A stretch of DNA of 64,000 bases from Bifidobacterium breve. GTDB lineage: Bacteria; Actinomycetota; Thermoleophilia; Solirubrobacterales; Solirubrobacteraceae. The position numbers were made by a program, and so were the translations under genes. Of the stretch, positions 1 to 64,000 are shown in pieces; the stretch's first letter is position 1, and the number at the start of each line of letters is the position of its first letter. The stretch spans positions 62,001 through 126,000 of the forward strand of contig CAMCUD010000001.1 of the NCBI GenBank assembly GCA_945878865.1, in the 5' to 3' direction. Below the pieces are notes generated by a model, which saw only the letters and a list, made by a program, of their open reading frames with translations, ran no database searches and was not told the origin of the DNA.

Positions 1-2
1 CG

Positions 3-821
3 GCAGCTCCGGCGCAGGCCGCGCCCGCCGCGTGCGTGAGCGCGACGCCGCAGGCCGTCTCGCTCGTCGACCAGGCTGACGACGCCGAGGCCGGCGCTCC
101 CGAGGTCACCAACGTCAACGCGCAGGTCAAGGCCGACTGCACGGTGAGCGTGCGGCTGGGCATCGCCAACCGCACCCGCCTGCTCGCCGACGACGCGGTG
201 CTCGTCTACCTCAACACGGACGGGAACTCGTCCACGGGCGCGAAGAGCTTCGGCGGCGCCGACCAGGGCGTGGGCCTCGTCGCCGACGAGGACGGCCCCG
301 GCTACATCGCGCTGCTCGGCCGCTGGGACGCCTCCGCCGAGGCGATCGACTTCGAGAACGCGACCGAGTTGGACATCAGCACCACGGGCGGCTTCGGCTT
401 CACCGCCGGCATCGACGAGCTCGGCGTCGCGTCGGGCACGTCGCTCGGCCTGTCCGTCGCCGCGCTCTCGGAGCCCGACGGCGAGATCGCCCTGGACTTC
501 GCGCCCGACGACGAAGGCGGTGTCCTGGCTCTGCCGATCGCCTTCTCGACGACCGCGACGCGCGACACCACGAGCACGACGCCGCCGACCCAGACGCCGA
601 CGCGGGACGGGATCGTCCGCCGCACGTGCCGTGTGCCCAAGCTCAAGGGCCGCACGCTGGCCGGGGCACGCAAGGCGCTGAAGGCCGCCGGGTGCCGCAC
701 CGGGCGGACCCGTGGGCGCTACGGCACGGACATGCGCAAGGGCCGCGTCGTCACGTCGCTGCCCGCCGCCGGGCTGCGGATCGCCGCGACCCGCCCGGTC
801 ACCGTCGTCGTCGCGCGTTAG
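3..821 (+). CDS. Secreted PASTA-domain protein (5' end outside window)
   Basis: The reading frame is open to the left edge of the window, so the listed start is only the first full codon. The first residues (AAPAQAAPAAC) look like the end of a signal peptide, and the GTG at 36 used by the ORF track is probably internal. The C-terminal 65 residues form a PASTA domain (CRVPKLKGRTLAGARKAL, then GRVVTSLPAAG and a final VTVVVAR), a fold that binds peptidoglycan or muropeptides or serves as a spacer. The upstream 200 residues are acidic, possibly beta-rich, and I do not recognise them. The stop codon overlaps the tadA stop codon on the other strand. A role at the cell wall is an inference from the PASTA domain. 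Confidence 0.8.
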   Translation, partial: AAPAQAAPAACVSATPQAVSLVDQADDAEAGAPEVTNVNAQVKADCTVSVRLGIANRTRLLADDAVLVYLNTDGNSSTGAKSFGGADQGVGLVADEDGPGYIALLGRWDASAEAIDFENATELDISTTGGFGFTAGIDELGVASGTSLGLSVAALSEPDGEIALDFAPDDEGGVLALPIAFSTTATRDTTSTTPPTQTPTRDGIVRRTCRVPKLKGRTLAGARKALKAAGCRTGRTRGRYGTDMRKGRVVTSLPAAGLRIAATRPVTVVVAR

Positions 822-1261
822 CGCCGCGAGGCGAAGAAGTCGCGCAGCAGCGCCGCGCACTCGTGCCGCAGCAGGCCACCGGCGACGTCCGGCCGGTGGT
901 TGAGCCTGGGCTCCGCGAGGATGTCCAGCACGCTGCCCGCCATCCCGGCCTTCGGGTCGTCCGTTCCGAACACCACCCGTGGCACGCGCGCCAGCACGAT
1001 CGCCCCGGCGCACATCGCGCACGGCTCGAGCGTCACGTACAGGACGGCGTCGAGCACGCGCCAGGAGCCCACGGCGCGGGCCGCCTCGCGGAGCGCCAGG
1101 ACCTCGGCGTGGGCGGTCGGATCCTGCCGCAGCTCGCGTTCGTTGTGGCCCGCGCCGATGACCTCGCCGTCGTGGACGACGACCGCGCCGATCGGCACGT
1201 CGTCGTGCTCGAGCGCGCGCTCGGCCTCGCGGATCGCAAGCCGCATGAAGTGCTCATCCAT
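818..1261 (-). CDS. tadA: tRNA-specific adenosine deaminase TadA
   Basis: Deaminates adenosine 34 to inosine in the anticodon of tRNA-Arg(ACG) in the cytoplasm, so that one tRNA reads CGU, CGC and CGA. The zinc deaminase signature is complete: H51-A-E53 carries the proton-shuttling glutamate, and P-C81-A-M-C84 supplies the other zinc ligands. I chose the ATG giving MDEHFMRLAIREAERAL, the usual N-terminus of the family. An ATG eight codons upstream (1285) and the longer ORF-track start are less likely. Length of 147 residues is typical. The gene diverges from the protease gene and is convergent with the PASTA gene, sharing stop-codon bases. Its expected substrate tRNA lies in this same window at 43981-44054. 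Confidence 0.93.
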   Translation of the reverse strand: MDEHFMRLAIREAERALEHDDVPIGAVVVHDGEVIGAGHNERELRQDPTAHAEVLALREAARAVGSWRVLDAVLYVTLEPCAMCAGAIVLARVPRVVFGTDDPKAGMAGSVLDILAEPRLNHRPDVAGGLLRHECAALLRDFFASRR

Positions 1262-1328
1262 GGCAAAGAAGCGGGAACCCGCCATGCGCAGGAACTTTGG
1301 CAGGTCTGTCCTGTTTCCTAGGTGGACC

Positions 1329-2618
1329 ATGTCGCGCCCCGTTCTCACGATCGTGCTCGCCGTGCTCGCCGCGGCGTGCGGCGCGGCACCCGCCCTCGCG
1401 GCCAATCCGGCCTACCGCGAGGGCGAGGTCGTGGTCGCGCCCACGCACGGCGCGGCCCAGCGCATCGAGGTGGGGCAGGCCCGCGTGGCCTCGACGATCA
1501 AGGCCCTGCGCGCCCGGCCGGACCTCGTGCGCAGCGCCGCGCCGAACCCGATCGCGCGGATCGCGGCGACGACGCCCCCCGCGCCCACCGAGCTCGTGCC
1601 CGACGACCCGGGCGCCGGCCAGGGGTGGCAGGCGCTGCAGTGGAACTTCACCGGGCCCTACAGCGTCAATGCGCCACGTGCCTGGGCGAACGCGGCGAAC
1701 GCCGGCGGACGCGGCGGCCGGGGCGTGATCGTCGCCGTGCTCGACACGGGCGTCGCCTACCGCACCGCCGGGCGATTCCGGCGGTCCCCCGACCTCAACG
1801 CGAAGGACTTCGTCCGCGGCTACGACTTCGTCGACGACGACGCGCACCCCGACGACCACAACGGCCACGGCACGCACGTCGCGTCGACGATCGCGGAGTC
1901 GACGAACAACGGGATCGGCCTGACCGGCCTGGCGTACGGCGCGCGGATCATGCCGGTGCGCGTCCTCGACACCATCGGCGAGGGTGACGCGCTGGCGATC
2001 GCCAAGGGCGTGCGCTTCGCCACCAAGCGCGGTGCGCAGATCATCAACCTCTCACTCGAGTTCTCCCCGGAGATCACCCGCTCGGAGATCCCCGAGCTGC
2101 TCGACGCGATCTCCCAGGCGCGGCGCAAGGGGATCCTCGTCGTCGGCGCATCCGGCAACGAGGGCTACCGCTCCGTGGCCTGGCCGGCGCGCGCGAGCAA
2201 CGTGCTGGCCGTCGGCGCCACGACTGAGCGCGGGTGCCTGTCGGAGTTCTCCAACGAGGGCCGCGGCCTGGACATCGTCGCCCCCGGCGGCGGGCAGGAC
2301 GCGAGCACGACCGGTGAGCCGAACTGCAAGCCCGCGGAGGTGGGCCGCCCGATCTACCAGCTGACGTTCACGAACTCCGTGCGGAACTTCGGGCTGCCCG
2401 GCACGTACGAGGGGACGTCGATGGCCGCGCCGCACGTCTCCGCGACGGCCGCACTCGTCATCGCCTCGAAGGTGCTGGGCGCCAAGCCCACGCCGTCACA
2501 GCTGGAGGCACATCTGAAGGCGACCGCGCGTGACCTGGGCGCGCCGGGGTACGACACGCGCTACGGCGCCGGGCTGCTCGACGCGGCGGCCGCGACGACG
2601 CCTACGTCGTCCGGATGA
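1329..2618 (+). CDS. Secreted subtilisin-like serine protease (S8 family)
   Basis: A secreted endopeptidase of 429 residues. The start at 1329 follows an AGGTGG ribosome site by a few bases and gives a clean signal peptide (MSRPVLTIVLAVLAAACGAAPALA). The ORF-track start at 900 lies inside tadA and is a shadow. The catalytic triad is visible as D139 in VAVLDTGV, H180 in NGHGTHVAS and S364 in GTSMAAPHVSATAAL. Roughly 110 residues between signal peptide and the Asp motif may act as a prosequence. There is no C-terminal anchor or sorting signal. The 3' end overlaps the universal stress protein gene tail to tail by 17 bases. Substrate is unknown. Confidence 0.93.
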   Translation: MSRPVLTIVLAVLAAACGAAPALAANPAYREGEVVVAPTHGAAQRIEVGQARVASTIKALRARPDLVRSAAPNPIARIAATTPPAPTELVPDDPGAGQGWQALQWNFTGPYSVNAPRAWANAANAGGRGGRGVIVAVLDTGVAYRTAGRFRRSPDLNAKDFVRGYDFVDDDAHPDDHNGHGTHVASTIAESTNNGIGLTGLAYGARIMPVRVLDTIGEGDALAIAKGVRFATKRGAQIINLSLEFSPEITRSEIPELLDAISQARRKGILVVGASGNEGYRSVAWPARASNVLAVGATTERGCLSEFSNEGRGLDIVAPGGGQDASTTGEPNCKPAEVGRPIYQLTFTNSVRNFGLPGTYEGTSMAAPHVSATAALVIASKVLGAKPTPSQLEAHLKATARDLGAPGYDTRYGAGLLDAAAATTPTSSG

Positions 2619-3045
2619 TCAGCACCGAGCACGGCGCGTGATGGCTGACCTTGTTCGGCACCGAGCCGAGCAGGAAGCGCTTCGCGCCGGTCATCCCCTT
2701 GTTGCCGACGACGATGAGGTCGGCCCCGAGCTCCTCGGCGACATCGAGGATCGCGTCGGCCGGGTCGCCCTGGCGGGCGTAGGTCCGCGCCTCGGCGCCC
2801 GCGGCACGGATCTGGTCGGCTGCGGCTTCGAGCGTCGCGTCGACGTCCTCGCGCGGGTTGATCATCCACTGCAGGTCGCCGGGCGCGACCTTGGACTCCT
2901 CGCGCAGGCGGGCCTGCGAGACGGGCTCGTAGGCGCTGACGACCTCGACCGTCGCTCCGAGCGGCGCGGCCAGCTCACCGGCCTGACGGACGGCTTCGGA
3001 GGCCGTCTCCGACCCGTCCGTCCCCACGACGATCGACTTGAACAT
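2602..3045 (-). CDS. Universal stress protein (UspA family)
   Basis: A 147-residue single-domain UspA protein. The N-terminus MFKSIVVGTDGSETASEAV and the C-terminal nucleotide motif G-2x-G-9x-G-S (GNKGMTGAKRFLLGS, followed by CSVLIIRTT) mark the ATP-binding subclass. The start at 3045 is preferred over the ORF-track start (17 codons upstream) because it matches the family N-terminus and follows an AAGGGGAGA ribosome site. The gene diverges from the PHP phosphatase gene with about 60 bases between the starts. These proteins usually respond to stress or energy state; nothing here shows a specific partner. Confidence 0.92.
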   Translation of the reverse strand: MFKSIVVGTDGSETASEAVRQAGELAAPLGATVEVVSAYEPVSQARLREESKVAPGDLQWMINPREDVDATLEAAADQIRAAGAEARTYARQGDPADAILDVAEELGADLIVVGNKGMTGAKRFLLGSVPNKVSHHAPCSVLIIRTT

Positions 3046-3104
3046 CCGCGTCTCCCCTTGGCCGTCCAGCGAGTTCCCAGGAACGCGCGCCATCATATCC
3101 CTGC

Positions 3105-3875
3105 GTGATCGACCTCCATTGCCACCTGCTCCCGGCCGTCGACGATGGCCCGACGACGATGGACGAGGCCGTCGCGATGGCCCGCGCCTTCGCCGAAGCT
3201 GGCACGACGGCGGTCGCCGTGACCCCGCACGTCAGCTGGGACTACCCGGAGACGACGCCCGCTGCCATCGCCGGCGGCGTCGCCGAGGTGCGCGCCGCGC
3301 TCGCTGAGGCGGACGTCGCCCTGGAGGTCCTTCCGGGCGCGGAGATCGCGCTGTCCCGGGCCAACGATCTCGCCGAGGAGGACCTGGAGGCGTTCACGCT
3401 CGGCGACGGCCCGTGGCTGCTCGTCGAGCCGCCGTTCTCCCCGAGCCTCGCCGGCATCGAGGCCGTGCTGGACGCGCTGCTGCTGCGCGGCCACAAGCTC
3501 GTCCTCGCCCACCCCGAGCGCTCGCCGGCCCTGGCGAAGGACCCGGAGCGCCTGCGCCCCTACGTCGACGCCGGCGTGCTCTGCCAGATCACCGCCGGCT
3601 CGGTCACCGGCGAGTTCGGACGGACCGTCCAGCGGGCAGCACGTCGGATGATCGACGATGAGCTCGCCCACCTCCTGGCCTCCGACGCGCACGACGTGAC
3701 GCGCCGCATCCCCGGCATGCGTGGCGCGACTGCTGCCCTCCAGGACGACGAGCTCGCCGACTGGCTCACGCGCGAGGTGCCCGGCGCCATCGTCACGGGC
3801 GCGCCCATCCCTCCGCGACCGGAGACCGACGGCCCGCGCCGCGGCGGCCTCCTGGGACGGCTGCGGCGACGATGA
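3105..3875 (+). CDS. PHP-domain protein tyrosine phosphatase, CpsB/CapC/YwqE type
   Basis: A 256-residue metal-dependent phosphatase of the PHP superfamily. Members dephosphorylate the tyrosine kinase that controls chain length and export of capsule or exopolysaccharide. Metal-binding motifs are present in family order: DLHCHLLPAVDDGP at the N-terminus, TPHVSWDYP, GAEI, LAHPER near residue 130 and LASDAHD near residue 190. The start codon is GTG. The stop overlaps the start of the next glycosyltransferase gene as ATGA, indicating translational coupling and supporting a polysaccharide role. No BY-kinase gene is visible in this window, so its partner must be elsewhere or the enzyme has another substrate. 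Confidence 0.88.
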   Translation: MIDLHCHLLPAVDDGPTTMDEAVAMARAFAEAGTTAVAVTPHVSWDYPETTPAAIAGGVAEVRAALAEADVALEVLPGAEIALSRANDLAEEDLEAFTLGDGPWLLVEPPFSPSLAGIEAVLDALLLRGHKLVLAHPERSPALAKDPERLRPYVDAGVLCQITAGSVTGEFGRTVQRAARRMIDDELAHLLASDAHDVTRRIPGMRGATAALQDDELADWLTREVPGAIVTGAPIPPRPETDGPRRGGLLGRLRRR

Positions 3876-5047
3876 GCCCGGTCCGCCCGCACATCGTGTC
3901 GGTGATGACGACGTCGTCGCACGGCGGCGCCGAGTACGCGAACGTCGACCTGCTCGACGCGCTGGCCGGGCGCGGCTGGCACGCGACGCTGCTGACCGAC
4001 ATGCCCGAGCTGGCCGCCGGGACCCGCGTGCGCGTCCGCGAGATCGACCTCGGGCCCAAGCTCGGCCGGCGCACGGCTGCGCGGGTCGCCGCCGGGTTCC
4101 TGCCGTGGACCGTGCGTCTGCGTCGTGAGCTCGCCGCCGAGGCGGCGCTCGGGCCGATCGACGTCACGCTCCTGCACTTCAAGAAGGAGCAGCTCATGAC
4201 CCCGCTGCTCTCCCGCCGCATCGCCGGCCGGGTGGTGTGGGCCGAGTGGGGCCCGCTGCCCCGCCCGATGCGCGAAGGCGCGGGCCGGTGGGCGTACCTC
4301 GCCGCGGCGGCGGGTGCCGACCACATCGTCGCGGTGTCCGACGGCACCGAGGCGTCGCTCGTGCAGGCGGGGGTCGACCCGCGCAAGGTCAGCGTCCTGC
4401 CCCCGATCGTCAGCGCGGACGTGCACCGTGACGTCGCCGCGCGCACGGCGACCCGGGCGGCGTGGGGCGCCTCCGAGGACACCTATGTGGTCGGGTGCGT
4501 GTCGCGCCTGGCCCGCAAGAAGCGCGTCGACGTCGTCATCGACGCGGTCGCGCGCATGCCCGGCGACGTGATGCTCGTCATCGCGGGCACCGGAGACGAG
4601 CTCGAGCGCCTCGAGCACCGCGCCGCGCCGCTCGGCGACCGCGTCAAGTTCCTGCCGAGCGTCCGCGGCCACGTCAACGAGGTCCTCTCGGCGTTCGACG
4701 TCCAGGTCTTCGCCCCGCAGGAGGAGGAAGGCCTGCCGCGTTCGCTCATGCTCGGGATGCTCATGGGGCTCCCCGTGATCGCGACGGCCCCGGCGGGTGC
4801 CGCGTCGCTGCTCGGCGACGACGCCATCGCCCGGCCGGCGAACAACCCGGCCGCCGTCGCGGCGCTGCTGGAGGCCCGGCGCGCCGATCCTGCCGGGAGC
4901 CTGCGCGAGGGCGACGCGCTGCGGGCGATCGCGGCACAGCGATTCGAGCCGGCGCACCTCGCCGTCGAGGCGGAGCAGATCCTGCTGGGCCGCGCGCGAG
5001 CCGCCGCGCCGCCGGCGCCGGCGCTCGCCGCTACGCCCAGAGCTTGA
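3872..5047 (+). CDS. Glycosyltransferase family 4
   Basis: A 391-residue GT-B fold enzyme that should transfer a sugar from a nucleotide donor to a lipid-linked glycan in the cytoplasm. The N-terminal domain starts IVSVMTTSSHGGAEYANVDL with the acceptor-side GGAE motif. The C-terminal domain contains VGCVSRLARKKRVDVVIDAV, a donor-site basic residue pair, and the E-x7-E-like region EEEGLPRSLMLGMLMGLPV. It is coupled to the CpsB-like phosphatase by an ATGA overlap. It is a clear paralogue of the glycosyltransferase at 11811-12950, sharing HFKKEQL, W-x-EWGP and VLSAFDV blocks. Sugar specificity cannot be read from the sequence. Confidence 0.9.
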   Translation: MSPVRPHIVSVMTTSSHGGAEYANVDLLDALAGRGWHATLLTDMPELAAGTRVRVREIDLGPKLGRRTAARVAAGFLPWTVRLRRELAAEAALGPIDVTLLHFKKEQLMTPLLSRRIAGRVVWAEWGPLPRPMREGAGRWAYLAAAAGADHIVAVSDGTEASLVQAGVDPRKVSVLPPIVSADVHRDVAARTATRAAWGASEDTYVVGCVSRLARKKRVDVVIDAVARMPGDVMLVIAGTGDELERLEHRAAPLGDRVKFLPSVRGHVNEVLSAFDVQVFAPQEEEGLPRSLMLGMLMGLPVIATAPAGAASLLGDDAIARPANNPAAVAALLEARRADPAGSLREGDALRAIAAQRFEPAHLAVEAEQILLGRARAAAPPAPALAATPRA

Positions 5048-5120
5048 TCGCGGCGATCACGATCCCCGCGAGCACGAAGACCACGATCGCGGCCTGGGTC
5101 CAGAGCCAGAACGGGGACAT
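5031..5120 (-). CDS. Possible 29-residue membrane peptide
   Basis: A short ORF missed by the track. It begins MSPFWLWTQAAIVVFVLAG and runs to a single basic residue before IKLWA, so it encodes one hydrophobic helix with almost nothing else. It overlaps the 3' end of the convergent glycosyltransferase gene by 17 bases and ends just before the TetR gene region. A G-rich stretch (GGGGG) sits directly in front of the ATG, which is close for a ribosome site, and TACATT lies upstream as a possible -10. The clean membrane helix argues against chance in such GC-rich DNA, but there is no independent support. Function unknown. Confidence 0.4.
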   Translation of the reverse strand: MSPFWLWTQAAIVVFVLAGIVIAAIKLWA

Positions 5121-5143
5121 GCCCCCAAATGTAGATGGTCGGC

Positions 5144-5731
5144 TCACGCGGCGGCGATCGCGGCGCGGACCCACCGGTCCAGCGCGTCATCGTCGAGCGG
5201 GGTGTCGGAGATGATCAGGCGAAACCAGATCGGGGCGATCAGCAGCTCGAGCACGTGCGACGGCTCGGTCCCCTCAGGCAGCTCGCCGCGGGCGATCGCG
5301 CGCTCGACCACGGCGGACGTGCGGTCGAGCCGATCGGCCCAGAACGACCGCCGATACTCGCCGGCGACGTCGTCGGGCAGGGCGGCGATCGACCGCTGGA
5401 CGGGCCGGAGGGCCGGCTGGCCGACGGTCGCGGCGATGCTGCGGATGAGGCTGCGCAGATCGCCCTCCAGCGTGCCCGTGTCGGGCACCTCGATCGCGAC
5501 GGCCGAGAGCTCCTGGAGCGCGGCGAGGATGAGCTCGGCCCGCGTGGGCCAGCGGCGGTAGACGGTCGTCGGCGCGACCCCCGCCGCCGCCGCGACCTCG
5601 TGGACAGAGAGCCGGTCATAGCCGACCTCGAGGAGCTGGGCGATCGTGGCCTGCAGGACCGCGCTGCGGACCCGCGCGCTGCGCCCGCCGGTGCGCCGGC
5701 GCGGGGCGTCGTCGTCGGCCGGCTCGGACAT
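5144..5731 (-). CDS. TetR/AcrR family transcriptional regulator
   Basis: A repressor of about 195 residues. The N-terminal helix-turn-helix is clear (LLEVGYDRLSVHEVAAAAGV then APTTVYRRWPTRAELILAAL). The C-terminal ligand domain contains RSFWADRLDRTSAVVERAIARGELP and resembles the TetR_C class that ends in a conserved PIWFRLIISDTPLDD block. I placed the start at MSEPADDD. A GTG three codons upstream (5740) is preceded by AAGGG at good spacing and is an alternative; the ATG at 5758 lies too close to any ribosome site. The gene diverges from the secreted hydrolase at 5790, which is its most likely target. Ligand unknown. Confidence 0.88.
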   Translation of the reverse strand: MSEPADDDAPRRRTGGRSARVRSAVLQATIAQLLEVGYDRLSVHEVAAAAGVAPTTVYRRWPTRAELILAALQELSAVAIEVPDTGTLEGDLRSLIRSIAATVGQPALRPVQRSIAALPDDVAGEYRRSFWADRLDRTSAVVERAIARGELPEGTEPSHVLELLIAPIWFRLIISDTPLDDDALDRWVRAAIAAA

Positions 5732-5752
5732 CGCCGTCACGGTAGCGAGCCC

Positions 5753-5782
5753 TTGCATTCCCTAACGCAACATCTGTAGCGT
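5753..5782 (+). promoter_or_regulatory. Putative promoter of the secreted hydrolase gene
   Basis: TTGCAT, 18 bases, then TAGCGT, seven bases before the ATG at 5790. This would give a nearly leaderless transcript. The hexamer GTAGCG occurs twice in the interval between the divergent genes (near 5742 and 5776), so it could be part of the TetR operator. The elements are only moderate matches. Confidence 0.4.
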
Positions 5783-5789
5783 ACTGACC

Positions 5790-7571
5790 ATGGGAAGAGA
5801 CACCCGCCGGCGTCACGCCGGCCGACTCGCGGTGCTCGCGTGCCTCGCGCTGCCCGCCACGGCGCACGCCGCACCGCCGCCTTCGGGCGTCGTTGACCGC
5901 ACCGAGACGCCCTGGACCTCCCAGGCCGGGGCGGACGTGCCCCGCTGGACGGGCGTCACGCAGAGCCTCGTCCGCTTGAAGGCGCCTCTGGACGCCCGCT
6001 ATCCGAGGCATCCCGAAGCATGCGACTGGCTGTCGTACCTGCGCTGGCGCGACGCCGACGGGCCGGCCGACGCCCGCGACGCCGAGGCGGTCTACGTCGC
6101 GATGCCGGGCATCTTCGAGGGGGCTGCCGGCTTCGACATCTTCGCGCGCAACGTCGTCAGTCAGGCCGCGCGCAGCGGCCACCACGTCGAGGTGTGGGGG
6201 CTCGACCGCCGCTCGAACTGCCTGGAGGACCGCACGGGCATCGAGGGCGCGAAGGCTGCGCGCGATGCACGAGTCGCGCTCGACTACTACTACGCCGGCA
6301 AGGAGATCGCAGGCCGGCGGTTCGAGGACTTCCACGGCGACACGACCGGGACGTTCGCGATCGACCTGCACGCCAAGGACGACTTCCAGCGCCAGCTCGG
6401 CCTCGAGCAGACGCTCCGCGACTACTACGCCGTCATCGCCGACGGGTTCCCCGACCCCGCGCAGCGCCGGCGCAAGGTCGTCTGCGGCGGGCACTCGCTC
6501 GGCGGGATTCTCACGGGCCTCTTCGCCGCCTGGGACTTCGACGGCCGTCGGGCGACCACCGACGACGCCGGCGTCGCGCAGTGCGCGGGCTTCCTCAGCG
6601 TCGACACGTTCGCCGTCAGCCGCGCCGACCGCGCCGTGGTCCCCGCGCTCACGGGCATCACGTCGCAGCTCGCCCAGCTGCAACCCGGCATGCCGCCCTA
6701 CCTCTCGCTCCCGGTCATCAACCCGGAGGTCATGGCCGTGCTCACGGGCGCGGCGGGCCACGCCTACTGGGAGGGCGGCCGCGAGTCGTCGCTGCCGCGG
6801 GAGATCCCGCGCACCCGGCGGGTCGCCGAGGCGCTGCGGATCCTGTTCAGCCGCGACCTCGCCGCCTATCGGCGCGGCGGCCGGCCGGACCTCACGGACC
6901 TGCGGGTCACCAGCGAGGCGATCTTCGGGCTGATGCTCGACGACAACTCGTACAACTTCAGCGGGATCGCGCAGGTCAGCATGGGCTACCCCGCAGGCGG
7001 GCCGCTGGCGCCCAAGAGCTTCCCGCTCCCCAACGACGCGGCCCGCATCCCCGGGCTGAACCTGCTGGCGGGCAACCTGCTCGGCGTCGGGCGGCTCGTC
7101 GTCCCCACCGCCGCGCGGACCCCGGACGGCGGCGGCCCGCTCTACGGCTGGCGGACACTCGGCGACGTGCCGACGAACCGCGTCACCAACCCGTCACGGG
7201 AGTCCGCGGATCTGCGGCAGGTGGCGCGGGCGTTCTTCGAGCCGCCGGACGACTTCCTGGAGTACTACTTCCCGTCGAAGCTCGCCTACGAGTCGATGAC
7301 GGCGCTGCTCGGCGTGCGGCCGGGGGCGCTCGGGCGCCACCTGCTGTGGGACGACGCGGCGTTCTCCTGGAGAGGGCTGAACCTCATCGCCGGGGAGGGT
7401 CCGGCGCGCGCGGCCGGCGGCATCGTCCGGCGACCGGGTCGCTCGGTGCTCATCCCGTTCGCCAAGCACCTCGACCCGCTCACCGCGGCGCCGGTGCAGG
7501 CCGACGGGCGAGAGGACCGCAGCATGGTGGAGGCGACGAACTTCCTCCTCAGCTTCCGCGCCGGCGCCTGA
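5790..7571 (+). CDS. Secreted alpha/beta-hydrolase-like protein
   Basis: A 593-residue exported protein. The signal peptide is LAVLACLALPATAHAAPPP. The nucleophile elbow G-H-S236-L-G-G lies in the sequence VVCGGHSLGGILTGLFAAWDF, which identifies an alpha/beta-hydrolase core of the lipase/esterase kind. Further blocks (AVYVAMPGIFEGAAGFDIFARN, VEVWGLDRRSNCLEDRTG) fit the beginning of that fold, and a late His in FAKHLDP may complete the triad. I do not recognise a named family for the whole length, and the long region after residue 300 is unassigned. It is divergent from a TetR gene, which suggests ligand-induced expression. Its 3' end overlaps the next gene on the opposite strand by 23 bases. 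Confidence 0.8.
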   Translation: MGRDTRRRHAGRLAVLACLALPATAHAAPPPSGVVDRTETPWTSQAGADVPRWTGVTQSLVRLKAPLDARYPRHPEACDWLSYLRWRDADGPADARDAEAVYVAMPGIFEGAAGFDIFARNVVSQAARSGHHVEVWGLDRRSNCLEDRTGIEGAKAARDARVALDYYYAGKEIAGRRFEDFHGDTTGTFAIDLHAKDDFQRQLGLEQTLRDYYAVIADGFPDPAQRRRKVVCGGHSLGGILTGLFAAWDFDGRRATTDDAGVAQCAGFLSVDTFAVSRADRAVVPALTGITSQLAQLQPGMPPYLSLPVINPEVMAVLTGAAGHAYWEGGRESSLPREIPRTRRVAEALRILFSRDLAAYRRGGRPDLTDLRVTSEAIFGLMLDDNSYNFSGIAQVSMGYPAGGPLAPKSFPLPNDAARIPGLNLLAGNLLGVGRLVVPTAARTPDGGGPLYGWRTLGDVPTNRVTNPSRESADLRQVARAFFEPPDDFLEYYFPSKLAYESMTALLGVRPGALGRHLLWDDAAFSWRGLNLIAGEGPARAAGGIVRRPGRSVLIPFAKHLDPLTAAPVQADGREDRSMVEATNFLLSFRAGA

Positions 7572-8718
7572 GCGCCGGCCGGTATGCCTCGGCGATCGTG
7601 CGCCGCGCGATCGCCGGCCAGGCGAACCGCTCCTCGCTGAGCCGCGCGCCCGCCTCCCCCCGGCGGGCGTGCTCGCCGGGCCCGGCGGCGACGACGTCGC
7701 GCAGGGTGTCCGCGAGCGCGGCCGCCGTGGTGCCGGCGCAGATCCAGCCGGTCTCACCGTCGATGACGGCTTCGGGCAGTCCGCCGACCGGGAAGACCAC
7801 TGGCGCGCAGGCGAACCCGTAGGCGAGCAGCAGGACGCCGCTGGCGCTGGCCCGGCGGTAGGGCAGGACGGCGACGTCCGCGGCGGCGAAGAACCCGGCG
7901 GCGGCGGCCATCGAGTGGAAGCCCTCCCGGACGACGACGCGCGCGCCGAGCTCGTCAAGCAGCGGCGCGACCGCCGCCAGCGCGCCCTTGTCCTCCCCGG
8001 CGAGCACGACGTAGAGCTCCGGCACGTCCCGTGCGGCCTGCAGCAGCAGGTCGATGCCCTTGTCCTCGCGCAGCTGGCCGAACAGCAGCGCGACCGTCGC
8101 GTCGGCGGGCAGGCCGAGCTCCGCGCGCACCTCCATCCGATCGGCGTCTCCCCCGGTCCGCGCCAGCGAGCCGTACTCGCCGTGGGGGATGACGACCGCG
8201 CGATCGCGCACCTCGGGCAGGAGGTTGGGCAGGTCGGCCTGCGCGTGGACGATGACGACGTCAGCCAGGCGCTCCGCCCACTCCTTGAAGCGCACGCGCA
8301 TGCCGCCGACGCGGTCGAACGTGTTGTGCGGCGTGTGGACGATCGCCGCCCCGGCGGTCCGCCAGAGGAGGTGCTGGAACGCCGCGAGCGGCGGCCACTC
8401 CGCACCGTGGGTGTGGACGAGGCCGAAGCGCCGGGCGCGCGGCGTGAGCGCGAGGATCGTCAGCGCGTGCGCGACCCCGTTGAAGACGCGGCCGAACCCG
8501 AGGTCGCGCAGGCGCCGGGAGACCGGGCCGCGGTCGCGCAGGTACGGGAACATCGCGCGCACGTCGACGCCGTCGAGCGCGCCGTGCGGATGGTCGCGCG
8601 CGGTCGCGAGCTGCACATCCCAGCTCTCGGCGGCCAGCGCCGTGCACAGGCGGGCGGCGTAGTCGCCGACGCCGCCGAACCCGCCCTCCTCCACCATGAG
8701 CACGCGGTCGCGATCCAT
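7549..8718 (-). CDS. Glycosyltransferase family 4
   Basis: A 389-residue GT-B glycosyltransferase. The N-terminal half has EEGGFGGVGDYAARLCTAL and the ATCHP-like acceptor region IVHTPHNTFDRVGG. The C-terminal half has LLFGQLREDKGIDLLLQAA, the donor-site signature, followed by VLPYRRASASGVLLLAYGF and GGLPEAVIDGETGW. This is the typical GT4 layout for exopolysaccharide assembly. It points away from the nucleotidyltransferase gene at 8760, with 41 bases between the two starts, so the two may share a control region. Donor and acceptor are not known. Confidence 0.9.
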   Translation of the reverse strand: MDRDRVLMVEEGGFGGVGDYAARLCTALAAESWDVQLATARDHPHGALDGVDVRAMFPYLRDRGPVSRRLRDLGFGRVFNGVAHALTILALTPRARRFGLVHTHGAEWPPLAAFQHLLWRTAGAAIVHTPHNTFDRVGGMRVRFKEWAERLADVVIVHAQADLPNLLPEVRDRAVVIPHGEYGSLARTGGDADRMEVRAELGLPADATVALLFGQLREDKGIDLLLQAARDVPELYVVLAGEDKGALAAVAPLLDELGARVVVREGFHSMAAAAGFFAAADVAVLPYRRASASGVLLLAYGFACAPVVFPVGGLPEAVIDGETGWICAGTTAAALADTLRDVVAAGPGEHARRGEAGARLSEERFAWPAIARRTIAEAYRPALRRRRGS

Positions 8719-8759
8719 GCCCGCGCATCGTATTCACGCCCGCCGCCGGTACGCCCGTC

Positions 8760-9494
8760 ATGCTTCCGGCCGTGGCACGACGCGCAGTGATCCTGGCCGG
8801 GGGGCTCGGCACCCGCCTGCGCCCGTACACCGTCGTGCTGCCCAAGCCGCTCATGCCGGTCGGTGACCGGCCGGTGCTCGACATCGTCATCCGCCAGCTC
8901 CACGCGGCCCGGTTCGACCGCGTGACCATGGCGACCGGCTACCTCGCCGAGCTCATCGAGGCGTTCTTCCGCGACGGCTCGGACTACGACCTGCCGATCG
9001 ACTACTTCCGCGAGCACGAACCGCTGGGCACGGTCGGGGCCCTGGGCCTCATCGACGAGCTCGACGACCCGTTCCTCGTGATGAACGGCGACATCCTCAC
9101 CGACCTCGACTACGGCCAGCTGCTCGACGACCACATCCGCAGCGACGCGATCGCCACCATCGCGACGCGGACGACGAAGGTGCAGATCTCCCTCGGTGTC
9201 CTCGACTTCGCCGACCCGGACGACTCGACGCTGCTGACGAACTACTTCGAGAAGCCGAACATCGAGTACGAGTCGTCGATGGGCGTCTACTGCTTCGATC
9301 CGCGCATCCGCGAGTTCATCTCGCCGGGCGAGCACCTGGACTTCCCCGACCTCATGCTGCGCCTCGTGCATGAGGGCGAGAAGGTCCGCGCGTGGCGGTC
9401 CAACGACTTCTGGCTCGACATCGGGCGGCCCGAGGACTACGAGCAGGCGCAGGACGACATCGAGGCGCTGCGCCACCGGCTCATCCCCGAGTAG
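8760..9494 (+). CDS. Sugar-1-phosphate nucleotidyltransferase
   Basis: A 244-residue cytoplasmic enzyme that should make an activated NDP-sugar for the polysaccharide genes around it. The nucleotide-binding signature AVILAGGLGTRLRPYT is followed by LPKPLMPVGDRPVLD, the sugar-phosphate region MNGDILTDLDYGQL with the metal-binding Asp, and the C-terminal DIGRPEDYEQAQDD. It lacks a left-handed beta-helix domain, so it is the short class similar to RmlA, HddC or mannose-1-phosphate guanylyltransferase cores. The base specificity is not clear. It is six bases from the next glycosyltransferase gene and starts a plus-strand operon. Confidence 0.9.
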   Translation: MLPAVARRAVILAGGLGTRLRPYTVVLPKPLMPVGDRPVLDIVIRQLHAARFDRVTMATGYLAELIEAFFRDGSDYDLPIDYFREHEPLGTVGALGLIDELDDPFLVMNGDILTDLDYGQLLDDHIRSDAIATIATRTTKVQISLGVLDFADPDDSTLLTNYFEKPNIEYESSMGVYCFDPRIREFISPGEHLDFPDLMLRLVHEGEKVRAWRSNDFWLDIGRPEDYEQAQDDIEALRHRLIPE

Positions 9495-9500
9495 GTCGTC

Positions 9501-10664
9501 ATGACGGGCCGCGACATCGTCTGCGTCGGGTTCAACGACTGGGAGACCGAGCTGTGGACGAACCAGCACCATCTCATGGCGCGGCTCGCCGGCTCGGGCA
9601 ACCGGGTGCTGTTCATCGAGTCGCTCGGGCTGCGGCGCCCGACCGTCGCCGGGCGTGACGTCTCCCGGATGGCGCGCCGGCTCGTGCGCGGCCTGCAGCC
9701 GCCGCGCGAGCGCGACGGCGTGCACGTCCTCTCGCCGCTCGTCATCCCGCTGCACGGCAACCCGACGGTCCGGCGGCTGAACGCGCGGATCCTGCCGGCG
9801 CTCGTGGGCCATGCGGCGCGGCGGCTGGGGATGCGGCAGCCGATCCTCTGGGGCTACGTCCCGCAGGCCGAGGTGCTGCTCGATGTCCTCGACCCGTCGC
9901 TCGTCGTCTACCACTGCGTCGACGACATCGCCACGCAGGAGGGCATCGACACGGCGTCGTTCCAGGCCGCCGAGGCGCGCTACGCCGGGCGGGCCGACCT
10001 CGTGCTGGCCAGCGCGCCGCGGCTGGCCGAGCGGATGCGGACGCTGAGCGACAACGTGCTGTATGCGCCGAACGTCGCGGACACGGCCGCGTTCGCGGCG
10101 GCGCTCGACGAGGGACGGATCGACGAACCCCTGGGCGCCCTGCCGCATCCTCGTCTGGTGTTCACCGGGGCGATCGCAGAGAAGAAGCTCGACCTCCCGC
10201 TGCTCGCCCAGATCGCACGGGCGCGGCGGGACTGGACGATCGCACTCGTCGGGCCCGTCGGCCTGGGCGATCCGCACACCGACGTGGCGGCGCTGGAGGC
10301 CGAGCCGAACGTGCACCTCCTCGGCGCCCGGAGGTACGAGGAGCTGCCGGCCGTGCTGCGCGGCGCCGACATCACGCTCATCCCCTACCGCGCCAGCGAG
10401 CTGACCGCGAGCATCTTCCCGATGAAGGTCTACGAGTACCTCGCCGCCGGGCGGCCGGTGGTCTCGACGCCACTGCCGGCGCTCGAGGGCGTCGCCGAGA
10501 TCACGGTGGCCGACGGCGCTGCGGCGTTCATCTCCGCGATCGAGCGCGAGCTGGCCGAGGACACGCCGGAGCGGCGGACGGCACGCTCGGCCGCGGCCGC
10601 CCGGAACTCGTGGGACGCGCGGCTGGAGGAGATCGGCACGGCGCTGGAGCGGCTGGGCGCATGA
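9501..10664 (+). CDS. Glycosyltransferase (GT-B; TuaH-like)
   Basis: A 387-residue protein whose N-terminal part (DIVCVGFNDWETELWTNQHH, then LVVYHCVDDIATQEG) resembles the teichuronic-acid type TuaH transferases rather than classical GT4. The C-terminal part has RLVFTGAIAEKKLDLPLL, VHLLGARRYEELP and IPYRASELTASIFPMKVYEYLAAGRPVV, the usual GT-B donor domain. The stop codon overlaps the next start as ATGA at 10661. It is part of the operon beginning at 8760. The transferred sugar is unknown. Confidence 0.88.
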   Translation: MTGRDIVCVGFNDWETELWTNQHHLMARLAGSGNRVLFIESLGLRRPTVAGRDVSRMARRLVRGLQPPRERDGVHVLSPLVIPLHGNPTVRRLNARILPALVGHAARRLGMRQPILWGYVPQAEVLLDVLDPSLVVYHCVDDIATQEGIDTASFQAAEARYAGRADLVLASAPRLAERMRTLSDNVLYAPNVADTAAFAAALDEGRIDEPLGALPHPRLVFTGAIAEKKLDLPLLAQIARARRDWTIALVGPVGLGDPHTDVAALEAEPNVHLLGARRYEELPAVLRGADITLIPYRASELTASIFPMKVYEYLAAGRPVVSTPLPALEGVAEITVADGAAAFISAIERELAEDTPERRTARSAAAARNSWDARLEEIGTALERLGA

Positions 10665-11776
10665 CCTGCACGGTCGTCGCCACGCCGTACGCGCCCACCG
10701 GCGCGACCGGCGGCTCGCGGCGCGTCATCTCCCTGCTCGCCGCGCTTGACCGGCTCGGCCCGGTCACGCTGGCCTACGTGCCATTCTCCGGCGAGGAGCC
10801 GTCCCGCGACCTGGACCGCCTGGCGCAGCTGGAGATCCGCCCCGTCTCCCCCTCGCGCGGCCTCGGCCGCCTCGCGACCTACGCCCGCGCCCGTGCCGCC
10901 GGCGCGCCCGACGGCTTCGCCCGAGGGGCGTCCTCCGAGCTGGCGGCCGCAGCCGTCGACGCCGCCGGGCCGCGTGGCCGGATCATCGCGGACGGGCTCA
11001 GCGCCGCGGCGTCCCTGCTGACCGTGATGCGAAAGCGCCCCGTCGTCTACTGCGCGCAAAACCTGGAGTCCGGGTTCCGCGGCGAGCTCGACAGCGGTGG
11101 AAGCGCGGGCCTGGAGCGCTTCGAACGCCTGCTGCTCGAACGGGCCGCCGAGACGTGGGTGCCGTCCCCGCGCGAGGTCGACCTCGCCCACGACCTCGTG
11201 CCGTCGGCGCACGTCGTCCACGTGCCCAACGTCGTGGACGTCGCGCGCATCGCCACGGTCGCCCCGCGGCGTGGGGAGAAGCGGCTGCTGTTCGCCGCCG
11301 ACCACACGTACCCGCCCAACCGCGACGCGCTGCGCTGGCTGCTCGCCGAGATCATGCCGGCCGTGTGGGCCCGTGAGCCGGAGGCCATCCTCACCCTGAC
11401 CGGCCGCGGGCTGCCCGAGGGCATCGAAGGTCGCGAGCACCGCATCGAGGCGCGCGGCTTCGTCGACGATCTCGCCGCCGTCTACGCGGCCTCGGACGCC
11501 GTGCTCGTCCCGCTGCGCCAGGGCGGCGGCTCCCCGCTGAAGTTCATCGAGGCCCTGGCCTGCGCGCTTCCCGTCGTCGCCACGCCGAAGGCCGCGGCCG
11601 GCCTGGAGCTCGTCGCCGGCGCCGAGTTCCTCGAGGGAGACAACCCGCAGGCGCTCGCCGAAGCGGTCCTCGTCGCTCTCAGCCCGCGCGGCGAGCAGGT
11701 CGGGCGGCAAGGCCGGGAGATCGCCGAGCAGCGATACTCCCTGGAATCACTGACCGCCATCCTGTCCCGAACGTGA
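10661..11776 (+). CDS. Glycosyltransferase family 4
   Basis: A 371-residue GT-B enzyme. The ORF-track start at 10610 lies within the preceding gene; the real start is the ATG of the ATGA overlap. The N-terminal half has ATPYAPTGATGGSRRVISLL and VVYCAQNLES. The C-terminal half has RLLFAADHTYPPNRDALRWLL, a motif common in GT4 proteins that act late in exopolysaccharide assembly, then VLVPLRQGGGSPLKFIEALA and a typical LPVVATPKAAAGLEL. It is in the plus-strand sugar operon. Acceptor and donor are unknown. Confidence 0.9.
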   Translation: MTCTVVATPYAPTGATGGSRRVISLLAALDRLGPVTLAYVPFSGEEPSRDLDRLAQLEIRPVSPSRGLGRLATYARARAAGAPDGFARGASSELAAAAVDAAGPRGRIIADGLSAAASLLTVMRKRPVVYCAQNLESGFRGELDSGGSAGLERFERLLLERAAETWVPSPREVDLAHDLVPSAHVVHVPNVVDVARIATVAPRRGEKRLLFAADHTYPPNRDALRWLLAEIMPAVWAREPEAILTLTGRGLPEGIEGREHRIEARGFVDDLAAVYAASDAVLVPLRQGGGSPLKFIEALACALPVVATPKAAAGLELVAGAEFLEGDNPQALAEAVLVALSPRGEQVGRQGREIAEQRYSLESLTAILSRT

Positions 11777-11810
11777 ACGCGGCATCCCACGCCAGCGGTC
11801 AGACTCTCCT

Positions 11811-12950
11811 GTGCATATGAAGATCGTCTCGGTCATGACCACCCACTCGCGGGGCGGCGCGGAATTCGCGGCCGTCGAGATGCTCGACGCGCTCGTCGAC
11901 CGCGGCCACGAGCCGGTCATGCTCACCGACCAGCCGGGGATCGCGCGCGACCGCCGGGTTCCGGTTCACCCGCTGGAGATCGGACCCAAGCTCTCCACGT
12001 CGAGCTGGCGCGAGCTCGCGCTGACCTGGCCGTCGCTGCTGCGCGATTTCCGCCGCGCGCTGGAGGCCGAGGCGCCGTATGACGTGCTGCTCGTGCACTA
12101 CAAGAAGGAGCAGCTGCTGGCCGGGATGCTGCCGAAGCATCTGCGCCCCTCCGTGGTGTGGTGCGAGTGGGGCCCGGTCCCGTTCCCGCTGCGCACCGGC
12201 CTGCCGCGCCAGGCCTACCTGGCCGCCGGGCGGCGCGCCGACCTCGTCCTGGCGATCTCGCGCGGAACGGCGGACAACGTCGCCGACGTGGGGATCCCGC
12301 CGTGGAAGATCGTCACGGTCCCGAACGTCATGCGCACGGAGGAGATCGACTTCAGCGCGGAGGGCCGCGCCGCCGTGCGCGCGGAGCTGGGCATCCCGGC
12401 CGACGCGTTCGTCGTGGGCTGCATCAGCCGCTTTCACCCGAAGAAGCGCAACGACGTGGTCGTCGACGCCGTCAAGCGCCTGGAGAACCCGAACGTCCAC
12501 GTGGTGCTGGCAGGCGACGGCGAGACCGAGGACGAGCTGCGCCGCCTCGGCGAGCCGCTGGGCGACCGGATGCACATCGTCCCCACGCCGGGGCAGAACG
12601 TCGGCGATGTGCTCTCCGCGTTCGACGTCTCGGTCTTCTGCCCCAGCCCGACGGAAGGCCAGCCGCGGGCGACGATCCTCGCCATGCTCGCGCGCCGCCC
12701 CGCCCTGGCGACGGGCCCCGAAGGCGTGGCGGACATGATCACGCCGGAGGTCGGGGGGATCGCGTCGCCGGAGAACGATCCCGACGCGCTCGCCGGCCTG
12801 CTGCGCCGCTACCTCGACGACCCGGCGCTCATCGTCAGCCAGGGCGAGACGGGGCGGGCGCTCGCCGAGCGGACGTACGCGGCGCCGGTGGTGGCGGAGC
12901 TGCTCGAGGGGCTGTTCGAGCAGGCGCGGGCGCACGCGGCGAAGCGCTGA
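11811..12950 (+). CDS. Glycosyltransferase family 4, paralogue of 3872-5047
   Basis: A 379-residue GT-B protein. It shares with the upstream transferase the blocks KIVSVMTTHSRGGAEFAAVE, VHYKKEQLLAG, VVWCEWGPVPFP, VVGCISRFHPKKRNDVVVDA and DVLSAFDVSVF, so the two arose by duplication and probably handle related substrates. A GTG at 11811 and an ATG two codons later are both possible starts. Thirty-four bases separate it from the preceding gene, and two bases separate it from the methyltransferase gene that follows. The EGQPRATILAML region replaces the usual E-x7-E, as in the paralogue. Confidence 0.9.
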   Translation: MHMKIVSVMTTHSRGGAEFAAVEMLDALVDRGHEPVMLTDQPGIARDRRVPVHPLEIGPKLSTSSWRELALTWPSLLRDFRRALEAEAPYDVLLVHYKKEQLLAGMLPKHLRPSVVWCEWGPVPFPLRTGLPRQAYLAAGRRADLVLAISRGTADNVADVGIPPWKIVTVPNVMRTEEIDFSAEGRAAVRAELGIPADAFVVGCISRFHPKKRNDVVVDAVKRLENPNVHVVLAGDGETEDELRRLGEPLGDRMHIVPTPGQNVGDVLSAFDVSVFCPSPTEGQPRATILAMLARRPALATGPEGVADMITPEVGGIASPENDPDALAGLLRRYLDDPALIVSQGETGRALAERTYAAPVVAELLEGLFEQARAHAAKR

Positions 12951-12952
12951 CC

Positions 12953-13741
12953 ATGCTGGACTGGAGCGACGGCAACTACGCGCTGACGGCGGCGTCCCTG
13001 GCCCCCGCGACAGACCAGGTCCTCGACGTCGCGGCGGTGTCCGCGGGCCAATCGGTGCTCGACGTGGCGTGCGGCACCGGCAACGCCGCCCTCGCGGCTG
13101 CCCGGCGCGGCGCGACGGCAACCGGCGTCGATCCGGCGATCGGGCTGCTGCAGATCGCGCGGTCGCGCGCAGCGAAGGACGACCTCGCCGCCGAGTTCCT
13201 TGCCGGCGACGCGAGCGCGCTGCCCGTGCCGGAGGCCTCATTCGACGTGTGCGTGAGCGTGTTCGGCGTGATCTTCGCCCCGGATGCGCAGCGGGCGATC
13301 TGCGAGATGCTCCGGGCCACGAAGCCCGGCGGCGTCATCGCGCTCTCGTCCTGGCTGCCCGGCGGCGCGGTCGACCGCGCCGCGAAGCTCCTGCGCGAGG
13401 CGATCACCGCCGCGATGCCCCCGACGGCGGCGGTGGAGGACGGGCCGCCGCCCCCGCAGTGGCAGGACCCCGACTGGATCTCGTCGCTGCTCGCACGCTG
13501 TGGGGCCCGAGACGTCGAGCTCCTCGAGTTCGATCTGCGGTTCGCCGCGGTCTCCCCGGAGGCGTGGTTCGGCGAGCAGGAGGAGCACCACCCGGTGTGG
13601 CGCTTCGGCCGGCGGGTGCTCGACGACGACGCGTGGGCGGACCTGCGCCGCCAGTCACTCGACGTGCTGCACGAGGTCAACGAGGACAGCGAGGCGTTCG
13701 CGGCGACGAGCCGGTACGTGGTCGCGCGGGCGGTCCGGTAG
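12953..13741 (+). CDS. Class I SAM-dependent methyltransferase
   Basis: A 262-residue Rossmann-fold methyltransferase. Motif I is SVLDVACGTGNAALAAARRG with the acidic residue at the end of strand 2 (TGVDPAIG); the post-I region FLAGDASALPVPEASFDVCV and the KPGGVIALSSW block match the UbiE/Methyltransf_11 family. The start at 12953 lies two bases after the glycosyltransferase stop, so it is co-transcribed with the sugar operon; the longer ORF-track start is a shadow. It may methylate a glycan intermediate or may only share the operon. A strong hairpin follows the stop codon directly. Confidence 0.88.
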   Translation: MLDWSDGNYALTAASLAPATDQVLDVAAVSAGQSVLDVACGTGNAALAAARRGATATGVDPAIGLLQIARSRAAKDDLAAEFLAGDASALPVPEASFDVCVSVFGVIFAPDAQRAICEMLRATKPGGVIALSSWLPGGAVDRAAKLLREAITAAMPPTAAVEDGPPPPQWQDPDWISSLLARCGARDVELLEFDLRFAAVSPEAWFGEQEEHHPVWRFGRRVLDDDAWADLRRQSLDVLHEVNEDSEAFAATSRYVVARAVR

Positions 13742-13789
13742 GGGTGTGGACGAAAACGGTCCAGATCGGACCGTTTTGGGACACACCCC
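13741..13789. terminator. Bidirectional hairpin terminator
   Basis: The core AAAACGGTCC-agatc-GGACCGTTTT is a perfect 10-bp stem flanked by A and T tracts, and an outer stem GGGGTGTG/CACACCCC closes it. It begins at the methyltransferase stop codon and lies between converging operons, so it can work on both strands. Confidence 0.85.
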
Positions 13790-13827
13790 CGAGAGGGACG
13801 CCGCGTCACCGCGCAGGATGGACCCGA

Positions 13828-13856
13828 ACGAACTTCCCGCCCACCGGGAAGTTCGT
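13828..13856. terminator. Second convergent hairpin
   Basis: ACGAACTTCCCG and CGGGAAGTTCGT form a perfect 12-bp stem with loop CCCAC, 17 bases from the stop codon of the minus-strand aminotransferase. It lacks a T tract, so it may be a transcript-end stabiliser or a second terminator for the minus-strand operon. Confidence 0.65.
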
Positions 13857-13872
13857 CACCGTCGACCGCGCG

Positions 13873-15000
13873 CTACAGCGCCGCCAGCAGCCGCTCGACC
13901 ACGAACTCCACCTGCTCGACCGTCGTCGTCGACGACAGCGGCAGCGCGACATGCCGCGCCGCGACCTCCTCGCTCACCGGCCGGCGCCCGTGCGATTCGT
14001 ACTCGCTGAACTGCGTCAGCGACGGGTACCACGTCGTCTGGATGCCGTCGGCCTGCAGCGCGTCGCGGACGGCGTCACGCGTGCCGCGGTCGGGCAGCAG
14101 CGCGAAGAAGGCGAAGTGCGACGCGCGCTCGACGTCCTCGTCGGTCCACGGCAACTCCACCGCCGGGACGTCGGCGAGAAGCTCGCGGTACCGGCGGACC
14201 GCCACGCGGCGGCGCGCCAGGTCGTCGTCGAGCCGCGGAAGCCGCGACAGGCCGAGCGCCGCCCGGGGCTCATCCATCCGGTAGTTGAAGCCGATGTCGA
14301 GGATGTCGTAGCTCTCGGCGTGGCCGCGATGGCGGTCCCACGTCACCGACGTCATCGCGTGCGAGCGCAGCGACTTGACCTTCGCCGACCAGTCCTCGTG
14401 CGGGGTGACGACCATGCCGCCCTCCCCCACGCACAGCTGCTTCTTGCTGAAGAACGAGAAGCACCCCGCGTCGCCGGCCAGGCCGACGGGCGTGTCGTCG
14501 GCGCAGCGCGCACCGACGGCCTGGGCGCAGTCCTCGATGAGGGCGAGCCCGCGGTCGCCGCACAGACCCCGCAGGGAGATCATGTCGGCCGCGTAGCCGC
14601 CGAAGTGCACGGCGACGACCGCCTTCGTCCGCGGGGTGATCCGCGAGGCGACGTCGAGGATGTCGAGCGTCGGCTCGAGCGGGTCGCGGACGTCGGCGAG
14701 GATCGCCTCGGCGCCGCAGTACCGGGCGGCCGCTGCGGTCGCCACGAAGGTGAACGCGGGGACGATGACCTCATCGCCGGGGCCGACGCCCGCCGCGAGC
14801 AGCGCGAGGTGCAGCGCGGCGGTCCCCGAGCCGACGGCGACCGCACGCTCAGCCCCGAGCCACTCGGCGAACGCCGCCTCGAAGGCCTGCGTGCGCGGGC
14901 CCATCGTCAGCCAGCCCTCGGACAGGCAGGCCAGCACGGCCTGCACGTCGTCCTCGGTCATCTCGACGTTCGTCAGGGGGATGGAGAACGGCGTGCTCAT
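13873..15000 (-). CDS. DegT/DnrJ/EryC1/StrS family aminotransferase (copy 2)
   Basis: A 375-residue PLP enzyme that transfers an amino group to a keto-sugar nucleotide. The PLP lysine lies in GCFSFFSKKQLCVGEGGMV, and GTAALHLALLAAGVGPGDEV plus VHFGGYAADM are standard family blocks. The start at 15000 overlaps the stop codon of the upstream aminotransferase as ATGA; the much longer ORF-track start runs through that other gene in a different frame. It is closely similar to its neighbour (RSHAMTS-x-TW-x-RH, GFNYR-x-DEPR-x-ALGLSRL), so the pair is a tandem duplication. It is the last gene of the minus-strand polysaccharide operon. Confidence 0.92.
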   Translation of the reverse strand: MSTPFSIPLTNVEMTEDDVQAVLACLSEGWLTMGPRTQAFEAAFAEWLGAERAVAVGSGTAALHLALLAAGVGPGDEVIVPAFTFVATAAAARYCGAEAILADVRDPLEPTLDILDVASRITPRTKAVVAVHFGGYAADMISLRGLCGDRGLALIEDCAQAVGARCADDTPVGLAGDAGCFSFFSKKQLCVGEGGMVVTPHEDWSAKVKSLRSHAMTSVTWDRHRGHAESYDILDIGFNYRMDEPRAALGLSRLPRLDDDLARRRVAVRRYRELLADVPAVELPWTDEDVERASHFAFFALLPDRGTRDAVRDALQADGIQTTWYPSLTQFSEYESHGRRPVSEEVAARHVALPLSSTTTVEQVEFVVERLLAAL

Positions 15001-16163
15001 GCGCCGACCTCCGCCCGCAGCGCCGCGACGACCCGGTCCTGCTGCTCGTGCGTGAGGTGCGGGAACAGCGGGATCGTGATCTCGATGCGCGCCGCGCGCT
15101 CGGTCTTCGGCAGCGAGATGCCGGGGAACCGCTCCCGGTACGCCGTGAACTCGTGGACGGCCGGGTAGAAGACGCTGGTCTGCACGCCGTGCTTCTCGCG
15201 CAGCGCAATGCGGATCTCGTCGCGCCGCGCCGGGTCTTCCAGCGTGATCGGCATGACGTAGCACGACGAGTCGTCCACGCTCGCGTCGGTGAACATCAGC
15301 TGGAGGCCCGGGACGTCGCGCAGCAGCTCGCGATAGCGGCGGGTCAGGTCGCGGCGGGTCGCGATGTCGTCCTCCAGGCGGCGCAGCCGGGAGAGACCGA
15401 GCGCGCTGCGCGGCTCGTCGATCCGATAGTTGAACCCGAGCCCGACCACGTCGTACGTCGTCGTCTGGCCGGTGTGGCGCTCCCACGTCCCGCTGGTCAT
15501 CGCGTGCGAGCGCAGCGACCGCGCGACGTCGGCGATCCGCGCGTCGTCCGTGCACAGCAGCCCACCCTCGCCGACGGACAGGATCTTGTTGCTGAACAGG
15601 CTGAAGCAGCCCGCCGCGCCCCACGTGCCGAGCTTGCGCCCGTGCAGCGTGGCGCTCGGGGCGTGCGCGACGTCCTCGATGAGCGGGAGGCCGTGCGCGT
15701 CGGCGATCTCGCGCAGCCGGTCCACCGGCGCCGGGTACCCGGCGAAGTGCACCGCGGAGATCGCCTTCGTGCGCGGCGTGATCTTCGCCGCGACGTCGTC
15801 AGGATCGATCGAGAAGTCGTGGTCGCCGACGATGTCCGCGAACACGGGCGTCCCGCCGCAGTACAGGACCGCCGTGGCCGTCGCCGCGAACGTCATCGCC
15901 GGAACGATGACCTCATCGCCGGGCCCGACCCCCGCCGCAAGATAGGCGACGTGCAGCGCCGCGGTGCACGAGTTCACCGCGACCGCGTGCTCGCAGCCGA
16001 GATGCTCGGCGAACGCCGCCTCGAACTCCTGCGTCTTCGGGCCCATCGTGAGCCAGCCGGTCCGCAGGACCGCCTCGACCGCGTCGAGATCCTCCTGCTC
16101 GAGCCGCAGGTCGAAGAGCGGAATCTGCGGGAAGGTGTCAGCTGATGTTGCGGTACTTGGCAT
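14997..16163 (-). CDS. DegT/DnrJ/EryC1/StrS family aminotransferase (copy 1)
   Basis: A 388-residue PLP-dependent sugar aminotransferase. The catalytic lysine is in GCFSLFSNKILSVGEGGLL; other blocks are SCTAALHVAYLAAGVGPGDE and ISAVHFAGYPAPVD. Members produce amino sugars for O-antigen or exopolysaccharide. Its start overlaps the end of the epimerase gene by 26 bases and its stop overlaps the second copy by four bases, so the three genes are translated together. An epimerase or dehydratase upstream is the expected supplier of a keto-sugar substrate, although the neighbour looks more like a 4-epimerase class enzyme. Confidence 0.92.
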   Translation of the reverse strand: MPSTATSADTFPQIPLFDLRLEQEDLDAVEAVLRTGWLTMGPKTQEFEAAFAEHLGCEHAVAVNSCTAALHVAYLAAGVGPGDEVIVPAMTFAATATAVLYCGGTPVFADIVGDHDFSIDPDDVAAKITPRTKAISAVHFAGYPAPVDRLREIADAHGLPLIEDVAHAPSATLHGRKLGTWGAAGCFSLFSNKILSVGEGGLLCTDDARIADVARSLRSHAMTSGTWERHTGQTTTYDVVGLGFNYRIDEPRSALGLSRLRRLEDDIATRRDLTRRYRELLRDVPGLQLMFTDASVDDSSCYVMPITLEDPARRDEIRIALREKHGVQTSVFYPAVHEFTAYRERFPGISLPKTERAARIEITIPLFPHLTHEQQDRVVAALRAEVGA

Positions 16164-17115
16164 CGAACGGGTCCCCGAACGCGCCCGCGTCGAGCCCCGC
16201 GATGACCTCGGCGATCCCGTCCGGGACCGTCATGGTCGTCTCGAAGCCGAGCACGCGCTTGATCTTGTCGAAGCTCACCTTGTAGTCGCGCGGGTCCTCG
16301 TTCTTCTTGACGAACGAGACCTTGCCGCGCCCGACCTGGCGGTCGATCTCCTGTACGAGGTCGGCCTTGCGGTAGTTCTGGCCCGGCCGGCCCACGTTGA
16401 AGACCTCACGCGTGACGATCTCCGGCGCCGCGTCGAGCACGGTGCGCACCGCGCGGCCCGCGTCGCGGACGTGGACGTACGGCCGCCAGAACTGCTCGCC
16501 GAAGACCTCGAGTTCCTTGTCGGCCCACAGGTCCCGCGTGAACTCGTTGACCGTCAGGTCAAAGCGCATGCGCGGCGCGACGCCGTAGATCGTGGAGAAC
16601 CGCAGGCAGGTGGGCTGCAGGTCGCCCGTGTCGCCGTCGAGCAGCAGCTGCTCCATGCCGACCTTCTGCTCGGCGTACAGCGACACCGGCGCGAGCTCGC
16701 CCTCCTCGGTGATCGGGACCGTCGGATCGGCCATGCGCCCGTAGTTCGAGCAGGTCGAGGCGAAGATGAAGCGCGAGACCCCGGCGGCGTCCGCGTCGGC
16801 GATGAGCCCGCGCGTGCCTTCGAGATTGACGTCGTTGGAGAGCTCGGGATCGCGGGCGCAGGCCGGATCGCCGACGATCGCGGCGAGATGGACGACCGCA
16901 TCGGCGCCGTCGAGGGCGCGGTGGCGGACGTCGTGGTCGCGGATGTCGCCGATCACCAGCTCGACGCCCTTGGCCTCGAGGTCCTTCGCGATGTCGTCCT
17001 GCCCGTGCAGCAGCACGTCGAGCGCGCGCACGCGCCGCCCGCTGCGCAGCAGCTCCTCGCACAGCGGCGCGCCGATGTACCCCGCGCCGCCCGTGACCGT
17101 CACCAGCTCACTCAT
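16138..17115 (-). CDS. NAD-dependent sugar-nucleotide epimerase/dehydratase
   Basis: A 325-residue extended SDR protein. The NAD-binding motif T-GGAGYIG is at the N-terminus, the DIRDHD and VVHLAAIVGDP blocks follow, and the catalytic YAEQK (Y-x3-K) lies near residue 145. FSTIYGVAPRMRFDLTVNEF and RPYVHVRDAGRA are typical of the epimerase subgroup that acts on NDP-sugars. The start at 17115 overlaps the preceding glycosyltransferase stop as ATGA; the ORF-track start is an upstream shadow. Exact substrate unknown. Position between a glycosyltransferase and two aminotransferases supports a role in making a modified sugar donor. Confidence 0.9.
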   Translation of the reverse strand: MSELVTVTGGAGYIGAPLCEELLRSGRRVRALDVLLHGQDDIAKDLEAKGVELVIGDIRDHDVRHRALDGADAVVHLAAIVGDPACARDPELSNDVNLEGTRGLIADADAAGVSRFIFASTCSNYGRMADPTVPITEEGELAPVSLYAEQKVGMEQLLLDGDTGDLQPTCLRFSTIYGVAPRMRFDLTVNEFTRDLWADKELEVFGEQFWRPYVHVRDAGRAVRTVLDAAPEIVTREVFNVGRPGQNYRKADLVQEIDRQVGRGKVSFVKKNEDPRDYKVSFDKIKRVLGFETTMTVPDGIAEVIAGLDAGAFGDPFDAKYRNIS

Positions 17116-18290
17116 CGATCTCCAGTCGTCTTCGCCACGTCCCTCTTCATCGACACCGCATCGAAGCCCTGCAGCAACAGCGCGCCGAACCTGGCGTGGA
17201 AGACCTCCGGCCCGAAGTCGCGCGCGTGGGCGCGCAACGCCGCGTCGTCGAGCGCGAGGGACTCGAAGCGCTCGATCGCGGCGGCCAGCCCGTCCGCCGA
17301 CGGGTCGTCGTAGAGCACGCCGGTGACGCCGTCCTGCACCGAGTCGCGCGCCCCGCCCTCGCCCAGCGCGAGGACCGGCATGCCGGCCGCCTGCGCTTCG
17401 ACGGGGACGATCCCGAAGTCCTCGACCCCGGGGAAGAGCAGCGCGCGGCACGTCGCCATGAGCTCATCGGCCTCCGTGTCGCTGACGCGGCCGCGGATGT
17501 CGATGTTCGGGTCGTCGCCGGCCGCGGCGCGAACGTGCTCCATGAACCGCCCGTCGCCGGCGACGACGAGCCGCCGGCCAAGCTTGCGACAGGCCTCCAC
17601 GGCGGCGTCCGGGCGCTTGTACGGCACCAGCCGGCCGAAGACGAGGTACGGCGCGTCGGGGCCGACCCGGCGCTCGCGCGTAACGAAGCGCTCGACCTCC
17701 ACCGGGGGATGGACGACCTCGGCGTCGCGATGCCACCAGTCGCGGACGCGCTGCGCGACGAACGACGAGTTCGCCGCGATGAGCGTGGGCTGCTTGGCGC
17801 CGCGCGCGTCGACGCGGCGCAGATACGCGGTCAGCGGCTTGACGATCGCGCGGGCCGCCGGGCCGAGGTCCTCCTGGAGCAGGAAGTCCGGATCCCATGC
17901 GTAGCGCATGGGCGTGTGGCAGTAGCAGACGTGCGGCACGCCGGCCGGCGTGCGGACGTTCTTCGCGCACGCGTGGTTCGACGAGATGACGAGGTCGAAG
18001 CCCGACAGGTCGAAGCGCCGGAACGCCGTGTCCATCAGCGGCAGCAGCTTCGGGTACTGCGTCGTCGCCTTCGGGATCTTCTGGATGAAGCTCGGGTGCA
18101 CCGGTCGGTCGGTGATGAACTCGTCGAACGGCGCCGGGTCGTAGACGCTGCAGAAGATCTCCGCGTGCGGGACAAGCCGCAGGATCGCCTCGATGACCTT
18201 CTCCGACCCGCCGGGCACGGCGAGCCACTCGTGGGTCACGGCGACGCGCGGATAGCGCTCGCGGAGCTGCTCGACGAGGGGGTCCGCCAC
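17112..18290 (-). CDS. Glycosyltransferase family 4 (mannosyltransferase-like)
   Basis: A 392-residue GT-B enzyme of the WbaZ/RfbU-like branch. The N-terminal blocks VAVTHEWLAVPGGSEKVIEAI, FDLVISSNHACAKNVRTP and CYCHTPMRYAWDP are characteristic of that branch, and the donor domain has YLVFGRLVPYKRPDAAVEAC and FPGVEDFGIVPVEAQAAGMPV with the conserved E-x7-E. Ten bases separate it from the phosphoglycosyltransferase gene upstream and four bases overlap the epimerase downstream. It likely adds an early sugar to the lipid-linked repeat unit; mannose is suggested only by family resemblance. Confidence 0.9.
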   Translation of the reverse strand: MADPLVEQLRERYPRVAVTHEWLAVPGGSEKVIEAILRLVPHAEIFCSVYDPAPFDEFITDRPVHPSFIQKIPKATTQYPKLLPLMDTAFRRFDLSGFDLVISSNHACAKNVRTPAGVPHVCYCHTPMRYAWDPDFLLQEDLGPAARAIVKPLTAYLRRVDARGAKQPTLIAANSSFVAQRVRDWWHRDAEVVHPPVEVERFVTRERRVGPDAPYLVFGRLVPYKRPDAAVEACRKLGRRLVVAGDGRFMEHVRAAAGDDPNIDIRGRVSDTEADELMATCRALLFPGVEDFGIVPVEAQAAGMPVLALGEGGARDSVQDGVTGVLYDDPSADGLAAAIERFESLALDDAALRAHARDFGPEVFHARFGALLLQGFDAVSMKRDVAKTTGDR

Positions 18291-18300
18291 CGGCGGGACG

Positions 18301-19797
18301 CTACTCGGCGGACCGGAGGACCGCGAAGACCGTCCGGGCGAGGATCTTCCAGTCCAGCGCCAGGGACCAGTGCTCGATGTAGAAGTTGTCGAGCTCGACG
18401 CGGTCGGCGAGCGACGTCTGCCCGCGCAGGCCGTGGACCTGCGCCCAGCCGGTCATCCCGGACTTCACGCGGTGCCGGTCGTCGTAGCGGCGCATGTCGG
18501 CGCTGAACAGCTCGACGAACTCCGGGCGCTCCGGGCGCGGGCCGACGAGGCTCATCTCGCCGCGCAGCACGTTGACGAGCTGCGGCAGTTCGTCCAGGGA
18601 CGTGCGCCGCAGCATGCGCCCGACGCTGGTGCGGCGGTCGAGCCCCTCCACGCCTCCGGGCGCGGCGCCCGAATCGGGCGTGAAGCCGCGGTCGGCGCGC
18701 TCCTCGGTCATCGTGCGGAACTTCAGGAGGTCGAAGCTGCGGCCGTCGCGCCCGATGCGGCGCTGGCGGAACAGCACCCCGCCCGGCGAGCTCAGCCGGA
18801 CGGCGATCGAGATCCCCGCGAGCACCGGGAGGAGCGCCACGAGCAGCAGCGCCGCGATGACGCGGTCCTGCGCGTGCTTGACGGTGAACTGCCAGCCGCG
18901 CGGGTCGGTGCGGCGCAGGCCCAGCAGCGGCAGGCCGCCGACCGGGTCGTAGAGCACGCGGTCGTTCATCGACTCGAACATCCGCGGCACCAGGGAGACC
19001 TCCAGGCCGAGCGCCTCGGCCTGGCGGATCGTCGCCAGCAGGTCCTGGTCGGGCTCGTTGGAGAAGGCCAGGACGAGGTTGCGCGCGCGGGTGAGCTCGA
19101 CGATCGCCTCGAGGTCCGCCGGATCGCCGAGCACCGGTGCGGGGCGGCCCCCGACGTCGCTCTGGGACGGCGGGTCGATGTCGAGGAAGCCGACGGGCAC
19201 CATCCCGTACTCCGGCGCGTCAGCGAGCCGCCGAGCGACCTGGGCGCCGACGACGCCCGCGCCCACGATGAGGGTGGGGCGCGCCGAGCGGCCCGTGGTC
19301 CGCGCCCAGCGCTCGAGCATCGAGACACCGGCGCGCCCGAGACCCACGAGCACCAGCGCGCCGACGTACGCGCGCACCATGACGCCGACCTCGATCCGCA
19401 GGCCGAGCGCCGTGTCGAGCACCACCATCGCCATCGCGGCGACCGAGATCGCGCCGGCGACGGGGCCGACGGTGTCGAGGAACAGCGACCGCAGTCGCCG
19501 CTCGTAGGTGTGACGGACCGCCAGCGCCGCGACGGCAGCCGGCGGGAAGAAGATCAGCGGCAGCGTCTCGGCGCCGGGCTGCAGGCCGGCCGACGCCATC
19601 GCCAGCGAGGACGCCATGACCAGCGCGATCGTGTCCAGCAGCAGGCGCAGCGCCTGGATGCCTCGCCCCTCGACGAACCCGGCGAGCCGGCCCTTGGGCA
19701 GGACGATGAGCCGCAGCGGCCCGGACGGCCGTCGGGGCAGGCGCCGTCGGAGGGCGACGGCCTCTCCGGCGGGTGTGGTCACGTGGGTCTCAGGCAA
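18301..19797 (-). CDS. Polyprenyl-phosphate sugar phosphotransferase (WcaJ/WbaP type)
   Basis: A 498-residue membrane enzyme that starts repeat-unit synthesis by transferring a sugar phosphate onto undecaprenyl phosphate. Several N-terminal membrane segments are followed by a Rossmann-like CoA_binding domain (TLIVGAGVVGAQVARRLAD) and a further helix (VIAALLLVALLPVLAGISIAV). The C-terminal catalytic domain has LLKFRTM, RRTSLDELPQLVNVLRGEMS and LVGPRPERPEF, the complete PGT signature. The intact catalytic end and full length indicate an active enzyme. It should be the first committed step for the glycosyltransferases downstream. Confidence 0.94.
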   Translation of the reverse strand: MPETHVTTPAGEAVALRRRLPRRPSGPLRLIVLPKGRLAGFVEGRGIQALRLLLDTIALVMASSLAMASAGLQPGAETLPLIFFPPAAVAALAVRHTYERRLRSLFLDTVGPVAGAISVAAMAMVVLDTALGLRIEVGVMVRAYVGALVLVGLGRAGVSMLERWARTTGRSARPTLIVGAGVVGAQVARRLADAPEYGMVPVGFLDIDPPSQSDVGGRPAPVLGDPADLEAIVELTRARNLVLAFSNEPDQDLLATIRQAEALGLEVSLVPRMFESMNDRVLYDPVGGLPLLGLRRTDPRGWQFTVKHAQDRVIAALLLVALLPVLAGISIAVRLSSPGGVLFRQRRIGRDGRSFDLLKFRTMTEERADRGFTPDSGAAPGGVEGLDRRTSVGRMLRRTSLDELPQLVNVLRGEMSLVGPRPERPEFVELFSADMRRYDDRHRVKSGMTGWAQVHGLRGQTSLADRVELDNFYIEHWSLALDWKILARTVFAVLRSAE

Positions 19798-19844
19798 TGT
19801 TCTGGTCCATCGCGGGCGGAGCGCCTCGGCGATGTCGGGGAATC

Positions 19845-19856
19845 ACCAGATCTGGT
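19845..19856. promoter_or_regulatory. Perfect 12-bp palindrome upstream of the phosphoglycosyltransferase
   Basis: ACCAGATCTGGT, 48 bases in front of the start codon at 19797. It could be an operator. No other copy was noticed in the window. Confidence 0.3.
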
Positions 19857-19885
19857 CATCCCACGGTATCGGGTCTGCGAGGCGG

Positions 19886-19917
19886 GTTCGAGTGACGGGT
19901 GACACCCTGCATCGAAC
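19886..19917 (-). terminator. Nested hairpin after the O-antigen-ligase gene
   Basis: GTTCGA/TCGAAC encloses GGGTG-a-CACCC. It lies six bases past the stop codon of the ligase-like gene on the same strand, inside the minus-strand gene cluster. Without a T tract it may be an internal attenuator or RNA processing site rather than a full terminator. Confidence 0.45.
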
Positions 19918-19922
19918 GCCGT

Positions 19923-21899
19923 TCAGGTCCCGACGGAGCGCGACCGCGCGAGCAGCTCCACGTTGACCTGCGTGACGTCGAGCGTTTCGCCCCGCCCCAC
20001 CCGTGCCAACGCGTCCGCCGCCACCTCGTTGCGGGGATCCAGCGCCACGGCCCGGGAGAGCAGCGCGATGGCGCGGGCGCGGTCGCCGCGCGCCGAGGCG
20101 ATCGCGCCGCGCTGGAGCAGCGCGTACGCGAGGTCGGGGTTGCGCGCGAGCGCCGCGGCGAAGTACCGGTCGGCGACGCCGAGGGTCCGCCGGCGCACCG
20201 CGATCGTGCCGCCTGTGAGGTACGGCCCGGCGCTCAGCGGGTTCAGCCGCGCGGCCCGGTCGACGTCCTGGAACGCGCCGAGCGGGTCCCGCGGCCACGT
20301 CGTCCCCGCCTCGCCGCTGGCGCGCTCCGCCGCCCACGGGAGTGCGAACGACGCCGCGGCGACCACGCAGCCGGCCGTGATCGCGGCGGCGCCCGCGACG
20401 GCGGCGGCCCTCGCGCGCGGCGCGGCGCGCGGCGGCACGAGCGCCGCGGCCATCCCCAGCAGGGCGAACGCCGGCAGCGACGCGGCCGGGAACTGCCAGA
20501 GCCAGTCGCCGGCGCCGTGCACGAGGAACCCGGTGAACCCGAACAGCGCGCCCGCCCCCGCCGCCACGCCGAGCGGGTCGCCCGCGCGCAGGACCCGCGC
20601 TCCCGCCCACGCGATGCCGGCGAGCCAGGCCACGGCGATCAGCCCCCCGACCGCGCCGAGGTCGGCGAGGGTCTCCAGCGGCCAGGAGTGGGCGAACCGC
20701 GGCGTCTCACGCGAGCGCCCGAGCCGGAGGTAGGCCGCCTGGTAGTTGTCGGCGCCGACGCCGAGGACGGGCTCCTCGCCGAACGCCTTCAGCGCCGCGC
20801 GGTAGAAGTCCGAGCGGTTGGAGCCCAGCTGGCCGAGGCGGCTCTGTGCCGCCCCGCGGGTCTCGTAGCCCTGGTCGAACGATCGCCACGCGTCACCTGC
20901 GCGGGTGACCAGCAGCACGACCGCGGCCAGCGCGACCAGCGCGACGCCGGCAGTCGCCGTGATCGCCCAGGCGCGGCGGACCCGGGCCGCCGTCTGCGCG
21001 TCCGCCCGGCGCGCGAGCAGCACCCCTGCCACCACGAGCGCCCCGACGAGCACGCCGCCGGCCAGCGCCGCGCGCATCGCCGCGTGGACGGCGCCGAGCT
21101 CCCCTGCCCCGACCCGCAACGCCGGCCCGACGTCGAGCACGAACGGCACCGACGCCGCCGCGCCGGCGCCGATCGCCGCAAGCACCGCGAGATGGCGCAG
21201 ACGCCCGGGCGCGCATGCGAGGAACAGCGCCGCGGTCACCGGGAACGCCGCGACGGCCCCGCGGCTCAGGCACAGCAGCGCGAGATCAAGCAGCAGCACC
21301 GTCCCACCGGCCAGCCACGCCCGGATGGCCAGCGGCACGCGCGGGGACGCAGCGAGCGCCACGCAGGGCCAGATCGGCAGCATCCACAGCGCGGCCTGCG
21401 CGTTGGCGTAGCCGAGCGGCTCGACGAGCCTGTCGCCGAAGAACCAGTCGGTGGCCGCGTCCGCGTCGAGGATCCGCACCGCGACGACGGCGGCCAGCGC
21501 CACCATTCCCGCGGCCCAGCCGCCGAGCAGCCACGTGGCCGTGACGGCGCGCTGGCGCCACAGCCCGAAGAGCGACGCGGCGAGCAGCAGGAGCAGCAGC
21601 CGGTTCGCGCCCTCCCATGCGGCGCCCTGATCGGACGCCCACAGGATCGACAGGTAGGACCACGCGCACAGCGCGGCGAGGCCGCCCAGCGCCGCGAGCG
21701 CGGCGGCGGGGGCGTCACGCAGCCCGTCGTGCAGGACGACGGCGGTCAGCGCCAGGAGCGCGAGGAGCCCGAACGCCAGCGGCGTCCACTGCCCGACCCG
21801 GATCCCCCCGCCGTCGGCTGCCAGGACGAGCAGCGCGACGACGGCGAGACCGCCGGGCAGCGTCGCCGGCGCTGCGCGGAGCGCCGCGCCGGCGGTCAT
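19923..21899 (-). CDS. O-antigen ligase/polymerase-like membrane protein with C-terminal TPRs
   Basis: A 658-residue protein with about a dozen hydrophobic segments over the first 500 residues (for example GGLAVVALLVLAADGG and LLLLLLAASLFGLW). The block FGEEPVLGVGADNYQAAYLR, followed by ETPRFAHSWPLETLADLG, matches the Wzy_C loop of O-antigen ligases and polymerases, including the H of the catalytic loop. The last 120 residues contain TPR-like helices (YFAAALARNPDLAYALLQRGAI, then ARAIALLSRAVALDPRN). It is expected to polymerise or attach the glycan outside the membrane. The start follows directly after the stop codon of the lipoprotein gene. Confidence 0.87.
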   Translation of the reverse strand: MTAGAALRAAPATLPGGLAVVALLVLAADGGGIRVGQWTPLAFGLLALLALTAVVLHDGLRDAPAAALAALGGLAALCAWSYLSILWASDQGAAWEGANRLLLLLLAASLFGLWRQRAVTATWLLGGWAAGMVALAAVVAVRILDADAATDWFFGDRLVEPLGYANAQAALWMLPIWPCVALAASPRVPLAIRAWLAGGTVLLLDLALLCLSRGAVAAFPVTAALFLACAPGRLRHLAVLAAIGAGAAASVPFVLDVGPALRVGAGELGAVHAAMRAALAGGVLVGALVVAGVLLARRADAQTAARVRRAWAITATAGVALVALAAVVLLVTRAGDAWRSFDQGYETRGAAQSRLGQLGSNRSDFYRAALKAFGEEPVLGVGADNYQAAYLRLGRSRETPRFAHSWPLETLADLGAVGGLIAVAWLAGIAWAGARVLRAGDPLGVAAGAGALFGFTGFLVHGAGDWLWQFPAASLPAFALLGMAAALVPPRAAPRARAAAVAGAAAITAGCVVAAASFALPWAAERASGEAGTTWPRDPLGAFQDVDRAARLNPLSAGPYLTGGTIAVRRRTLGVADRYFAAALARNPDLAYALLQRGAIASARGDRARAIALLSRAVALDPRNEVAADALARVGRGETLDVTQVNVELLARSRSVGT

Positions 21900-22364
21900 C
21901 TACGACTGGAGCTTCTTGTTGATCGCGTCGATCGCCTGGTTGATCTCCGTGCCGGCCTGGCTGCTGGCCTTCTGCAGCGACGTGGCGGCCTTCAGGCGAT
22001 CCTGGGGCGTGCCGCCCTGGAGATCGTCAAGCGCCGTGCCGACGCTCTTGGCGTAGGAGGACATCGCGTCGACGAGCTGCTGGTGCTCGGCCTTGACGTC
22101 TTCCGGCGGGGTGATCCCCTTGAGGTCCGTCACGACCTTGTCGACCGCGCTCTGGTAGCTCTCGATCGTCTTGACGTCGGCCGAGTCGGAGCTCGTCGAG
22201 GTGATCGCCGACGACAGCTTCGTGACCTGATCGGCGAACTGCGTCTGGGCCTTGTTGACCTGGTCGACGTAGTCGTTCTTCTCCTGCGTGTCGCCGCCAC
22301 AGCCCGCCGCGATGAGCGCGACGGCCGCGAAGGCGATCAGCAGGACGCTGCGCATCTTGAGCAC
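21900..22364 (-). CDS. Small lipoprotein of unknown function
   Basis: A 154-residue exported protein with a clear lipobox (LIAAGC) after a short hydrophobic stretch (SVLLIAFAAVALIA). The mature part is hydrophilic, lysine and glutamine rich and probably helical (NDYVDQVNKAQTQFADQVTK and LKAATSLQKASSQAGTEIN), so a coiled-coil or helical bundle is likely. The ORF-track GTG start is kept; an ATG three codons later would fit a standard lipoprotein equally well, and an AGAGGA site lies just upstream of both. It touches the ligase-like gene without any gap, so it may be an accessory to polymer assembly or a surface anchor. No family recognised. Confidence 0.8.
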   Translation of the reverse strand: MLKMRSVLLIAFAAVALIAAGCGGDTQEKNDYVDQVNKAQTQFADQVTKLSSAITSTSSDSADVKTIESYQSAVDKVVTDLKGITPPEDVKAEHQQLVDAMSSYAKSVGTALDDLQGGTPQDRLKAATSLQKASSQAGTEINQAIDAINKKLQS

Positions 22365-22397
22365 AAGTCCTCTTTCGTTCGGTGGGGCGGCCGTACG

Positions 22398-25055
22398 CTA
22401 CCGCGACCCGGAGACGCGGACTGTCACCTTCGCGACAGTCTTCCCGCCCACGATCGCGCGCGCCTGGATGCGCCCGGCGCGCCGTGAGACGGCGGCCTTC
22501 AGGCTCGCCGTGTACGCCCAGCCGGCCGACGTCCGGCGGACCTTGGCCGTCGTCCACGCCGGTGACGCGCACGACCCGGCGGGGCGGAAGCCCTTCGTCT
22601 TCGTCGCCCACCAGCGGCAGCGCGTTCCCGAGGTCCGCGCGAGCGCGACCTGGATCTTCGGCGTGGCCGACACGCCGGTCAGCGCCCCGGTGATCGTGCG
22701 GGTGACGCGGCGCTTCGCCGTCCACGGCGGCGTGAGGGTGAGCTTGGGCGTGACCTTGGGCGGCGTGGTCGTCCCGCCGGCACCGCCAGTTGTGCCGCCG
22801 CCACCGGAGGACGTGCCGCCTCCGCCGCCGCCCCCGGCGCCCGAGCCGCCGGACTGGAGCGGGTCGGGCGTGTAGATCGCGGTGAGCGTGCCGCCGCCGG
22901 CCGGGACGACGTAGTCGCGCTCGCGCGCGGTGACCCCGTCGCTCCAGCGGGTGAAGCGGTACGTCCGCCCGTCCCGGGAGAACGTCTCGGCGGCACGCAG
23001 GACGGCGTTGAGCCCGACGGCGCTCGAGATCGAGCGCGGCGCGGTGACCGCGTCCTCCCCGACCGAGATGGGCGCGCCCGCGGGCTCGCTGGCCACCGAG
23101 AGCGTCGCGGGCCGCGGCTTGACGGTGATCGTCTTCGAGCCCTCCAGCCCCGTCGCGTCGGTCGCCACGAGCCGGATCCGGTAGTAGCTGTCCAGGCCGT
23201 GGTCCTGCAGGGCGGTGAACTGCCCGGACTTCATGCCCGCCATGTCCACCAGCGGGTGGAAGTGCGAGCCGTGGATCAGCCGGATCTCCCAGCGCAGCTG
23301 CGCCGCGGGGAACGTCCCGCTGTCGTCCGGGTCCGTCGCGTCGCCGGAGAAGGTGATGGCCTGCCCGCCGTCGTAGAGGCTGTCGGCCGCCGGCGACGTG
23401 ATCGTCACGCGCGGGCGGTGGACGCCGACGAGCACCTGCACCGTCGCCGTCGCGCTGCGGCCGAGCGGGTCGGTCACCGTGACCTTCGGCGTGTACACGC
23501 CGGGTGTGGTGGGCGTCGTCCACGACGGGGAGACGTCGGTGCTGTCGACCGAGCCGTTGCCGTCGAAGTCCCACGCGAACGTCAGCGGATCGCTGTCGGG
23601 GTCGGTGGAACCGGACGCGTCGAGCTCGGCGACCGCGCCGGGCGCCAGTTCCTCCTGCGCGATCGTCGCCGACGCGAGCGGCGCCCGGTTCGACGCGGTG
23701 TACGTGTACTTCACGACGCGACCCGGGCCGCTGTAGTCCGCACCCGTGAGGAAGTCGACGACCACGACATCGCCGTTGGGCGCCGACGTCAGCTGGGTGA
23801 ACGCGGCGCGCTGGTCGAACTGGACCGAGCTGTTGGCGTCGCCGAAGGACAGCAGCGTCTGCGGCGTGATGGAGAACGTGCCGGGTGTCGCGCCGGCCGG
23901 GAAGTACCGGATGAAGCCGAGCGCGTAGTCGCCGAAGAACAGCGCGCCCTGGTAGGCGCCGGGGTAGCCGGCGCCCTCATACACCGGGCCGGACATGACC
24001 GCGCCCTGCGGACTGCCGTTGACGATCGGGTGGCCGTAGGCGAAGTCGGGTAGCTCGACGTTGCGCGGAGACGTGCCGCTGACGTAGCCGCTGCAGAGGC
24101 TGTAGCCGTTGTAGTAGTTGGGGCGCACGTCGGCGCCCTCCCAGCACGGCCAGCCGTAGTTGCCGCCGGGCTTCAGCGTGTCGAGCTCCTCGCGGGAGAC
24201 GTTCCCGACGTCCCCCGCGATCACGCCGGCGCCGGGCCGCGTGGGGACGGTGAAGCGGAACGGATTGCGAAAGCCCTTCGCGTAGATCTTCGTGCAGACG
24301 CGATCGAGGTCCGTCACGCCCGGGCAGAAGGGGTGCGACGCCAGGCCGCGGCCCTCGCGGTCGATATGCATGACCTTGCCGACGAACGTCTCCTCGTTGA
24401 ACGTGAGCAGGCGCTTGGGCCGGTTGGCGGTGGTGAACTCCACGCTCTGCGCGTCGCCCGAGCCGAACCACAGCGTGCCGTCGCGCGGGTCGCTGGCGAT
24501 CGTGCCGATGCTGTGCGTCGTCGCCCACGCGGGGATGCAGTCCAGCGACGCGTCGGCGGTCGTCGTGTGGTTGCCGTCGGGCTCGGCGCACGCGCCCTGG
24601 TCGCCGCTGCCGCCGACGAGGTTCTTCGTCGCGGCGATCGAGTTGTCCGGCGCGACGGTCAGCCGCACGAGCCGCGAGCTGTGCGCCCCGTCGTCGTCCG
24701 TCGCGTCGTTGTCGGCGACGAACAGGATGTAGAGGTAGCCGTTCGCGCCAAAGTCCGTGTCGGCCGCGATGCCCACCAGCCCGCGGTCGCCGTAGGCGTT
24801 GACCTTGTCGCGCCAGTCGAGGATCGTCGAGACCGAGCCGTCAGGCATCCGGACCTTCACGCGGCCGGGCTGCTCGGCGATGAACATGCGGCCGTCGCTG
24901 GCCGGCGCGAACGTCACCGCGGTGGGCTGCTCCAGGCCGCTGGCGAGCGTGACCTCCTCGAACCCGGCGGGCAGCGCGTGCGCCGCCGGCGCCGCCACCG
25001 CGAGGGCCAGGACGAAGGCCGCGAAGACCGCGGAGAGGCGAGCGCGCAAAATCAT
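22398..25055 (-). CDS. Secreted glucose/sorbosone dehydrogenase-like protein with PKD domain
   Basis: An 885-residue exported protein. After the signal peptide (FAAFVLALAVAAPAAHALPA) comes a six-bladed PQQ-type sugar dehydrogenase propeller: TLASGLEQPTAVTFAPASDG, RGLVGIAADTDFGANGYLYI, IYAKGFRNPFRF and DVGNVSREELDTLKPGGNYGW are GSDH signatures. A PKD domain follows at about residues 452-540 (LDASGSTDPDSDPLTFAWDF). Then come a second beta domain, a glycine/serine/threonine-rich linker near residues 732-765 and a basic C-terminal domain. The start at 25055 gives the signal peptide; the ORF-track start is a shadow. It may oxidise a sugar or only bind glycan. It is encoded between the DPM-like transferase and the lipoprotein genes. 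Confidence 0.88.
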   Translation of the reverse strand: MILRARLSAVFAAFVLALAVAAPAAHALPAGFEEVTLASGLEQPTAVTFAPASDGRMFIAEQPGRVKVRMPDGSVSTILDWRDKVNAYGDRGLVGIAADTDFGANGYLYILFVADNDATDDDGAHSSRLVRLTVAPDNSIAATKNLVGGSGDQGACAEPDGNHTTTADASLDCIPAWATTHSIGTIASDPRDGTLWFGSGDAQSVEFTTANRPKRLLTFNEETFVGKVMHIDREGRGLASHPFCPGVTDLDRVCTKIYAKGFRNPFRFTVPTRPGAGVIAGDVGNVSREELDTLKPGGNYGWPCWEGADVRPNYYNGYSLCSGYVSGTSPRNVELPDFAYGHPIVNGSPQGAVMSGPVYEGAGYPGAYQGALFFGDYALGFIRYFPAGATPGTFSITPQTLLSFGDANSSVQFDQRAAFTQLTSAPNGDVVVVDFLTGADYSGPGRVVKYTYTASNRAPLASATIAQEELAPGAVAELDASGSTDPDSDPLTFAWDFDGNGSVDSTDVSPSWTTPTTPGVYTPKVTVTDPLGRSATATVQVLVGVHRPRVTITSPAADSLYDGGQAITFSGDATDPDDSGTFPAAQLRWEIRLIHGSHFHPLVDMAGMKSGQFTALQDHGLDSYYRIRLVATDATGLEGSKTITVKPRPATLSVASEPAGAPISVGEDAVTAPRSISSAVGLNAVLRAAETFSRDGRTYRFTRWSDGVTARERDYVVPAGGGTLTAIYTPDPLQSGGSGAGGGGGGGTSSGGGGTTGGAGGTTTPPKVTPKLTLTPPWTAKRRVTRTITGALTGVSATPKIQVALARTSGTRCRWWATKTKGFRPAGSCASPAWTTAKVRRTSAGWAYTASLKAAVSRRAGRIQARAIVGGKTVAKVTVRVSGSR

Positions 25056-25098
25056 GACCACGTTGGTTGTAGCGAAGGACCGGAAGAAGGTGAAGAGC

Positions 25099-25135
25099 GG
25101 TGGACCACCCCGTGTCACGCGGGGATCCGTCCACC
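25099..25135 (-). terminator. Hairpin at the end of the DPM-like transferase gene
   Basis: GGTGGAC and GTCCACC enclose CCCC/GGGG. On the minus strand it covers the last codons of the transferase gene and is followed by a pyrimidine-rich stretch (CTCTTCACCTTCTTCC), giving a partial terminator signature between the transferase and dehydrogenase genes. Confidence 0.5.
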
Positions 25136-25882
25136 CCTTCGGCGGTCCCGGCGCGCCCGTGCCGACGCGGCGAGCCTGAGGGCGGGCACCTTCCATGCCG
25201 CCTCGAGCGCAACGCGCGCGGTCATCTTCGACGTTCCGACCCGCCGGTCCCGGAACACGATGGGCACCTCGGCGATGCGGTAGCCGAGCCGCACCGCGCG
25301 GAAGGTCATCTCGATCTGGAACACGTAGCCGTTGGCGCGCACGCCATCGAGGTCGATCGCCCGCAGCACGTCGGCGGCAAAGCACTTGAAGCCGCCGGTG
25401 AGGTCGCGGACCTGGACGCCGAGGATCGTCCGGGCGTACCAGGAGCCGCCCGCGCTGATGATGCGCCGCGCGGGCCCCCAGTCTTCGATCGCGCCGCCCT
25501 CCACGTACCGCGATCCCAAGGCCACGTCGGCGTTTCCCGCCAGCACGGGCTCGAGCAGGCGCGGCAGGTCCTCCGGATCGTGGGAGAAGTCGCAGTCCAT
25601 CTCGACGAGCAGGTCCGCACCGCCATCGAGCGCCTCACGGAAGCCCGCCAGGTACGCGCGCCCCAGCCCGCGCTTGGGCCCGTTGTGCCGGACGTGGACC
25701 CGGGGATCCTCCGCGGCGATCCGGTCGGCGATCGCGCCGGTCCCGTCGGGCGAGTCGTCGTCGACGACGAGGACATGCGGCTCCACCGGCGCGCGTGAGA
25801 GCGCGCCGAGGACGGCCGTCAGCAGCGGCTCGAGGTTCTCGGCCTCGTTGTACGTCGGCAGGATCACCCAGGCGGACGGCAC
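25115..25882 (-). CDS. Polyprenol-phosphate mannosyltransferase-like glycosyltransferase (GT2, DPM1 type)
   Basis: A 255-residue GT-A enzyme. N-terminal ILPTYNEAENLEPLL and VVDDDSPDGTGAIADRI, the metal/donor motif VEMDCDFSHDPEDLPRLL, GSRYVEGGAIEDWG and LTGGFKCFAADVLRAI are all in the order of dolichol- or polyprenyl-phosphate mannose synthases. Bacterial members charge a polyprenyl carrier for glycosylation outside the membrane. It lacks the C-terminal membrane helices seen in fused actinobacterial forms. The start is GTG. It is divergent from the riboswitch-controlled gene. Confidence 0.92.
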   Translation of the reverse strand: MPSAWVILPTYNEAENLEPLLTAVLGALSRAPVEPHVLVVDDDSPDGTGAIADRIAAEDPRVHVRHNGPKRGLGRAYLAGFREALDGGADLLVEMDCDFSHDPEDLPRLLEPVLAGNADVALGSRYVEGGAIEDWGPARRIISAGGSWYARTILGVQVRDLTGGFKCFAADVLRAIDLDGVRANGYVFQIEMTFRAVRLGYRIAEVPIVFRDRRVGTSKMTARVALEAAWKVPALRLAASARARRDRRRGGRIPA

Positions 25883-25929
25883 GGGTCGAAGAGGCTGACA
25901 GGTCGCGTCTGCGGGCCGCGTTCAAGTTC

Positions 25930-25983
25930 CTGGACGCCTGGTCGAAGGCCCCCGGGTTCAGACAGGCGTCCAGCTTGGCTCAA
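25930..25983. repeat. 11-bp inverted repeat in the intergenic region
   Basis: CTGGACGCCTG and CAGGCGTCCAG are perfectly complementary, separated by 32 bases that contain CCCGGG. It lies between two divergent genes, so it is not a simple terminator. It could be an operator pair or the 5' part of the leader RNA in front of the riboswitch. Confidence 0.6.
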
Positions 25984-26060
25984 ACCGCTCTCACACCGGC
26001 CGAGCCGTTCCGATGGTCAGAGCAGAACGACACGCCGCGGAGGCCTGAAGCATCCCCATC

Positions 26061-26148
26061 GGACCTCCCGACAAGAGCACACCCGCCGTGAGGCGGGGCC
26101 GCAAAGCCAGGGGTCTCACCGAGACCGCCCAGCTGCCGAAGGAGACCC
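26061..26148 (+). promoter_or_regulatory. Probable cyclic-di-GMP-I (GEMM) riboswitch
   Basis: The sequence shows a stem CCCGCC/GGCGGG capped by a GTGA (GNRA) tetraloop at 26082-26097, then the conserved core CCGCAAAGCCA, a second hairpin GGTCTC-acc-GAGACC, and the tail CAGCTGCCGA. Order and spacing match the GEMM-I aptamer, in which the GNRA loop docks into the second helix. The ribosome site AAGGAG begins at the end of the aptamer, and GGGTCTC (26111-26117) can pair either with the aptamer strand or with GAGACCC (26142-26148), which covers part of the ribosome site. This suggests translational control with the ligand-bound form leaving the site open. The match was made by eye. Confidence 0.82.
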
Positions 26149-26154
26149 GCCCGG

Positions 26155-27474
26155 ATGCCCGCAGTTCGCGTGCGCAGCTTCACGCTGCTCGCATTGACCA
26201 TCTTCACCACGCTGATCGCGGCGCTCGCGATCGGCGCCCCGGCGCAGGCCGCGGCGAAGAAGGCCAAGCCGAAGTGCACTCCGGCGCAGGTCGCCAAGCT
26301 CAAGGCGGCCGCCGAGCGCCAGGCGCGCAAGACGACCCGCAGCGCGTCGCGCCGTAAGGCGGCACGCGCATCGCTCCTCGCCGCCGCCCTGAAGCGCAAC
26401 GGCTGCTCGGCGCGCAAGGTCACCGAGGTCAAGACGAAGACCACGACGACCACGACGACGACCACCACGTCTTCGCCGAAGACGTCGTCGGGCGCGCCCA
26501 AGACCTCCCCCTCAGCCCCCACGAAGACCGTCGACCAGGCGCCCGCCGCGCCGACGCCGTCCCCGACCACCTCGCAGAGCTGGTGGACGGGCATGCAGGG
26601 TGGCGCCAACGCATGGGATGCGCGGGTCGGCCAGAAGCTCGGCGCGCGGATCGTGCGGGTCGAGTTCGAGATCGGGACGCCCGTCAGCTCGATGCGGTCC
26701 TTCATCGCCGACTATGCCGACCGCGGGATCCGCGTCCTGCCGCTCGCCGGCTTCTGGGGCCGCATCCCCAGCCAGAGCGAGGCCCGCAGCCTCGCCGCGT
26801 GGGCCCGCGAGTTCGGCCCCGGCGGCAGCTTCTGGGCGTCGCGCCCGGCGCAGGCCGCGCTCGCCGTCCGCCAGATCGAGTTCGGCAACGAGACGTCCTT
26901 CGCCTACCAGGGCACGCAGAAGCGCGGCGGCGAGTACGCCCAGCGCGTCCGCGACGCCGCCGAAGCGCTCGCCGGCACGCAGGTCGGCCTCCTCGTGCAG
27001 GCCGACAACGCCAACCAGAGCGACAACTGGATCGGCCAGATGTTCTCCGCCGTCCCGAACCTCGCCGACTACGTCGCCGGCTGGACCGTCCACCCGTACG
27101 GCCCGAAGAGCAAGTGGCAGAACCGCATCGACGAGGTCCTGACCCGCACCGCCGGCTACGGCGCGCCGAGCAGCATCCCGGTCGACATCACCGAGTGGGG
27201 CCTGTCCACCGACAACGGCCGCTGCCTGAACGACAACTACGGCTGGGACAAGTGCATGACCTACCAGCAGGCCGGCGACGCCCTGACGAGCACGGTCGCG
27301 GACATGAAGGCCCGCTACGGCGGCCGCATCCGCCACTTCCTCATCTACAACGGCCGCGACCTGCGCGGCGCGGGCTCCAGCAGCGACCGCGAGAACTACT
27401 TCGGCCTGACGACGCTCGACGAGCAGGACAAGGGCGGGTTCACCGCCGCCGCGAAGGCGGTGCTCGCCGGATGA
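26155..27474 (+). CDS. Secreted clan GH-A-like glycoside hydrolase
   Basis: A 439-residue exported protein downstream of the probable c-di-GMP riboswitch. The signal peptide is LLALTIFTTLIAALAIGAPAQA. A basic, lysine/arginine-rich segment (about residues 30-95) and a threonine-rich linker with a run of ten threonines lead to a TIM-barrel domain. VRQIEFGNETSF holds the expected acid/base E246 after Asn, and PVDITEWGLS holds the expected nucleophile E347, the GH-A pattern seen in GH5, GH39 and GH51. Substrate is unknown; cleavage of the organism's own exopolysaccharide is an attractive idea given the neighbours. The ribosome site AAGGAG lies 10 bases upstream. Confidence 0.82.
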   Translation: MPAVRVRSFTLLALTIFTTLIAALAIGAPAQAAAKKAKPKCTPAQVAKLKAAAERQARKTTRSASRRKAARASLLAAALKRNGCSARKVTEVKTKTTTTTTTTTTSSPKTSSGAPKTSPSAPTKTVDQAPAAPTPSPTTSQSWWTGMQGGANAWDARVGQKLGARIVRVEFEIGTPVSSMRSFIADYADRGIRVLPLAGFWGRIPSQSEARSLAAWAREFGPGGSFWASRPAQAALAVRQIEFGNETSFAYQGTQKRGGEYAQRVRDAAEALAGTQVGLLVQADNANQSDNWIGQMFSAVPNLADYVAGWTVHPYGPKSKWQNRIDEVLTRTAGYGAPSSIPVDITEWGLSTDNGRCLNDNYGWDKCMTYQQAGDALTSTVADMKARYGGRIRHFLIYNGRDLRGAGSSSDRENYFGLTTLDEQDKGGFTAAAKAVLAG

Positions 27475-27598
27475 GCGGCCACGAGCTTGCGACGCGCCGG
27501 GTGCGCGTCCACCAGACCCCGGGCAGGGGAATGCCGTTCGCGCGGCGCGGCGGTGCGCGGGAGCACCGCCCAGCACGCGGCGAGCGGCGATGAGCGCC

Positions 27599-27635
27599 GC
27601 GGCGGCCGCCGGATTCAGATCCCGGCGGCCGCCGC
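27599..27635. terminator. Very strong hairpin between convergent genes
   Basis: GCGGCGGCCGCCGG and CCGGCGGCCGCCGC form a perfect 14-bp stem with a nine-base loop. The loop contains the stop codon of the WS/DGAT gene, so the hairpin is partly coding. It lies about 125 bases past the glycosidase stop on the other strand and could end both transcripts. Confidence 0.65.
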
Positions 27636-28877
27636 AAGCTCCTCGAGCTCACGGCTGATCCCGTCGGCGATGACGTCCGGGTCGGTGACCGCGTCGCCGT
27701 CGGCGCACAGGCCGAATCCCAGCTCGCCGCCCATGGAGACGACGGCGACGCGCAGCAGGTGGTGGTCGCCGATCTCCGCGAGCGAGTGCAGCGCACGGGC
27801 CGGAGCGCCGAGCACGCGCACCACGCCGCGCGGCCCCGGGACGTTGCTGACGTTCAGGGAGAACACCCGCGCGCTGTTCTCCCAGCGGTGCACGACCTTC
27901 GCCAGCGCGGGTGCTCGCTTCGCCAGCACGTGGAAGACCTCGTCGAGCGCGACCGCGTCACCCTCGTCCTTGCAGGCGGCCTCGTCGTCGTGAATGGCGT
28001 CGAGCCGGGCCAGGGGGTCGGGTTCGGCGAGGTGCAGGTCGACGGCGTAGAACGAGTCGCGGTTGCCCGCGTCGTCTCCGGGCGCATGGAGGCTGACGGG
28101 CACCTTGACGCGCACGTCGGGCAGCGGGCCGTGGTGGTGGAGCATCCAGCGCCGCAGACCGCCGGCGACCGCGGCGAGCACGACGTCGTTGACGGTCGCC
28201 CGCGGGGTCCGGCTGTGCGCGATCGCCTTCACGGTCTCCAGGTCTGCCGTGGCCATCGCGACGGTCCGCTTCGTCCCGGCCTTCCCCGCCAGCGGCGTGT
28301 GCGCGCTGGCGTGCGGGAGCAGCTCGTGCGCGAGCGCGGCGGCGAGGTGCGGCTGGGGCGCCGGCGCGCCGCCGTGTCGACTTAAGCGTGTGGAGGTTGC
28401 AGAAGTCGCCACGGCGTCCTCGTCCCACAGGACCGCGCGGGCGAGGCGCATCGCCGTCGACCCGTCGGCGAGCGCGTGATGGATGCGGAAGGCCACGACC
28501 GCGCCGCCGTCGTCGAGCGCCTCCACGACGTCGACGCTCCACAGCGGCCGGTCGCGCGGCAGCCGCGACGCCATGAGCTCCGCGGCGAACGCGCGCAGGG
28601 CGGCGTCGTCGAGGCGGCCGGGGACCGCGCGGACGTGCCAGTCGAGGTCGGGCGCGCCGGCGTCAGCCCACGCCGCGGTCCCGCCGTCGACGTCGAGCAC
28701 CCACGCGAGCTCGGGCGCGTCGCCGAGCCGGGCGGCGATCTGCGCGCGCAGGGCGGCGGCGGTCACCGCGCCGTCGTGCGGCGAGAGGCGCAGCAGCTTG
28801 CAGGTATGGCCGGCGATCCGGGCGTTCTCGATCGCGAGGATCGCCGCGTCCTCGGCGCTCAGCGCGCGTGCGGGCAT
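27615..28877 (-). CDS. Wax ester synthase/diacylglycerol acyltransferase (WS/DGAT)
   Basis: A 420-residue acyltransferase that joins acyl-CoA to a fatty alcohol or diacylglycerol for storage lipids. The catalytic HHxxxDG motif is intact (FRIHHALADGSTAMRL, near residue 135), and the family blocks ATVNDVVLAAVAGGLRRWM, VKVPVSLHAPGDDAGNRDSF and FSLNVSNVPGPRGVV follow. The start at 28877 (MPARALSAEDAAILAIENAR) follows a GAGGGGG ribosome site. The residues ATSATSTRLSRHGG lie in a small lower-GC patch bordered by an imperfect inverted repeat. Neighbouring alcohol dehydrogenase and thioesterase genes suggest acyl-chain metabolism. Confidence 0.9.
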   Translation of the reverse strand: MPARALSAEDAAILAIENARIAGHTCKLLRLSPHDGAVTAAALRAQIAARLGDAPELAWVLDVDGGTAAWADAGAPDLDWHVRAVPGRLDDAALRAFAAELMASRLPRDRPLWSVDVVEALDDGGAVVAFRIHHALADGSTAMRLARAVLWDEDAVATSATSTRLSRHGGAPAPQPHLAAALAHELLPHASAHTPLAGKAGTKRTVAMATADLETVKAIAHSRTPRATVNDVVLAAVAGGLRRWMLHHHGPLPDVRVKVPVSLHAPGDDAGNRDSFYAVDLHLAEPDPLARLDAIHDDEAACKDEGDAVALDEVFHVLAKRAPALAKVVHRWENSARVFSLNVSNVPGPRGVVRVLGAPARALHSLAEIGDHHLLRVAVVSMGGELGFGLCADGDAVTDPDVIADGISRELEELAAAAGI

Positions 28878-28912
28878 CACAGCCCCCTCATCGGCCGGGC
28901 GACCGGGAGGCC

Positions 28913-30046
28913 TTAGAAGACGATCGCCTGCCGCACGGCCTCGCCCGAGGCGAGCCGGTCGAAGCCCTCGTTGACCTCGTCGAGCGACAGCCGGTGCGTG
29001 AGCAGGCGGTCGACCGGCAGCTGGTTGCGCAGGTGGAGGTCCACGAAGATCGGGATGTCGCGGGCGGGCACGCACGAGCCGAGGTAGGACCCCTTCAGCG
29101 TCCGCTCCTCCGCGACGAGGCTGACGGCCGGGATCGCGAGCAGCTGCTCGGGGTGCGGCAGGCCGACGGTGACCGTGGTGCCGCCGCGACGCGTCGCGCT
29201 GTACGCGTCGGCGAGAACCGCGGCGCTGCCGACGGTCTCGATGACATGGTCCGCGCCGCCGCCCGTGGCCTCGTGCACCGCGACCACCGAGTCGCCATCC
29301 GGGCCTCCGAGCGCGACGTCGGTCGCCCCCAGCGCCCTGGCGAGCTCGAGCTTCTCGGGCACGACGTCAACGGCGACGATCTGCGCCGCCCCCGCGACCC
29401 GCGCACCCAGGACCGCCGCCAGCCCGATCCCACCGAGCCCGTAGACCGCCACGCGATCGCCGGCCTGGACCCCCGCGCCGCGCACCGCTGCCCCCACCCC
29501 GGTGAGGATCGCGCAGCCGAAGAGCGCGGCGACGTCCCACGGCACGCCCTCGTCGATCTTCACCGCCGAGCGGCTCGAGACGACGACGTGATCGCTGAAC
29601 GCCGAGACCCCGAGGTGGTGGTGGATCTCCTCCCCGGTCTCCGGGTCGCGCAGGCGGCGCCCGCCGCTGAGCAGCGTGCCGGCCGCGTTCGCCGCCGCGC
29701 CCGGCTCGCACAGCGCGGCGCGGCCGTCGCGGCACGGGCCGCAGCGCCCGCACGCGGGGACGAAGGCCAGGACCACGTGATCGCCGGGCCGGAACTCGTC
29801 GACGCCGTCCCCCACCTCCATGACCTCGCCCGCCGCCTCGTGGCCGAGCGCCATCGGCATGACCCGCGGCCGCGAGCCGTCGATGACGGAGAGGTCGGAA
29901 TGGCAGAGCCCGGCGGCGCGCACGCGCACGAGCAGCTCGTCGGGCCCCGGCGGGTCGAGCTCGAGCTCGCGGATCTCCAGGGGCCGGCTCTCGGCGTACG
30001 GCCGGGCGGCGCCCATGTCGGTGAGCACAGCGGAGCGGACCTTCAT
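28913..30046 (-). CDS. Zinc-dependent alcohol dehydrogenase (MDR, class III-like)
   Basis: A 377-residue medium-chain dehydrogenase. Catalytic zinc ligands appear in GLCHSDLSV and [10 protein letters not shown], the four structural cysteines in [17 protein letters not shown], and the NAD-binding motif in [21 protein letters not shown] followed by [16 protein letters not shown]. The overall form resembles the class III or NDMA-dependent actinobacterial alcohol dehydrogenases. It overlaps the thioesterase gene as ATGA and lies 35 bases from the WS/DGAT gene, so the three form one operon. It may interconvert fatty alcohols and aldehydes, or detoxify aldehydes. Confidence 0.92.
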
Positions 30047-30477
30047 GCGGCCTCCTCGCGGACGAGCCGGGCGAGCGCGGCGCGCACGCCGTCGGGGATG
30101 GGCACGGGGCGACGGGTCTCCCGGTCGACGAAGACGTGGACGAACCAGCCGGTCGCGGCGGGCGTCTCAAGGTCGTCGGCCCGGTAGAGGCCGATCTCGT
30201 AGCGCACGCTGGAGTTCCCGAGCTTGCCGACGCGCAGTCCTGCCTCGACGACATCCGGGAACGTCACCGCCGCCGCGTAGCTGCAGTGCGACTCCGCGCA
30301 CAGGCCGATCGCCGCGCCACCGTGGATGTCGAGCCCGCCCTCGCGGATGAGGTACTCGTTGATGACCGTGTCGAAGAACGCGTAGTACTCGACGTTGTTG
30401 ACGTGCCCGTAGATGTCGTTGTCGTACCAACGGGTGGGGATCGACAGCTGGTGGCCGTACTCGTCGCGCAGCGCCAT
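30043..30477 (-). CDS. Acyl-CoA thioesterase, 4-hydroxybenzoyl-CoA thioesterase type
   Basis: A 144-residue hot-dog fold thioesterase. The catalytic region [22 protein letters not shown] holds the Asp and the HVNN block of the 4HBT/YbgC group, and [23 protein letters not shown] is the usual second half. The start at 30477 ([19 protein letters not shown]) is preferred; the ORF-track start adds 33 unlikely residues. It is the first gene of the operon with the dehydrogenase and WS/DGAT genes. It hydrolyses an acyl-CoA of unknown chain. Confidence 0.9.
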
Positions 30478-30542
30478 GGCGAGACGGCAGCGTACCGGCA
30501 CTGGTCGGCACTTCGTCGCGGACTTGCAATGCTTGAAACGGG

Positions 30543-31322
30543 ATGCCCGACTCACCAGTTCGCGGGATGCCACCACCGGACGGCCTGGAGATCTTCTGGG
30601 ACGCCGCAGGAGTGCTCTTCTGCATCACCAATCACGAGCAGCGCCTCCTCGCCGTCAACCGCGCGTGGAGCACCATCCTCGGATACGAGGCCGAGGCCCT
30701 GCTCGGCCGCGTGACCTGGGATCTCATGCACCCCGAGGACGCCCGGCGCCTGCAGGCCGAGCCGTTCTCGGTCGACGATCCCGTCGGTCGTCGACTCGTC
30801 ATCGACGTCGAGACGCGGTATGCGCACGTCGACGGCAGCACGCGCTGGCTGCAGTGGACGGGCGAGGAGCGCGACGGCCTCTGGTACGCCGTGGGTCACG
30901 ACGTCACCTCCATGCACGTCGCGACCACAGCGCTGCACGCCAGCCAGCAGCGCGCCCGCGCGGTCATGGGCGCGCTGCGCGACGGCATCGTCACCGTGGC
31001 CCCCGACACCCGTGTCCTGGAGGTCAGCGCGCGGTTCACCGCCCTGACCGGTTGGACGGAGCGGGACCTCCTCGGGACGCGTCCGCCGTACGCGTGGTGG
31101 CCCGCCGAGGACATCGCCGCCCGTGAGCGCGACCTGCGCGACGCCCTGCGCGGCGGCAGCGCGACCTGGCGCGGGGCCTGCCTGCGCAAGGACGGCACCC
31201 GGTTTGACGCGCTCGTCGACGCGGTCGGCGTTCCCCGCGCTGGCGGCGCCGGCCCCGCGCTGGTCAAGGTCGTTCGGGACCTCTCCGATCCCGAGGGCCC
31301 TGCGCCGCGGTTCGCGGGCTAG
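30543..31322 (+). CDS. Two-PAS protein without output domain
   Basis: A 259-residue cytoplasmic protein with two PAS domains and nothing else. PAS-A (about residues 15-125) has [19 protein letters not shown] and [18 protein letters not shown] (about 130-245) has [20 protein letters not shown] and the signature PPYAWWP. It has no kinase, GGDEF, HTH or phosphatase part. It is the shortest of four related proteins (see 31360, 36983 and 38166) and lacks the WEWYP domain of the others. The ORF-track ATG is kept; an ATG eight codons later (30567) is also possible. Binding of a small ligand and a partner protein is inferred from PAS biology. Confidence 0.82.
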
Positions 31323-31359
31323 AGCGGCGACGAACTAGGCTGGGTCATCCCCGTTTCAG

Positions 31360-32850
31360 GTGACCCAACCTTCTGCCGATAGCAACCGCGTGTCGTCCCC
31401 GCGGCAGACCGAGCAGCGCGATGACACCCTCCCGACGGCCCACCCGGACGACGTCCAGCTCTTCTGGGAACTCACGTCGGAGCTGTTCTGCGTGCTCGAC
31501 AACGAGGGCAAGATCCTCGAGGTCAACCCTGCCTGGAAGCGCGTCCTGGGGTGGGATGCCGAGCAGCTGCTCGGCCACAACATCTACGAGTTCGTCCACC
31601 CCGACGACATCCCCGGCGCCCGCGAGGCGCACATGCGCCGCGGCGGCGACGGGCAGCGCCTGGAGGAGTACCCGTGCCGCTACCGCCACGCCGACGGGAG
31701 CGTGCGCTGGCTGAGCTGGAGCGGGTTCATGCGTGGCCCGCGCTTCTACGGCAGCGCGCGGGACATCACCGCGACCCGCATGTCGCACTCCGCGCTGCAG
31801 CAGAGCGAGCGCCGGTCCCGCGCGATCCTGGCGGCCCTGCGCGAGGGGCTCGTCATCATCGACCGCCAGGGGCGCGTGGTCGAGGCCAACGACCGGTTCG
31901 CCGAGATGGTGGGCATTCCCGTGCGCGAGATGCTCGGCCTGCGCCCGCCGTATCCGTGGTGGCCGCCGGACCAGCGCCGCCAGATCGCCGCCGCCATCGA
32001 CGAGATCGCGCGCGAGGAGCGGGTGACCCACGAGCTGACGTTCGTGCGCGCCGACGGCGAGCGCTTCCCCGTCCTCATCGACACGTCGCGGATGCGCGAG
32101 CGCGACGGCCGCACCGTGAGCCTGTCGGTCATTCGCGACATCAGCGAGCTCGTCACCACGCGCAACCGCCTCCAGGAGGCCCACCGCGTGGCGGAGCTCT
32201 CGACGTGGGAGTGGTACCCCGACCGGGACCTCGTTTTCGCGTTCGAGACGGCGACCGGCGCGGGCGGAACCATCGAGATGACCGGCGAGCAGTCGCTCCT
32301 GCACCTGCAGCCCGCGTGGCGCGAGGAGGTGCGCCGCCTGCGCGAGGAGACCTACGAGGGCCTGCGCGAGACGTTCGTCGCCGATGCGGTCACGCTCGAC
32401 ATGGGGTGGATGCAGATCCGCGGCGAGCAGCTGCGCGCCGCCGACGGGCGGATCACCGGCCTGCGAGGCACCGCCCAGCGCATCGACGCGCAGCGCACCG
32501 CCGAGATCGAGGCGGCGCTGCAGCGCGACGTCCTCGACGCCATCGACGTCGCCTTCATGGCCCGCGGCCCCGACACGCGCCTCGTGCACGTCAACGACGC
32601 GGCGCTGCGCCTGTTCGGCTTCTCCCGTGACGAGATCCTCGGGACGCTGCCGGCCGAGACCGGCATCCTCCAGGCGGAGGACCCGGCGACGCACGAGCTG
32701 TACGCCGCCACGCAGCGCGGCGAGCAATGGGACGGCGAGATGCAGCTGCGCCGCAAGGACGGCTCGACGCTCCGCGCCCGGGTGCGGACGACCGTCGTGG
32801 TGCGCGAGGGCGGCGCGCAGTATTCGGCGGGCATCATCGTGCCGCTGTGA
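31360..32850 (+). CDS. Multi-PAS protein without output domain
   Basis: A 496-residue cytoplasmic protein. PAS-A (about 28-140) contains VQLFWELTSELFCVLDNEGK and RYRHADGSVRWLSW. PAS-B (about 145-265) contains RRSRAILAALREGLVIIDRQ and PPYPWWPPDQ. A third domain starts at TWEWYPDRDLVFAFE and ends GRITGLRGTAQRI, and a fourth PAS follows (VLDAIDVAFMARGPDTRLVH to the C-terminus). No catalytic output region is present. The start is GTG. The stop codon overlaps the start of the DUF3052 gene (GTGA), so the two are translated together. A signal-integrating scaffold is an inference. Confidence 0.85.
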   Translation: MTQPSADSNRVSSPRQTEQRDDTLPTAHPDDVQLFWELTSELFCVLDNEGKILEVNPAWKRVLGWDAEQLLGHNIYEFVHPDDIPGAREAHMRRGGDGQRLEEYPCRYRHADGSVRWLSWSGFMRGPRFYGSARDITATRMSHSALQQSERRSRAILAALREGLVIIDRQGRVVEANDRFAEMVGIPVREMLGLRPPYPWWPPDQRRQIAAAIDEIAREERVTHELTFVRADGERFPVLIDTSRMRERDGRTVSLSVIRDISELVTTRNRLQEAHRVAELSTWEWYPDRDLVFAFETATGAGGTIEMTGEQSLLHLQPAWREEVRRLREETYEGLRETFVADAVTLDMGWMQIRGEQLRAADGRITGLRGTAQRIDAQRTAEIEAALQRDVLDAIDVAFMARGPDTRLVHVNDAALRLFGFSRDEILGTLPAETGILQAEDPATHELYAATQRGEQWDGEMQLRRKDGSTLRARVRTTVVVREGGAQYSAGIIVPL

Positions 32851-33272
32851 GCGACACCAGGTTCCAGTCGGGCTACTCGAAGACCCCGCTGCCCAAGAAG
32901 CTCGGGGTCAAAGAAGGCCTGCAGATCGCGGTGATCGACCCGCCTGAGGCCTTCATTGAGGAGGGCCTCGGCGTCCTGCCCGACGGCGCCCGCCTCACGA
33001 CCTCGCTGGCGGACGGCGCCGACCTGGCGATCGCCTTCGTGCTGGAGCTCGCGCGGCTCGTCGAGCTGCTGCCCGCCCTCGAAGAGGCGACCCGCCCCGA
33101 CGGCGCGTTCTGGGTCGCCTGGCCGAAGAAGGCCAGCAAGGTCCCAACCGACGTCACCGAAGACCGCGTCCGCGACGTGACCCTGCCGCGCGGCAATGTC
33201 GACGTGAAGGTCTGCGCGATCGACGCGACGTGGTCAGGGCTGCGGTTGTGCCAGCGGCGCAAGCTGCGCTGA
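32847..33272 (+). CDS. DUF3052-like protein
   Basis: A 141-residue cytoplasmic protein starting at the GTG of the GTGA overlap with the PAS gene; the ORF-track start lies inside that gene. The sequence GYSKTPLPKKLGVKEGLQIA, a PDGA block, FVLELARLVELLPALEEATR and FWVAWPKKASKVPTDVTEDR match the DUF3052 family as I recall it. The family is common in actinobacteria and has no established function. Coupling to a PAS protein is unusual context and may hint at a regulatory partner. Confidence 0.82.
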   Translation: MSDTRFQSGYSKTPLPKKLGVKEGLQIAVIDPPEAFIEEGLGVLPDGARLTTSLADGADLAIAFVLELARLVELLPALEEATRPDGAFWVAWPKKASKVPTDVTEDRVRDVTLPRGNVDVKVCAIDATWSGLRLCQRRKLR

Positions 33273-33282
33273 CTGTCTCGGT

Positions 33283-33310
33283 TTGCACAGTCCGGTAACA
33301 CCGGTATAGG
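33283..33310 (+). promoter_or_regulatory. Promoter with palindrome in the spacer
   Basis: TTGCAC, 16 bases and TATAGG, about 46 bases before the start of the large secreted protein. The spacer contains CCGGT-aac-ACCGG (33292-33304), a perfect short palindrome in the position where a repressor would block RNA polymerase. Confidence 0.6.
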
Positions 33311-33355
33311 GTCAGTCGGTCCTTGCAGGTCCAGGCTCACCCGGGGGAGAGGGAA

Positions 33356-36202
33356 ATGACGAAGGCTTCGCGCGCGGTCACCCGCGCGATTGCGTGCTGT
33401 GCGGCCGCAGTGCTGGTCACGCTGCTGCTGCTCGCGCCGTCCGCGCAGGCGGCGACGGCGAGCAGCTGGAACCAGGCGCTGAAGAAGGCGGCGCAGAACT
33501 TCCAGAAGCAGGTCAGCGGGTCGAAGACGACCACGACGACCACCACCGCCACGACGCCGCCGCCCGCGGCGACGACGCCGGCCACCACGACGCCGGCCAC
33601 CACGCCCGCCGCTCCACCGGCGGCCACCGCGCCGCTGGCCGACGCCAAGCCCGGCGACTCCGTGGCGCTGGCCCCGGACACGACGCTCGTCATCGGGAGC
33701 ATCAGCCGCTCCGGTGACACCACGACGATCTCGGACTCCACGCTCCAGCTCGGCGCCTTCGTCGTCGGCACCGGCGTCGCCGGCACCGCCACCGGCGGCC
33801 GCCTGACGATCACCGCCGGCACGTTCACCGTGGCCAAGACGCTGACCGACCAGCGCTTCGAGATCGCCGCGGGCGACCCGCTCGTCTACGACCTCGCCGC
33901 CGCCACCCAGGTCTCCGGCGAGCTCGTCTCGACCGGCACCCCGGTCAGCGCCGCGGCGGCCCGCACGTTCGCGGCGACGGTCTCCGAGCCGGACGTGGCG
34001 TCGGCCATCCCGCCGGCCCCCGCGGGCAAGAGCTTCCGCTTCGGCATCCAGCTCAACGGCGACGGCTCCACCACCATCCGCGTCTTCCTCGGCGACACCG
34101 AGGTCATCTACGGCAAGGTCCGGCTGAACGGCAGCTACAACTTCGAGCTGAAGCTCCCGTTCGAGGTCAAGGGCCGCCCGGTCCTCATCAGCGGCGCGAT
34201 CAGCGGCTCGAACATCCTGCAGCCGATTCCGCTCTCGGGCATCAAGGGCTCCATCAGCGGCGACCTCGAGCTCGCGCCGGGGCTGTTCCTCACCGGCGGC
34301 GAAGTCGTCTGGGACAAGGACGGCTTCGCGCTCTCCGGCGGCGCGCGCATCGACTGCCGCGAGGGCGGCCTCGCGGCCAGCCTCGCCGGCCGCTACACCG
34401 ACGCCAAGAACTTCTCGCTGAAGATCAGCGGCGGCGTCACCGGTGGCCAGTGCACGGTCAGTGACGACCTCAAGCTCCCGGCCGGCGACATCACCGGCGA
34501 CTTCGTCGTCGACGACGGCCAGGTCAACGGCGAGTTCGAGGTCGGCGGCGTGATCTCCACGACGCTGCTCCCCAAGGGCGTCGACACCTGGGATGCGCGC
34601 TTCCGCTTCATCTACCACTCGGATGCGCCCTCGGCGGACAACTACATCGGGTTCTTCGCGAAGGCCGGCATCGGCGTCGCGCAGGGCCGGATCAACTTCG
34701 ACGGCTCCTTCGGCCTGAACGCGGACTTCTCGATCCCGTTCAGCGCGGGCACGGACGTCGCGTTCGACGGCACGATCAACCGGCCGGACCCGAAGGGCCC
34801 GGTCGTCTACTCCGTCGGCGGGTCGCTCAACGTCGCGATCGGCTCGAAGGCGAGCCTCGGCGGCAGCGCGCGGCTCACGAACGACGCGCTGAAGATCGAG
34901 GGCAACCTCACGGTCGCATGCCCGATCTCCGGTGACCTCACCGCGGGCGTCGGGGCGGAGATCCCGCTGTCGGCGCTCAACCACGACTGGTCCGTCTCGT
35001 TCGGCGGCCAGGCCGGCGCGGACGGCTGCGCGATCACGAAGGACTTCGGCCTCAGCGCCGGGTCCGGCGCCAGCGGCTCGCTCGGCTCGAAGGGCGGCAA
35101 GCTCGCCATCGGCCTGCACGCCGACGCGACGGTGAACACCACGCTGATCCCGACGAAGGACTCCTTCAACGTCGGCTTCGACCTCGACATCGCGCCGGGC
35201 ACGTACGCCGTCGCGGCGCGCGGCTCGACCGACGGCGCCGGGTTCTCCGCCGACATCCAGAGCAACGGCTCGTACAGCCTGGCGTTCAACCTCGACGACC
35301 TGAAGCTCGGCGGGGTCTCGCTCGGCGCGAAGGGCTCGATCAAGCGGACGGCGCCCAGCGCGGCGGTCGACTACTCGATCAGCGGCGGGCTCACCGGCAA
35401 GGTCGAGATCTACAACAACCTGTACTTCCTCGGCGGGTCGCTGGGGATCGACAGCAAGGGCGGGCTGACGTTCAGCGGCACGGTGCGCCAGCTGTGCAAC
35501 GCCGGCTACATCGACGCGTCGGCGTCGGGCGCGATCAAGGACAGCGGGAACTTCTCGCTGTCGGCGAAGGGCCTGGCGTCGAAGTGCCGGATCGGCAACG
35601 GCGCGATGTTCGACGGCAACACGTTCTACGCCGACATCAGCGCCGAGAAGGGCAAGATCCTCTACAACGCCGGCATCGGGATCTCCCAGCTGAACCTCAT
35701 CAAGGCCCCGGTGCTCATCATCGGCGACGTCTCAACGTGGCTGACGAACGTCACGGGCTCGATCTCGAACACCTGCGACGGCTGCTACGACCGTGGCGTG
35801 ACCCAGCTGAAGTTCTCGGCGCGGGCCAACGCGGCGTTCCAGACGGTCAGCCAGATCACGAAGACGGTCAACCAGGTCGTCGGGTGGATCCCGCTGATCG
35901 GGCAGATCGTCAAGCCGATCACGAGCATCGTCAACACGGTGACGACGACGTGCACGGCCGCCACGGCGTACGGCACGGTCGAGGTCAAGGGCCTCGTGGT
36001 CAAGAAGATCACCATCGGCCTGAAGGACCCGCAGTTCGGGCTCCTCACGCTCCCGGTCCAGGGCGCGCTGACGATCCGCCTGAACGCCGACCTCGAGCAG
36101 GCGTTCACCAGTGACGGCGGAAGCGGCGTCCTCGGGCAGCTGCCCGCGGTGCAGCTGCCGCCGCTGGGCTCCGGCGGGCCTGTGCCCGGCTGGGGCTGCT
36201 GA
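33356..36202 (+). CDS. Large secreted repeat protein of unknown function
   Basis: A 948-residue exported protein. The start at 33356 follows GAGAGGG, and the signal peptide is ACCAAAVLVTLLLLAPSAQA. A threonine/proline-rich linker (about residues 59-95) leads to a long glycine-rich, probably beta-structured body. An internal repeat is visible three times, roughly at residues 297-420, 485-611 and 676-775. Compare GLFLTGGEVVWDKDGFALSG with NLYFLGGSLGIDSKGGLTFS, and STTLLPKGVDTWDARFRF with NTTLIPTKDSFNVGFDL. Each repeat has one or two conserved cysteines. There is no sorting signal, anchor or catalytic motif. I do not recognise a family; a surface fibre, adhesin or matrix protein is possible. Confidence 0.85.
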   Translation: MTKASRAVTRAIACCAAAVLVTLLLLAPSAQAATASSWNQALKKAAQNFQKQVSGSKTTTTTTTATTPPPAATTPATTTPATTPAAPPAATAPLADAKPGDSVALAPDTTLVIGSISRSGDTTTISDSTLQLGAFVVGTGVAGTATGGRLTITAGTFTVAKTLTDQRFEIAAGDPLVYDLAAATQVSGELVSTGTPVSAAAARTFAATVSEPDVASAIPPAPAGKSFRFGIQLNGDGSTTIRVFLGDTEVIYGKVRLNGSYNFELKLPFEVKGRPVLISGAISGSNILQPIPLSGIKGSISGDLELAPGLFLTGGEVVWDKDGFALSGGARIDCREGGLAASLAGRYTDAKNFSLKISGGVTGGQCTVSDDLKLPAGDITGDFVVDDGQVNGEFEVGGVISTTLLPKGVDTWDARFRFIYHSDAPSADNYIGFFAKAGIGVAQGRINFDGSFGLNADFSIPFSAGTDVAFDGTINRPDPKGPVVYSVGGSLNVAIGSKASLGGSARLTNDALKIEGNLTVACPISGDLTAGVGAEIPLSALNHDWSVSFGGQAGADGCAITKDFGLSAGSGASGSLGSKGGKLAIGLHADATVNTTLIPTKDSFNVGFDLDIAPGTYAVAARGSTDGAGFSADIQSNGSYSLAFNLDDLKLGGVSLGAKGSIKRTAPSAAVDYSISGGLTGKVEIYNNLYFLGGSLGIDSKGGLTFSGTVRQLCNAGYIDASASGAIKDSGNFSLSAKGLASKCRIGNGAMFDGNTFYADISAEKGKILYNAGIGISQLNLIKAPVLIIGDVSTWLTNVTGSISNTCDGCYDRGVTQLKFSARANAAFQTVSQITKTVNQVVGWIPLIGQIVKPITSIVNTVTTTCTAATAYGTVEVKGLVVKKITIGLKDPQFGLLTLPVQGALTIRLNADLEQAFTSDGGSGVLGQLPAVQLPPLGSGGPVPGWGC

Positions 36203-36219
36203 CCGACGGTTCCCCCGAT

Positions 36220-36249
36220 CCCGCCGGCCGCGGACGCGCGGCCGGCGGG
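36220..36249 (+). terminator. Hairpin after the large secreted protein
   Basis: CCCGCCGGCCGC and GCGGCCGGCGGG form a perfect 12-bp GC-only stem with a six-base loop, 18 bases past the stop codon and just ahead of the next gene. It has no T tract. Confidence 0.65.
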
Positions 36250-36270
36250 ACATCGGATAGAACCACCCCC

Positions 36271-36918
36271 ATGGCCGGCCGAACCCTCGCCCAGCGCGCG
36301 ATGCGCAACCCGGTCCTCCCGCTGATCTACGAGCGGGTCTGGCGGCCGGTCGGCTTCACCCTCGCGTCGGCCGGACGGTCGACGACGGCCGAGCAGGAGC
36401 GCATCGACGCCTTCCTCGCGCTCGCCCCCGGCGCGCGTGTGCTCGACGTCGCGTGTGGGCCGGGCAACACGACGCGCCGCCTCCTCCGGACACTCGGCCC
36501 GGACGGCCGGATCACCGGGCTCGACGCCGCGCCGGCGATGATCGCGCGCGCCCGCGCCGACACTGACGATCCACGGGTCGACTACATCCAGGGCGACGCA
36601 ACGGCGATGCCGTTCGCCGACGGCGCCTTCAACGCCGTGACGTGCCTCGGCGCGCTCTACCTCGTCGAAGACGCCGAGGCGGTGCTCGACGAGCTCGTGC
36701 GCGTGGTGGCGCCCGGCGGCCGGGTCGTCGTCCTGACCAGCGTGCACCGCGGCCCCGCCCCGCTCCACGGCCTGGCCGACGCGCTCATGCGGCCTGCGGG
36801 CATGCGGGTGTTCGGTGCCGATGAGGTCACCGCCGCGCTACGCGACCGCGGCCTGGTGCACGTGCGGCGCGAACTCGCCGGATTCCTGCAGCTCGCAGCT
36901 GGCAGCCGTCCGATGTGA
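36271..36918 (+). CDS. Class I SAM-dependent methyltransferase
   Basis: A 215-residue methyltransferase of the UbiE/Methyltransf_11 type. Motif I is VLDVACGPGNTTRRLLRTLG, followed by GLDAAPAMIARARAD, IQGDATAMPFADGAFNAVTC and a VVAPGGRVVVLTSV block. The N-terminal 50 residues (RNPVLPLIYERVWRPVGFTL) are seen in several actinobacterial methyltransferases that act on lipids or small molecules. Its end overlaps nothing, although a shadow start of the following PAS gene lies inside it. Substrate unknown. Confidence 0.88.
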   Translation: MAGRTLAQRAMRNPVLPLIYERVWRPVGFTLASAGRSTTAEQERIDAFLALAPGARVLDVACGPGNTTRRLLRTLGPDGRITGLDAAPAMIARARADTDDPRVDYIQGDATAMPFADGAFNAVTCLGALYLVEDAEAVLDELVRVVAPGGRVVVLTSVHRGPAPLHGLADALMRPAGMRVFGADEVTAALRDRGLVHVRRELAGFLQLAAGSRPM

Positions 36919-36947
36919 CGGACCCCGAAGAGAACACACTGTCCCAT

Positions 36948-36976
36948 TTGACGCGGGGTCCGCACCGGAGGATGCT
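36948..36976 (+). promoter_or_regulatory. Promoter of the PAS gene at 36983 (leaderless type)
   Basis: TTGACG, 17 bases, GATGCT, then six bases to the GTG start codon. The same -35, spacer length, -10 hexamer and distance occur in front of the PAS gene at 38166. A GGAGG also overlaps the -10 element. Confidence 0.65.
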
Positions 36977-36982
36977 CTCGCT

Positions 36983-38122
36983 GTGGACGCCGATGCGGAC
37001 GAGGTCGAGCGGTTCTGGGAGCAGGCCTCGGAGTTGTTCTGCGTCCTCGAGGCCGAATCCGGACGTTTCCTTCGCGTGAACCCCGCGTGGACGCGCACGC
37101 TGGGATGGACGGAGGATCAGCTGCTCGGGCGTCGCGCGACGGACTTGCTCCACCGTGGGGACACATGGACCGCCGCCGCCGTCGAAACGGATCCGGTGAC
37201 CGGCGAGATGGTCGTACGCGACGTCGAGAACCGCTACCGACACATTGACGGCAGCTACCGCTGGCTGCGGTGGAAGGGCCACCTGCGCGACGGCCGCTTC
37301 TTCGGCATGGCGTCCGACATCAGCGGGACCCGCGCGAGCGAGATGACGATCCGTCTCAACGAGCGGCGGGCCCGCGCAGTGCTCGAGGCGCTCGACGACG
37401 GCCTCTTCATCGCCGGCGGCGACGGGCAGGTCCTCGAGGCCAATGAACAGTTCGCCCGGCTCGTCGGCGTATCCGCACACCGGATCCTCGGGAGCACACC
37501 GCCATATCCCTGGTGGCCCGACGAGCACGTCGCGAGGATGCAGGCGCTCCACGAGTCCGCGCAAAACGGCGCGACGGCCAAGCTGGAAGAGGGCACGCTG
37601 ATCACGGCGGATGGACGAACGATCACGGTGCGTGAGAGCCTGACCCCGTTCCCCTACGACCCCACCCAGCCCGCACTGCTCGTCGTCGTCCGTGACATCA
37701 GCGAGCACGTCGTCGTCCGTAACCGTCTCCTTCGCGCGCACCGCCGCGCCCGCATGATGATCTGGGAGTGGTACCCCGCCGAGGAACAGTTCGTCGTGCT
37801 CGGCAACGGACTGTCCGCAGACGGTCCGGCGGTGCAGGAACTGACCCGCGACGACGCCCTCGGGGATGTGATCGAACGCGCCGACGAGGTCAGCGAGGCC
37901 CTCGACGCCGTCTACGCAGGCCGCACCGGGCACGTCGACCTCGACGCGCGCGTCTCCGTCGCAGGCGCGTCACCTTGGGTGCGCATCCCAGGTGACCCGA
38001 TCCTCTCGGAAGACGGCGACATCATCGGGGTCCACGGCACGGTCAGGGCGATCCTCGCGCCGCGCGAGCGCGTCAGCCGCGCCAGCTACGAGCATCCAGC
38101 CCCGGCGCCCACCTCGGAATAG
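36983..38122 (+). CDS. Multi-PAS protein without output domain
   Basis: A 379-residue protein of the same family as the product of 31360. PAS-A holds VERFWEQASELFCVLEAESG and RYRHIDGSYRWLRW; PAS-B holds RARAVLEALDDGLFIAGGDG and PPYPWWPDEH; the third domain starts MIWEWYPAEEQFVV and ends IGVHGTVRAIL. There is no fourth PAS and no output domain. I placed the start at the GTG (VDADADEVERFW) because it follows the promoter by six bases and matches the short N-terminus of the next gene. The ORF-track start lies inside the methyltransferase gene. Confidence 0.82.
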   Translation: MDADADEVERFWEQASELFCVLEAESGRFLRVNPAWTRTLGWTEDQLLGRRATDLLHRGDTWTAAAVETDPVTGEMVVRDVENRYRHIDGSYRWLRWKGHLRDGRFFGMASDISGTRASEMTIRLNERRARAVLEALDDGLFIAGGDGQVLEANEQFARLVGVSAHRILGSTPPYPWWPDEHVARMQALHESAQNGATAKLEEGTLITADGRTITVRESLTPFPYDPTQPALLVVVRDISEHVVVRNRLLRAHRRARMMIWEWYPAEEQFVVLGNGLSADGPAVQELTRDDALGDVIERADEVSEALDAVYAGRTGHVDLDARVSVAGASPWVRIPGDPILSEDGDIIGVHGTVRAILAPRERVSRASYEHPAPAPTSE

Positions 38123-38130
38123 GCGCCGCC

Positions 38131-38159
38131 TTGACCTTTGCTGCGCGCGTGCCGATGCT
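38131..38159 (+). promoter_or_regulatory. Promoter of the PAS gene at 38166 (leaderless type)
   Basis: TTGACC, 17 bases, GATGCT, six bases, ATG. It reproduces exactly the layout of the promoter at 36948-36976, although the spacer sequences differ. Confidence 0.65.
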
Positions 38160-38165
38160 GAGCAC

Positions 38166-39274
38166 ATGCGCGACGACCCCGTGCGACTGTTCTGGGAGCA
38201 CGCGACCGAGTTGTTCTGCGTCCTGGACGGGGATGGGCGTTTCGTGGAGGTCAACCCGGCGTGGCAGCGCGTGCTCGGGTACCGGGAGGATCAGCTGATC
38301 GGCCTGGTGGCCGCGACGTTGCTGGTCGGCGGAGACCAGTGCGCCACCGCGTCGGCGGAGACCCTTCCCGGTACAGCGGAGCGCGTCATCCGCGACGTCG
38401 AGAACCGCTATCGCCACGCCGACGGCAGCGTGCGCTGGCTGCGCTGGAACGGCCACGAGCGTGACGGCTGGTGGTACGGCACGGCCCAGGACATCACGGC
38501 GACACGAACAGCCGACATGGCGCTGCGGCTGACCGAGCGCCGCGCCCGGGCGGTGCTCGAGGCGCTCGACGACGGGATCGTCCTCCTCGACCCGCGCGGA
38601 AGGGTGATCGAGGCCAACGAGACGTTCGCGCGAATGATCGGCCGGCCGGTCTCGGCCATCGTCGGCGCTTCGCCCCCGTTTCCCTGGTGGCCCCCGAGGA
38701 AGTCGACCGCCTCCAGTCGTTCGTGACCGATGCCCTTTCCGGGCGCTTCGAGGGCACCGACGAGCTCACCATCATGCGCCCCGACGGCCGGCGCCTGCAG
38801 GTGCTCATCAGCGTCGCGGCGCTCCCGGCAGAGCGCACCGGCCGCGCGCTGCTCGCCCTCCTGCGCGACATCACCGAGCAGGTCGCGCTGCGAGAGGAGT
38901 TGCTGCGCGCCTACCGCGAAGCGCGAGTCTCCGTCTGGCGGTGGTACCCGCACGAGGACCGCTACGTCATCTTCGGCGACGGGATCCGCGGCGGGCCGGA
39001 CCCGCGGGTCGAGCGCTCGAGCGCCGAAGCGCAGGAGATGCTGCTCGAGGGCCGGGACGAGCTCGAGCGCCTCCGCGACCAGGTCGCCGCCGGGGAGCGC
39101 GACAGCTTCGAGCTCGACGCCCGGGTCGCCCTGCCAGACGGGGGAACGACCTGGGTCTATATCCGCGGCGAGCCGATTACCACGCCCGAGGGCGCAGTGG
39201 TCGGTGTGCGCGGCACGTCGATGGCGACGACGGGGCCCCGGCTCTCCAGCCCGTCGGGCCCCGAACGCGCCTAG
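38166..39274 (+). pseudogene. Frameshifted multi-PAS protein
   Basis: The first frame begins MRDDPVRLFWEHATELFCVL and gives PAS-A and most of PAS-B up to PPFPWWPP, then diverges into an unrelated tail and stops at 38726. The remaining family sequence continues in another frame from about 38690 (EEVDRLQSFVTDALSGRFEG), through RVSVWRWYPHEDRYVIFGDG to VVGVRGTSMATTG, and ends at 39274. The break is at a run of five C bases (38691-38695); one more C would restore a 369-residue protein like its neighbours. It is either a recent pseudogene, a phase-variable tract or a sequencing error. The two ORFs overlap, so no large segment is lost. Confidence 0.85.
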
Positions 39275-40509
39275 CCCCAGCTCGCGGGCGCGATGCCGAT
39301 CCGCACGCGCTGCGGGTGGTAACCGACACGGGTGCGGGCCACCTCCTGCCCGGTGTCCATGTTCAGGAACACGACGTTGTCCTCCCCGCTGAGCGACACG
39401 ACGCAGTGCCGGCCGTCGCCGCTGACCGTCGCCCAGTAGGGCTTCTTGCCCGAGACGAGCGGGCCCGGCGTGTTCGTGGCATCGTCGACGACGGTGGCGT
39501 AGTCGGAGACCGTGCCCGCGACGCACACCTTGTCGCCGGTCGGGCTCAGCGCGAGGCCGTGGTGCGCGGAGTCGAGGATGTAGCCCTCGCGCTTCTTCGG
39601 CGTGACGGCCGTGGTAGGCAGGTCGACGACCTTGACGATCTTGTCCTGCTCGATGTCGTACACCGAGTAGCCGTGGAAGAACGACGACTGGAAGTACACG
39701 CGCCGGTCGTCGGGGGTGAACGAGAACGGCCGCATCGCCGGGGAGATTTCGGGCCGCCCGAACGCGCGGAGCTTCTGGTTCATGTTCACGGTCTTCAGGA
39801 CCTTGTACGTCGTGGCGTCGGCGATCGTGAAGCGCCGGGTGCCCTTCGTGAAGTCCCACTGCGGCGCGTCGAGGTCGAGGAAGACGTTGCCGATCGACTC
39901 GTTGTAGATGACCTTCCCGTCACGCGAGAAGTAGTTCTCGTGCGGGCGGTCCCCCGTCGGGAACTGGCCGAGTTGCTTGCCCGTCTCGATGTCGAGCACG
40001 TAGACGCGGTTCGACAGCGAGGCTGAGACCGCCACGCGCTTGCGGTCGCCGGAGACGGCCATGTGATCCGCGCGCCAGCCGCCGACCTCGAAGCGCCAGT
40101 CGACCTTGCCGGTGGCGATGTTGATCGAGACGACGTCCCCGAAGCTCGGCCGCGACAGGACGAGGTGCGAACCGTCGGCGGTCGTGTAGAGGTCGTCGGC
40201 GTACTGGTCGTGCCCGAGGACCGACAGGCGGATGGAGAGGTAGACCGCGTAGCGCAGCGGGTCGCTGTTGATGCGCCGGAACCGCTGGGCCTTGTCGGGG
40301 ACGACGTTGATCGTCTTCAGCGCCTTGAACGGCGGCGAGGCCTGAACCGCGGTCGCGGTCCCGTCCCAGTTGTTGCCGACCCATAGGACCTTCTGAAAGC
40401 CCTGCGGCACGTCGACGTCCTCGGCGGCCGCGCTCGCCGCGGCCGGCATCGCGACGATGCCGAGCAGGGTGATGGCTGCCGCCGCAGCGGCCCTTCGCAG
40501 GCTCCTCAT
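39271..40509 (-). CDS. Secreted beta-propeller (YVTN/WD40-like) protein
   Basis: A 412-residue exported protein. The start at 40509 gives the signal peptide AAAAAITLLGIVAMPAAASA. The rest is a series of beta-propeller blades: DLYTTADGSHLVLSRPSFGD, VVSINIATGKVDWRFEVGG, RVYVLDIETGKQLGQFPTGD and VVFLNMDTGQEVARTRVG are the clearest. These resemble YVTN or quinohaemoprotein amine dehydrogenase propellers but carry no cofactor or catalytic signature I can name. The stop codon overlaps that of the frameshifted PAS gene (CTAG). It is divergent from the PAS-GGDEF gene, with 131 bases between the starts that hold only a short palindrome (GTTCACTTGAAC). Confidence 0.82.
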   Translation of the reverse strand: MRSLRRAAAAAAITLLGIVAMPAAASAAAEDVDVPQGFQKVLWVGNNWDGTATAVQASPPFKALKTINVVPDKAQRFRRINSDPLRYAVYLSIRLSVLGHDQYADDLYTTADGSHLVLSRPSFGDVVSINIATGKVDWRFEVGGWRADHMAVSGDRKRVAVSASLSNRVYVLDIETGKQLGQFPTGDRPHENYFSRDGKVIYNESIGNVFLDLDAPQWDFTKGTRRFTIADATTYKVLKTVNMNQKLRAFGRPEISPAMRPFSFTPDDRRVYFQSSFFHGYSVYDIEQDKIVKVVDLPTTAVTPKKREGYILDSAHHGLALSPTGDKVCVAGTVSDYATVVDDATNTPGPLVSGKKPYWATVSGDGRHCVVSLSGEDNVVFLNMDTGQEVARTRVGYHPQRVRIGIAPASWG

Positions 40510-40640
40510 GGGCGCACCGTAGCGCAAAATGTACGTAGACGTTCACTTGAACGGCAGGTCTAGAGCGAGACACAACGACCACCGGAATCCCGGCACAAAC
40601 TGGGGATGCGGCCGACACATCTTCCGGCCGATACATCAGG

Positions 40641-41576
40641 GTGATGCCCGTGCTGCCCCTCACCCGCTCCACGACTCTCCTCGCCGCCGGGATCGCGCTC
40701 GGCTGGCAACTCGGCCGGCGCCGCGCCTCTGCGGCCTCGGATTCGCGGTGGTTCGAGCGCTCGAACGAGCTGCTCGCCGAAGCCAGCCTCGACGGCTGGT
40801 TCGTGCGGCTGAGCTCCGGCTGGGAGGACGCGCTGGGCTGGACGCGCGACGAGCTCATGTCCCGCCCGTTCCTGGAGTTCGTGCACCCTGAGGACCGCGC
40901 GGCGACCGTCGCCCTGCGCGACCGCCTCGACACCGCTCCCGGCGAGGTCGTGGACTTCGAGAACCGCTACGTCACGAAGGACGGCGGCCACCGTTGGCTG
41001 CTCTGGCGCGCGCGGTCGGACCGCGAGCGCAAGTACGCCGTCGCGCGCGACATCACGGAGCGCAAGCAGCTCGAGCACGAGCGTGAACGACTCCTCGAGC
41101 AGGTCGCCGCCCTGGCGCGCACCGACGACCTGACGGGCCTGCTCAACCGGCGGGCGTGGGACGAGGAGGTCCCCAAGGCCCTCGCGCAGGCCCGCCGCGC
41201 CGAGTACCCGCTCGCGCTGGCGCTCGTCGACTTCGATCACTTCAAGCAGTTCAACGACGCCCACGGCCATCAGGCGGGCGACGACCTGCTCGCCGAGGCG
41301 GCGCGCAGCTGGCGCGCTGCGCTGCGCAGCACGGACACGATCGCCCGGTACGGCGGTGAGGAGTTCGCACTCCTGCTTCCCGACTGCCCGGCAGCGGAGG
41401 TCGCCACGCTCCTCGAGCGCTTCCGCGCGGCGACGCCCTCGGACCAGACGGTGTCGGTCGGCGTCGCCTACTGGGATGGCGTCGAGGACGCCCGCGCCCT
41501 GGCCGCACGCGCCGACGAGGCCCTCTACGCGGCGAAGAAGACCGGGCGCAACCGCGTCGTCACCGCGATGGGCTGA
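40641..41576 (+). CDS. PAS-GGDEF diguanylate cyclase
   Basis: A 311-residue c-di-GMP synthase. A short hydrophobic N-terminus (TTLLAAGIALGWQLG) is followed by a PAS domain (about residues 35-145, WFERSNELLAEASLDGWFVR to ARDITERKQLEHERE), a coiled linker and a GGDEF domain from ARTDDLTGLLNRRAWDEE. The active site is GGEEF near residue 238, and the inhibitory RxxD (RSTD) lies five residues before it, so product feedback is likely. Start is GTG at 40641 or the ATG that follows directly. The PAS part is related to the PAS-A domain of the output-less proteins (RYVTKDGGHRWLLW). Confidence 0.93.
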   Translation: MMPVLPLTRSTTLLAAGIALGWQLGRRRASAASDSRWFERSNELLAEASLDGWFVRLSSGWEDALGWTRDELMSRPFLEFVHPEDRAATVALRDRLDTAPGEVVDFENRYVTKDGGHRWLLWRARSDRERKYAVARDITERKQLEHERERLLEQVAALARTDDLTGLLNRRAWDEEVPKALAQARRAEYPLALALVDFDHFKQFNDAHGHQAGDDLLAEAARSWRAALRSTDTIARYGGEEFALLLPDCPAAEVATLLERFRAATPSDQTVSVGVAYWDGVEDARALAARADEALYAAKKTGRNRVVTAMG

Positions 41577-41594
41577 GGGCGGTACGGTGGCGAC

Positions 41595-42062
41595 GTGGGC
41601 TTCGAGATCGAGCGCAAGTTCGTCCTCGCGCAGCCGCCGCCGCAGCTGACCGGGGCGCGCGTCCTGCCGATCGCCCAGGGCTACCTCGCCGTCGATGACG
41701 ACGCCGAGGTGCGCGTCCGCCGCATCGGCGACCGGCACGTCCTGACAGTCAAGCGCGGCGCAGGCCTGCGCCGTCTCGAGGAGGAGATCGAGCTCGCTGC
41801 TGCGCAATTCGACGCCCTGTGGCGCGCGACCGAGGGCCGCCGGCTGGAGAAGCGGCGGCACGTCTTCGAGGAGGAGGGCGTGACGTTCGAGGTCGACGTC
41901 TACGACGGCGCGCTGGCCGGCCTGATCGTCGCCGAGGTGGAGTTCGCGTCCGAGGACGAGAGTGCGGCCTTCGCGCCGCCGGCGTGGCTGGGCACCGAGG
42001 TGACGGGCGACCGGCGCTACAGCAACCAGCAGTTGGCGCTGGCGGGGCGGCCCGACGGGTGA
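41595..42062 (+). CDS. CYTH-domain triphosphate tunnel enzyme
   Basis: A 155-residue protein with the CYTH signature EIERKFVL (ExExK) at the N-terminus and alternating charged residues that line the triphosphate tunnel (EVRVRRIGDRHVLTVKRG, RRLEEEIEL, FEVDVYDGALAGLIVAEVEF). Bacterial members hydrolyse inorganic triphosphate or similar. The start codon is GTG, 18 bases after the GGDEF gene. Its stop overlaps the ECF sigma-factor start as TGATG. A link to either neighbour is unproven. Confidence 0.9.
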   Translation: MGFEIERKFVLAQPPPQLTGARVLPIAQGYLAVDDDAEVRVRRIGDRHVLTVKRGAGLRRLEEEIELAAAQFDALWRATEGRRLEKRRHVFEEEGVTFEVDVYDGALAGLIVAEVEFASEDESAAFAPPAWLGTEVTGDRRYSNQQLALAGRPDG

Positions 42063-43075
42063 TGAGTTTTCCGGGGGACAACGGTCACACCCGCATGACC
42101 CCCTCCACCGCCTCACCGCTCCCTGCCGACGAAGCGACCTTCTCCGCGCTGGCCGAGCGTCATCGCCGCGAGCTGCACCTGCACTGCTACCGGATGCTGG
42201 CGTCCGTCCACGACGCCGAGGACGCCGTGCAGGAGACCTTCCTGCGGGCGTGGCGCTCGCGCGAGACGTTCGCCGGGCGCTCGACGTTCCGCGCCTGGCT
42301 GTACCGCATCGCCACGAACGCGGCGCTCGACATCATCGGCCGCCGCCCGTCGGTTCCCTCGGTCACCGAGGACGGCAACCGCGCCTTCGAGGTGCCGTGG
42401 CTCGAGCCGTACCCCGAGCAGCTGCTCGCCGCCCCCGCCGCCGACGAGCCCGAGGAAGTGGTCGCCTCGAGGGAGACGATCGAGCTCGCGTTCATCATCG
42501 CGGTGCAGCAGGTGCCACCGCAGGGCCGCGCCGCGCTGCTGCTCCGTGACGTGCTCGGCTGGTCGGCGGCCGACAGCGCGCAGCTGCTGGACATCTCGGT
42601 CGCAGCGCTGAACTCGTCGCTGCAGCGAGCGCGCGCGGTGCTGGGCGAGCACCTGCCCGCCGACCGCGTGGCCTGGAGTGCCGAGTACGACGCCGAGGAA
42701 CGCGAGCTGGTGGCGCGGTACGTCGACGCAAACGAGGACTACGACGAGGACGGGCTCCTCGCGCTGATCGCCGAGAACGCGCGGTGGGCGATGCCGCCGG
42801 ATCCGGTGTCGATCACCGGAGCGGCCGAGATGTGCTCGGCGTGGAAGGAAGGCGGCTTCGGCACGCCCGAGTTCGGCGAGCTTCGCTGCGTCGTGACGCG
42901 GGCCAACCTGCAGCCGGCGATCGGCGTGTACCGGCGGCGCGATGGTGAGGACGAGTACCGGCCGCTGGCGGTCGACGTGCTGCGGATGGCCAACGGTGTC
43001 GTGGCGGAGATCCTCACGTTCGTGCCGGGGCAGTTCGAGGCGCTGGGGCTGCCGGCGTCGTTGCCGCCGCGGTAG
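42062..43075 (+). CDS. ECF RNA polymerase sigma factor, SigG/SigX5-like, with SnoaL domain
   Basis: A 337-residue sigma factor. Region 2 is visible as HRRELHLHCYRMLASVHDAEDAVQETFLRAWR and region 4 as LPPQ-like GRAALLLRDVLGWSAADSAQ and ISVAALNSSLQRARAVL. The C-terminal 140 residues are an extra SnoaL-like domain (WAMPPDPVSITGAAEMCSAW to LTFVPGQFEALGLP), as in the group of ECF factors that work without a classical anti-sigma factor. The start at 42062 overlaps the CYTH stop; an ATG 11 codons later (42095) is the alternative. No anti-sigma gene is adjacent, in line with that group. Confidence 0.9.
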   Translation: MSFPGDNGHTRMTPSTASPLPADEATFSALAERHRRELHLHCYRMLASVHDAEDAVQETFLRAWRSRETFAGRSTFRAWLYRIATNAALDIIGRRPSVPSVTEDGNRAFEVPWLEPYPEQLLAAPAADEPEEVVASRETIELAFIIAVQQVPPQGRAALLLRDVLGWSAADSAQLLDISVAALNSSLQRARAVLGEHLPADRVAWSAEYDAEERELVARYVDANEDYDEDGLLALIAENARWAMPPDPVSITGAAEMCSAWKEGGFGTPEFGELRCVVTRANLQPAIGVYRRRDGEDEYRPLAVDVLRMANGVVAEILTFVPGQFEALGLPASLPPR

Positions 43076-43078
43076 CGA

Positions 43079-43465
43079 TCATCCGCGGCGGGCGGTCACC
43101 GCGGCGGCCGCGAGATACGTCGCGCCGAACAGCGCGCACACCGCGGTGAGCGTGTCGTCGACGTCACCCGCCGCGACCGTCACCAGCCACCAGGCCGGCA
43201 GGACTACGGCCATGACGTTGGCCACGGCCGCCGAGGTCCGCAGGTTGAGCGCCTGGGTACGCTCGTCGCCCAGCCCGCCTGCCACCTCGAGCGCCTGGCT
43301 GCGCCGCCGCCCGAAGTGCAGCAGACTGGCGAACGCTGCGAGATACGCGAACACGACCACGCCGGCGACCGGGCCGACGCCGATCGCGAACGCGGCGCCG
43401 CCGGCCGCCGCCAGCGCGAGCATGGCCAGGTACTGCCCCGTCGTGGATGTCTTGAGAGCGCTCAT
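43079..43465 (-). CDS. Small four-helix membrane protein
   Basis: A 128-residue protein with about four membrane helices (YLAMLALAAAGGAAFAIGVG, VAGVVVFAYLAAFASLLHFG, VANVMAVVLPAWWLVTVAAG and AVCALFGATYLAAAAVTA). It resembles the DUF2178-type proteins that are encoded next to a short XRE regulator in many bacteria and archaea. It overlaps that regulator gene by four bases (ATGA) and ends three bases from the ECF gene on the other strand. Function unknown. Confidence 0.8.
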   Translation of the reverse strand: MSALKTSTTGQYLAMLALAAAGGAAFAIGVGPVAGVVVFAYLAAFASLLHFGRRRSQALEVAGGLGDERTQALNLRTSAAVANVMAVVLPAWWLVTVAAGDVDDTLTAVCALFGATYLAAAAVTARRG

Positions 43466-43668
43466 GGCATGTCCTCCTCGTCGGGTTCAAAGATGTCCTC
43501 AACCGCCGCCCCGAAGAACCTCGCCATCGCGATGGCGAGTGGCAGCGAGGGGAGGTAGCGGCCATTCTCGATGGCGTTGATCGTCTGGCGGGATACCCCG
43601 AGGGCGCCGCCGAGCGCACCCTGGCTGAGGTCGCGTTCCTGACGGCGCGCCTTGACGTCGTTGCGCAT
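43462..43668 (-). CDS. Short XRE/Cro-CI type regulator
   Basis: A 68-residue DNA-binding protein made only of the HTH_3 domain: RNDVKARRQERDLSQGALGG, ALGVSRQTINAIENGRYLPS, then an acidic tail ending DEEDMP. It is translationally coupled to the membrane-protein gene. A 20-bp perfect palindrome overlaps its promoter immediately upstream, so it very probably represses itself. Such pairs are widespread, but the signal they sense is not known. Confidence 0.9.
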   Translation of the reverse strand: MRNDVKARRQERDLSQGALGGALGVSRQTINAIENGRYLPSLPLAIAMARFFGAAVEDIFEPDEEDMP

Positions 43669-43672
43669 CGCG

Positions 43673-43706
43673 GTGGAAAGCTAGCTTTCCACTGCGAAGT
43701 TGTCAA
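43673..43706 (-). promoter_or_regulatory. XRE promoter and operator
   Basis: On the minus strand TTGACA, 17 bases and TAGCTT lie nine bases before the XRE start codon. The perfect palindrome GTGGAAAGCTAGCTTTCCAC (43673-43692) covers the -10 element and is the likely XRE operator. The transcript would be leaderless or nearly so. Confidence 0.75.
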
Positions 43707-43849
43707 GCTTCCTTGTCACTCACCGGTCGCGATGACCACGACCTTCTGTTCGAGCCGCTCGCCCGCCGACGTCGCAACCCTGCCCGACCTGCTGGGGCCG
43801 GCGCGCGATCGCACGCGCGCAGCGGCGCGGTTCGTGAGTGACCCGCGCG

Positions 43850-43904
43850 ACAGCCGAACGTCGAAATGGTGTCGCTCTGGCGACACTTCCTCGACGTTCG
43901 CTGT
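43850..43904. repeat. Long imperfect hairpin in the gene-free stretch 43669-43944
   Basis: ACAGC(C)GAACGTCGA pairs with TCGACGTTCGCTGT, and after a small internal loop GTGTCGC pairs with GCGACAC around loop TCTG. There is no protein-coding gene here: the short ORF 43732-43920 has no plausible features. The hairpin has no T tract and its function is unknown; a small RNA, a nuclease-resistant end or a recombination site are possible. Apart from this, the XRE promoter and the tRNA terminator, I see nothing else in the stretch. Confidence 0.55.
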
Positions 43905-43944
43905 GCTCGGGGACGTCTGACGCCGGCGGACCACGCCGCGCAGA

Positions 43945-43972
43945 AAGCCCCGGCCGATGACGACCGGGGCTT
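43945..43972 (-). terminator. Intrinsic terminator of tRNA-Arg
   Basis: AAGCCCCGG and CCGGGGCTT form a perfect 9-bp stem with a 10-base loop. On the minus strand it ends CTTTC and lies nine bases beyond the 3' end of the tRNA. Confidence 0.85.
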
Positions 43973-43980
43973 CCGTTCCA

Positions 43981-44054
<74 letters not shown>

Positions 44055-44093
44055 AGGGGTCGGCAAGTGTAGCGCCAGTACAGTCCGCGCCCC

Positions 44094-44600
44094 ATGTCCC
44101 CCCGAACCCGCGCGATCGCCGGCAGTGTCGGCTTCATCTTCGTCGGCCCGTTCCTCGAGGCGTTCGTCGGCCCGTTCATCATCACCGGCGGATTCAAGGC
44201 CGGTGACGGCGCCCTCGATCACCCTGCCGCAAAGGCCGCCGGAATCGCGTTGATCGCCATCGGGCTCGTCGTCATCGCGGCGTGCTTCGTGCGGTTCGTC
44301 GCCGACGGGATCGGCACGCCGTCGCCGCTCGCGCCGACGCACCGGCTCGTCGCACGCGGGCCGTACCGGCATGTGCGCAACCCGATGTACGTCGCGACCG
44401 CGGCGATCATCGTCGGCGAGGGGCTGCTCATCGCCCGGCCGATCCTGCCGCTCGCCGCCGCGATCTACCTCGCCGCGATGGGGCTGCTCGTCCACCGCTT
44501 CGAGGAGCCGCTGCTGGCCCAGCGCTTCGGCGCCGCATGGGACGAGTACGCCGCGCACGTGCCTGCGTGGGTGCCTCGGGTCAGCCCCTGGCGCCCGTAG
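44094..44600 (+). CDS. Isoprenylcysteine carboxyl methyltransferase/phospholipid methyltransferase-like membrane protein
   Basis: A 168-residue integral membrane methyltransferase of the ICMT/PEMT superfamily. Membrane helices (GSVGFIFVGPFLEAFVGPFI, AAGIALIAIGLVVIAACFVR, IILPLAAAI-like) surround the SAM-binding C-terminal signature GPYRHVRNPMYVATAAIIVG followed by EEPLLAQRFGAAWDEYAAHV. Substrate is not known; bacterial members methylate lipids or isoprenoid compounds. A TACAGT -10 element lies nine bases before the ATG. Confidence 0.88.
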   Translation: MSPRTRAIAGSVGFIFVGPFLEAFVGPFIITGGFKAGDGALDHPAAKAAGIALIAIGLVVIAACFVRFVADGIGTPSPLAPTHRLVARGPYRHVRNPMYVATAAIIVGEGLLIARPILPLAAAIYLAAMGLLVHRFEEPLLAQRFGAAWDEYAAHVPAWVPRVSPWRP

Positions 44601-44610
44601 GCTGCGCGCC

Positions 44611-45024
44611 ATGCTCCGCGCGCTCACTGCCACCGCCGGCGTTCTCGCCGCCGCGCTCGCCACTGCCTCCCCCGCCACGTCAACCAGCGTGGCCGCCGAA
44701 TCGTTGACGGGCACCTGGAAGGGCACGCTCACGCAGCAGGACATGCCGAAGTTCACGGTGACGGCGACGATCCGGACGCTGGATCGCTCCAGCACGAAGA
44801 ACCCCGTGTTCTACGGCGCGCCGCTGCACTGCAAAGGCCATTGGCGCTTCCTCGATCGCGAGGGCAGCGTCTACCGGTTCCGCGAGACGATCACCTCAGG
44901 CCACAGCTCCAGCTGCAAGGGCACCGGCACGGTCAAGCTCACGTGGAAGGGCGGCGACCGGGCCCGCTACCGATTCAGCGGCGGCGGTGTCACGAGCGGC
45001 GGGACGCTCAAGCGCACGGGCTAG
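44611..45024 (+). CDS. Small secreted protein of unknown function
   Basis: A 137-residue exported protein. The start at 44611 gives a signal peptide (ALTATAGVLAAALATASPAT). The mature part (SLTGTWKGTLTQQDMPKFTV, then HCKGHWRFLDREGSVYRFRE and GTVKLTWKGGDRARYRFSGG) looks like a small lipocalin- or calycin-like beta barrel with two cysteines that may form a disulfide. It is encoded 10 bases after the methyltransferase gene. I do not recognise a named family. A bidirectional hairpin follows. Confidence 0.78.
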   Translation: MLRALTATAGVLAAALATASPATSTSVAAESLTGTWKGTLTQQDMPKFTVTATIRTLDRSSTKNPVFYGAPLHCKGHWRFLDREGSVYRFRETITSGHSSSCKGTGTVKLTWKGGDRARYRFSGGGVTSGGTLKRTG

Positions 45025-45033
45025 CGAACGCTC

Positions 45034-45068
45034 CTGACGAAAGGTCCGCCTGGCGACCCTTTCATCAG
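45034..45068. terminator. Bidirectional terminator between convergent genes
   Basis: CTGACGAAAGG pairs with CCTTTCATCAG with one mismatch, and GGTC/GACC continues the stem. A and T runs flank the GC part on both strands. It lies between the stop codons of the small secreted protein and the GGDEF-EAL protein. Confidence 0.75.
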
Positions 45069-45090
45069 CCGAATCGCCGGCCGGCGCGGG

Positions 45091-47622
45091 TTACGCCGCG
45101 CGCGGCTCGGTCGCCGCGCGGTCCGGGCGGCCCGCCGACGCGAACGCGATCGCCTCGTTGGCCGGCAGCGGCTTGCTGAAGAAGTAGCCCTGGCCGAGCT
45201 GACAGCCGAGCATCTTCAGCCGTGCGAGCTGCTCCTGCGTCTCGATGCCCTCGACGACGAAGTCCAGCCCCAGGCCCTTCGCCAGGGACGCGACGCTCGC
45301 GATGATCGTGCTGGCGTGCGGGTCCTCCCCGTCGATGAGCCGCCGGGCGAAGGACATGTCGAGCTTCAGGACGTCCAAAGGCAGGTCCTGCAGGTAGCTC
45401 AGCGACGAGTAGCCCGTGCCGAAGTCATCGAGCGAGATCTTCGCGCCGGTCGCCCGCAGCGCCTCCAGACGCGCGAGCTGCTCGGCCTCGCCGTCGAGCA
45501 GGACGCTCTCGGTGATCTCCAGCGTCAGCCGGCCGGCCGGGACGTTGAAGTCCTCCAGCGCCTGGCGGACGGTCGCACCGATCTGGGGGTCCTCGAGCTG
45601 GCGGGTTGAAAGGTTCACGCTGAGGTAGACGCCCGGGTGGATCTCCGCCGCCCACTTCGCCGACTCGCGCAGCACCCACGTGCCGATCTCGCCGATGATC
45701 CCCGAGTCCTCGGCCAGCGGGATGAACACGCCCGGCGGCACGAGGCCGTGGACGGGATGCTGCCAGCGCACGAGCGCCTCGAACGCGCGCAGGCGGTTGT
45801 TGGCCAGATCCACGATCGGCTGGAGGTACAGCCGCAGCTCGCCGCGCTGGGCGGCGCCCACGAGCTCGTCGGCCAGACGCAGCCGCTCGGAGATCTCCTC
45901 GCGCATCGAACCGTCGAACCGGGCGAACGTGCCACGCGCGCGGCGCTTGGCGGCGTACATCGCGGTGTCGGCGTCGCGCAGGAGGTCCTCGGGGGACTCG
46001 CCGCCCGTGCCGATCGCGATGCCGATGCTCGCGCTCACGGACATCCAGCGGCCGTCGACGGAGACCTGCTGGCCCAGGAGGAACTGGACGCGCTGGGCGA
46101 GCTGGTCGGCCTCGCTCTCGTCCTTCAGGCCCTCACAGAGGATCACGAACTCGTCGCCGCCGAACCGGGCGACGATGTCCATCGCGCGCATGCCGGTCGC
46201 CAGGCGCTCGCCGACCTGGGCGAGCATCCGGTCGCCGGTCTCGTGACCGAGCGCGTCGTTGGTGAGCTTGAAGTTGTCGAGGTCGAGCAGCAGCAGCGCG
46301 ATGACCTCCTTCGAGCGCCGGGTCCGCGCCTGCGCCGTCGCGACGTGCTCGAGCAGGAGCGCGCGGTTCGGCAGCCCCGTGAGCTCGTCGTGCAGCGCGC
46401 GGTACGCGAGATCCTTCTGGTGGCTGTCGCGCTCGATGACGCGCCCGAGCTGCACCCCGACCTGGTTGAGCACGCGCAGCAGCCGCGGCGAGGCCTGCAT
46501 CTTGTGGTCGGACATCACCTCGATGACACCGACGACCTCGTCGTTGACCTTCACCGGGAACGCGAGCGAGCCCACGATGCCGGCCTGCGCAGCCTGGCTG
46601 GCGTACGGGTACCCGCTCTCCTGCCGGACGTCGGCGCTCCACGCCGGGTTGCCGCTAACGATCACACGCCCCGGCAGGCCGACGCCCTTCGGCAGCGTGG
46701 CGCGCTTCGCCGTCTCGACGAACGACCCGAAGCGCGTGCGGTCGGCGACGTGCCAGATGTCCGTCGACTTCGCGCTGCCGTCCTGGTTGGACAGGTAGAC
46801 GTGGCCCAGCGGCCATTTGCCGTGGCGGCAGATGAGGTCCAGACAGCCCTGATACGCCGCGTCGATCGTCGCCGCGCTGTTGGCGGCTACGGCGATCTCC
46901 TCGAGCAGTGAGACCGTCGCCATCTCTTCGCGCATCCGCCGGGCGAGCGGCATGAAGATGAGGGCGGCGAGGATGATCAGCGCGCAGACGATGAGGCCGG
47001 TGGCGACGAAGAGGCTCCACGTCAGCGACTGCCCGGCGCTGACGCTCTCCTCCTCGTAGGCGCGGGAGGTCGCGTCGAGGTCGCGCAGGAGCGGGCCACG
47101 GGCGGCGGCGAGCACCCGGCGCACGGGCAGGTCGCCGAGCTGCGGATTCACGCGCTTGGAGACACGCTCGGCGGCATCGGTGAACGACGCGACCTGGGCG
47201 TCGAGCCCACGGCTCTCGCGGATCCGCTGCGCCGCGGCCGGCGGCGTCCCGGCGCCGAGGACCTCCGGGCGCTGGGTCAACAGCTCATAGTCGCTGCGCA
47301 TCGCCTGGACCGCCGACCGCAGCTCGGCGCGGTCACGGCGGCGACTGGCCTGCGTGGTGTCGGTCGCCAGACGCGCGGTGAGCAGCGCGATGCGCTGCGA
47401 GGCGGTCGCCTGACGCGCCGCGGTGCTCAGCGCCCGGGTCTCCCCCATGCGCGAGGACGCGTTGTGGCCCTGGACGACGTAGGCGCCGATCACGATCAGC
47501 GCGACGACGAGGAGGCTCAGGACGACGGGCAGCTCGAGCTGGCGCCGGGAGAGCTCGTCGGTCGACGTGTCGTTCGGCGTGAACTTGGGGAGGCGGAGCG
47601 AAAGGTGTGGGAGGCGCACCAC
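45091..47622 (-). CDS. Membrane GAF-GGDEF-EAL c-di-GMP enzyme
   Basis: An 843-residue inner-membrane protein. Two helices (VVLSLLVVALIVIGAYVVQG near residue 35 and LFVATGLIVCALIILAALIF near residue 215) frame a helical sensor region of the type-IV pili methyl-accepting type. A GAF domain follows (about 240-410). The GGDEF domain has GGDEF near residue 487 with the I-site RAMD five residues ahead. The EAL domain has FEALVRW near residue 612, then LEITESVLLDG, DDFGTGYSSLSYL and VVEGIETQEQL, all intact. Both synthesis and breakdown of c-di-GMP are therefore possible. Start is GTG after AAGGG. Confidence 0.94.
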   Translation of the reverse strand: MVRLPHLSLRLPKFTPNDTSTDELSRRQLELPVVLSLLVVALIVIGAYVVQGHNASSRMGETRALSTAARQATASQRIALLTARLATDTTQASRRRDRAELRSAVQAMRSDYELLTQRPEVLGAGTPPAAAQRIRESRGLDAQVASFTDAAERVSKRVNPQLGDLPVRRVLAAARGPLLRDLDATSRAYEEESVSAGQSLTWSLFVATGLIVCALIILAALIFMPLARRMREEMATVSLLEEIAVAANSAATIDAAYQGCLDLICRHGKWPLGHVYLSNQDGSAKSTDIWHVADRTRFGSFVETAKRATLPKGVGLPGRVIVSGNPAWSADVRQESGYPYASQAAQAGIVGSLAFPVKVNDEVVGVIEVMSDHKMQASPRLLRVLNQVGVQLGRVIERDSHQKDLAYRALHDELTGLPNRALLLEHVATAQARTRRSKEVIALLLLDLDNFKLTNDALGHETGDRMLAQVGERLATGMRAMDIVARFGGDEFVILCEGLKDESEADQLAQRVQFLLGQQVSVDGRWMSVSASIGIAIGTGGESPEDLLRDADTAMYAAKRRARGTFARFDGSMREEISERLRLADELVGAAQRGELRLYLQPIVDLANNRLRAFEALVRWQHPVHGLVPPGVFIPLAEDSGIIGEIGTWVLRESAKWAAEIHPGVYLSVNLSTRQLEDPQIGATVRQALEDFNVPAGRLTLEITESVLLDGEAEQLARLEALRATGAKISLDDFGTGYSSLSYLQDLPLDVLKLDMSFARRLIDGEDPHASTIIASVASLAKGLGLDFVVEGIETQEQLARLKMLGCQLGQGYFFSKPLPANEAIAFASAGRPDRAATEPRAA

Positions 47623-47689
47623 TCACCCTTATCGGCACGGCCCGCCGAAACTGGCGAGCTTTGCCGCCTCAGATTCGGCAGACGGCCGA

Positions 47690-48040
47690 TCAGGAGCCGG
47701 CGGCCGTGCCCCCGACGAGCTGGGTGAGGTCGGCCAGCTGGGCCTGGAGCCCGCCGCAGACCTCCTCGCAGAGCGCGTACACGCCGGGATCGGCGACCGA
47801 GTACCAGGCGCTCGTGCCCTCCTTGCGGCGGCTGACGATGCCGGCCTGCAGGAGCACGCCGAGGTGCTTGGACGTGTTCTGCTGGCTCGTGCCGAGCCGC
47901 TCGGTCAGCTGCGCCACGGAGAGCTCGCCGTCGCGCAGCTGGTCGAGGATGCGGATCCGGTTGGCGTCGCCGATGACGCGCAGGCGCGCGGCGATCAGCT
48001 CGGCGAGGTCCATCGGGATGGGTCGGGGAAGCGTGGTCAT
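47690..48040 (-). CDS. ArsR family transcriptional repressor
   Basis: A 116-residue winged-helix repressor (LIAARLRVIGDANRIRILDQ, then LSVAQLTERLGTSQQNTSKH). Cysteines are present only near the C-terminus (YALCEEVCGG), a C-x3-C pair that could sense thiol-reactive species through a disulfide or persulfide bridge. The start at 48040 follows an AAGGA ribosome site; the ORF-track GTG at 48061 overlaps the upstream gene. It lies at the 3' end of the rhodanese/MBL operon and probably represses it through the repeats at 49211 and 50048. Confidence 0.9.
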   Translation of the reverse strand: MTTLPRPIPMDLAELIAARLRVIGDANRIRILDQLRDGELSVAQLTERLGTSQQNTSKHLGVLLQAGIVSRRKEGTSAWYSVADPGVYALCEEVCGGLQAQLADLTQLVGGTAAGS

Positions 48041-48057
48041 GGCGGTCCTTCGCGGGT

Positions 48058-49176
48058 TCACCGGGTCGAGCAGCTGTTGCCGCCGGACTCCAGGTCGGGA
48101 TCGTAGGGGTGTCGGCCGGCGTTCACGGCGATGACGGCCTCGTAGTTGGCCGGGCGCGGCGGCATATCGGCGAGCAGGGCCTCGGCGAAGTCCGAGGGCT
48201 CGTCCAGCGCGAGCTCCGGCACCGTACGCCGGATCTCGCCCAGCGTCGCCGCGACGGGCCCCGCGGGGAGCCCTGGATGCGTGTGCCCGGGAAGCAGGAC
48301 GACGTCGTCGCCGAGCGCGAGAACCCGCTCGTGGAGCGTGCGGTGGAGCAGCCGGGCCATCTTGCGCGAACCCTCCGGATCGCCCTCCTGCAGATCCGGC
48401 CGCGCGATCCCGTCGACGAACAGCGAGTCGCCGCCGACGAGCGCGCGCTCGCCGACGAGCAGCCCGGTCATGTCGGTGGTGTGGCCGGGCAGGGAGATCA
48501 CGCGAATCGGGACTCCGCCAAGATCCAGCGCGTCGCCGTCGCGGATGGGCAGGACCTCGCTGGCGTACGTGACGCCGCGCTCAAGCGCGGCGGCGGGCAG
48601 ATGCAGCCGCGCGGCGGTGCGGTGGGCAAGCTCCCGCGCGCCCGAGAGGTGGTCGGCGTGCAGGTGGGTGTCGACGACGGCGACGATCTCCGCACCGACC
48701 TGCGCGGCGAACCCGATGTACGCCTCGGGGTCCGGTGCCGGGTCGACGACGAGGGCGCGCCCCCCGGCGGCGAGGACGTAGGAGAGGCATCCGCGGCCGG
48801 GCCGCTGGACCTGCAGCACCTCGAGGCCGTGGACGCCGACCTTGACCGGCGTGGCGCGCAGCAGGCGGATCCACCCGCGCATTCCGCCTTCGAGCACGGC
48901 GATGTCGGCGCCCTCAGCGGCGAGCGCCTGGGCGACGCGCTCGGCGGTGATTCCGCGGTTGCAGATCGCCACGACGGGGCCGTCGAGCATCGCCGCCACG
49001 CCGGCCGGGTCGGCGAGCGCCTCAGCCGCGGGCACGTGGCGCAGCGACGCCGACGGCGCCTCGATGACCCACGATGCATCGTCGCGGACGTCCAGCAGCG
49101 TCAGGGGCTCGTGCGCGTCGAGGCGATCGGCGAGCGCGGCTGGAGCGATCTGGACGGGAGCGGCGGTGGTGCGCAT
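48058..49176 (-). CDS. Rhodanese-metallo-beta-lactamase fusion, persulfide dioxygenase-like
   Basis: A 372-residue cytoplasmic protein. The N-terminal rhodanese domain (about 1-105) has the catalytic Cys in VVAICNRGITAERVA. The C-terminal metallo-beta-lactamase domain (about 110-340) has THLHADHLSGA, SLPGHTTDMTGLLVG, VGGDSLFVDGIARPDL and LLPGHTHPG, as in the ETHE1/Blh persulfide dioxygenases. It should oxidise or transfer sulfane sulfur, producing sulfite or thiosulfate. In the common order MBL is N-terminal; here the rhodanese precedes it. The start at 49176 is preferred over a codon six positions earlier because of the GAGGT site. Confidence 0.9.
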   Translation of the reverse strand: MRTTAAPVQIAPAALADRLDAHEPLTLLDVRDDASWVIEAPSASLRHVPAAEALADPAGVAAMLDGPVVAICNRGITAERVAQALAAEGADIAVLEGGMRGWIRLLRATPVKVGVHGLEVLQVQRPGRGCLSYVLAAGGRALVVDPAPDPEAYIGFAAQVGAEIVAVVDTHLHADHLSGARELAHRTAARLHLPAAALERGVTYASEVLPIRDGDALDLGGVPIRVISLPGHTTDMTGLLVGERALVGGDSLFVDGIARPDLQEGDPEGSRKMARLLHRTLHERVLALGDDVVLLPGHTHPGLPAGPVAATLGEIRRTVPELALDEPSDFAEALLADMPPRPANYEAVIAVNAGRHPYDPDLESGGNSCSTR

Positions 49177-49210
49177 GAAGGACCTCGCGGACAACGGGAT
49201 CTACAACTAT

Positions 49211-49226
49211 ACAACGAGTGGGTTGT
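49211..49226. promoter_or_regulatory. Putative ArsR operator, copy 1
   Basis: ACAAC-gagtgg-GTTGT, an inverted repeat with a six-base spacer, 35 bases before the rhodanese/MBL gene. On the minus strand TATAGT, a possible -10 element, lies at its edge. The same repeat and spacing occur at 50048-50063. Confidence 0.6.
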
Positions 49227-49231
49227 TCAAA

Positions 49232-50002
49232 CTAGACCGCGACTCCGGCCACCGTCGCGGCAGCCACCCCGACGGCGACCGCGGCGACGAGCGTCGCGAA
49301 GCCGCGACCCAGCGTCTTCAGCGGCAGGCGATCGGCCAGCGACGGGCCGGCCAGGGCACCGGCGATCGTGGCGCCGCCCATGACGAGCGCGACGGGCCAG
49401 TCCATCTCCCCACCCGCGGCGAGATGCGCCGCCAGCCCGGCCAGGGAGACGATGCCGACGATGACCATCGACGTGCCCATCGCCTCGCGCATGCCGAAGC
49501 TCAGCCAGACCGCGAGCACGGGGACCACCAGGAACCCTCCGCCCACGCCCACGAGCCCGGTGATCCCACCGACCAGCAGGCCGAGCGGGACGAGCACCTG
49601 CGCCCGCGCCTGCGGACACCCGCCGACCGCTGCGGCGGGCTGCCCCGCGCGCTGCCAGGTCGCTCGCGCCGCGAGCAGCATCACGCCGGCGAACACGAAG
49701 AGGAGCACCGCGCCGCCGACCGCCTGGTTCGCCACCGCACCGACGAGGCTGCCGGTGGCCGCGGCGCCCGCGAACCACGCTGCCGACGTCCAGCAGACCG
49801 CGCCGTGGCGGACCTGGACGGTGGCGCCGGTCGCCGCGGCGGCGGCGACCACGGCGAGGCTGACGGTCGTCGCCTCGTGGACATCGAGGCCGACGACGTA
49901 GACGAGCACGGGCACGGCGAGCACCGCCCCACCGCCGCCGACCATGCCGACGGCCAGGCCGATCGCGATCCCGAAGGGGATGGCGAGCAGGAGCTCGTTC
50001 AC
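49232..50002 (-). CDS. TauE/SafE family membrane exporter
   Basis: A 256-residue membrane protein with about eight helices and the two family half-repeats (GIAIGLAVGMVGGGGAVLAV and GLLVGGITGLVGVGGGFLVV). Members move sulfite, taurine-derived sulfonates or other organosulfur anions. Context with persulfide dioxygenase and ArsR suggests sulfite export after sulfide or persulfide oxidation. The start is GTG. The gene is followed by the rhodanese gene 55 bases downstream, with operators in front of both. Confidence 0.9.
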   Translation of the reverse strand: MNELLLAIPFGIAIGLAVGMVGGGGAVLAVPVLVYVVGLDVHEATTVSLAVVAAAAATGATVQVRHGAVCWTSAAWFAGAAATGSLVGAVANQAVGGAVLLFVFAGVMLLAARATWQRAGQPAAAVGGCPQARAQVLVPLGLLVGGITGLVGVGGGFLVVPVLAVWLSFGMREAMGTSMVIVGIVSLAGLAAHLAAGGEMDWPVALVMGGATIAGALAGPSLADRLPLKTLGRGFATLVAAVAVGVAAATVAGVAV

Positions 50003-50047
50003 GCTTTCACAACCGCACAGTGGTGCATACCACCACCATAGCGGAGA

Positions 50048-50063
50048 ACAACCCCGTGGTTGT
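50048..50063. promoter_or_regulatory. Putative ArsR operator, copy 2
   Basis: ACAAC-cccgtg-GTTGT, the same half-sites and spacing as 49211-49226, 46 bases before the TauE gene. A longer repeat TTCACAACC/GGTTGTGAA also spans the region. Confidence 0.6.
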
Positions 50064-50074
50064 GAAGATGGACC

Positions 50075-52861
50075 TCAGGCGAGGACGCCGCTCAGCTCCC
50101 GCCGGGAGCGGATGCCGAGCTTGCGGTACGCGTTCGTCAGGTGGACCTCGACGGTCTTCGGCGTGACATAGAGCTGCTGCGCGATCTCGCGGTTCGCGCT
50201 GCCGGCGGCGGCGAGGTCGACGACCCGCCGTTCGCTCGGCGTCAGCGACTCCACGCCCGCGAGCGCGTCGGTGCGCGGCCGCGCGCCGGCGGCATGCAGC
50301 TCGGAGCGCACGGACTCCGCCAGGGCATGGGCGTCGCATGCGCCGGCGAGTTCGAGCGCGCGGCGCAGCGGGTCGCGCGCCTCGGACGGGCGGCGGGCCC
50401 GCCGCAGCGCGCCCCCGAGTGCCGCGAGCGCCTTCGCCCGCTCCAGCCGCGCCGACGACGTCTCGAGGACGGCGACGGCCTCCTCGAGCGTCTCCAGCCC
50501 GTCCTCGCGCTGGATCGTCCCGAGCACGCGGAGCGCGGCGCCCACCGTGCCCGGGGCGCCCCAGTCCCGCGCCTTGACGAGCCACGCCTCCGCCGCCTCA
50601 CGCGCCTCGTCACGGCGATCGAGCCGGTCCAGGGCGAGGGCTCGCAGCAGCGGCCACTGGTAGTCGATGGGATGCGTCACCCACGCCGACCGCGCGGCAA
50701 GCTCGTCGCAGGCCCGCAGCGCGTCTTCCGGACGGCCCTGCGCGAGCCACAGCGCCGCGCGGCCGTGCAACCAGACGAAGGAAGGCAGCGAGTCGTCCTG
50801 CGGGTGCGGCATGTCGGCGAGGTGCCGCTCGGCCGCATCGAGCTCGCCCTGCTCGACGAGCAGCACCGCGAGGTACCCGCCGCTGACGGCCATGACGGTG
50901 TCGCTGTACCCCCACTGACGCAGCTCGCCGATCCCCGCCTCGAACTCCGCGCGCGCCTGCGCGAGGTCGCCGCGGCGCAGCAACGCGTGGCCGTACCACG
51001 TGTGGATGGTCGAGCTGCCGAGCAGCGAACCCGTGCGGTACGCGTCAGCCTGGTTGGCCTGCCACATGTCGATGACGGCGTCGTGCTCGGCGCAGTGCAG
51101 CGCGATAAACGGCGCGACGGCGATGAGCGGGTCGTCGGAGATCCGCAGCCCGCCCTCGCGCAGCAGCCACAGCGCGAGCTCAGAGACTTCCTCGGCGCTG
51201 CCGCCCGTGTGCGACCACACGTACGTCGCGAACGCCGTCAGCAGCAGCGCGCCGACGCCACCCTCGGGCTGCCGCCGATACGGCGCGAGCGCGGTCAGGA
51301 TCTGCGGGTCGCTGACCCCGAAGATCGCGGTCACGCCCTCGACGGCCCGCAGTCCGCAGCGGGCGTCCTCCCCCGCCTCGTCGTCCGGCAGGGCGGCCAT
51401 CGCCGCGCGCGCGACCTCGCCCGCCTCGGCGGGATCGCCCGTGAAGATGAGCGTGCGCGCCAGTGCCTGGGCGATCTCCGCCCGGGCGAGCGGATCGGCC
51501 GCGCCGGCGAGGATCTCGCGCAGATGCTCGGCGGCGCCGGGCCCGCTCGTCTGCGCCTCGATGAACGCGAGCTCCTGCAGCACCTCGATGCGCCGCGCCG
51601 GCTCCGGTGGCTCGTCCAGCGCGCGCCGGAACTGCGCTACAGCGCCGTCGGGCGCGCCCCGGCTCACGGCGTCACGACCGGCCTCCACGAGGGTGTCGAC
51701 GACCCACGCCTCACCGCGCGGGGGCGCGAGCAGCAGCTGCGTGGCGACCTGTTGCGGCGGCGCGCCGGCGCCGCGCAGGACGTCCGCCGCAGCCGCATGC
51801 AGCAGCTCGCGCTCGGCTGGCGGGACCTCCTGGTAGACGGCGTCGCGCACCAGCGGGTGGACGAAGTCCAGCGGCGGCTCGGGGCGGAGGATCTCCGCGC
51901 GGATGAGCGCGCCGGTCGCCTCGGCGACGTCGTGCGCCTCCAGCCCGGCCAGCCGCGACACCATCGTGGGTGCCGCCTGGTCACCGAGGACGGCGACGGC
52001 GCGTGCGACCGACGAGGCGTCGGGCGACAGGCGCGCGAGCCGCAGCAGCACGGTCCGCGACACCGCGCGTGGCGCGATCTGGCGGACCATCTCGACCTGG
52101 TCGGCCTGCGGCGCGACACCGTCGGCGGCCAGCGCGATGAGCAGCTGGCGCAGCAGCAGCGGGTTGCCGCCCGTCGCTCGGTGGCACGCCGCGACGAAGG
52201 GCGGCTCGCCCGGGCCGATCCGCTCGGCCAGCAGCGTCCCCACCGCGTCGACGCTGAGCGGGCGCGGGCGCAGCGGCGTGACGGCAGGGTCCTGCGCGAT
52301 CTCCGCCAGGAGCGCGGGATCGACGCCGGGCTCGGAGCTGCGCAGCGTCGCGGCGACGAGGATCGGCGCGCCCTCGAGCCGTCGGGCCAGGTACGCGAGG
52401 AAGCGCAGCGAGGGCCGATCGACCCAGTGCAGGTCGTCGACGGCCAGCACCAGCGGCTGCTCCTCGGCGAGGTTCAGCGCCAGCCAGTACAGCCCATGCA
52501 GCACCGCGAACGACGCGCCACCGGACTGGGTCTGCCCGGTCGGCGCGCCGAGCACGTCGCGCGCAGGCGCCGCCGCCCCGGCGAACACCCGGCCGGCGAG
52601 CTCGTCATCCGCCAGCAGGCCCTCGAACAGCTGGCGCACCACCCCGAACGGGAACGCCCCCTCGAGCTCGCCGCCACGGGCGCTGAGTACCCGCACGCGC
52701 GTGCCGGCCCGGCGGCGCACCTCGGCCAGCACGCGGGTCTTGCCGATGCCGGCGGGCCCCTCGATCAGGAGGAACCGCCCTTCCCCGGCGGCGGCGTCAC
52801 CGACGAGGTCGTCGACGATTCCCAGTTCGTCGTCGCGCTCGAGAAGGTCTGCGTCGGCCAT
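50075..52861 (-). CDS. LuxR-family LAL regulator 1 (AAA ATPase plus HTH)
   Basis: A 928-residue regulator. The N-terminal ATPase has Walker A GPAGIGKTRVLAEV and Walker B LVLAVDDLHWVDRPSLRFL, with the NPLLLRQLL sensor block. A long helical TPR-like middle part follows, and the C-terminal LuxR HTH has LTPSERRVVDLAAAGSANRE and LYVTPKTVEVHLTNAYRKLG. Such proteins bind a ligand and activate transcription. It is closely related to the two genes upstream. A 31-base gap separates it from copy 2. Ligand and targets are unknown. Confidence 0.93.
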   Translation of the reverse strand: MADADLLERDDELGIVDDLVGDAAAGEGRFLLIEGPAGIGKTRVLAEVRRRAGTRVRVLSARGGELEGAFPFGVVRQLFEGLLADDELAGRVFAGAAAPARDVLGAPTGQTQSGGASFAVLHGLYWLALNLAEEQPLVLAVDDLHWVDRPSLRFLAYLARRLEGAPILVAATLRSSEPGVDPALLAEIAQDPAVTPLRPRPLSVDAVGTLLAERIGPGEPPFVAACHRATGGNPLLLRQLLIALAADGVAPQADQVEMVRQIAPRAVSRTVLLRLARLSPDASSVARAVAVLGDQAAPTMVSRLAGLEAHDVAEATGALIRAEILRPEPPLDFVHPLVRDAVYQEVPPAERELLHAAAADVLRGAGAPPQQVATQLLLAPPRGEAWVVDTLVEAGRDAVSRGAPDGAVAQFRRALDEPPEPARRIEVLQELAFIEAQTSGPGAAEHLREILAGAADPLARAEIAQALARTLIFTGDPAEAGEVARAAMAALPDDEAGEDARCGLRAVEGVTAIFGVSDPQILTALAPYRRQPEGGVGALLLTAFATYVWSHTGGSAEEVSELALWLLREGGLRISDDPLIAVAPFIALHCAEHDAVIDMWQANQADAYRTGSLLGSSTIHTWYGHALLRRGDLAQARAEFEAGIGELRQWGYSDTVMAVSGGYLAVLLVEQGELDAAERHLADMPHPQDDSLPSFVWLHGRAALWLAQGRPEDALRACDELAARSAWVTHPIDYQWPLLRALALDRLDRRDEAREAAEAWLVKARDWGAPGTVGAALRVLGTIQREDGLETLEEAVAVLETSSARLERAKALAALGGALRRARRPSEARDPLRRALELAGACDAHALAESVRSELHAAGARPRTDALAGVESLTPSERRVVDLAAAGSANREIAQQLYVTPKTVEVHLTNAYRKLGIRSRRELSGVLA

Positions 52862-52892
52862 CGGTCTGGATCGTACGTCGTGTCCGGCGTGG

Positions 52893-55682
52893 TCAGACGG
52901 CCGGCTGCAACGCGCTGCCGAGCTCGCGGCGGGAGCGCACGCCCAGCTTGCGGTACGCGTTCGTGAGATGGACCTCGACGGTCTTTGGCGTGACGAACAG
53001 CGCCTGCGCGATCTCCCGATTGGCCTGCCCCGCCGCCGCGAGATCCACGACGCGCCGCTCGCTCGGCGTCAGCGACTCCACGCCGGACATCGCCTCGGAG
53101 CGCGGGCGCGCGCCGGCGGCCTGCAGCTCGGTGCGGATCTCCTTGGCGACGGCGCCCGCGTCACACGCCGCCGCGAGCTCCAGCGCCCGGCGCAGCGGTT
53201 CGCGGGCGTCCGCGACGCGGCGCGCCCGGCGCAGCGCCCCACCGAGCGCCGCAAGCGCCCGGGCGCGCTCCAGCCGCGCCGAGGAGCCCTCCAGCACGGC
53301 GACGGCCTCCTCGAGCCGCGGCAGTCCCTCCTCGCGCTCGAGCTGCCCGAGGATCCGCAGCGCCGCGCCGACGGTTCCCGGAGCGCCCCAGGCGCGGGCG
53401 ACCTCGAGCCAGGCCGTCGCCACCTCGATCGCCTCATCCGTCCGCCCCAGGCGATCCAGCGCCTGTGCGCGGACGGCCGGCCAGGGCCAGCCGATCGGAG
53501 CGGGCATGTACAGCGCCCGGCGCTCGCCCTCCAGGCACGCCTCGACGGCGGCCTCGGCGTCGCCCTGCGCGAGCGCGAGCTCGGCCCGCGCGTGGAGAAA
53601 CGCGAAGACCGGCGTCGAGGCGTCGGGCGGAAGACGCAGCGCCCGCATGCGGCGGTCGGCCTCGTCGAGCTCGCCCTGGGCGACAAGCACGGTCGCCAGC
53701 CACGCCGTCGCGATGAGCTGAACGGTCTCGCTGTAGCCCCACCGCGCGACCTGCTCGATGCCGATCTCGAGCTCCTCCCGCGCCTGGGCGAGGTCGCCAC
53801 GGCGCAGCAGCGCGTGCCCGTACCAGTTGTGCATCGACGCGCTCTCCATGAGCGACCCCGAACGGAACGCGTCGGCCCGCGCGGCGTCCCAGATCTCCAG
53901 CACCTCGTCGCGCTCGGCGCAGTGCAGCGGGTAGAACGCGGCCGCCGCGATGAGCGGGTCGTCGGCGTGGCGCAAGCGGCCGAGCGCCCGGAGCGCGAGC
54001 GCGCACACCTCGTCGGCCGGGCCGCCGCTGTAGGACCACTGCATCGCCGTGATCGCCGCCAGCAGCGCCTCGCCGAGCGTCGCGCACGGCAGATCGCGGT
54101 GGCGCGACAGGCGCGTCAGGACCTCCGGGTCGCCGACCCCGAAGTGCACGCACGTGGCCTCGAGCGCGAGCAGCCCGAGGCGGGCGTCGCCGTCGTCGGG
54201 CGGAAGCTCCTCGAGCGCCGCCTGGCAGACCGCCAGCCCGTCCTTCGGGTGACCGGTGAAGACGAGCGTGCGCGAGAGCGCCTGCGCGGTCTGCGCCCGC
54301 GCCTCGGCGTTGGCGGGCGGGGTCGCGTCGAGCACCTGGCGCAGCAGCCCGGCCGCGCCGTCCGCGGTCACCTGCGCCTCGGTGAAGGCGAGTTCGCGCA
54401 GCAGCTCCGCGCGCTGCTCGGGCGCCGGCGGCTCGTCGAGCGCGCGTCGGAGGTACGCCACCGCGCCGTCGGGCGCCCCGCGGGCGATCGCGTCGCGCCC
54501 GGCCTGGATCGCCGCCGCGGCTGCCCACGGCGCGCCTGCGGGCGGCGTGAGCAGGAGCTGGTTGGCCACCTGCTCGGGCGCGGCGCCCAGCTCCGCGAGC
54601 AGCTCGGCGGCCCGCGCATGCAGCCGTTCGCGTTCTGCGGGGGTGATGTCCTGGTAGATCGCGTCGCGGATGAGGGGATGGACGAAGACGAACGGGCTCT
54701 CCGGCGCGAGGAGCTCGGCTCGCACGAGCGCCTCGGTCGCCGCGACGACGCCGTCCTCGTCGAGCCCGCCGAGCGCGCCGACCGCCCGGGGCGTGGCGGC
54801 GTCGCCGAGCACCGCGACCGCGCGCGCCGCGTCGGCGGCCGCTCGGTCGAGCCGCGCGAGCCGCAGCAGGACCGTTCGGGCCACCGCCCGCGGTGCGACC
54901 TGCGCCACCGCAGCCGCCTGCTCGGCGTCCGGGCGCACCCCGTCGGTGGCGAGCGCCCCGAGCAGCTGCCGGAGCAGCAGCGGGTTGCCGCCCGTCGCCT
55001 CGTGGCAGGCGCCGACGAACGCCGGGGCGGCCTCGGCGCCGAGGCGCTCGGCGATCAGCCCCGCGACCCCCTCGACACTCAAGGGCCGCGGGCGGACCGC
55101 CTGCGCGTCCGGGTCCTGGACGAGTTCGCCGAGAAGCACCGGATCGATGCCCGGCTCAGCGCTGCGCAGCGTCGCGGCGACGAGCACGGGCGCGCCCTCG
55201 AGCCGGCGCACCAGGTACGCGAGGAAGCGCAGCGACGGGCGATCCACCCAGTGCAGGTCATCGACGGCCAGCACCAGCGGCTGCTCCTCGGCGAGGTTCA
55301 GCGCCAGCCAATACAGCCCATGCAGCACCGCGAACGACGCGCCACCCGACTGCGTCTCGCCCGTCGGCCCGCCGAGCACGTCGCGCGCCGGCGCCGCCGC
55401 CCCGGCGAACACCCGGCCGGCGAGCTCGTCATCCGCCAGGACGCCCTCGAACAGCTGGCGCACCACCCCGAACGGGAACGCGCCCTCCAGCTCGCCGCCG
55501 CGTGCGGTCAGCACCTTCATCCGCCGGCCCGCGCGCTCGCGCACCTCGGCGAGCACCCGGCTCTTGCCGATGCCGGCCGGCCCTTCGACCAGGAGGAACC
55601 GCCCCTCGCCGGCCGCGGCGTCGGCCAGCGCCGTCTCGACGACCGCGAGCTCGGCGTCGCGCTCCACCAGGCCGCCGGTCAT
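52893..55682 (-). CDS. LuxR-family LAL regulator 2
   Basis: A 929-residue paralogue of copies 1 and 3. Walker A is GPAGIGKSRVLAEV, Walker B LVLAVDDLHWVD, and the C-terminal HTH is LTPSERRVVDLAAAGQANRE and LFVTPKTVEVHLTNAYRKLG. The real start is the ATG at 55682 (MTGGLVERDAELAVVE), which overlaps the stop codon of copy 3 as ATGA; the ORF-track start is a read-through in another gene. At the DNA level the ATPase part is nearly identical to copy 1 while the HTH part is closer to copy 3, which suggests gene conversion. Confidence 0.93.
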   Translation of the reverse strand: MTGGLVERDAELAVVETALADAAAGEGRFLLVEGPAGIGKSRVLAEVRERAGRRMKVLTARGGELEGAFPFGVVRQLFEGVLADDELAGRVFAGAAAPARDVLGGPTGETQSGGASFAVLHGLYWLALNLAEEQPLVLAVDDLHWVDRPSLRFLAYLVRRLEGAPVLVAATLRSAEPGIDPVLLGELVQDPDAQAVRPRPLSVEGVAGLIAERLGAEAAPAFVGACHEATGGNPLLLRQLLGALATDGVRPDAEQAAAVAQVAPRAVARTVLLRLARLDRAAADAARAVAVLGDAATPRAVGALGGLDEDGVVAATEALVRAELLAPESPFVFVHPLIRDAIYQDITPAERERLHARAAELLAELGAAPEQVANQLLLTPPAGAPWAAAAAIQAGRDAIARGAPDGAVAYLRRALDEPPAPEQRAELLRELAFTEAQVTADGAAGLLRQVLDATPPANAEARAQTAQALSRTLVFTGHPKDGLAVCQAALEELPPDDGDARLGLLALEATCVHFGVGDPEVLTRLSRHRDLPCATLGEALLAAITAMQWSYSGGPADEVCALALRALGRLRHADDPLIAAAAFYPLHCAERDEVLEIWDAARADAFRSGSLMESASMHNWYGHALLRRGDLAQAREELEIGIEQVARWGYSETVQLIATAWLATVLVAQGELDEADRRMRALRLPPDASTPVFAFLHARAELALAQGDAEAAVEACLEGERRALYMPAPIGWPWPAVRAQALDRLGRTDEAIEVATAWLEVARAWGAPGTVGAALRILGQLEREEGLPRLEEAVAVLEGSSARLERARALAALGGALRRARRVADAREPLRRALELAAACDAGAVAKEIRTELQAAGARPRSEAMSGVESLTPSERRVVDLAAAGQANREIAQALFVTPKTVEVHLTNAYRKLGVRSRRELGSALQPAV

Positions 55683-58504
55683 GCGCCCGCGAGCACCCCG
55701 CCCAGGTCGCGCCGGGAACGCACGCCCAGCTTGCGGTACGCGTTCGTCAGGTGGACCTCGACGGTCTTCGGCGTGACGAACAGCGCCTGCGCGATCTCCC
55801 GATTGGCCTGCCCCGCCGCCGCGAGATCCACCACCCGCCGCTCGCTCGGCGTCAGCGACTCGACCCCCGACAGCGCCTCGGAGCGCGGCCGCGCGCCCGA
55901 GGCGTGCAGCTCCGTCCGGACCGTCTCCACCAGCGCGGTCGCCCCGCACGTCGACGCGAGTTCGAGCGCCCGCCGCAGCGGCTCTCGCGCCTCGCTGGGC
56001 TGGCGCAGGCGCCGCAGCGCCGCACCGTATGCGGCCAGTGCCTTGGCCTCCTCGAGCTTCGCGCCCTCGTAGCCGCGCAGCATCTCCGTGGCCTCGCGCA
56101 GCCGCTCGAGGCCGGCCTCGCCCTCGAGCTCGCCGAGCACGCGCAGCGCCGGCCCCGTGAGCATCGGGGCGCCCCAGATCCGGGCGACCTCGAGCTCCTT
56201 GTGCGCCGCGGCCAGCGCCTCGTCGGCGCGGCCGAGACGGTGCAGCGCCTGGGCCTCGAGGCCGAACCACATGTGGTCGACCGGGTAGCGGACCCACGAC
56301 CGGGCGTGCAGCTGCTCGGCCCAGGCCAGCGCGCGCTCGGGGTCCCCGGCCGCGAGCTCGAGCGCCATGCTCGCGCGCAGCCAGAAGAACACGCTCGTGC
56401 CGTTCAGGCCGGGGTCGGAGACCGCCTCCAGCCGCGACCGCGCGGCGTCGAGCTCGCCGCGCTCGACGTGGATCGACGCGATGTGGGCCGCCGGGTAGAT
56501 GAGCGCCGCGTCGCTGAACCCCCAGCGCGAGAGGCTCTCGAAGGAGTCCAGGAGCATCGCCTGCGCCTCCTCCAGCTCTCCGCGGCGGTAGAGCGTGTAG
56601 CCGTACCAGAGGTGGATCGTGGCGTAGACCATGAGCGACCCGGAGCGATGTGCCTCAGCCCGGAACCGATCCCAGACGACGAGCACGTCGTCGCGGCCGG
56701 CGGCGACGAGCGTGTTCATCGCAGCGACGGAGATCAGTGCCGGGTCAAAGGCCACCATCTGGCCGTCAAGCAGGGAATCCAGACAGACCGGTGCGCACTG
56801 CTCGGCGGACCCGCCGTCGTAGGACCACGCGTACCCGGCCATCGACTGCAGGAGCCGGGTGCCCACCCCAGCCCCGGGGATCACGCGCCGGTAGGGCGCC
56901 AGCGCGTCGAGCGACGCCGGGTCGCCCGCGCCGAAGAAGACCGTCATCGGCAGCAGGGCCTCGAGCGAGCGGCGGACCTCCTCGTGCTCGTCGCCGAGGT
57001 CCGCGATCGCGGCGCGGACGACCTGGGCGCACCCTTCCGGGTCACCCGTGAACACCGTCGCGCGCGCGAGCACCTGCGTGATCTCCGCGCGGCGGAGCGG
57101 ATCCTCGACGAAGGTCAGCGCCTCGGTGAGGTGCTCGACCGTGCCCGGCCCGTTCGCCCCCGCCTCGGCCATGCCGAGCTCGAGGAGCACGCCGGGGCGC
57201 TCGTCGGGCGCCGGCGGCTCCTCCAGCGCGCGCGCCAGGTACGCCACGGCGCTGTCGGGCGCACCGCGGGTCAGCGCCGCGTTGGCCGCCTGCCGGCACG
57301 CCCCCACGACCCATGCCTCACCGCGCGGCGGGCAGAGCAGGAGCTGCGCGGCCGCCTGCTCGGGTGGGGCGCCGCGCTCGGCCAGCAGCTGCGCAGCCCG
57401 GGCGTGCAGCAAGTCGCGCTCACCCGGGGGCAGGTCCTGGTAGACCGCGTCACGCAGCAGCGGATGGACGAAGCCCAGCGGCGGCTCGGGGCGCAGCAGC
57501 TCCGAGCGGACGAGCTCACCCGTCGCGGCCGCCGCCTGCTCCTCGTCGAGGCCGGCGAGCGCCGCGACGGCGGGCAGCCCCGCGCTCTCGCCCAGCACGG
57601 CGACGGCCCGCGCCACGGCGAACGCGTCCTGCGACCCGCGCGCCAGGCGCGAGAGCACCGTCCGTGAGACCGCGCGCGGCGCGATCTCCCGGACCGTGGC
57701 GACGTGATCGTCGGTCGGCGAGACGGCGTCGGCCGCCAGCGCCTGCAGCAGCTGGCGCAGCAGCAGCGGGTTGCCGCCGGTCGCCTGGCGGCAGGCATCG
57801 AGGAACGCCGACCCCCCTTCTTGGCCGAGTGCCTCGGCGACGAGGCCGCCCACGGCGTCCCGGGTCAGCGGGCGCGGGCGCAGCGACACGGTCATCGGGT
57901 CCTGCGCGATCTCCGCCAGGAGCCCCGGGTCGAGCCCGGGCTCGGCCGTACGCAGCGTCGCGGCGACGAGCACCGGCACGCCCTCGAGGCGCCGGACGAG
58001 GTAGGCGATGAAGCGCAGCGACGGCCGGTCGACCCAGTGCAGGTCGTCGATGGCGAGCACGAGCGGTCGCTCTTCGGCGAGGTTGAGCGCGAGCCAGTAC
58101 AGGCCGTGGAGCACCGAGAACGACGTGTTGCCCTGCGTCATCCCGCCCAACTCCGGCGCGCCGAGCACCGACCGCGCCGAGGCGGCCGCGCCGCGGAACG
58201 CGTGCTCGGCCCGGTCGGGGTCGGCGAGGACGCCCTCGAAGAGCTGCCGGACGATGCCGAACGGGAACGAGCCCTCCAGCTCGCCCGCCCGGGCGGCGAG
58301 CACGGTCGCGGGGCGATCGGCCCGACGGCGCACCTCCGCCAGCAGGCGGCTCTTGCCGATGCCGGCCGGCCCCTCGATGAGCAGCAGCCGCCCCTCCCCG
58401 TCCTGGGTCCCGTCGAGGACGCGCTGGACGACGTCGAGCTCGTCGTCACGCTCCAGAAGGCCGTCGATCACGGGCGAATCGTACGGTGTGCTCAGGGCTT
58501 CCAT
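55679..58504 (-). CDS. LuxR-family LAL regulator 3
   Basis: A 941-residue regulator with Walker A GPAGIGKSRLLAEV, Walker B LVLAIDDLHWVD and a C-terminal LuxR HTH. It is the most divergent of the three in the ATPase part. The start at 58504 (MEALSTPYDSPVIDGLLERD) overlaps the end of soxR by 13 bases; a GTG 11 codons later (58471) would give the same N-terminal length as copies 1 and 2. The overlaps indicate that soxR and the three LAL genes are one operon of about 8.9 kb. Confidence 0.92.
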   Translation of the reverse strand: MEALSTPYDSPVIDGLLERDDELDVVQRVLDGTQDGEGRLLLIEGPAGIGKSRLLAEVRRRADRPATVLAARAGELEGSFPFGIVRQLFEGVLADPDRAEHAFRGAAASARSVLGAPELGGMTQGNTSFSVLHGLYWLALNLAEERPLVLAIDDLHWVDRPSLRFIAYLVRRLEGVPVLVAATLRTAEPGLDPGLLAEIAQDPMTVSLRPRPLTRDAVGGLVAEALGQEGGSAFLDACRQATGGNPLLLRQLLQALAADAVSPTDDHVATVREIAPRAVSRTVLSRLARGSQDAFAVARAVAVLGESAGLPAVAALAGLDEEQAAAATGELVRSELLRPEPPLGFVHPLLRDAVYQDLPPGERDLLHARAAQLLAERGAPPEQAAAQLLLCPPRGEAWVVGACRQAANAALTRGAPDSAVAYLARALEEPPAPDERPGVLLELGMAEAGANGPGTVEHLTEALTFVEDPLRRAEITQVLARATVFTGDPEGCAQVVRAAIADLGDEHEEVRRSLEALLPMTVFFGAGDPASLDALAPYRRVIPGAGVGTRLLQSMAGYAWSYDGGSAEQCAPVCLDSLLDGQMVAFDPALISVAAMNTLVAAGRDDVLVVWDRFRAEAHRSGSLMVYATIHLWYGYTLYRRGELEEAQAMLLDSFESLSRWGFSDAALIYPAAHIASIHVERGELDAARSRLEAVSDPGLNGTSVFFWLRASMALELAAGDPERALAWAEQLHARSWVRYPVDHMWFGLEAQALHRLGRADEALAAAHKELEVARIWGAPMLTGPALRVLGELEGEAGLERLREATEMLRGYEGAKLEEAKALAAYGAALRRLRQPSEAREPLRRALELASTCGATALVETVRTELHASGARPRSEALSGVESLTPSERRVVDLAAAGQANREIAQALFVTPKTVEVHLTNAYRKLGVRSRRDLGGVLAGA

Positions 58505-58917
58505 CGCACCGGGCCCGGCCCGGCGTCTGCGACGCGGTCGCCGGGGTTGGCGATCGCGCACCGGTCGAGCGAGAGGCACCCGCAGCCGATGCAGTCGTCC
58601 AGGCTGTCGCGCAGGCGCTCCATCTCGGCGATCCGCTCGTCGATCCGCGCCCGCCACGTCGTCGTGAGCGCCGACCAGTCCCGCCGTGTCGGGGTGCGGT
58701 TGGCGGGCAGCCGCGCGAGCTCCCCGCCGATCTCGGCGAGCGTCAGACCGACGTGCTGGGCGAACGTGATGAACGCGATGCGGCGCAGCACGGATCGGTG
58801 GTAGCGGCGATGCCCCGACGTGCCTGCGCGCTCGGAGGCGATGAGCCCCCGCTCCTCGTAGAACCGCAGGGCCGAAGTTGCAACGCCGGCCCGGGCAGCG
58901 ACCTGGCCGATCGTCAT
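58492..58917 (-). CDS. soxR: Redox-sensing regulator SoxR (MerR family)
   Basis: A 141-residue regulator with a MerR helix-turn-helix (MTIGQVAARAGVATSALRFY, EERGLIASERAG) and a dimerisation helix. The [2Fe-2S] cluster motif C-x2-C-x-C-x5-C is exact (DCIGCGCLSLDRC). I moved the start to the ATG at 58917, the usual SoxR N-terminus with AAGGG upstream; the ORF-track start lies within the operator. In actinobacteria SoxR responds to redox-active compounds and controls a few genes, often a divergent one. Here it is also the first gene of the LAL operon. Confidence 0.94.
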   Translation of the reverse strand: MTIGQVAARAGVATSALRFYEERGLIASERAGTSGHRRYHRSVLRRIAFITFAQHVGLTLAEIGGELARLPANRTPTRRDWSALTTTWRARIDERIAEMERLRDSLDDCIGCGCLSLDRCAIANPGDRVADAGPGPVRWKP

Positions 58918-58927
58918 CAGCTCGCCC

Positions 58928-58956
58928 TTGACTTCAACCATGCTTGAAGTTGTACA
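58928..58956 (+). promoter_or_regulatory. SoxR box and divergent promoter
   Basis: ACTTCAA-ccatgc-TTGAAGT (58931-58950) is a perfect inverted repeat in the form of a SoxR box. For the plus strand it fills the spacer between TTGACT and TGTACA (17 bases), with nine bases from the -10 to the ATG at 58966. Position in the spacer is the usual MerR-family arrangement, although 19 bases are more typical. Confidence 0.75.
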
Positions 58957-58965
58957 CCCTCAGGC

Positions 58966-59658
58966 ATGACGCAGACAGCGACGCAGCAGCTCACCGCCGA
59001 GGTCCTCACGTGGCCCGGCACCTCCGTCCGCTTCGGCAGCCGCGGCGAGTACGGGTTCTGGGCGGGAAACCGCGAGCTCGGGCACCTCCACGGCGACCGG
59101 GTCGCCCACTTCGCATTCGCCGACCGCCGGCTTGGCCAGGAGCTCCGCGACAGCGGCCAGGTCGGCCCCCACCCCGTCAACCGGCACTCACCCAAGCTCG
59201 CCGCGCGCGACATCGCCGGCCCGGCCGACGTCGAGGCGGTCCGCGAGCTCCTGCGGCTGAACTACGACCGCCATACCGAGGACCCCGAGGCCGAGGTGCG
59301 CGCGCTGGTCGCCGCCCTCGACGAGGCGCAGTTCGACGCCGACGCCTTCGCGGCGCTCCTGCGTGACGACGCGGTGATCGTGAACATCGCGGGCGTCCGG
59401 GTCGAGGGCCGGGAGGCGATCCGATCGGCGGTGGGCGCCGCGCTCGGCACCGCGCTGCGCGACGTGCGCACGCGCGCGGAGATCATCGGCGTCGCCTTCC
59501 CCGCCGACGGCGTGGCCGTCGTCAGCGCGATCAAGCACGTCGAGCACGGCGGCGCCGCACTGCCCGCGCGCGGCACCTACTCGATCGTGACGATCCGCGA
59601 GCCGGAGGGCTGGCGCGTCGCACTGCTGCACACGACGCCGGCGGGGCTCAACTCGTGA
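58966..59658 (+). CDS. Two-domain DUF5519/luciferase-like and SnoaL (SgcJ/EcaC) protein
   Basis: A 230-residue cytoplasmic protein. The N-terminal half (about 1-85, WPGTSVRFGSRGEYGFWAGN, ELGHLHGDRVAHFAF and a conserved H near PHPVNRHS) resembles the luciferase-domain DUF5519 family. The C-terminal half (about 95-225, FDADAFAALLRDDAVIVNIA, RVEGREAIRSAVGAALG, GTYSIVTIREPEGWRVALLH) is a SnoaL/SgcJ-EcaC fold used for small-molecule binding or oxidation. It is the divergent target of soxR and probably part of a response to redox-active compounds. The domain fusion is uncommon in my memory. Domain assignment of the first half is moderate. Confidence 0.78.
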   Translation: MTQTATQQLTAEVLTWPGTSVRFGSRGEYGFWAGNRELGHLHGDRVAHFAFADRRLGQELRDSGQVGPHPVNRHSPKLAARDIAGPADVEAVRELLRLNYDRHTEDPEAEVRALVAALDEAQFDADAFAALLRDDAVIVNIAGVRVEGREAIRSAVGAALGTALRDVRTRAEIIGVAFPADGVAVVSAIKHVEHGGAALPARGTYSIVTIREPEGWRVALLHTTPAGLNS

Positions 59659-61030
59659 GCTCGGCCGCCAGCTCGCGGAACACACCGACGTAGGCGTCGA
59701 TTGCCTCGTCGGTGTGCGTCACCGAGAGCGTCCACTCCTCCTCGCGGCCCGGCGTCATAAAGATGCCGCGGTTGACGTTGTAGACCCAGGTGAGATCGGT
59801 GAGCTCGACGTCCTGGTTCTCCTTGAACGTCGGGTAGTCGATGACCGGGACGGTCGAGAACGTCACGCACCCCTTCGAGCCGATGCCGACCGTGTAGCCC
59901 GGCAGCCCGAACTCCTCGATGACCGCGTCGCACCCGGCGAGGATGCGGTCGTTGAGGTGCGTCAGGTGCGCGTAGGCGTCGGGCGTGAGGACCTCCAGGA
60001 GGTTCGCGCGGCACGCCGCCATGACGAGCGGGTTCCCGTTGTACGTGCCCACCTGGTAGACGCCGCCGCTCTCGACCACCGCGGCGACCTCCTCGGTCAT
60101 GCCGATGGCGCCGGTCGGAAAGCCGCCGCCCAGCGCCTTGGCGAGGGTGGCGATGTCGGGCGTCACGCCGAAGCGATCAGTCGCGCCGCCCGGCGCGATC
60201 GTCAGGCCGGTTTTGACCTCGTCGAAGATGAGGACGACGCCGTGGCGCTCGGTGATCTCGCGGACGGCCTCGAGGTAGCCGGGCTGCGGCAGGACCACGC
60301 CCAGGTTCATCATCGCCGCCTCCATGATCACGCAGGCGGGCTTGCGGCCTTCCTTGTCGAGCGCGACGATCCGCTTCTCCATCGACTCGGCGTCGTTGAA
60401 GTGCACGGCGAAGACCTCGTCGACCGTGGACTGCGGGATCCCGCCGCCGTAGGGCAGCGAGTTCGGCGCCTCGCGCGGGCCGATCGCGTCGTACTCGACG
60501 CCGATCGACACCATCACCGTGTCGTGGTGGCCGTGGTAGGAGCCGAAGATCTTCAGGACGGTCGTGCGGCCGGTCAGGGCGCGGGCGATCCGGATCGCGT
60601 CCATCGTCGACTCGCTGCCGGAGTTCGTGTACCGCCACTTCGGCAGGCCCCAGCGGTTCGCGAGTTCCTCGCCGACGACGATCGCGTCCTCCGTCGGGGC
60701 GGCGAAATGCGTGCCGAAGCGGTAGCGGCCCTCCACTGCGCCGCCGATCGCCGGGTGCGCATGCCCCTGAACCATCGAGCCGAAGCCGTTGTGGAAGTCC
60801 CACATCTCGTTGCCGTCGACGTCCCAGACCTTCGGGCCGTCGCCGCGCTCGAGGTACAGCGGCCACGGGTCGCGCAGCTGGTAGGACGACGCGACGCCCC
60901 CGGCGAGGGAGTGACGCGCGCGGTCATACATCTGGTGTGAGGCCTGGGTGCGCTCGTTCAGCCGGGCGGTCTCCCGCTCGGTCAGCTCGGCGATGCGCTC
61001 ACGTGAAAGCGGGGTGACGGAAGCCGGCAT
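59648..61030 (-). CDS. Class III aminotransferase, glutamate-1-semialdehyde aminomutase-like
   Basis: A 460-residue PLP enzyme. TNSGSESTMDAIRIARALTG, IFDEVKTGLTIAPGGATDRF and the lysine in TLAKALGGGFPTGAIG are the class III signatures, and KIFGSYHGHHDTVMVSIG matches the HemL-like branch. The N-terminal extension and the PGYLEAVREITERHGVVLIF and NRGIFMTPG blocks suggest a relative of HemL rather than the haem enzyme. Nothing nearby indicates the pathway. The start at 61030 (MPASVTPLSRERIAELT) removes 13 unlikely residues of the ORF-track start. Its 3' end overlaps the DUF5519/SnoaL gene. Confidence 0.87.
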   Translation of the reverse strand: MPASVTPLSRERIAELTERETARLNERTQASHQMYDRARHSLAGGVASSYQLRDPWPLYLERGDGPKVWDVDGNEMWDFHNGFGSMVQGHAHPAIGGAVEGRYRFGTHFAAPTEDAIVVGEELANRWGLPKWRYTNSGSESTMDAIRIARALTGRTTVLKIFGSYHGHHDTVMVSIGVEYDAIGPREAPNSLPYGGGIPQSTVDEVFAVHFNDAESMEKRIVALDKEGRKPACVIMEAAMMNLGVVLPQPGYLEAVREITERHGVVLIFDEVKTGLTIAPGGATDRFGVTPDIATLAKALGGGFPTGAIGMTEEVAAVVESGGVYQVGTYNGNPLVMAACRANLLEVLTPDAYAHLTHLNDRILAGCDAVIEEFGLPGYTVGIGSKGCVTFSTVPVIDYPTFKENQDVELTDLTWVYNVNRGIFMTPGREEEWTLSVTHTDEAIDAYVGVFRELAAELTS

Positions 61031-61083
61031 ACCGTGAGGATTGCACGCCCCTCCTGGCGCACGAGGCACTTAACTGTCGACGC

Positions 61084-63573
61084 GTGCCTGCCGATGGGGG
61101 TTCTGGCCGTCTCGTTTTTCGGCCACCCGCTGCCGCCGCCCCATCCCCGTTGGCTCACGACCCAGCATCCGCGACCACCGGCGAAGACCTCGTCAGCGAG
61201 GCCCTGCGTTCGCTGGCCCATGTCTCGATTGTCATCTTCGACGTCGACATGCGCGTCCAGGGCCTGCACGGCGGCGCGCTCGAGCGCCACGGGTACGTCC
61301 CGGAGGTGATCGTCGGCCGCCGCGCGCCCGACGTGGTCCCGGCCAGCGCGTGGGAGCACCTCGGCCCCCTCTACGCCGAGGCGCTCGCGGGCAACACGAT
61401 GACCGCGCGCGTCCCTTCCGCCGACGGCACGGCGATCTACGAGACGACGTTTCAGCCGGTGCTCCGTGGCGGGGAGATCATCGGCGGGATGGCGGCCTCC
61501 CGCGACATCACCGACGCCGTGCGCGCCGACGAGGCCCGCGCCGAGGCCGAGCGCCGGCTGGAGGCGACTGCGCGAGATTTCCGGCTGCTGGCCGACTCGT
61601 CGACCGACGCGATCATCCGCGCCCGCCCGGGCGAACTGCTGTACGCCTCGCCGGCGGCGGAGAAGATCCTCGGCCTCCGCCCGGACGAGCACGAGATCGT
61701 GGAGCGCTTCTGGGGCGCGATCCACCCGGACGATCTCGCGCTGGCGCACCGGGCGCGGGAGGGGCTCTACGCCGGGGGCGAGCCGAGCCGCATCGAGTTC
61801 CGCATCCGCCACACCAGCGGCGAATGGCGCTGGCTGGAGGCAGACATGCGCGGCCTGCGCGATGCGCAGACCGGGGGCGTCGTCGAGCTGCACGCCGCGA
61901 TCCGCGACATCACCCGCCGCAAGCGCGGCGAGGAGCTGGCGCGACTCTGGCACCTGTCGTGGGACGCGTCGCCCCGCGGCATGGCGATCATCGAGCCCGA
62001 CCGCACGCTGCGCGCCGTCAACCCGGCATTCGCGGAGATGCACGGGGGAACACCCGAGGACTTCGAGGGCCAGCCACTGGTGGCAGTGCTCACGCCCGAG
62101 GCCGCCGACCTCGTCGAGCACCGCGCGCAGATCGTCGACCGCGACGGCAGCCTGGACTTCGAGTCGGTTCACCGTGCCCGTGACGGGCGGATCTTCCCCG
62201 TCGCCGTGGAGATCGTCGCCATCCGCGACGAGCACGGTGAGGTCACCCAGCGCGTCGGCGTCTACACGGACATCACCGCCCAGCACGCCCAGCGCGAGGC
62301 CGAGCGGCGCGCGAACGCGCTGTTCGAGCGCTCGTTCACCGAGGCGCCCGTCGGCATGTTCATCGTGCGCGACGGCGTCGTGCAGCGCGCCAACGCCGCG
62401 CTGGGCGAGATCCTCGGCGCCGTCCCCTCATCGCTCATCGGCCGCGCGGCGGCGTCGCTCGTGCATCCCGACGACCGCGAGGCGAGCGCCGAGGCCGTCC
62501 GCCGCACGACTGCCGGCGAGACGCTGCCCCCGACCAATCGCAGGATCCTGCGGGCCGACGGCACCACACGGACCGTCACGTTGCGGTACTCGATCCTCTC
62601 CGAGGAGAGCGGCCCGCCGATCGTCCTCATGCACGTCACCGACCGGACCGCCGAGCACGCGATCGAGGAGGAGCGCCAGCGCGCGCTGTCGCTCTTCGAG
62701 GCGACGTTCGCCCGCGCGCCGATCGGGCTGTGCCTCATCGCGCCGGACGGGCGGTTCCTGCGCGTCAACGACGCCCTGTGCGCGCTGCTCGGGCGCAGCG
62801 AGGCCGAGCTGCTCTCCACGGGATTCCAGGAGCTCACCCACCCCGACGACCTCGCGATCGACCTCAGCCTGCTGAGCGACACGCTCGACGGCCGGCGCGA
62901 CGGCTACGAGATCGACAAGCGCTACCTGCGCCCCGACGGCACGGTGATCGACGCCCGCCTCGCGGTCTCCGCGATCACCGGCGCCGACGGCACGCCCGAG
63001 TTCCTCATCTCCCAGCTCGTCGACCTCACCGAGCTCAAGCGCGTCGAGGCGCAACTCAAGCACGCCGCCGACCACGACGAGCTCACCGGGCTCTACACAC
63101 GCCGCCGCCTCTCCGTGGAGCTCGACCGCGAGGTCGTCCGCATGCGCCGCCACGGCGGCTGCGCGACGCTCCTGCTGCTCGACCTCGACGGCTTCAAGGA
63201 CATCAACGACCGCTTCGGCCACTCGGCTGGCGACGACCTGCTGCGCGAGCTCTCCACGCACCTGCGTGGCCTGCTCCGCGAGAGCGACGTCATCGGGCGC
63301 ATCGGCGGCGACGAGTTCGCGATCCTCCTGCCCGACACGCAGCTGGAAGGCGCCCGGAACGCCGCCGTGAAGCTCTTGGCGACGGTGCGCACGCACGGGC
63401 GCGTCGAGCGCGACGGCGCGCGGGTCGGCGTCACCGCGTCGATCGGCGCGACGATCCTCGACGGCGCCGAGACGCTCGACCCCGAGGCGCTGCTCGTCGA
63501 GGCGGACGTCGCGATGTACCGCGCGAAGGCCGCAGGCAAGGACCGGCTCGTCGTGTTCGGCGAGACCACCTGA
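61084..63573 (+). CDS. Five-PAS GGDEF diguanylate cyclase
   Basis: An 829-residue protein with no membrane helix. Five PAS domains lie in tandem: about 35-150, 165-285, 290-405, 410-525 and 530-655. Each ends with a DIT/DLT motif, such as ASRDITDAVRADEARAE, AIRDITRRKRGEE, YTDITAQHAQ and LVDLTELKRVEAQ. The GGDEF domain begins HDELTGLYTRRRLSVELDRE, and its active site GGDEF near residue 740 is preceded by the I-site RESD. The start is GTG. It is a likely multi-input c-di-GMP synthase and the third GGDEF protein of the window. Confidence 0.93.
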   Translation: MPADGGSGRLVFRPPAAAAPSPLAHDPASATTGEDLVSEALRSLAHVSIVIFDVDMRVQGLHGGALERHGYVPEVIVGRRAPDVVPASAWEHLGPLYAEALAGNTMTARVPSADGTAIYETTFQPVLRGGEIIGGMAASRDITDAVRADEARAEAERRLEATARDFRLLADSSTDAIIRARPGELLYASPAAEKILGLRPDEHEIVERFWGAIHPDDLALAHRAREGLYAGGEPSRIEFRIRHTSGEWRWLEADMRGLRDAQTGGVVELHAAIRDITRRKRGEELARLWHLSWDASPRGMAIIEPDRTLRAVNPAFAEMHGGTPEDFEGQPLVAVLTPEAADLVEHRAQIVDRDGSLDFESVHRARDGRIFPVAVEIVAIRDEHGEVTQRVGVYTDITAQHAQREAERRANALFERSFTEAPVGMFIVRDGVVQRANAALGEILGAVPSSLIGRAAASLVHPDDREASAEAVRRTTAGETLPPTNRRILRADGTTRTVTLRYSILSEESGPPIVLMHVTDRTAEHAIEEERQRALSLFEATFARAPIGLCLIAPDGRFLRVNDALCALLGRSEAELLSTGFQELTHPDDLAIDLSLLSDTLDGRRDGYEIDKRYLRPDGTVIDARLAVSAITGADGTPEFLISQLVDLTELKRVEAQLKHAADHDELTGLYTRRRLSVELDREVVRMRRHGGCATLLLLDLDGFKDINDRFGHSAGDDLLRELSTHLRGLLRESDVIGRIGGDEFAILLPDTQLEGARNAAVKLLATVRTHGRVERDGARVGVTASIGATILDGAETLDPEALLVEADVAMYRAKAAGKDRLVVFGETT

Positions 63574-63612
63574 CGCCGTAGGCTTCCCGCGCTCACATCG
63601 ACGGGAGGCGAG

Positions 63613-64000
63613 ATGGCGGGAGTGCTCGAGGGCGAGGTCGTCCTCATCACCGGCGGCAACGGCGGGATCGGGCTGGGGATGGCGCGCGGCGTCGCCGAGG
63701 CCGGCGCGCGGGTGGCGATCTGGGGCCGCAACGCGGACAAGAACGCGGCGGCGGTCGAGGACCTGCGGGCGCGTGGCGCCGAGGTGGAGGCCTTCGTCTG
63801 CGACGTGGCGGTCGAGGACGAGATCGTCGACACGTTCGCTGCGACGGTCGCGCGCTTCGGCAGGGTTGACGCGTGTTTCGCGAACGCCGGCGTGAACGGC
63901 AACGGCATGGCGTTCGTCGACCTGACGCTCGAGGAGTGGCGGCGCGTGCACACGGTCAACCTCGACGGCGTGATGCTGACGCTTCGGGAGGCCGCGCGGC
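63613..64000 (+). CDS. Short-chain dehydrogenase/reductase (3' end outside window)
   Basis: The frame is open to the right edge and was not in the ORF track. It starts at an ATG five bases after a GGGAGG ribosome site. The 129 visible residues hold the NAD(P)-binding TGGNGGIGLGMARGVAEAGA, an acidic DVAVEDE block, the FANAGVNGNGMAF motif (NAG) and the VNLDGVML helix of the classical SDR fold. The catalytic Y-x3-K lies beyond the window. Substrate unknown. Confidence 0.9.
   Translation, partial: MAGVLEGEVVLITGGNGGIGLGMARGVAEAGARVAIWGRNADKNAAAVEDLRARGAEVEAFVCDVAVEDEIVDTFAATVARFGRVDACFANAGVNGNGMAFVDLTLEEWRRVHTVNLDGVMLTLREAAR

What the first reader, a model, noticed from the sequence alone, without database searches (positions are those of the whole stretch)
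26061..27474. c-di-GMP-I riboswitch with a ribosome-site switch ahead of a secreted glycosidase, next to exopolysaccharide genes
The leader shows the GEMM-I order: GNRA-capped stem, CCGCAAAGCCA core, second helix and CAGCTGCCGA tail. GGGTCTC of the second helix can pair with GAGACCC that overlaps the ribosome site, so folding of the aptamer and blocking of translation exclude each other. The controlled gene has a signal peptide, a basic and Thr-rich linker and a GH-A domain with E246 and E347. The window also holds three GGDEF proteins. A c-di-GMP-switched glycosidase acting on the organism's own matrix would be a simple dispersal or remodelling circuit.
Basis: partly seen in the sequence, partly recalled or inferred. 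Interest (0 to 1): 0.85.

Follow-up and report, generated by a model that had tools for sequence, protein, structure and literature searches.

The report
Riboswitch before secreted matrix glycosidase
An actinobacterium carries a real cyclic-dinucleotide RNA switch directly ahead of a secreted sugar-cutting enzyme; relatives keep the same pair inside exopolysaccharide gene clusters, but this copy has a changed ligand-pocket base that makes its ligand an open, testable question.

Summary
The riboswitch is real. Window 26067-26141(+) matches Rfam c-di-GMP-I (56.5 bits, cut-off 35) and, better, its sister model RF03167 (62.9 bits). It lies directly ahead of a secreted protein, 26155-27474, which has no close known family but is predicted confidently (pLDDT 93.5) as a clan GH-A barrel. 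E246 and E347 sit at strands 4 and 7 and are invariant in 18 aligned family members.

The aptamer-glycosidase pair is conserved at 8 loci in Solirubrobacterales. In 4 of 5 distant cases it sits beside Wzz, Wzx, Wzy or glycosyltransferase genes, which supports the matrix idea.

(1) The pocket base equal to Vc2 G20 is A here; it is G in 130 of 132 related aptamers. A20 is the key base of cGAMP-type GEMM-I switches. It recurs in 8 of 399 class genomes and is kept in two sister species. This genome has 79 GGDEF domains but no Hypr signature and no SMODS cyclase was found, so c-di-GMP at a higher threshold remains likelier than cGAMP. (2) The proposed P3/ribosome-site switch is 4.7 kcal/mol worse than the best fold and is not conserved. 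The ribosome site instead abuts helix P1, so ligand more likely lowers translation; direction unproven.

The parts
26067..26141 (+). GEMM-I (c-di-GMP-I clan) riboswitch aptamer
   Evidence: RF03167 62.9 bits; RF01051 56.5 bits
26076..26076 (+). pocket base at Vc2 position 20: A instead of G
   Evidence: model position 10, directly 5' of the first P2 pair 26077-26102; G in 130 of 132 related aptamers
26077..26102 (+). helix P2 with GUGA tetraloop 26088-26091
   Evidence: alignment; sequence
26103..26103 (+). pocket base at Vc2 A47: A, conserved
   Evidence: A in all 132 aptamers
26105..26134 (+). helix P3 (contains GGGTCTC 26111-26117)
   Evidence: alignment
26136..26136 (+). pocket base at Vc2 C92: C, conserved (J1/3)
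   Evidence: model position 75
26065..26070 (+). 5' strand of P1; CUCC 26065-26068 can pair with GGAG of the ribosome site
   Evidence: pairing probability 0.78; MFE
26140..26144 (+). ribosome-binding site AGGAG, fused to the 3' end of P1
   Evidence: sequence; same SD-at-P1 arrangement in most close loci
26142..26148 (+).
   Evidence: forced fold -39.8 vs -44.5 kcal/mol, P = 0.0015
26155..27474 (+). secreted GH-A-like glycosidase, 439 aa
   Evidence: ORF; homologues
26155..26250 (+). signal peptide (about residues 1-32, ending AQA)
   Evidence: by eye from translation
26575..27471 (+). (beta/alpha)8 catalytic domain
   Evidence: AlphaFold2 pLDDT 93.5, pTM 0.91; Foldseek to GH1/5/10/26/51/53/158
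26890..26892 (+). E246 codon, acid/base candidate after strand 4 (GNE)
   Evidence: invariant in 18 sequences
27193..27195 (+). E347 codon, nucleophile candidate on strand 7 (TEWG)
   Evidence: invariant in 18 sequences
25115..25882 (-). divergent GT2 glycosyltransferase, kept beside the pair in the genus
   Evidence: Pfam PF00535; 83-86% identical neighbour in L257 and L258
14997..21899 (-). exopolysaccharide-type cluster: DegT aminotransferase, epimerase, GT4, bacterial sugar transferase, Wzy_C
   Evidence: Pfam

Best explanation
A GEMM-I riboswitch controls translation of a secreted GH-A glycosidase that trims the cell's own exopolysaccharide. Shown: aptamer, gene, conserved pairing of the two, EPS context in relatives, and a pocket with A at Vc2 position 20. 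Inferred: when the cyclic dinucleotide binds, helix P1 is stabilised; because the ribosome site AGGAG is fused to the 3' strand of P1 and can pair with CUCC on its 5' side, translation falls. When the ligand falls, the enzyme is made and loosens the matrix. The ligand is most likely still c-di-GMP, sensed with lower affinity than by the G20 aptamers of the relatives (and of the second aptamer of this genome); cGAMP is the alternative.
For: Aptamer. Same pair at 8 loci (window, L257-L259, L262-L265), while the other glycosidase paralogues tested in this genome lack an aptamer. EPS neighbours Wzz/BY-kinase-like, PMT, Polysacc_synt_3, Wzy_C and GT4 in L259, L263, L264, L265. Fold and catalytic pair. 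Regulon of 130 related aptamers is secreted or surface proteins: 25 type IV pilin-like, 15 CAP, 11 GHL15 glycosidases, subtilases, a flagellin. P1/ribosome-site pairing 0.78 and SD directly at P1. 79 GGDEF domains, none with the Hypr serine where the motif is intact, no SMODS match, hence c-di-GMP.
Against: A20 weakens c-di-GMP binding in Vc2 (a G20 mutation: 30,000-fold, PMC4744006). P1-to-ribosome-site pairing is not general: over 52 leaders the predicted pairing with upstream sequence equals shuffled controls (0.13 vs 0.12) and L263 lacks CUCC. L264 has no ribosome site at all. Substrate is unknown, and the window's own EPS cluster is 4-11 kb away.
Confidence: 0.55

Rival explanations
1. 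The A20 pocket makes this a 3',3'-cGAMP (or mixed cyclic-dinucleotide) riboswitch, like GEMM-Ib of Geobacter.
For: A20, A47, C92 is the Geobacter cGAMP set (PMC6274999 places A14, A41, C75 at those positions, A14 directly before P2). Geobacter Gm0970 is about 1600-fold selective for cGAMP (PMC8835794). A20 is kept in two species of one genus ahead of orthologous genes and occurs in 8 of 399 genomes.
Against: No Hypr GGDEF with intact motif and no SMODS cyclase found in this 96% complete genome. The two congeners have G20 ahead of the orthologous gene, so the change is recent here.
Confidence: 0.2
2. One reading: P3 GGGTCTC pairs with GAGACCC to hide the ribosome site without ligand; the ligand frees it (ON).
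For: 7 perfect pairs are present. Permutation over related leaders gives marginal support for P3 5' strand/ribosome-site complementarity (P 0.048, 0.018).
Against: 4.7 kcal/mol worse than the best fold, probability 0.0015. P3 is transcribed and can fold before the ribosome site exists. GAGACCC is kept only in the genus, where the congeners' P3 reads GGGATCTC. In 52 leaders the mean probability is 0.04.
Confidence: 0.13
3. The A20 aptamer has lost ligand binding and is a decaying leader; the gene is made constitutively.
For: G20 is otherwise almost invariant (130 of 132); one further relative, L066, has C there.
Against: All other conserved features are intact and the aptamer scores above both gathering cut-offs. 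A20 is retained between sister species elsewhere.
Confidence: 0.12

Closest known systems
c-di-GMP-I riboswitch (GEMM-I, RF01051; Vc2)
   Same: fold, P2 GNRA loop, GCAAAGCC J2/3, A47 and C92, interhelical C44/G83 positions
   Different: A at position 20; compact GC-rich P3; ribosome site fused to P1
c-di-GMP-I-GGC (RF03167)
   Same: best-scoring Rfam model; same P3 and GAAG tail
   Different: the model consensus has G at its position 37 (Vc2 47); this RNA and all 131 relatives examined have A
cGAMP riboswitch (GEMM-Ib, Geobacter Gs1761/Gm0970)
   Same: A20, A47, C92 pocket set
   Different: first P2 pair is G-C here, C-G (C15-G40) in the Geobacter structure; no Hypr synthase found; actinobacterial
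Clan GH-A glycosidases (GH5/26/53/158); PslG and other EPS-cluster glycosidases as functional parallels
   Same: (beta/alpha)8 barrel, Glu after strand 4 and on strand 7; encoded with EPS genes, as PslG is (PMC9075953)
   Different: no Pfam family above cut-off and no PDB sequence match; best fold matches at only 10-17% identity

Membership tests
c-di-GMP-I riboswitch (RF01051) | covariance model score above gathering | tested here: met
   56.5 bits, cut-off 35
c-di-GMP-I riboswitch (RF01051) | ligand-contact residues G20, A47, C92 (PMC4744006) | tested here: not met
   A47 and C92 present, G20 is A at 26076
c-di-GMP-I riboswitch (RF01051) | binds c-di-GMP | not testable with these tools
   needs in-line probing
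c-di-GMP-I-GGC (RF03167) | score above gathering | tested here: met
   62.9 bits, cut-off 59
c-di-GMP-I-GGC (RF03167) | G at model position 37 (my reading of 'GGC' from the consensus; source paper not held) | tested here: not met
   A in the window and in all 132 aptamers
cGAMP GEMM-Ib riboswitch | A at position 20 with A47 and C92 | tested here: met
   26076, 26103, 26136; position mapping from PMC6274999
cGAMP GEMM-Ib riboswitch | cGAMP selectivity | not testable with these tools
   needs binding assay
cGAMP GEMM-Ib riboswitch | cGAMP synthase in the genome (Hypr GGDEF or SMODS cyclase) | tested here: not met
   79 GGDEF domains: no Ser at the D344 place where the motif is intact; no SMODS match. 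Genome 96% complete
Glycoside hydrolase clan GH-A | (beta/alpha)8 barrel with Glu after strand 4 and on strand 7 | tested here: met
   model pLDDT 93.5; strands 100-104 and 203-209, E106 and E207 of the model = E246 and E347
Glycoside hydrolase clan GH-A | membership in a named GH family | tested here: inconclusive
   best Pfam hit PF00150 below cut-off; PF11790 in 2 of 18 relatives; no PDB sequence match

The most novel reading that the evidence does not exclude
A20 GEMM-I aptamers of Thermoleophilia, this one included, sense 3',3'-cGAMP or a mix of cyclic dinucleotides, outside the Geobacter group and in a genome without a known cGAMP synthase, and use it to control a matrix glycosidase. That would imply an unrecognised cGAMP-making enzyme in Actinomycetota.
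Probability: 0.17. Interest if true: 0.78.

Novelty: new variant of a known kind. Interest (0 to 1): 0.5.

Why it matters
It ties a cyclic-dinucleotide riboswitch to an enzyme predicted to act on the cell's own exopolysaccharide, conserved across an order of little-studied actinobacteria, so that matrix remodelling can be tested with one leader and one enzyme. The recurrent A20 pocket in natural aptamers outside Geobacter asks whether cGAMP signalling, or affinity tuning of c-di-GMP sensing, is wider than known; one binding assay would decide.

Tried and rejected
(1) and alignment A1 used an off-frame translation (start 26580); it still hit homologues by conserved DNA. Repeated in frame from 26581; conclusions rest on the latter. 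(2) Third RF03167 hit in the own genome (L003, 16.7 bits) is weak (E 0.58) and not treated as an aptamer. (3) Permutation tests for pairing of the ribosome site with P1 upstream sequence: no signal; for the P3 5' strand: marginal. The expression platform is therefore not proven either way. (4) MFE z-score of the leader is 0.0: folding energy alone says nothing here. (5) c-di-GMP-II (RF01786) search found nothing, but its controls were silent too. (6) No promoter-like or terminator-like site around the leader, so no sign of a transcriptional platform here. (7) Primary papers on G20A, GEMM-Ib and RF03167 are not in the library; values come from secondary open papers.

Full report
WHAT IS THERE. 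The window is part of a 5 Mb, 79-contig actinobacterial genome. One of the two genomes of its genus corresponds to Svornostia abyssi J379 (Solirubrobacterales). At 26067-26141(+) lies a complete GEMM-I aptamer: RF03167 62.9 bits, above its cut-off of 59, and RF01051 56.5 bits, above its cut-off of 35. The genome has one other such aptamer, C16:603-691, ahead of another secreted protein.

THE POCKET. The ligand contacts in Vc2 are G20, A47 and C92 (PMC4744006). In the window they are A (26076), A (26103) and C (26136), read from the model alignment. The position is unambiguous: A26076 stands directly 5' of the first P2 pair, 26077-26102, as A14 does before C15-G40 in the Geobacter cGAMP riboswitch (PMC6274999). 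I collected 131 related aptamers from the order. Position 20 is G in 130 of 132, C in one (L066) and A only in the window; position 47 is A in all 132 (one mis-anchored row, L061, was read by eye and has G20). Both same-genus orthologues carry G20. Across 399 genomes of the class, the same core with A20 occurs in 8 genomes and with G20 in 126. Two species of one genus (G180, G195) keep A20 ahead of orthologous genes, and all eight score as GEMM-I-type aptamers. So A20 is rare but recurrent and, at least there, maintained. In Vc2 a mutation of G20 cut c-di-GMP binding 30,000-fold (PMC4744006), and a natural Geobacter cGAMP aptamer prefers cGAMP about 1600-fold (PMC8835794). Those are secondary citations; the primary papers are not held.

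WHICH LIGAND. The genome holds 79 GGDEF domains. I checked each at the residue equal to PleD D344, which is serine in cGAMP-making Hypr enzymes (PMC7288161). 63 have D by direct motif; of the rest, those with an intact GGDEF motif also have D, and the remainder are degenerate. No SMODS-type cyclase was found. A c-di-GMP sensor with lowered affinity is therefore the most economical reading; cGAMP stays open. In the sister-species pair with A20, one GGDEF protein has N at the D344 place with an intact GGEEF (L299, L300), which I could not interpret.

THE GENE. 26155-27474 encodes a 439-residue protein with a signal peptide, a basic stretch, a Thr-rich linker and a catalytic domain. Pfam gives only sub-threshold hits and the PDB no sequence match. 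AlphaFold2 on an 18-sequence alignment gives pLDDT 93.5 and eight alternating strands and helices. Foldseek's best solved matches are clan GH-A enzymes of GH1, 5, 10, 26, 51, 53 and 158, at 10-17% identity. E246 follows strand 4, E347 is on strand 7, and both are invariant.

IS THE PAIR CONSERVED? Yes. Homologues with an aptamer just upstream: L257, L258, L259, L262, L263, L264, L265, besides the window. The paralogues without an aptamer include the other copies tested in this genome. In L259, L263, L264 and L265 the pair lies beside Wzz or BY-kinase-like, PMT, Polysacc_synt_3, Wzy_C or GT4 genes. In L262 the neighbours gave no EPS family. In the genus the divergent neighbour is a GT2 gene, 83-86% conserved, and the window's EPS cluster is at 14997-21899(-). 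I take this as the best evidence for action on the organism's own polysaccharide; it is still inference.

THE REGULON. The genes behind 130 related aptamers are almost all secreted or surface proteins: 25 type IV pilin-like, 15 CAP, 11 GHL15 glycosidases, 6 of a second glycosidase-like type, 6 subtilases, 4 of the window's family, and a flagellin. A secreted glycosidase behind such an aptamer is thus typical in this order, not exceptional.

THE SWITCH. GAGACCC is confined to the genus, where the two congeners have GGGATCTC in P3. Matching of P3 5' strands to ribosome sites over 61-62 leaders is marginal (P 0.018-0.048). The alternative is that AGGAG (26140-26144) is fused to the P1 3' strand and pairs with CUCC 26065-26068 (probability 0.78). 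CTCC is also present in the leaders of S. abyssi, L259, L262 and L265, is altered in L257, is absent in L263, and L264 has no ribosome site. Over 52 leaders, however, such pairing does not exceed shuffled controls. I therefore favour ligand-dependent occlusion (OFF) by position, with moderate confidence, and do not claim it as shown.

VERDICT. A genuine and conserved riboswitch-glycosidase unit in EPS context, in a known riboswitch class, with an unusual and recurrent pocket base. The ligand and the sign of control are the open points.

Noticed in passing
L276 and L277 (genomes G180, G195), aptamer near 1464-1542 (-): A20 aptamers kept in two species of one genus ahead of orthologous secreted proteins; the same genomes share a GGEEF protein with N at the D344 place (L299, L300).
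   Followed up: partly
L275 (G210), aptamer 1466-1541 (-): A20 aptamer followed by CTGGGCTTTTT that can pair with AGCCCAG of the P3 3' strand: a terminator exclusive with the aptamer, suggesting an ON transcriptional switch there.
   Followed up: partly
130 loci: RF03167-type aptamers of Solirubrobacterales precede type IV pilins (25), CAP proteins (15), GHL15 glycosidases (11), subtilases, ice-binding and flagellin genes: a broad cell-surface regulon.
   Followed up: partly
132 aptamers: All score on RF03167 (c-di-GMP-I-GGC) yet have A at the position where the model consensus has G; Rfam's label may mislead about the pocket.
   Followed up: yes
L066 (G045): An aptamer ahead of a GHL15 protein has C at position 20.
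   Followed up: no
own genome: 79 GGDEF domains in one 5 Mb genome but only two c-di-GMP-I aptamers.
   Followed up: no
L265, contig CAJCHW010000064.1: Record labelled Chlamydiae, but aptamer, glycosidase and neighbours look like Solirubrobacterales; probably mis-binned.
   Followed up: no
window 30543-32850 and 36815-38122 (+): Several PAS-only proteins without an output domain lie near the pair.
   Followed up: no
window 43980-44055 (-): tRNA-Arg (ACG).
   Followed up: no
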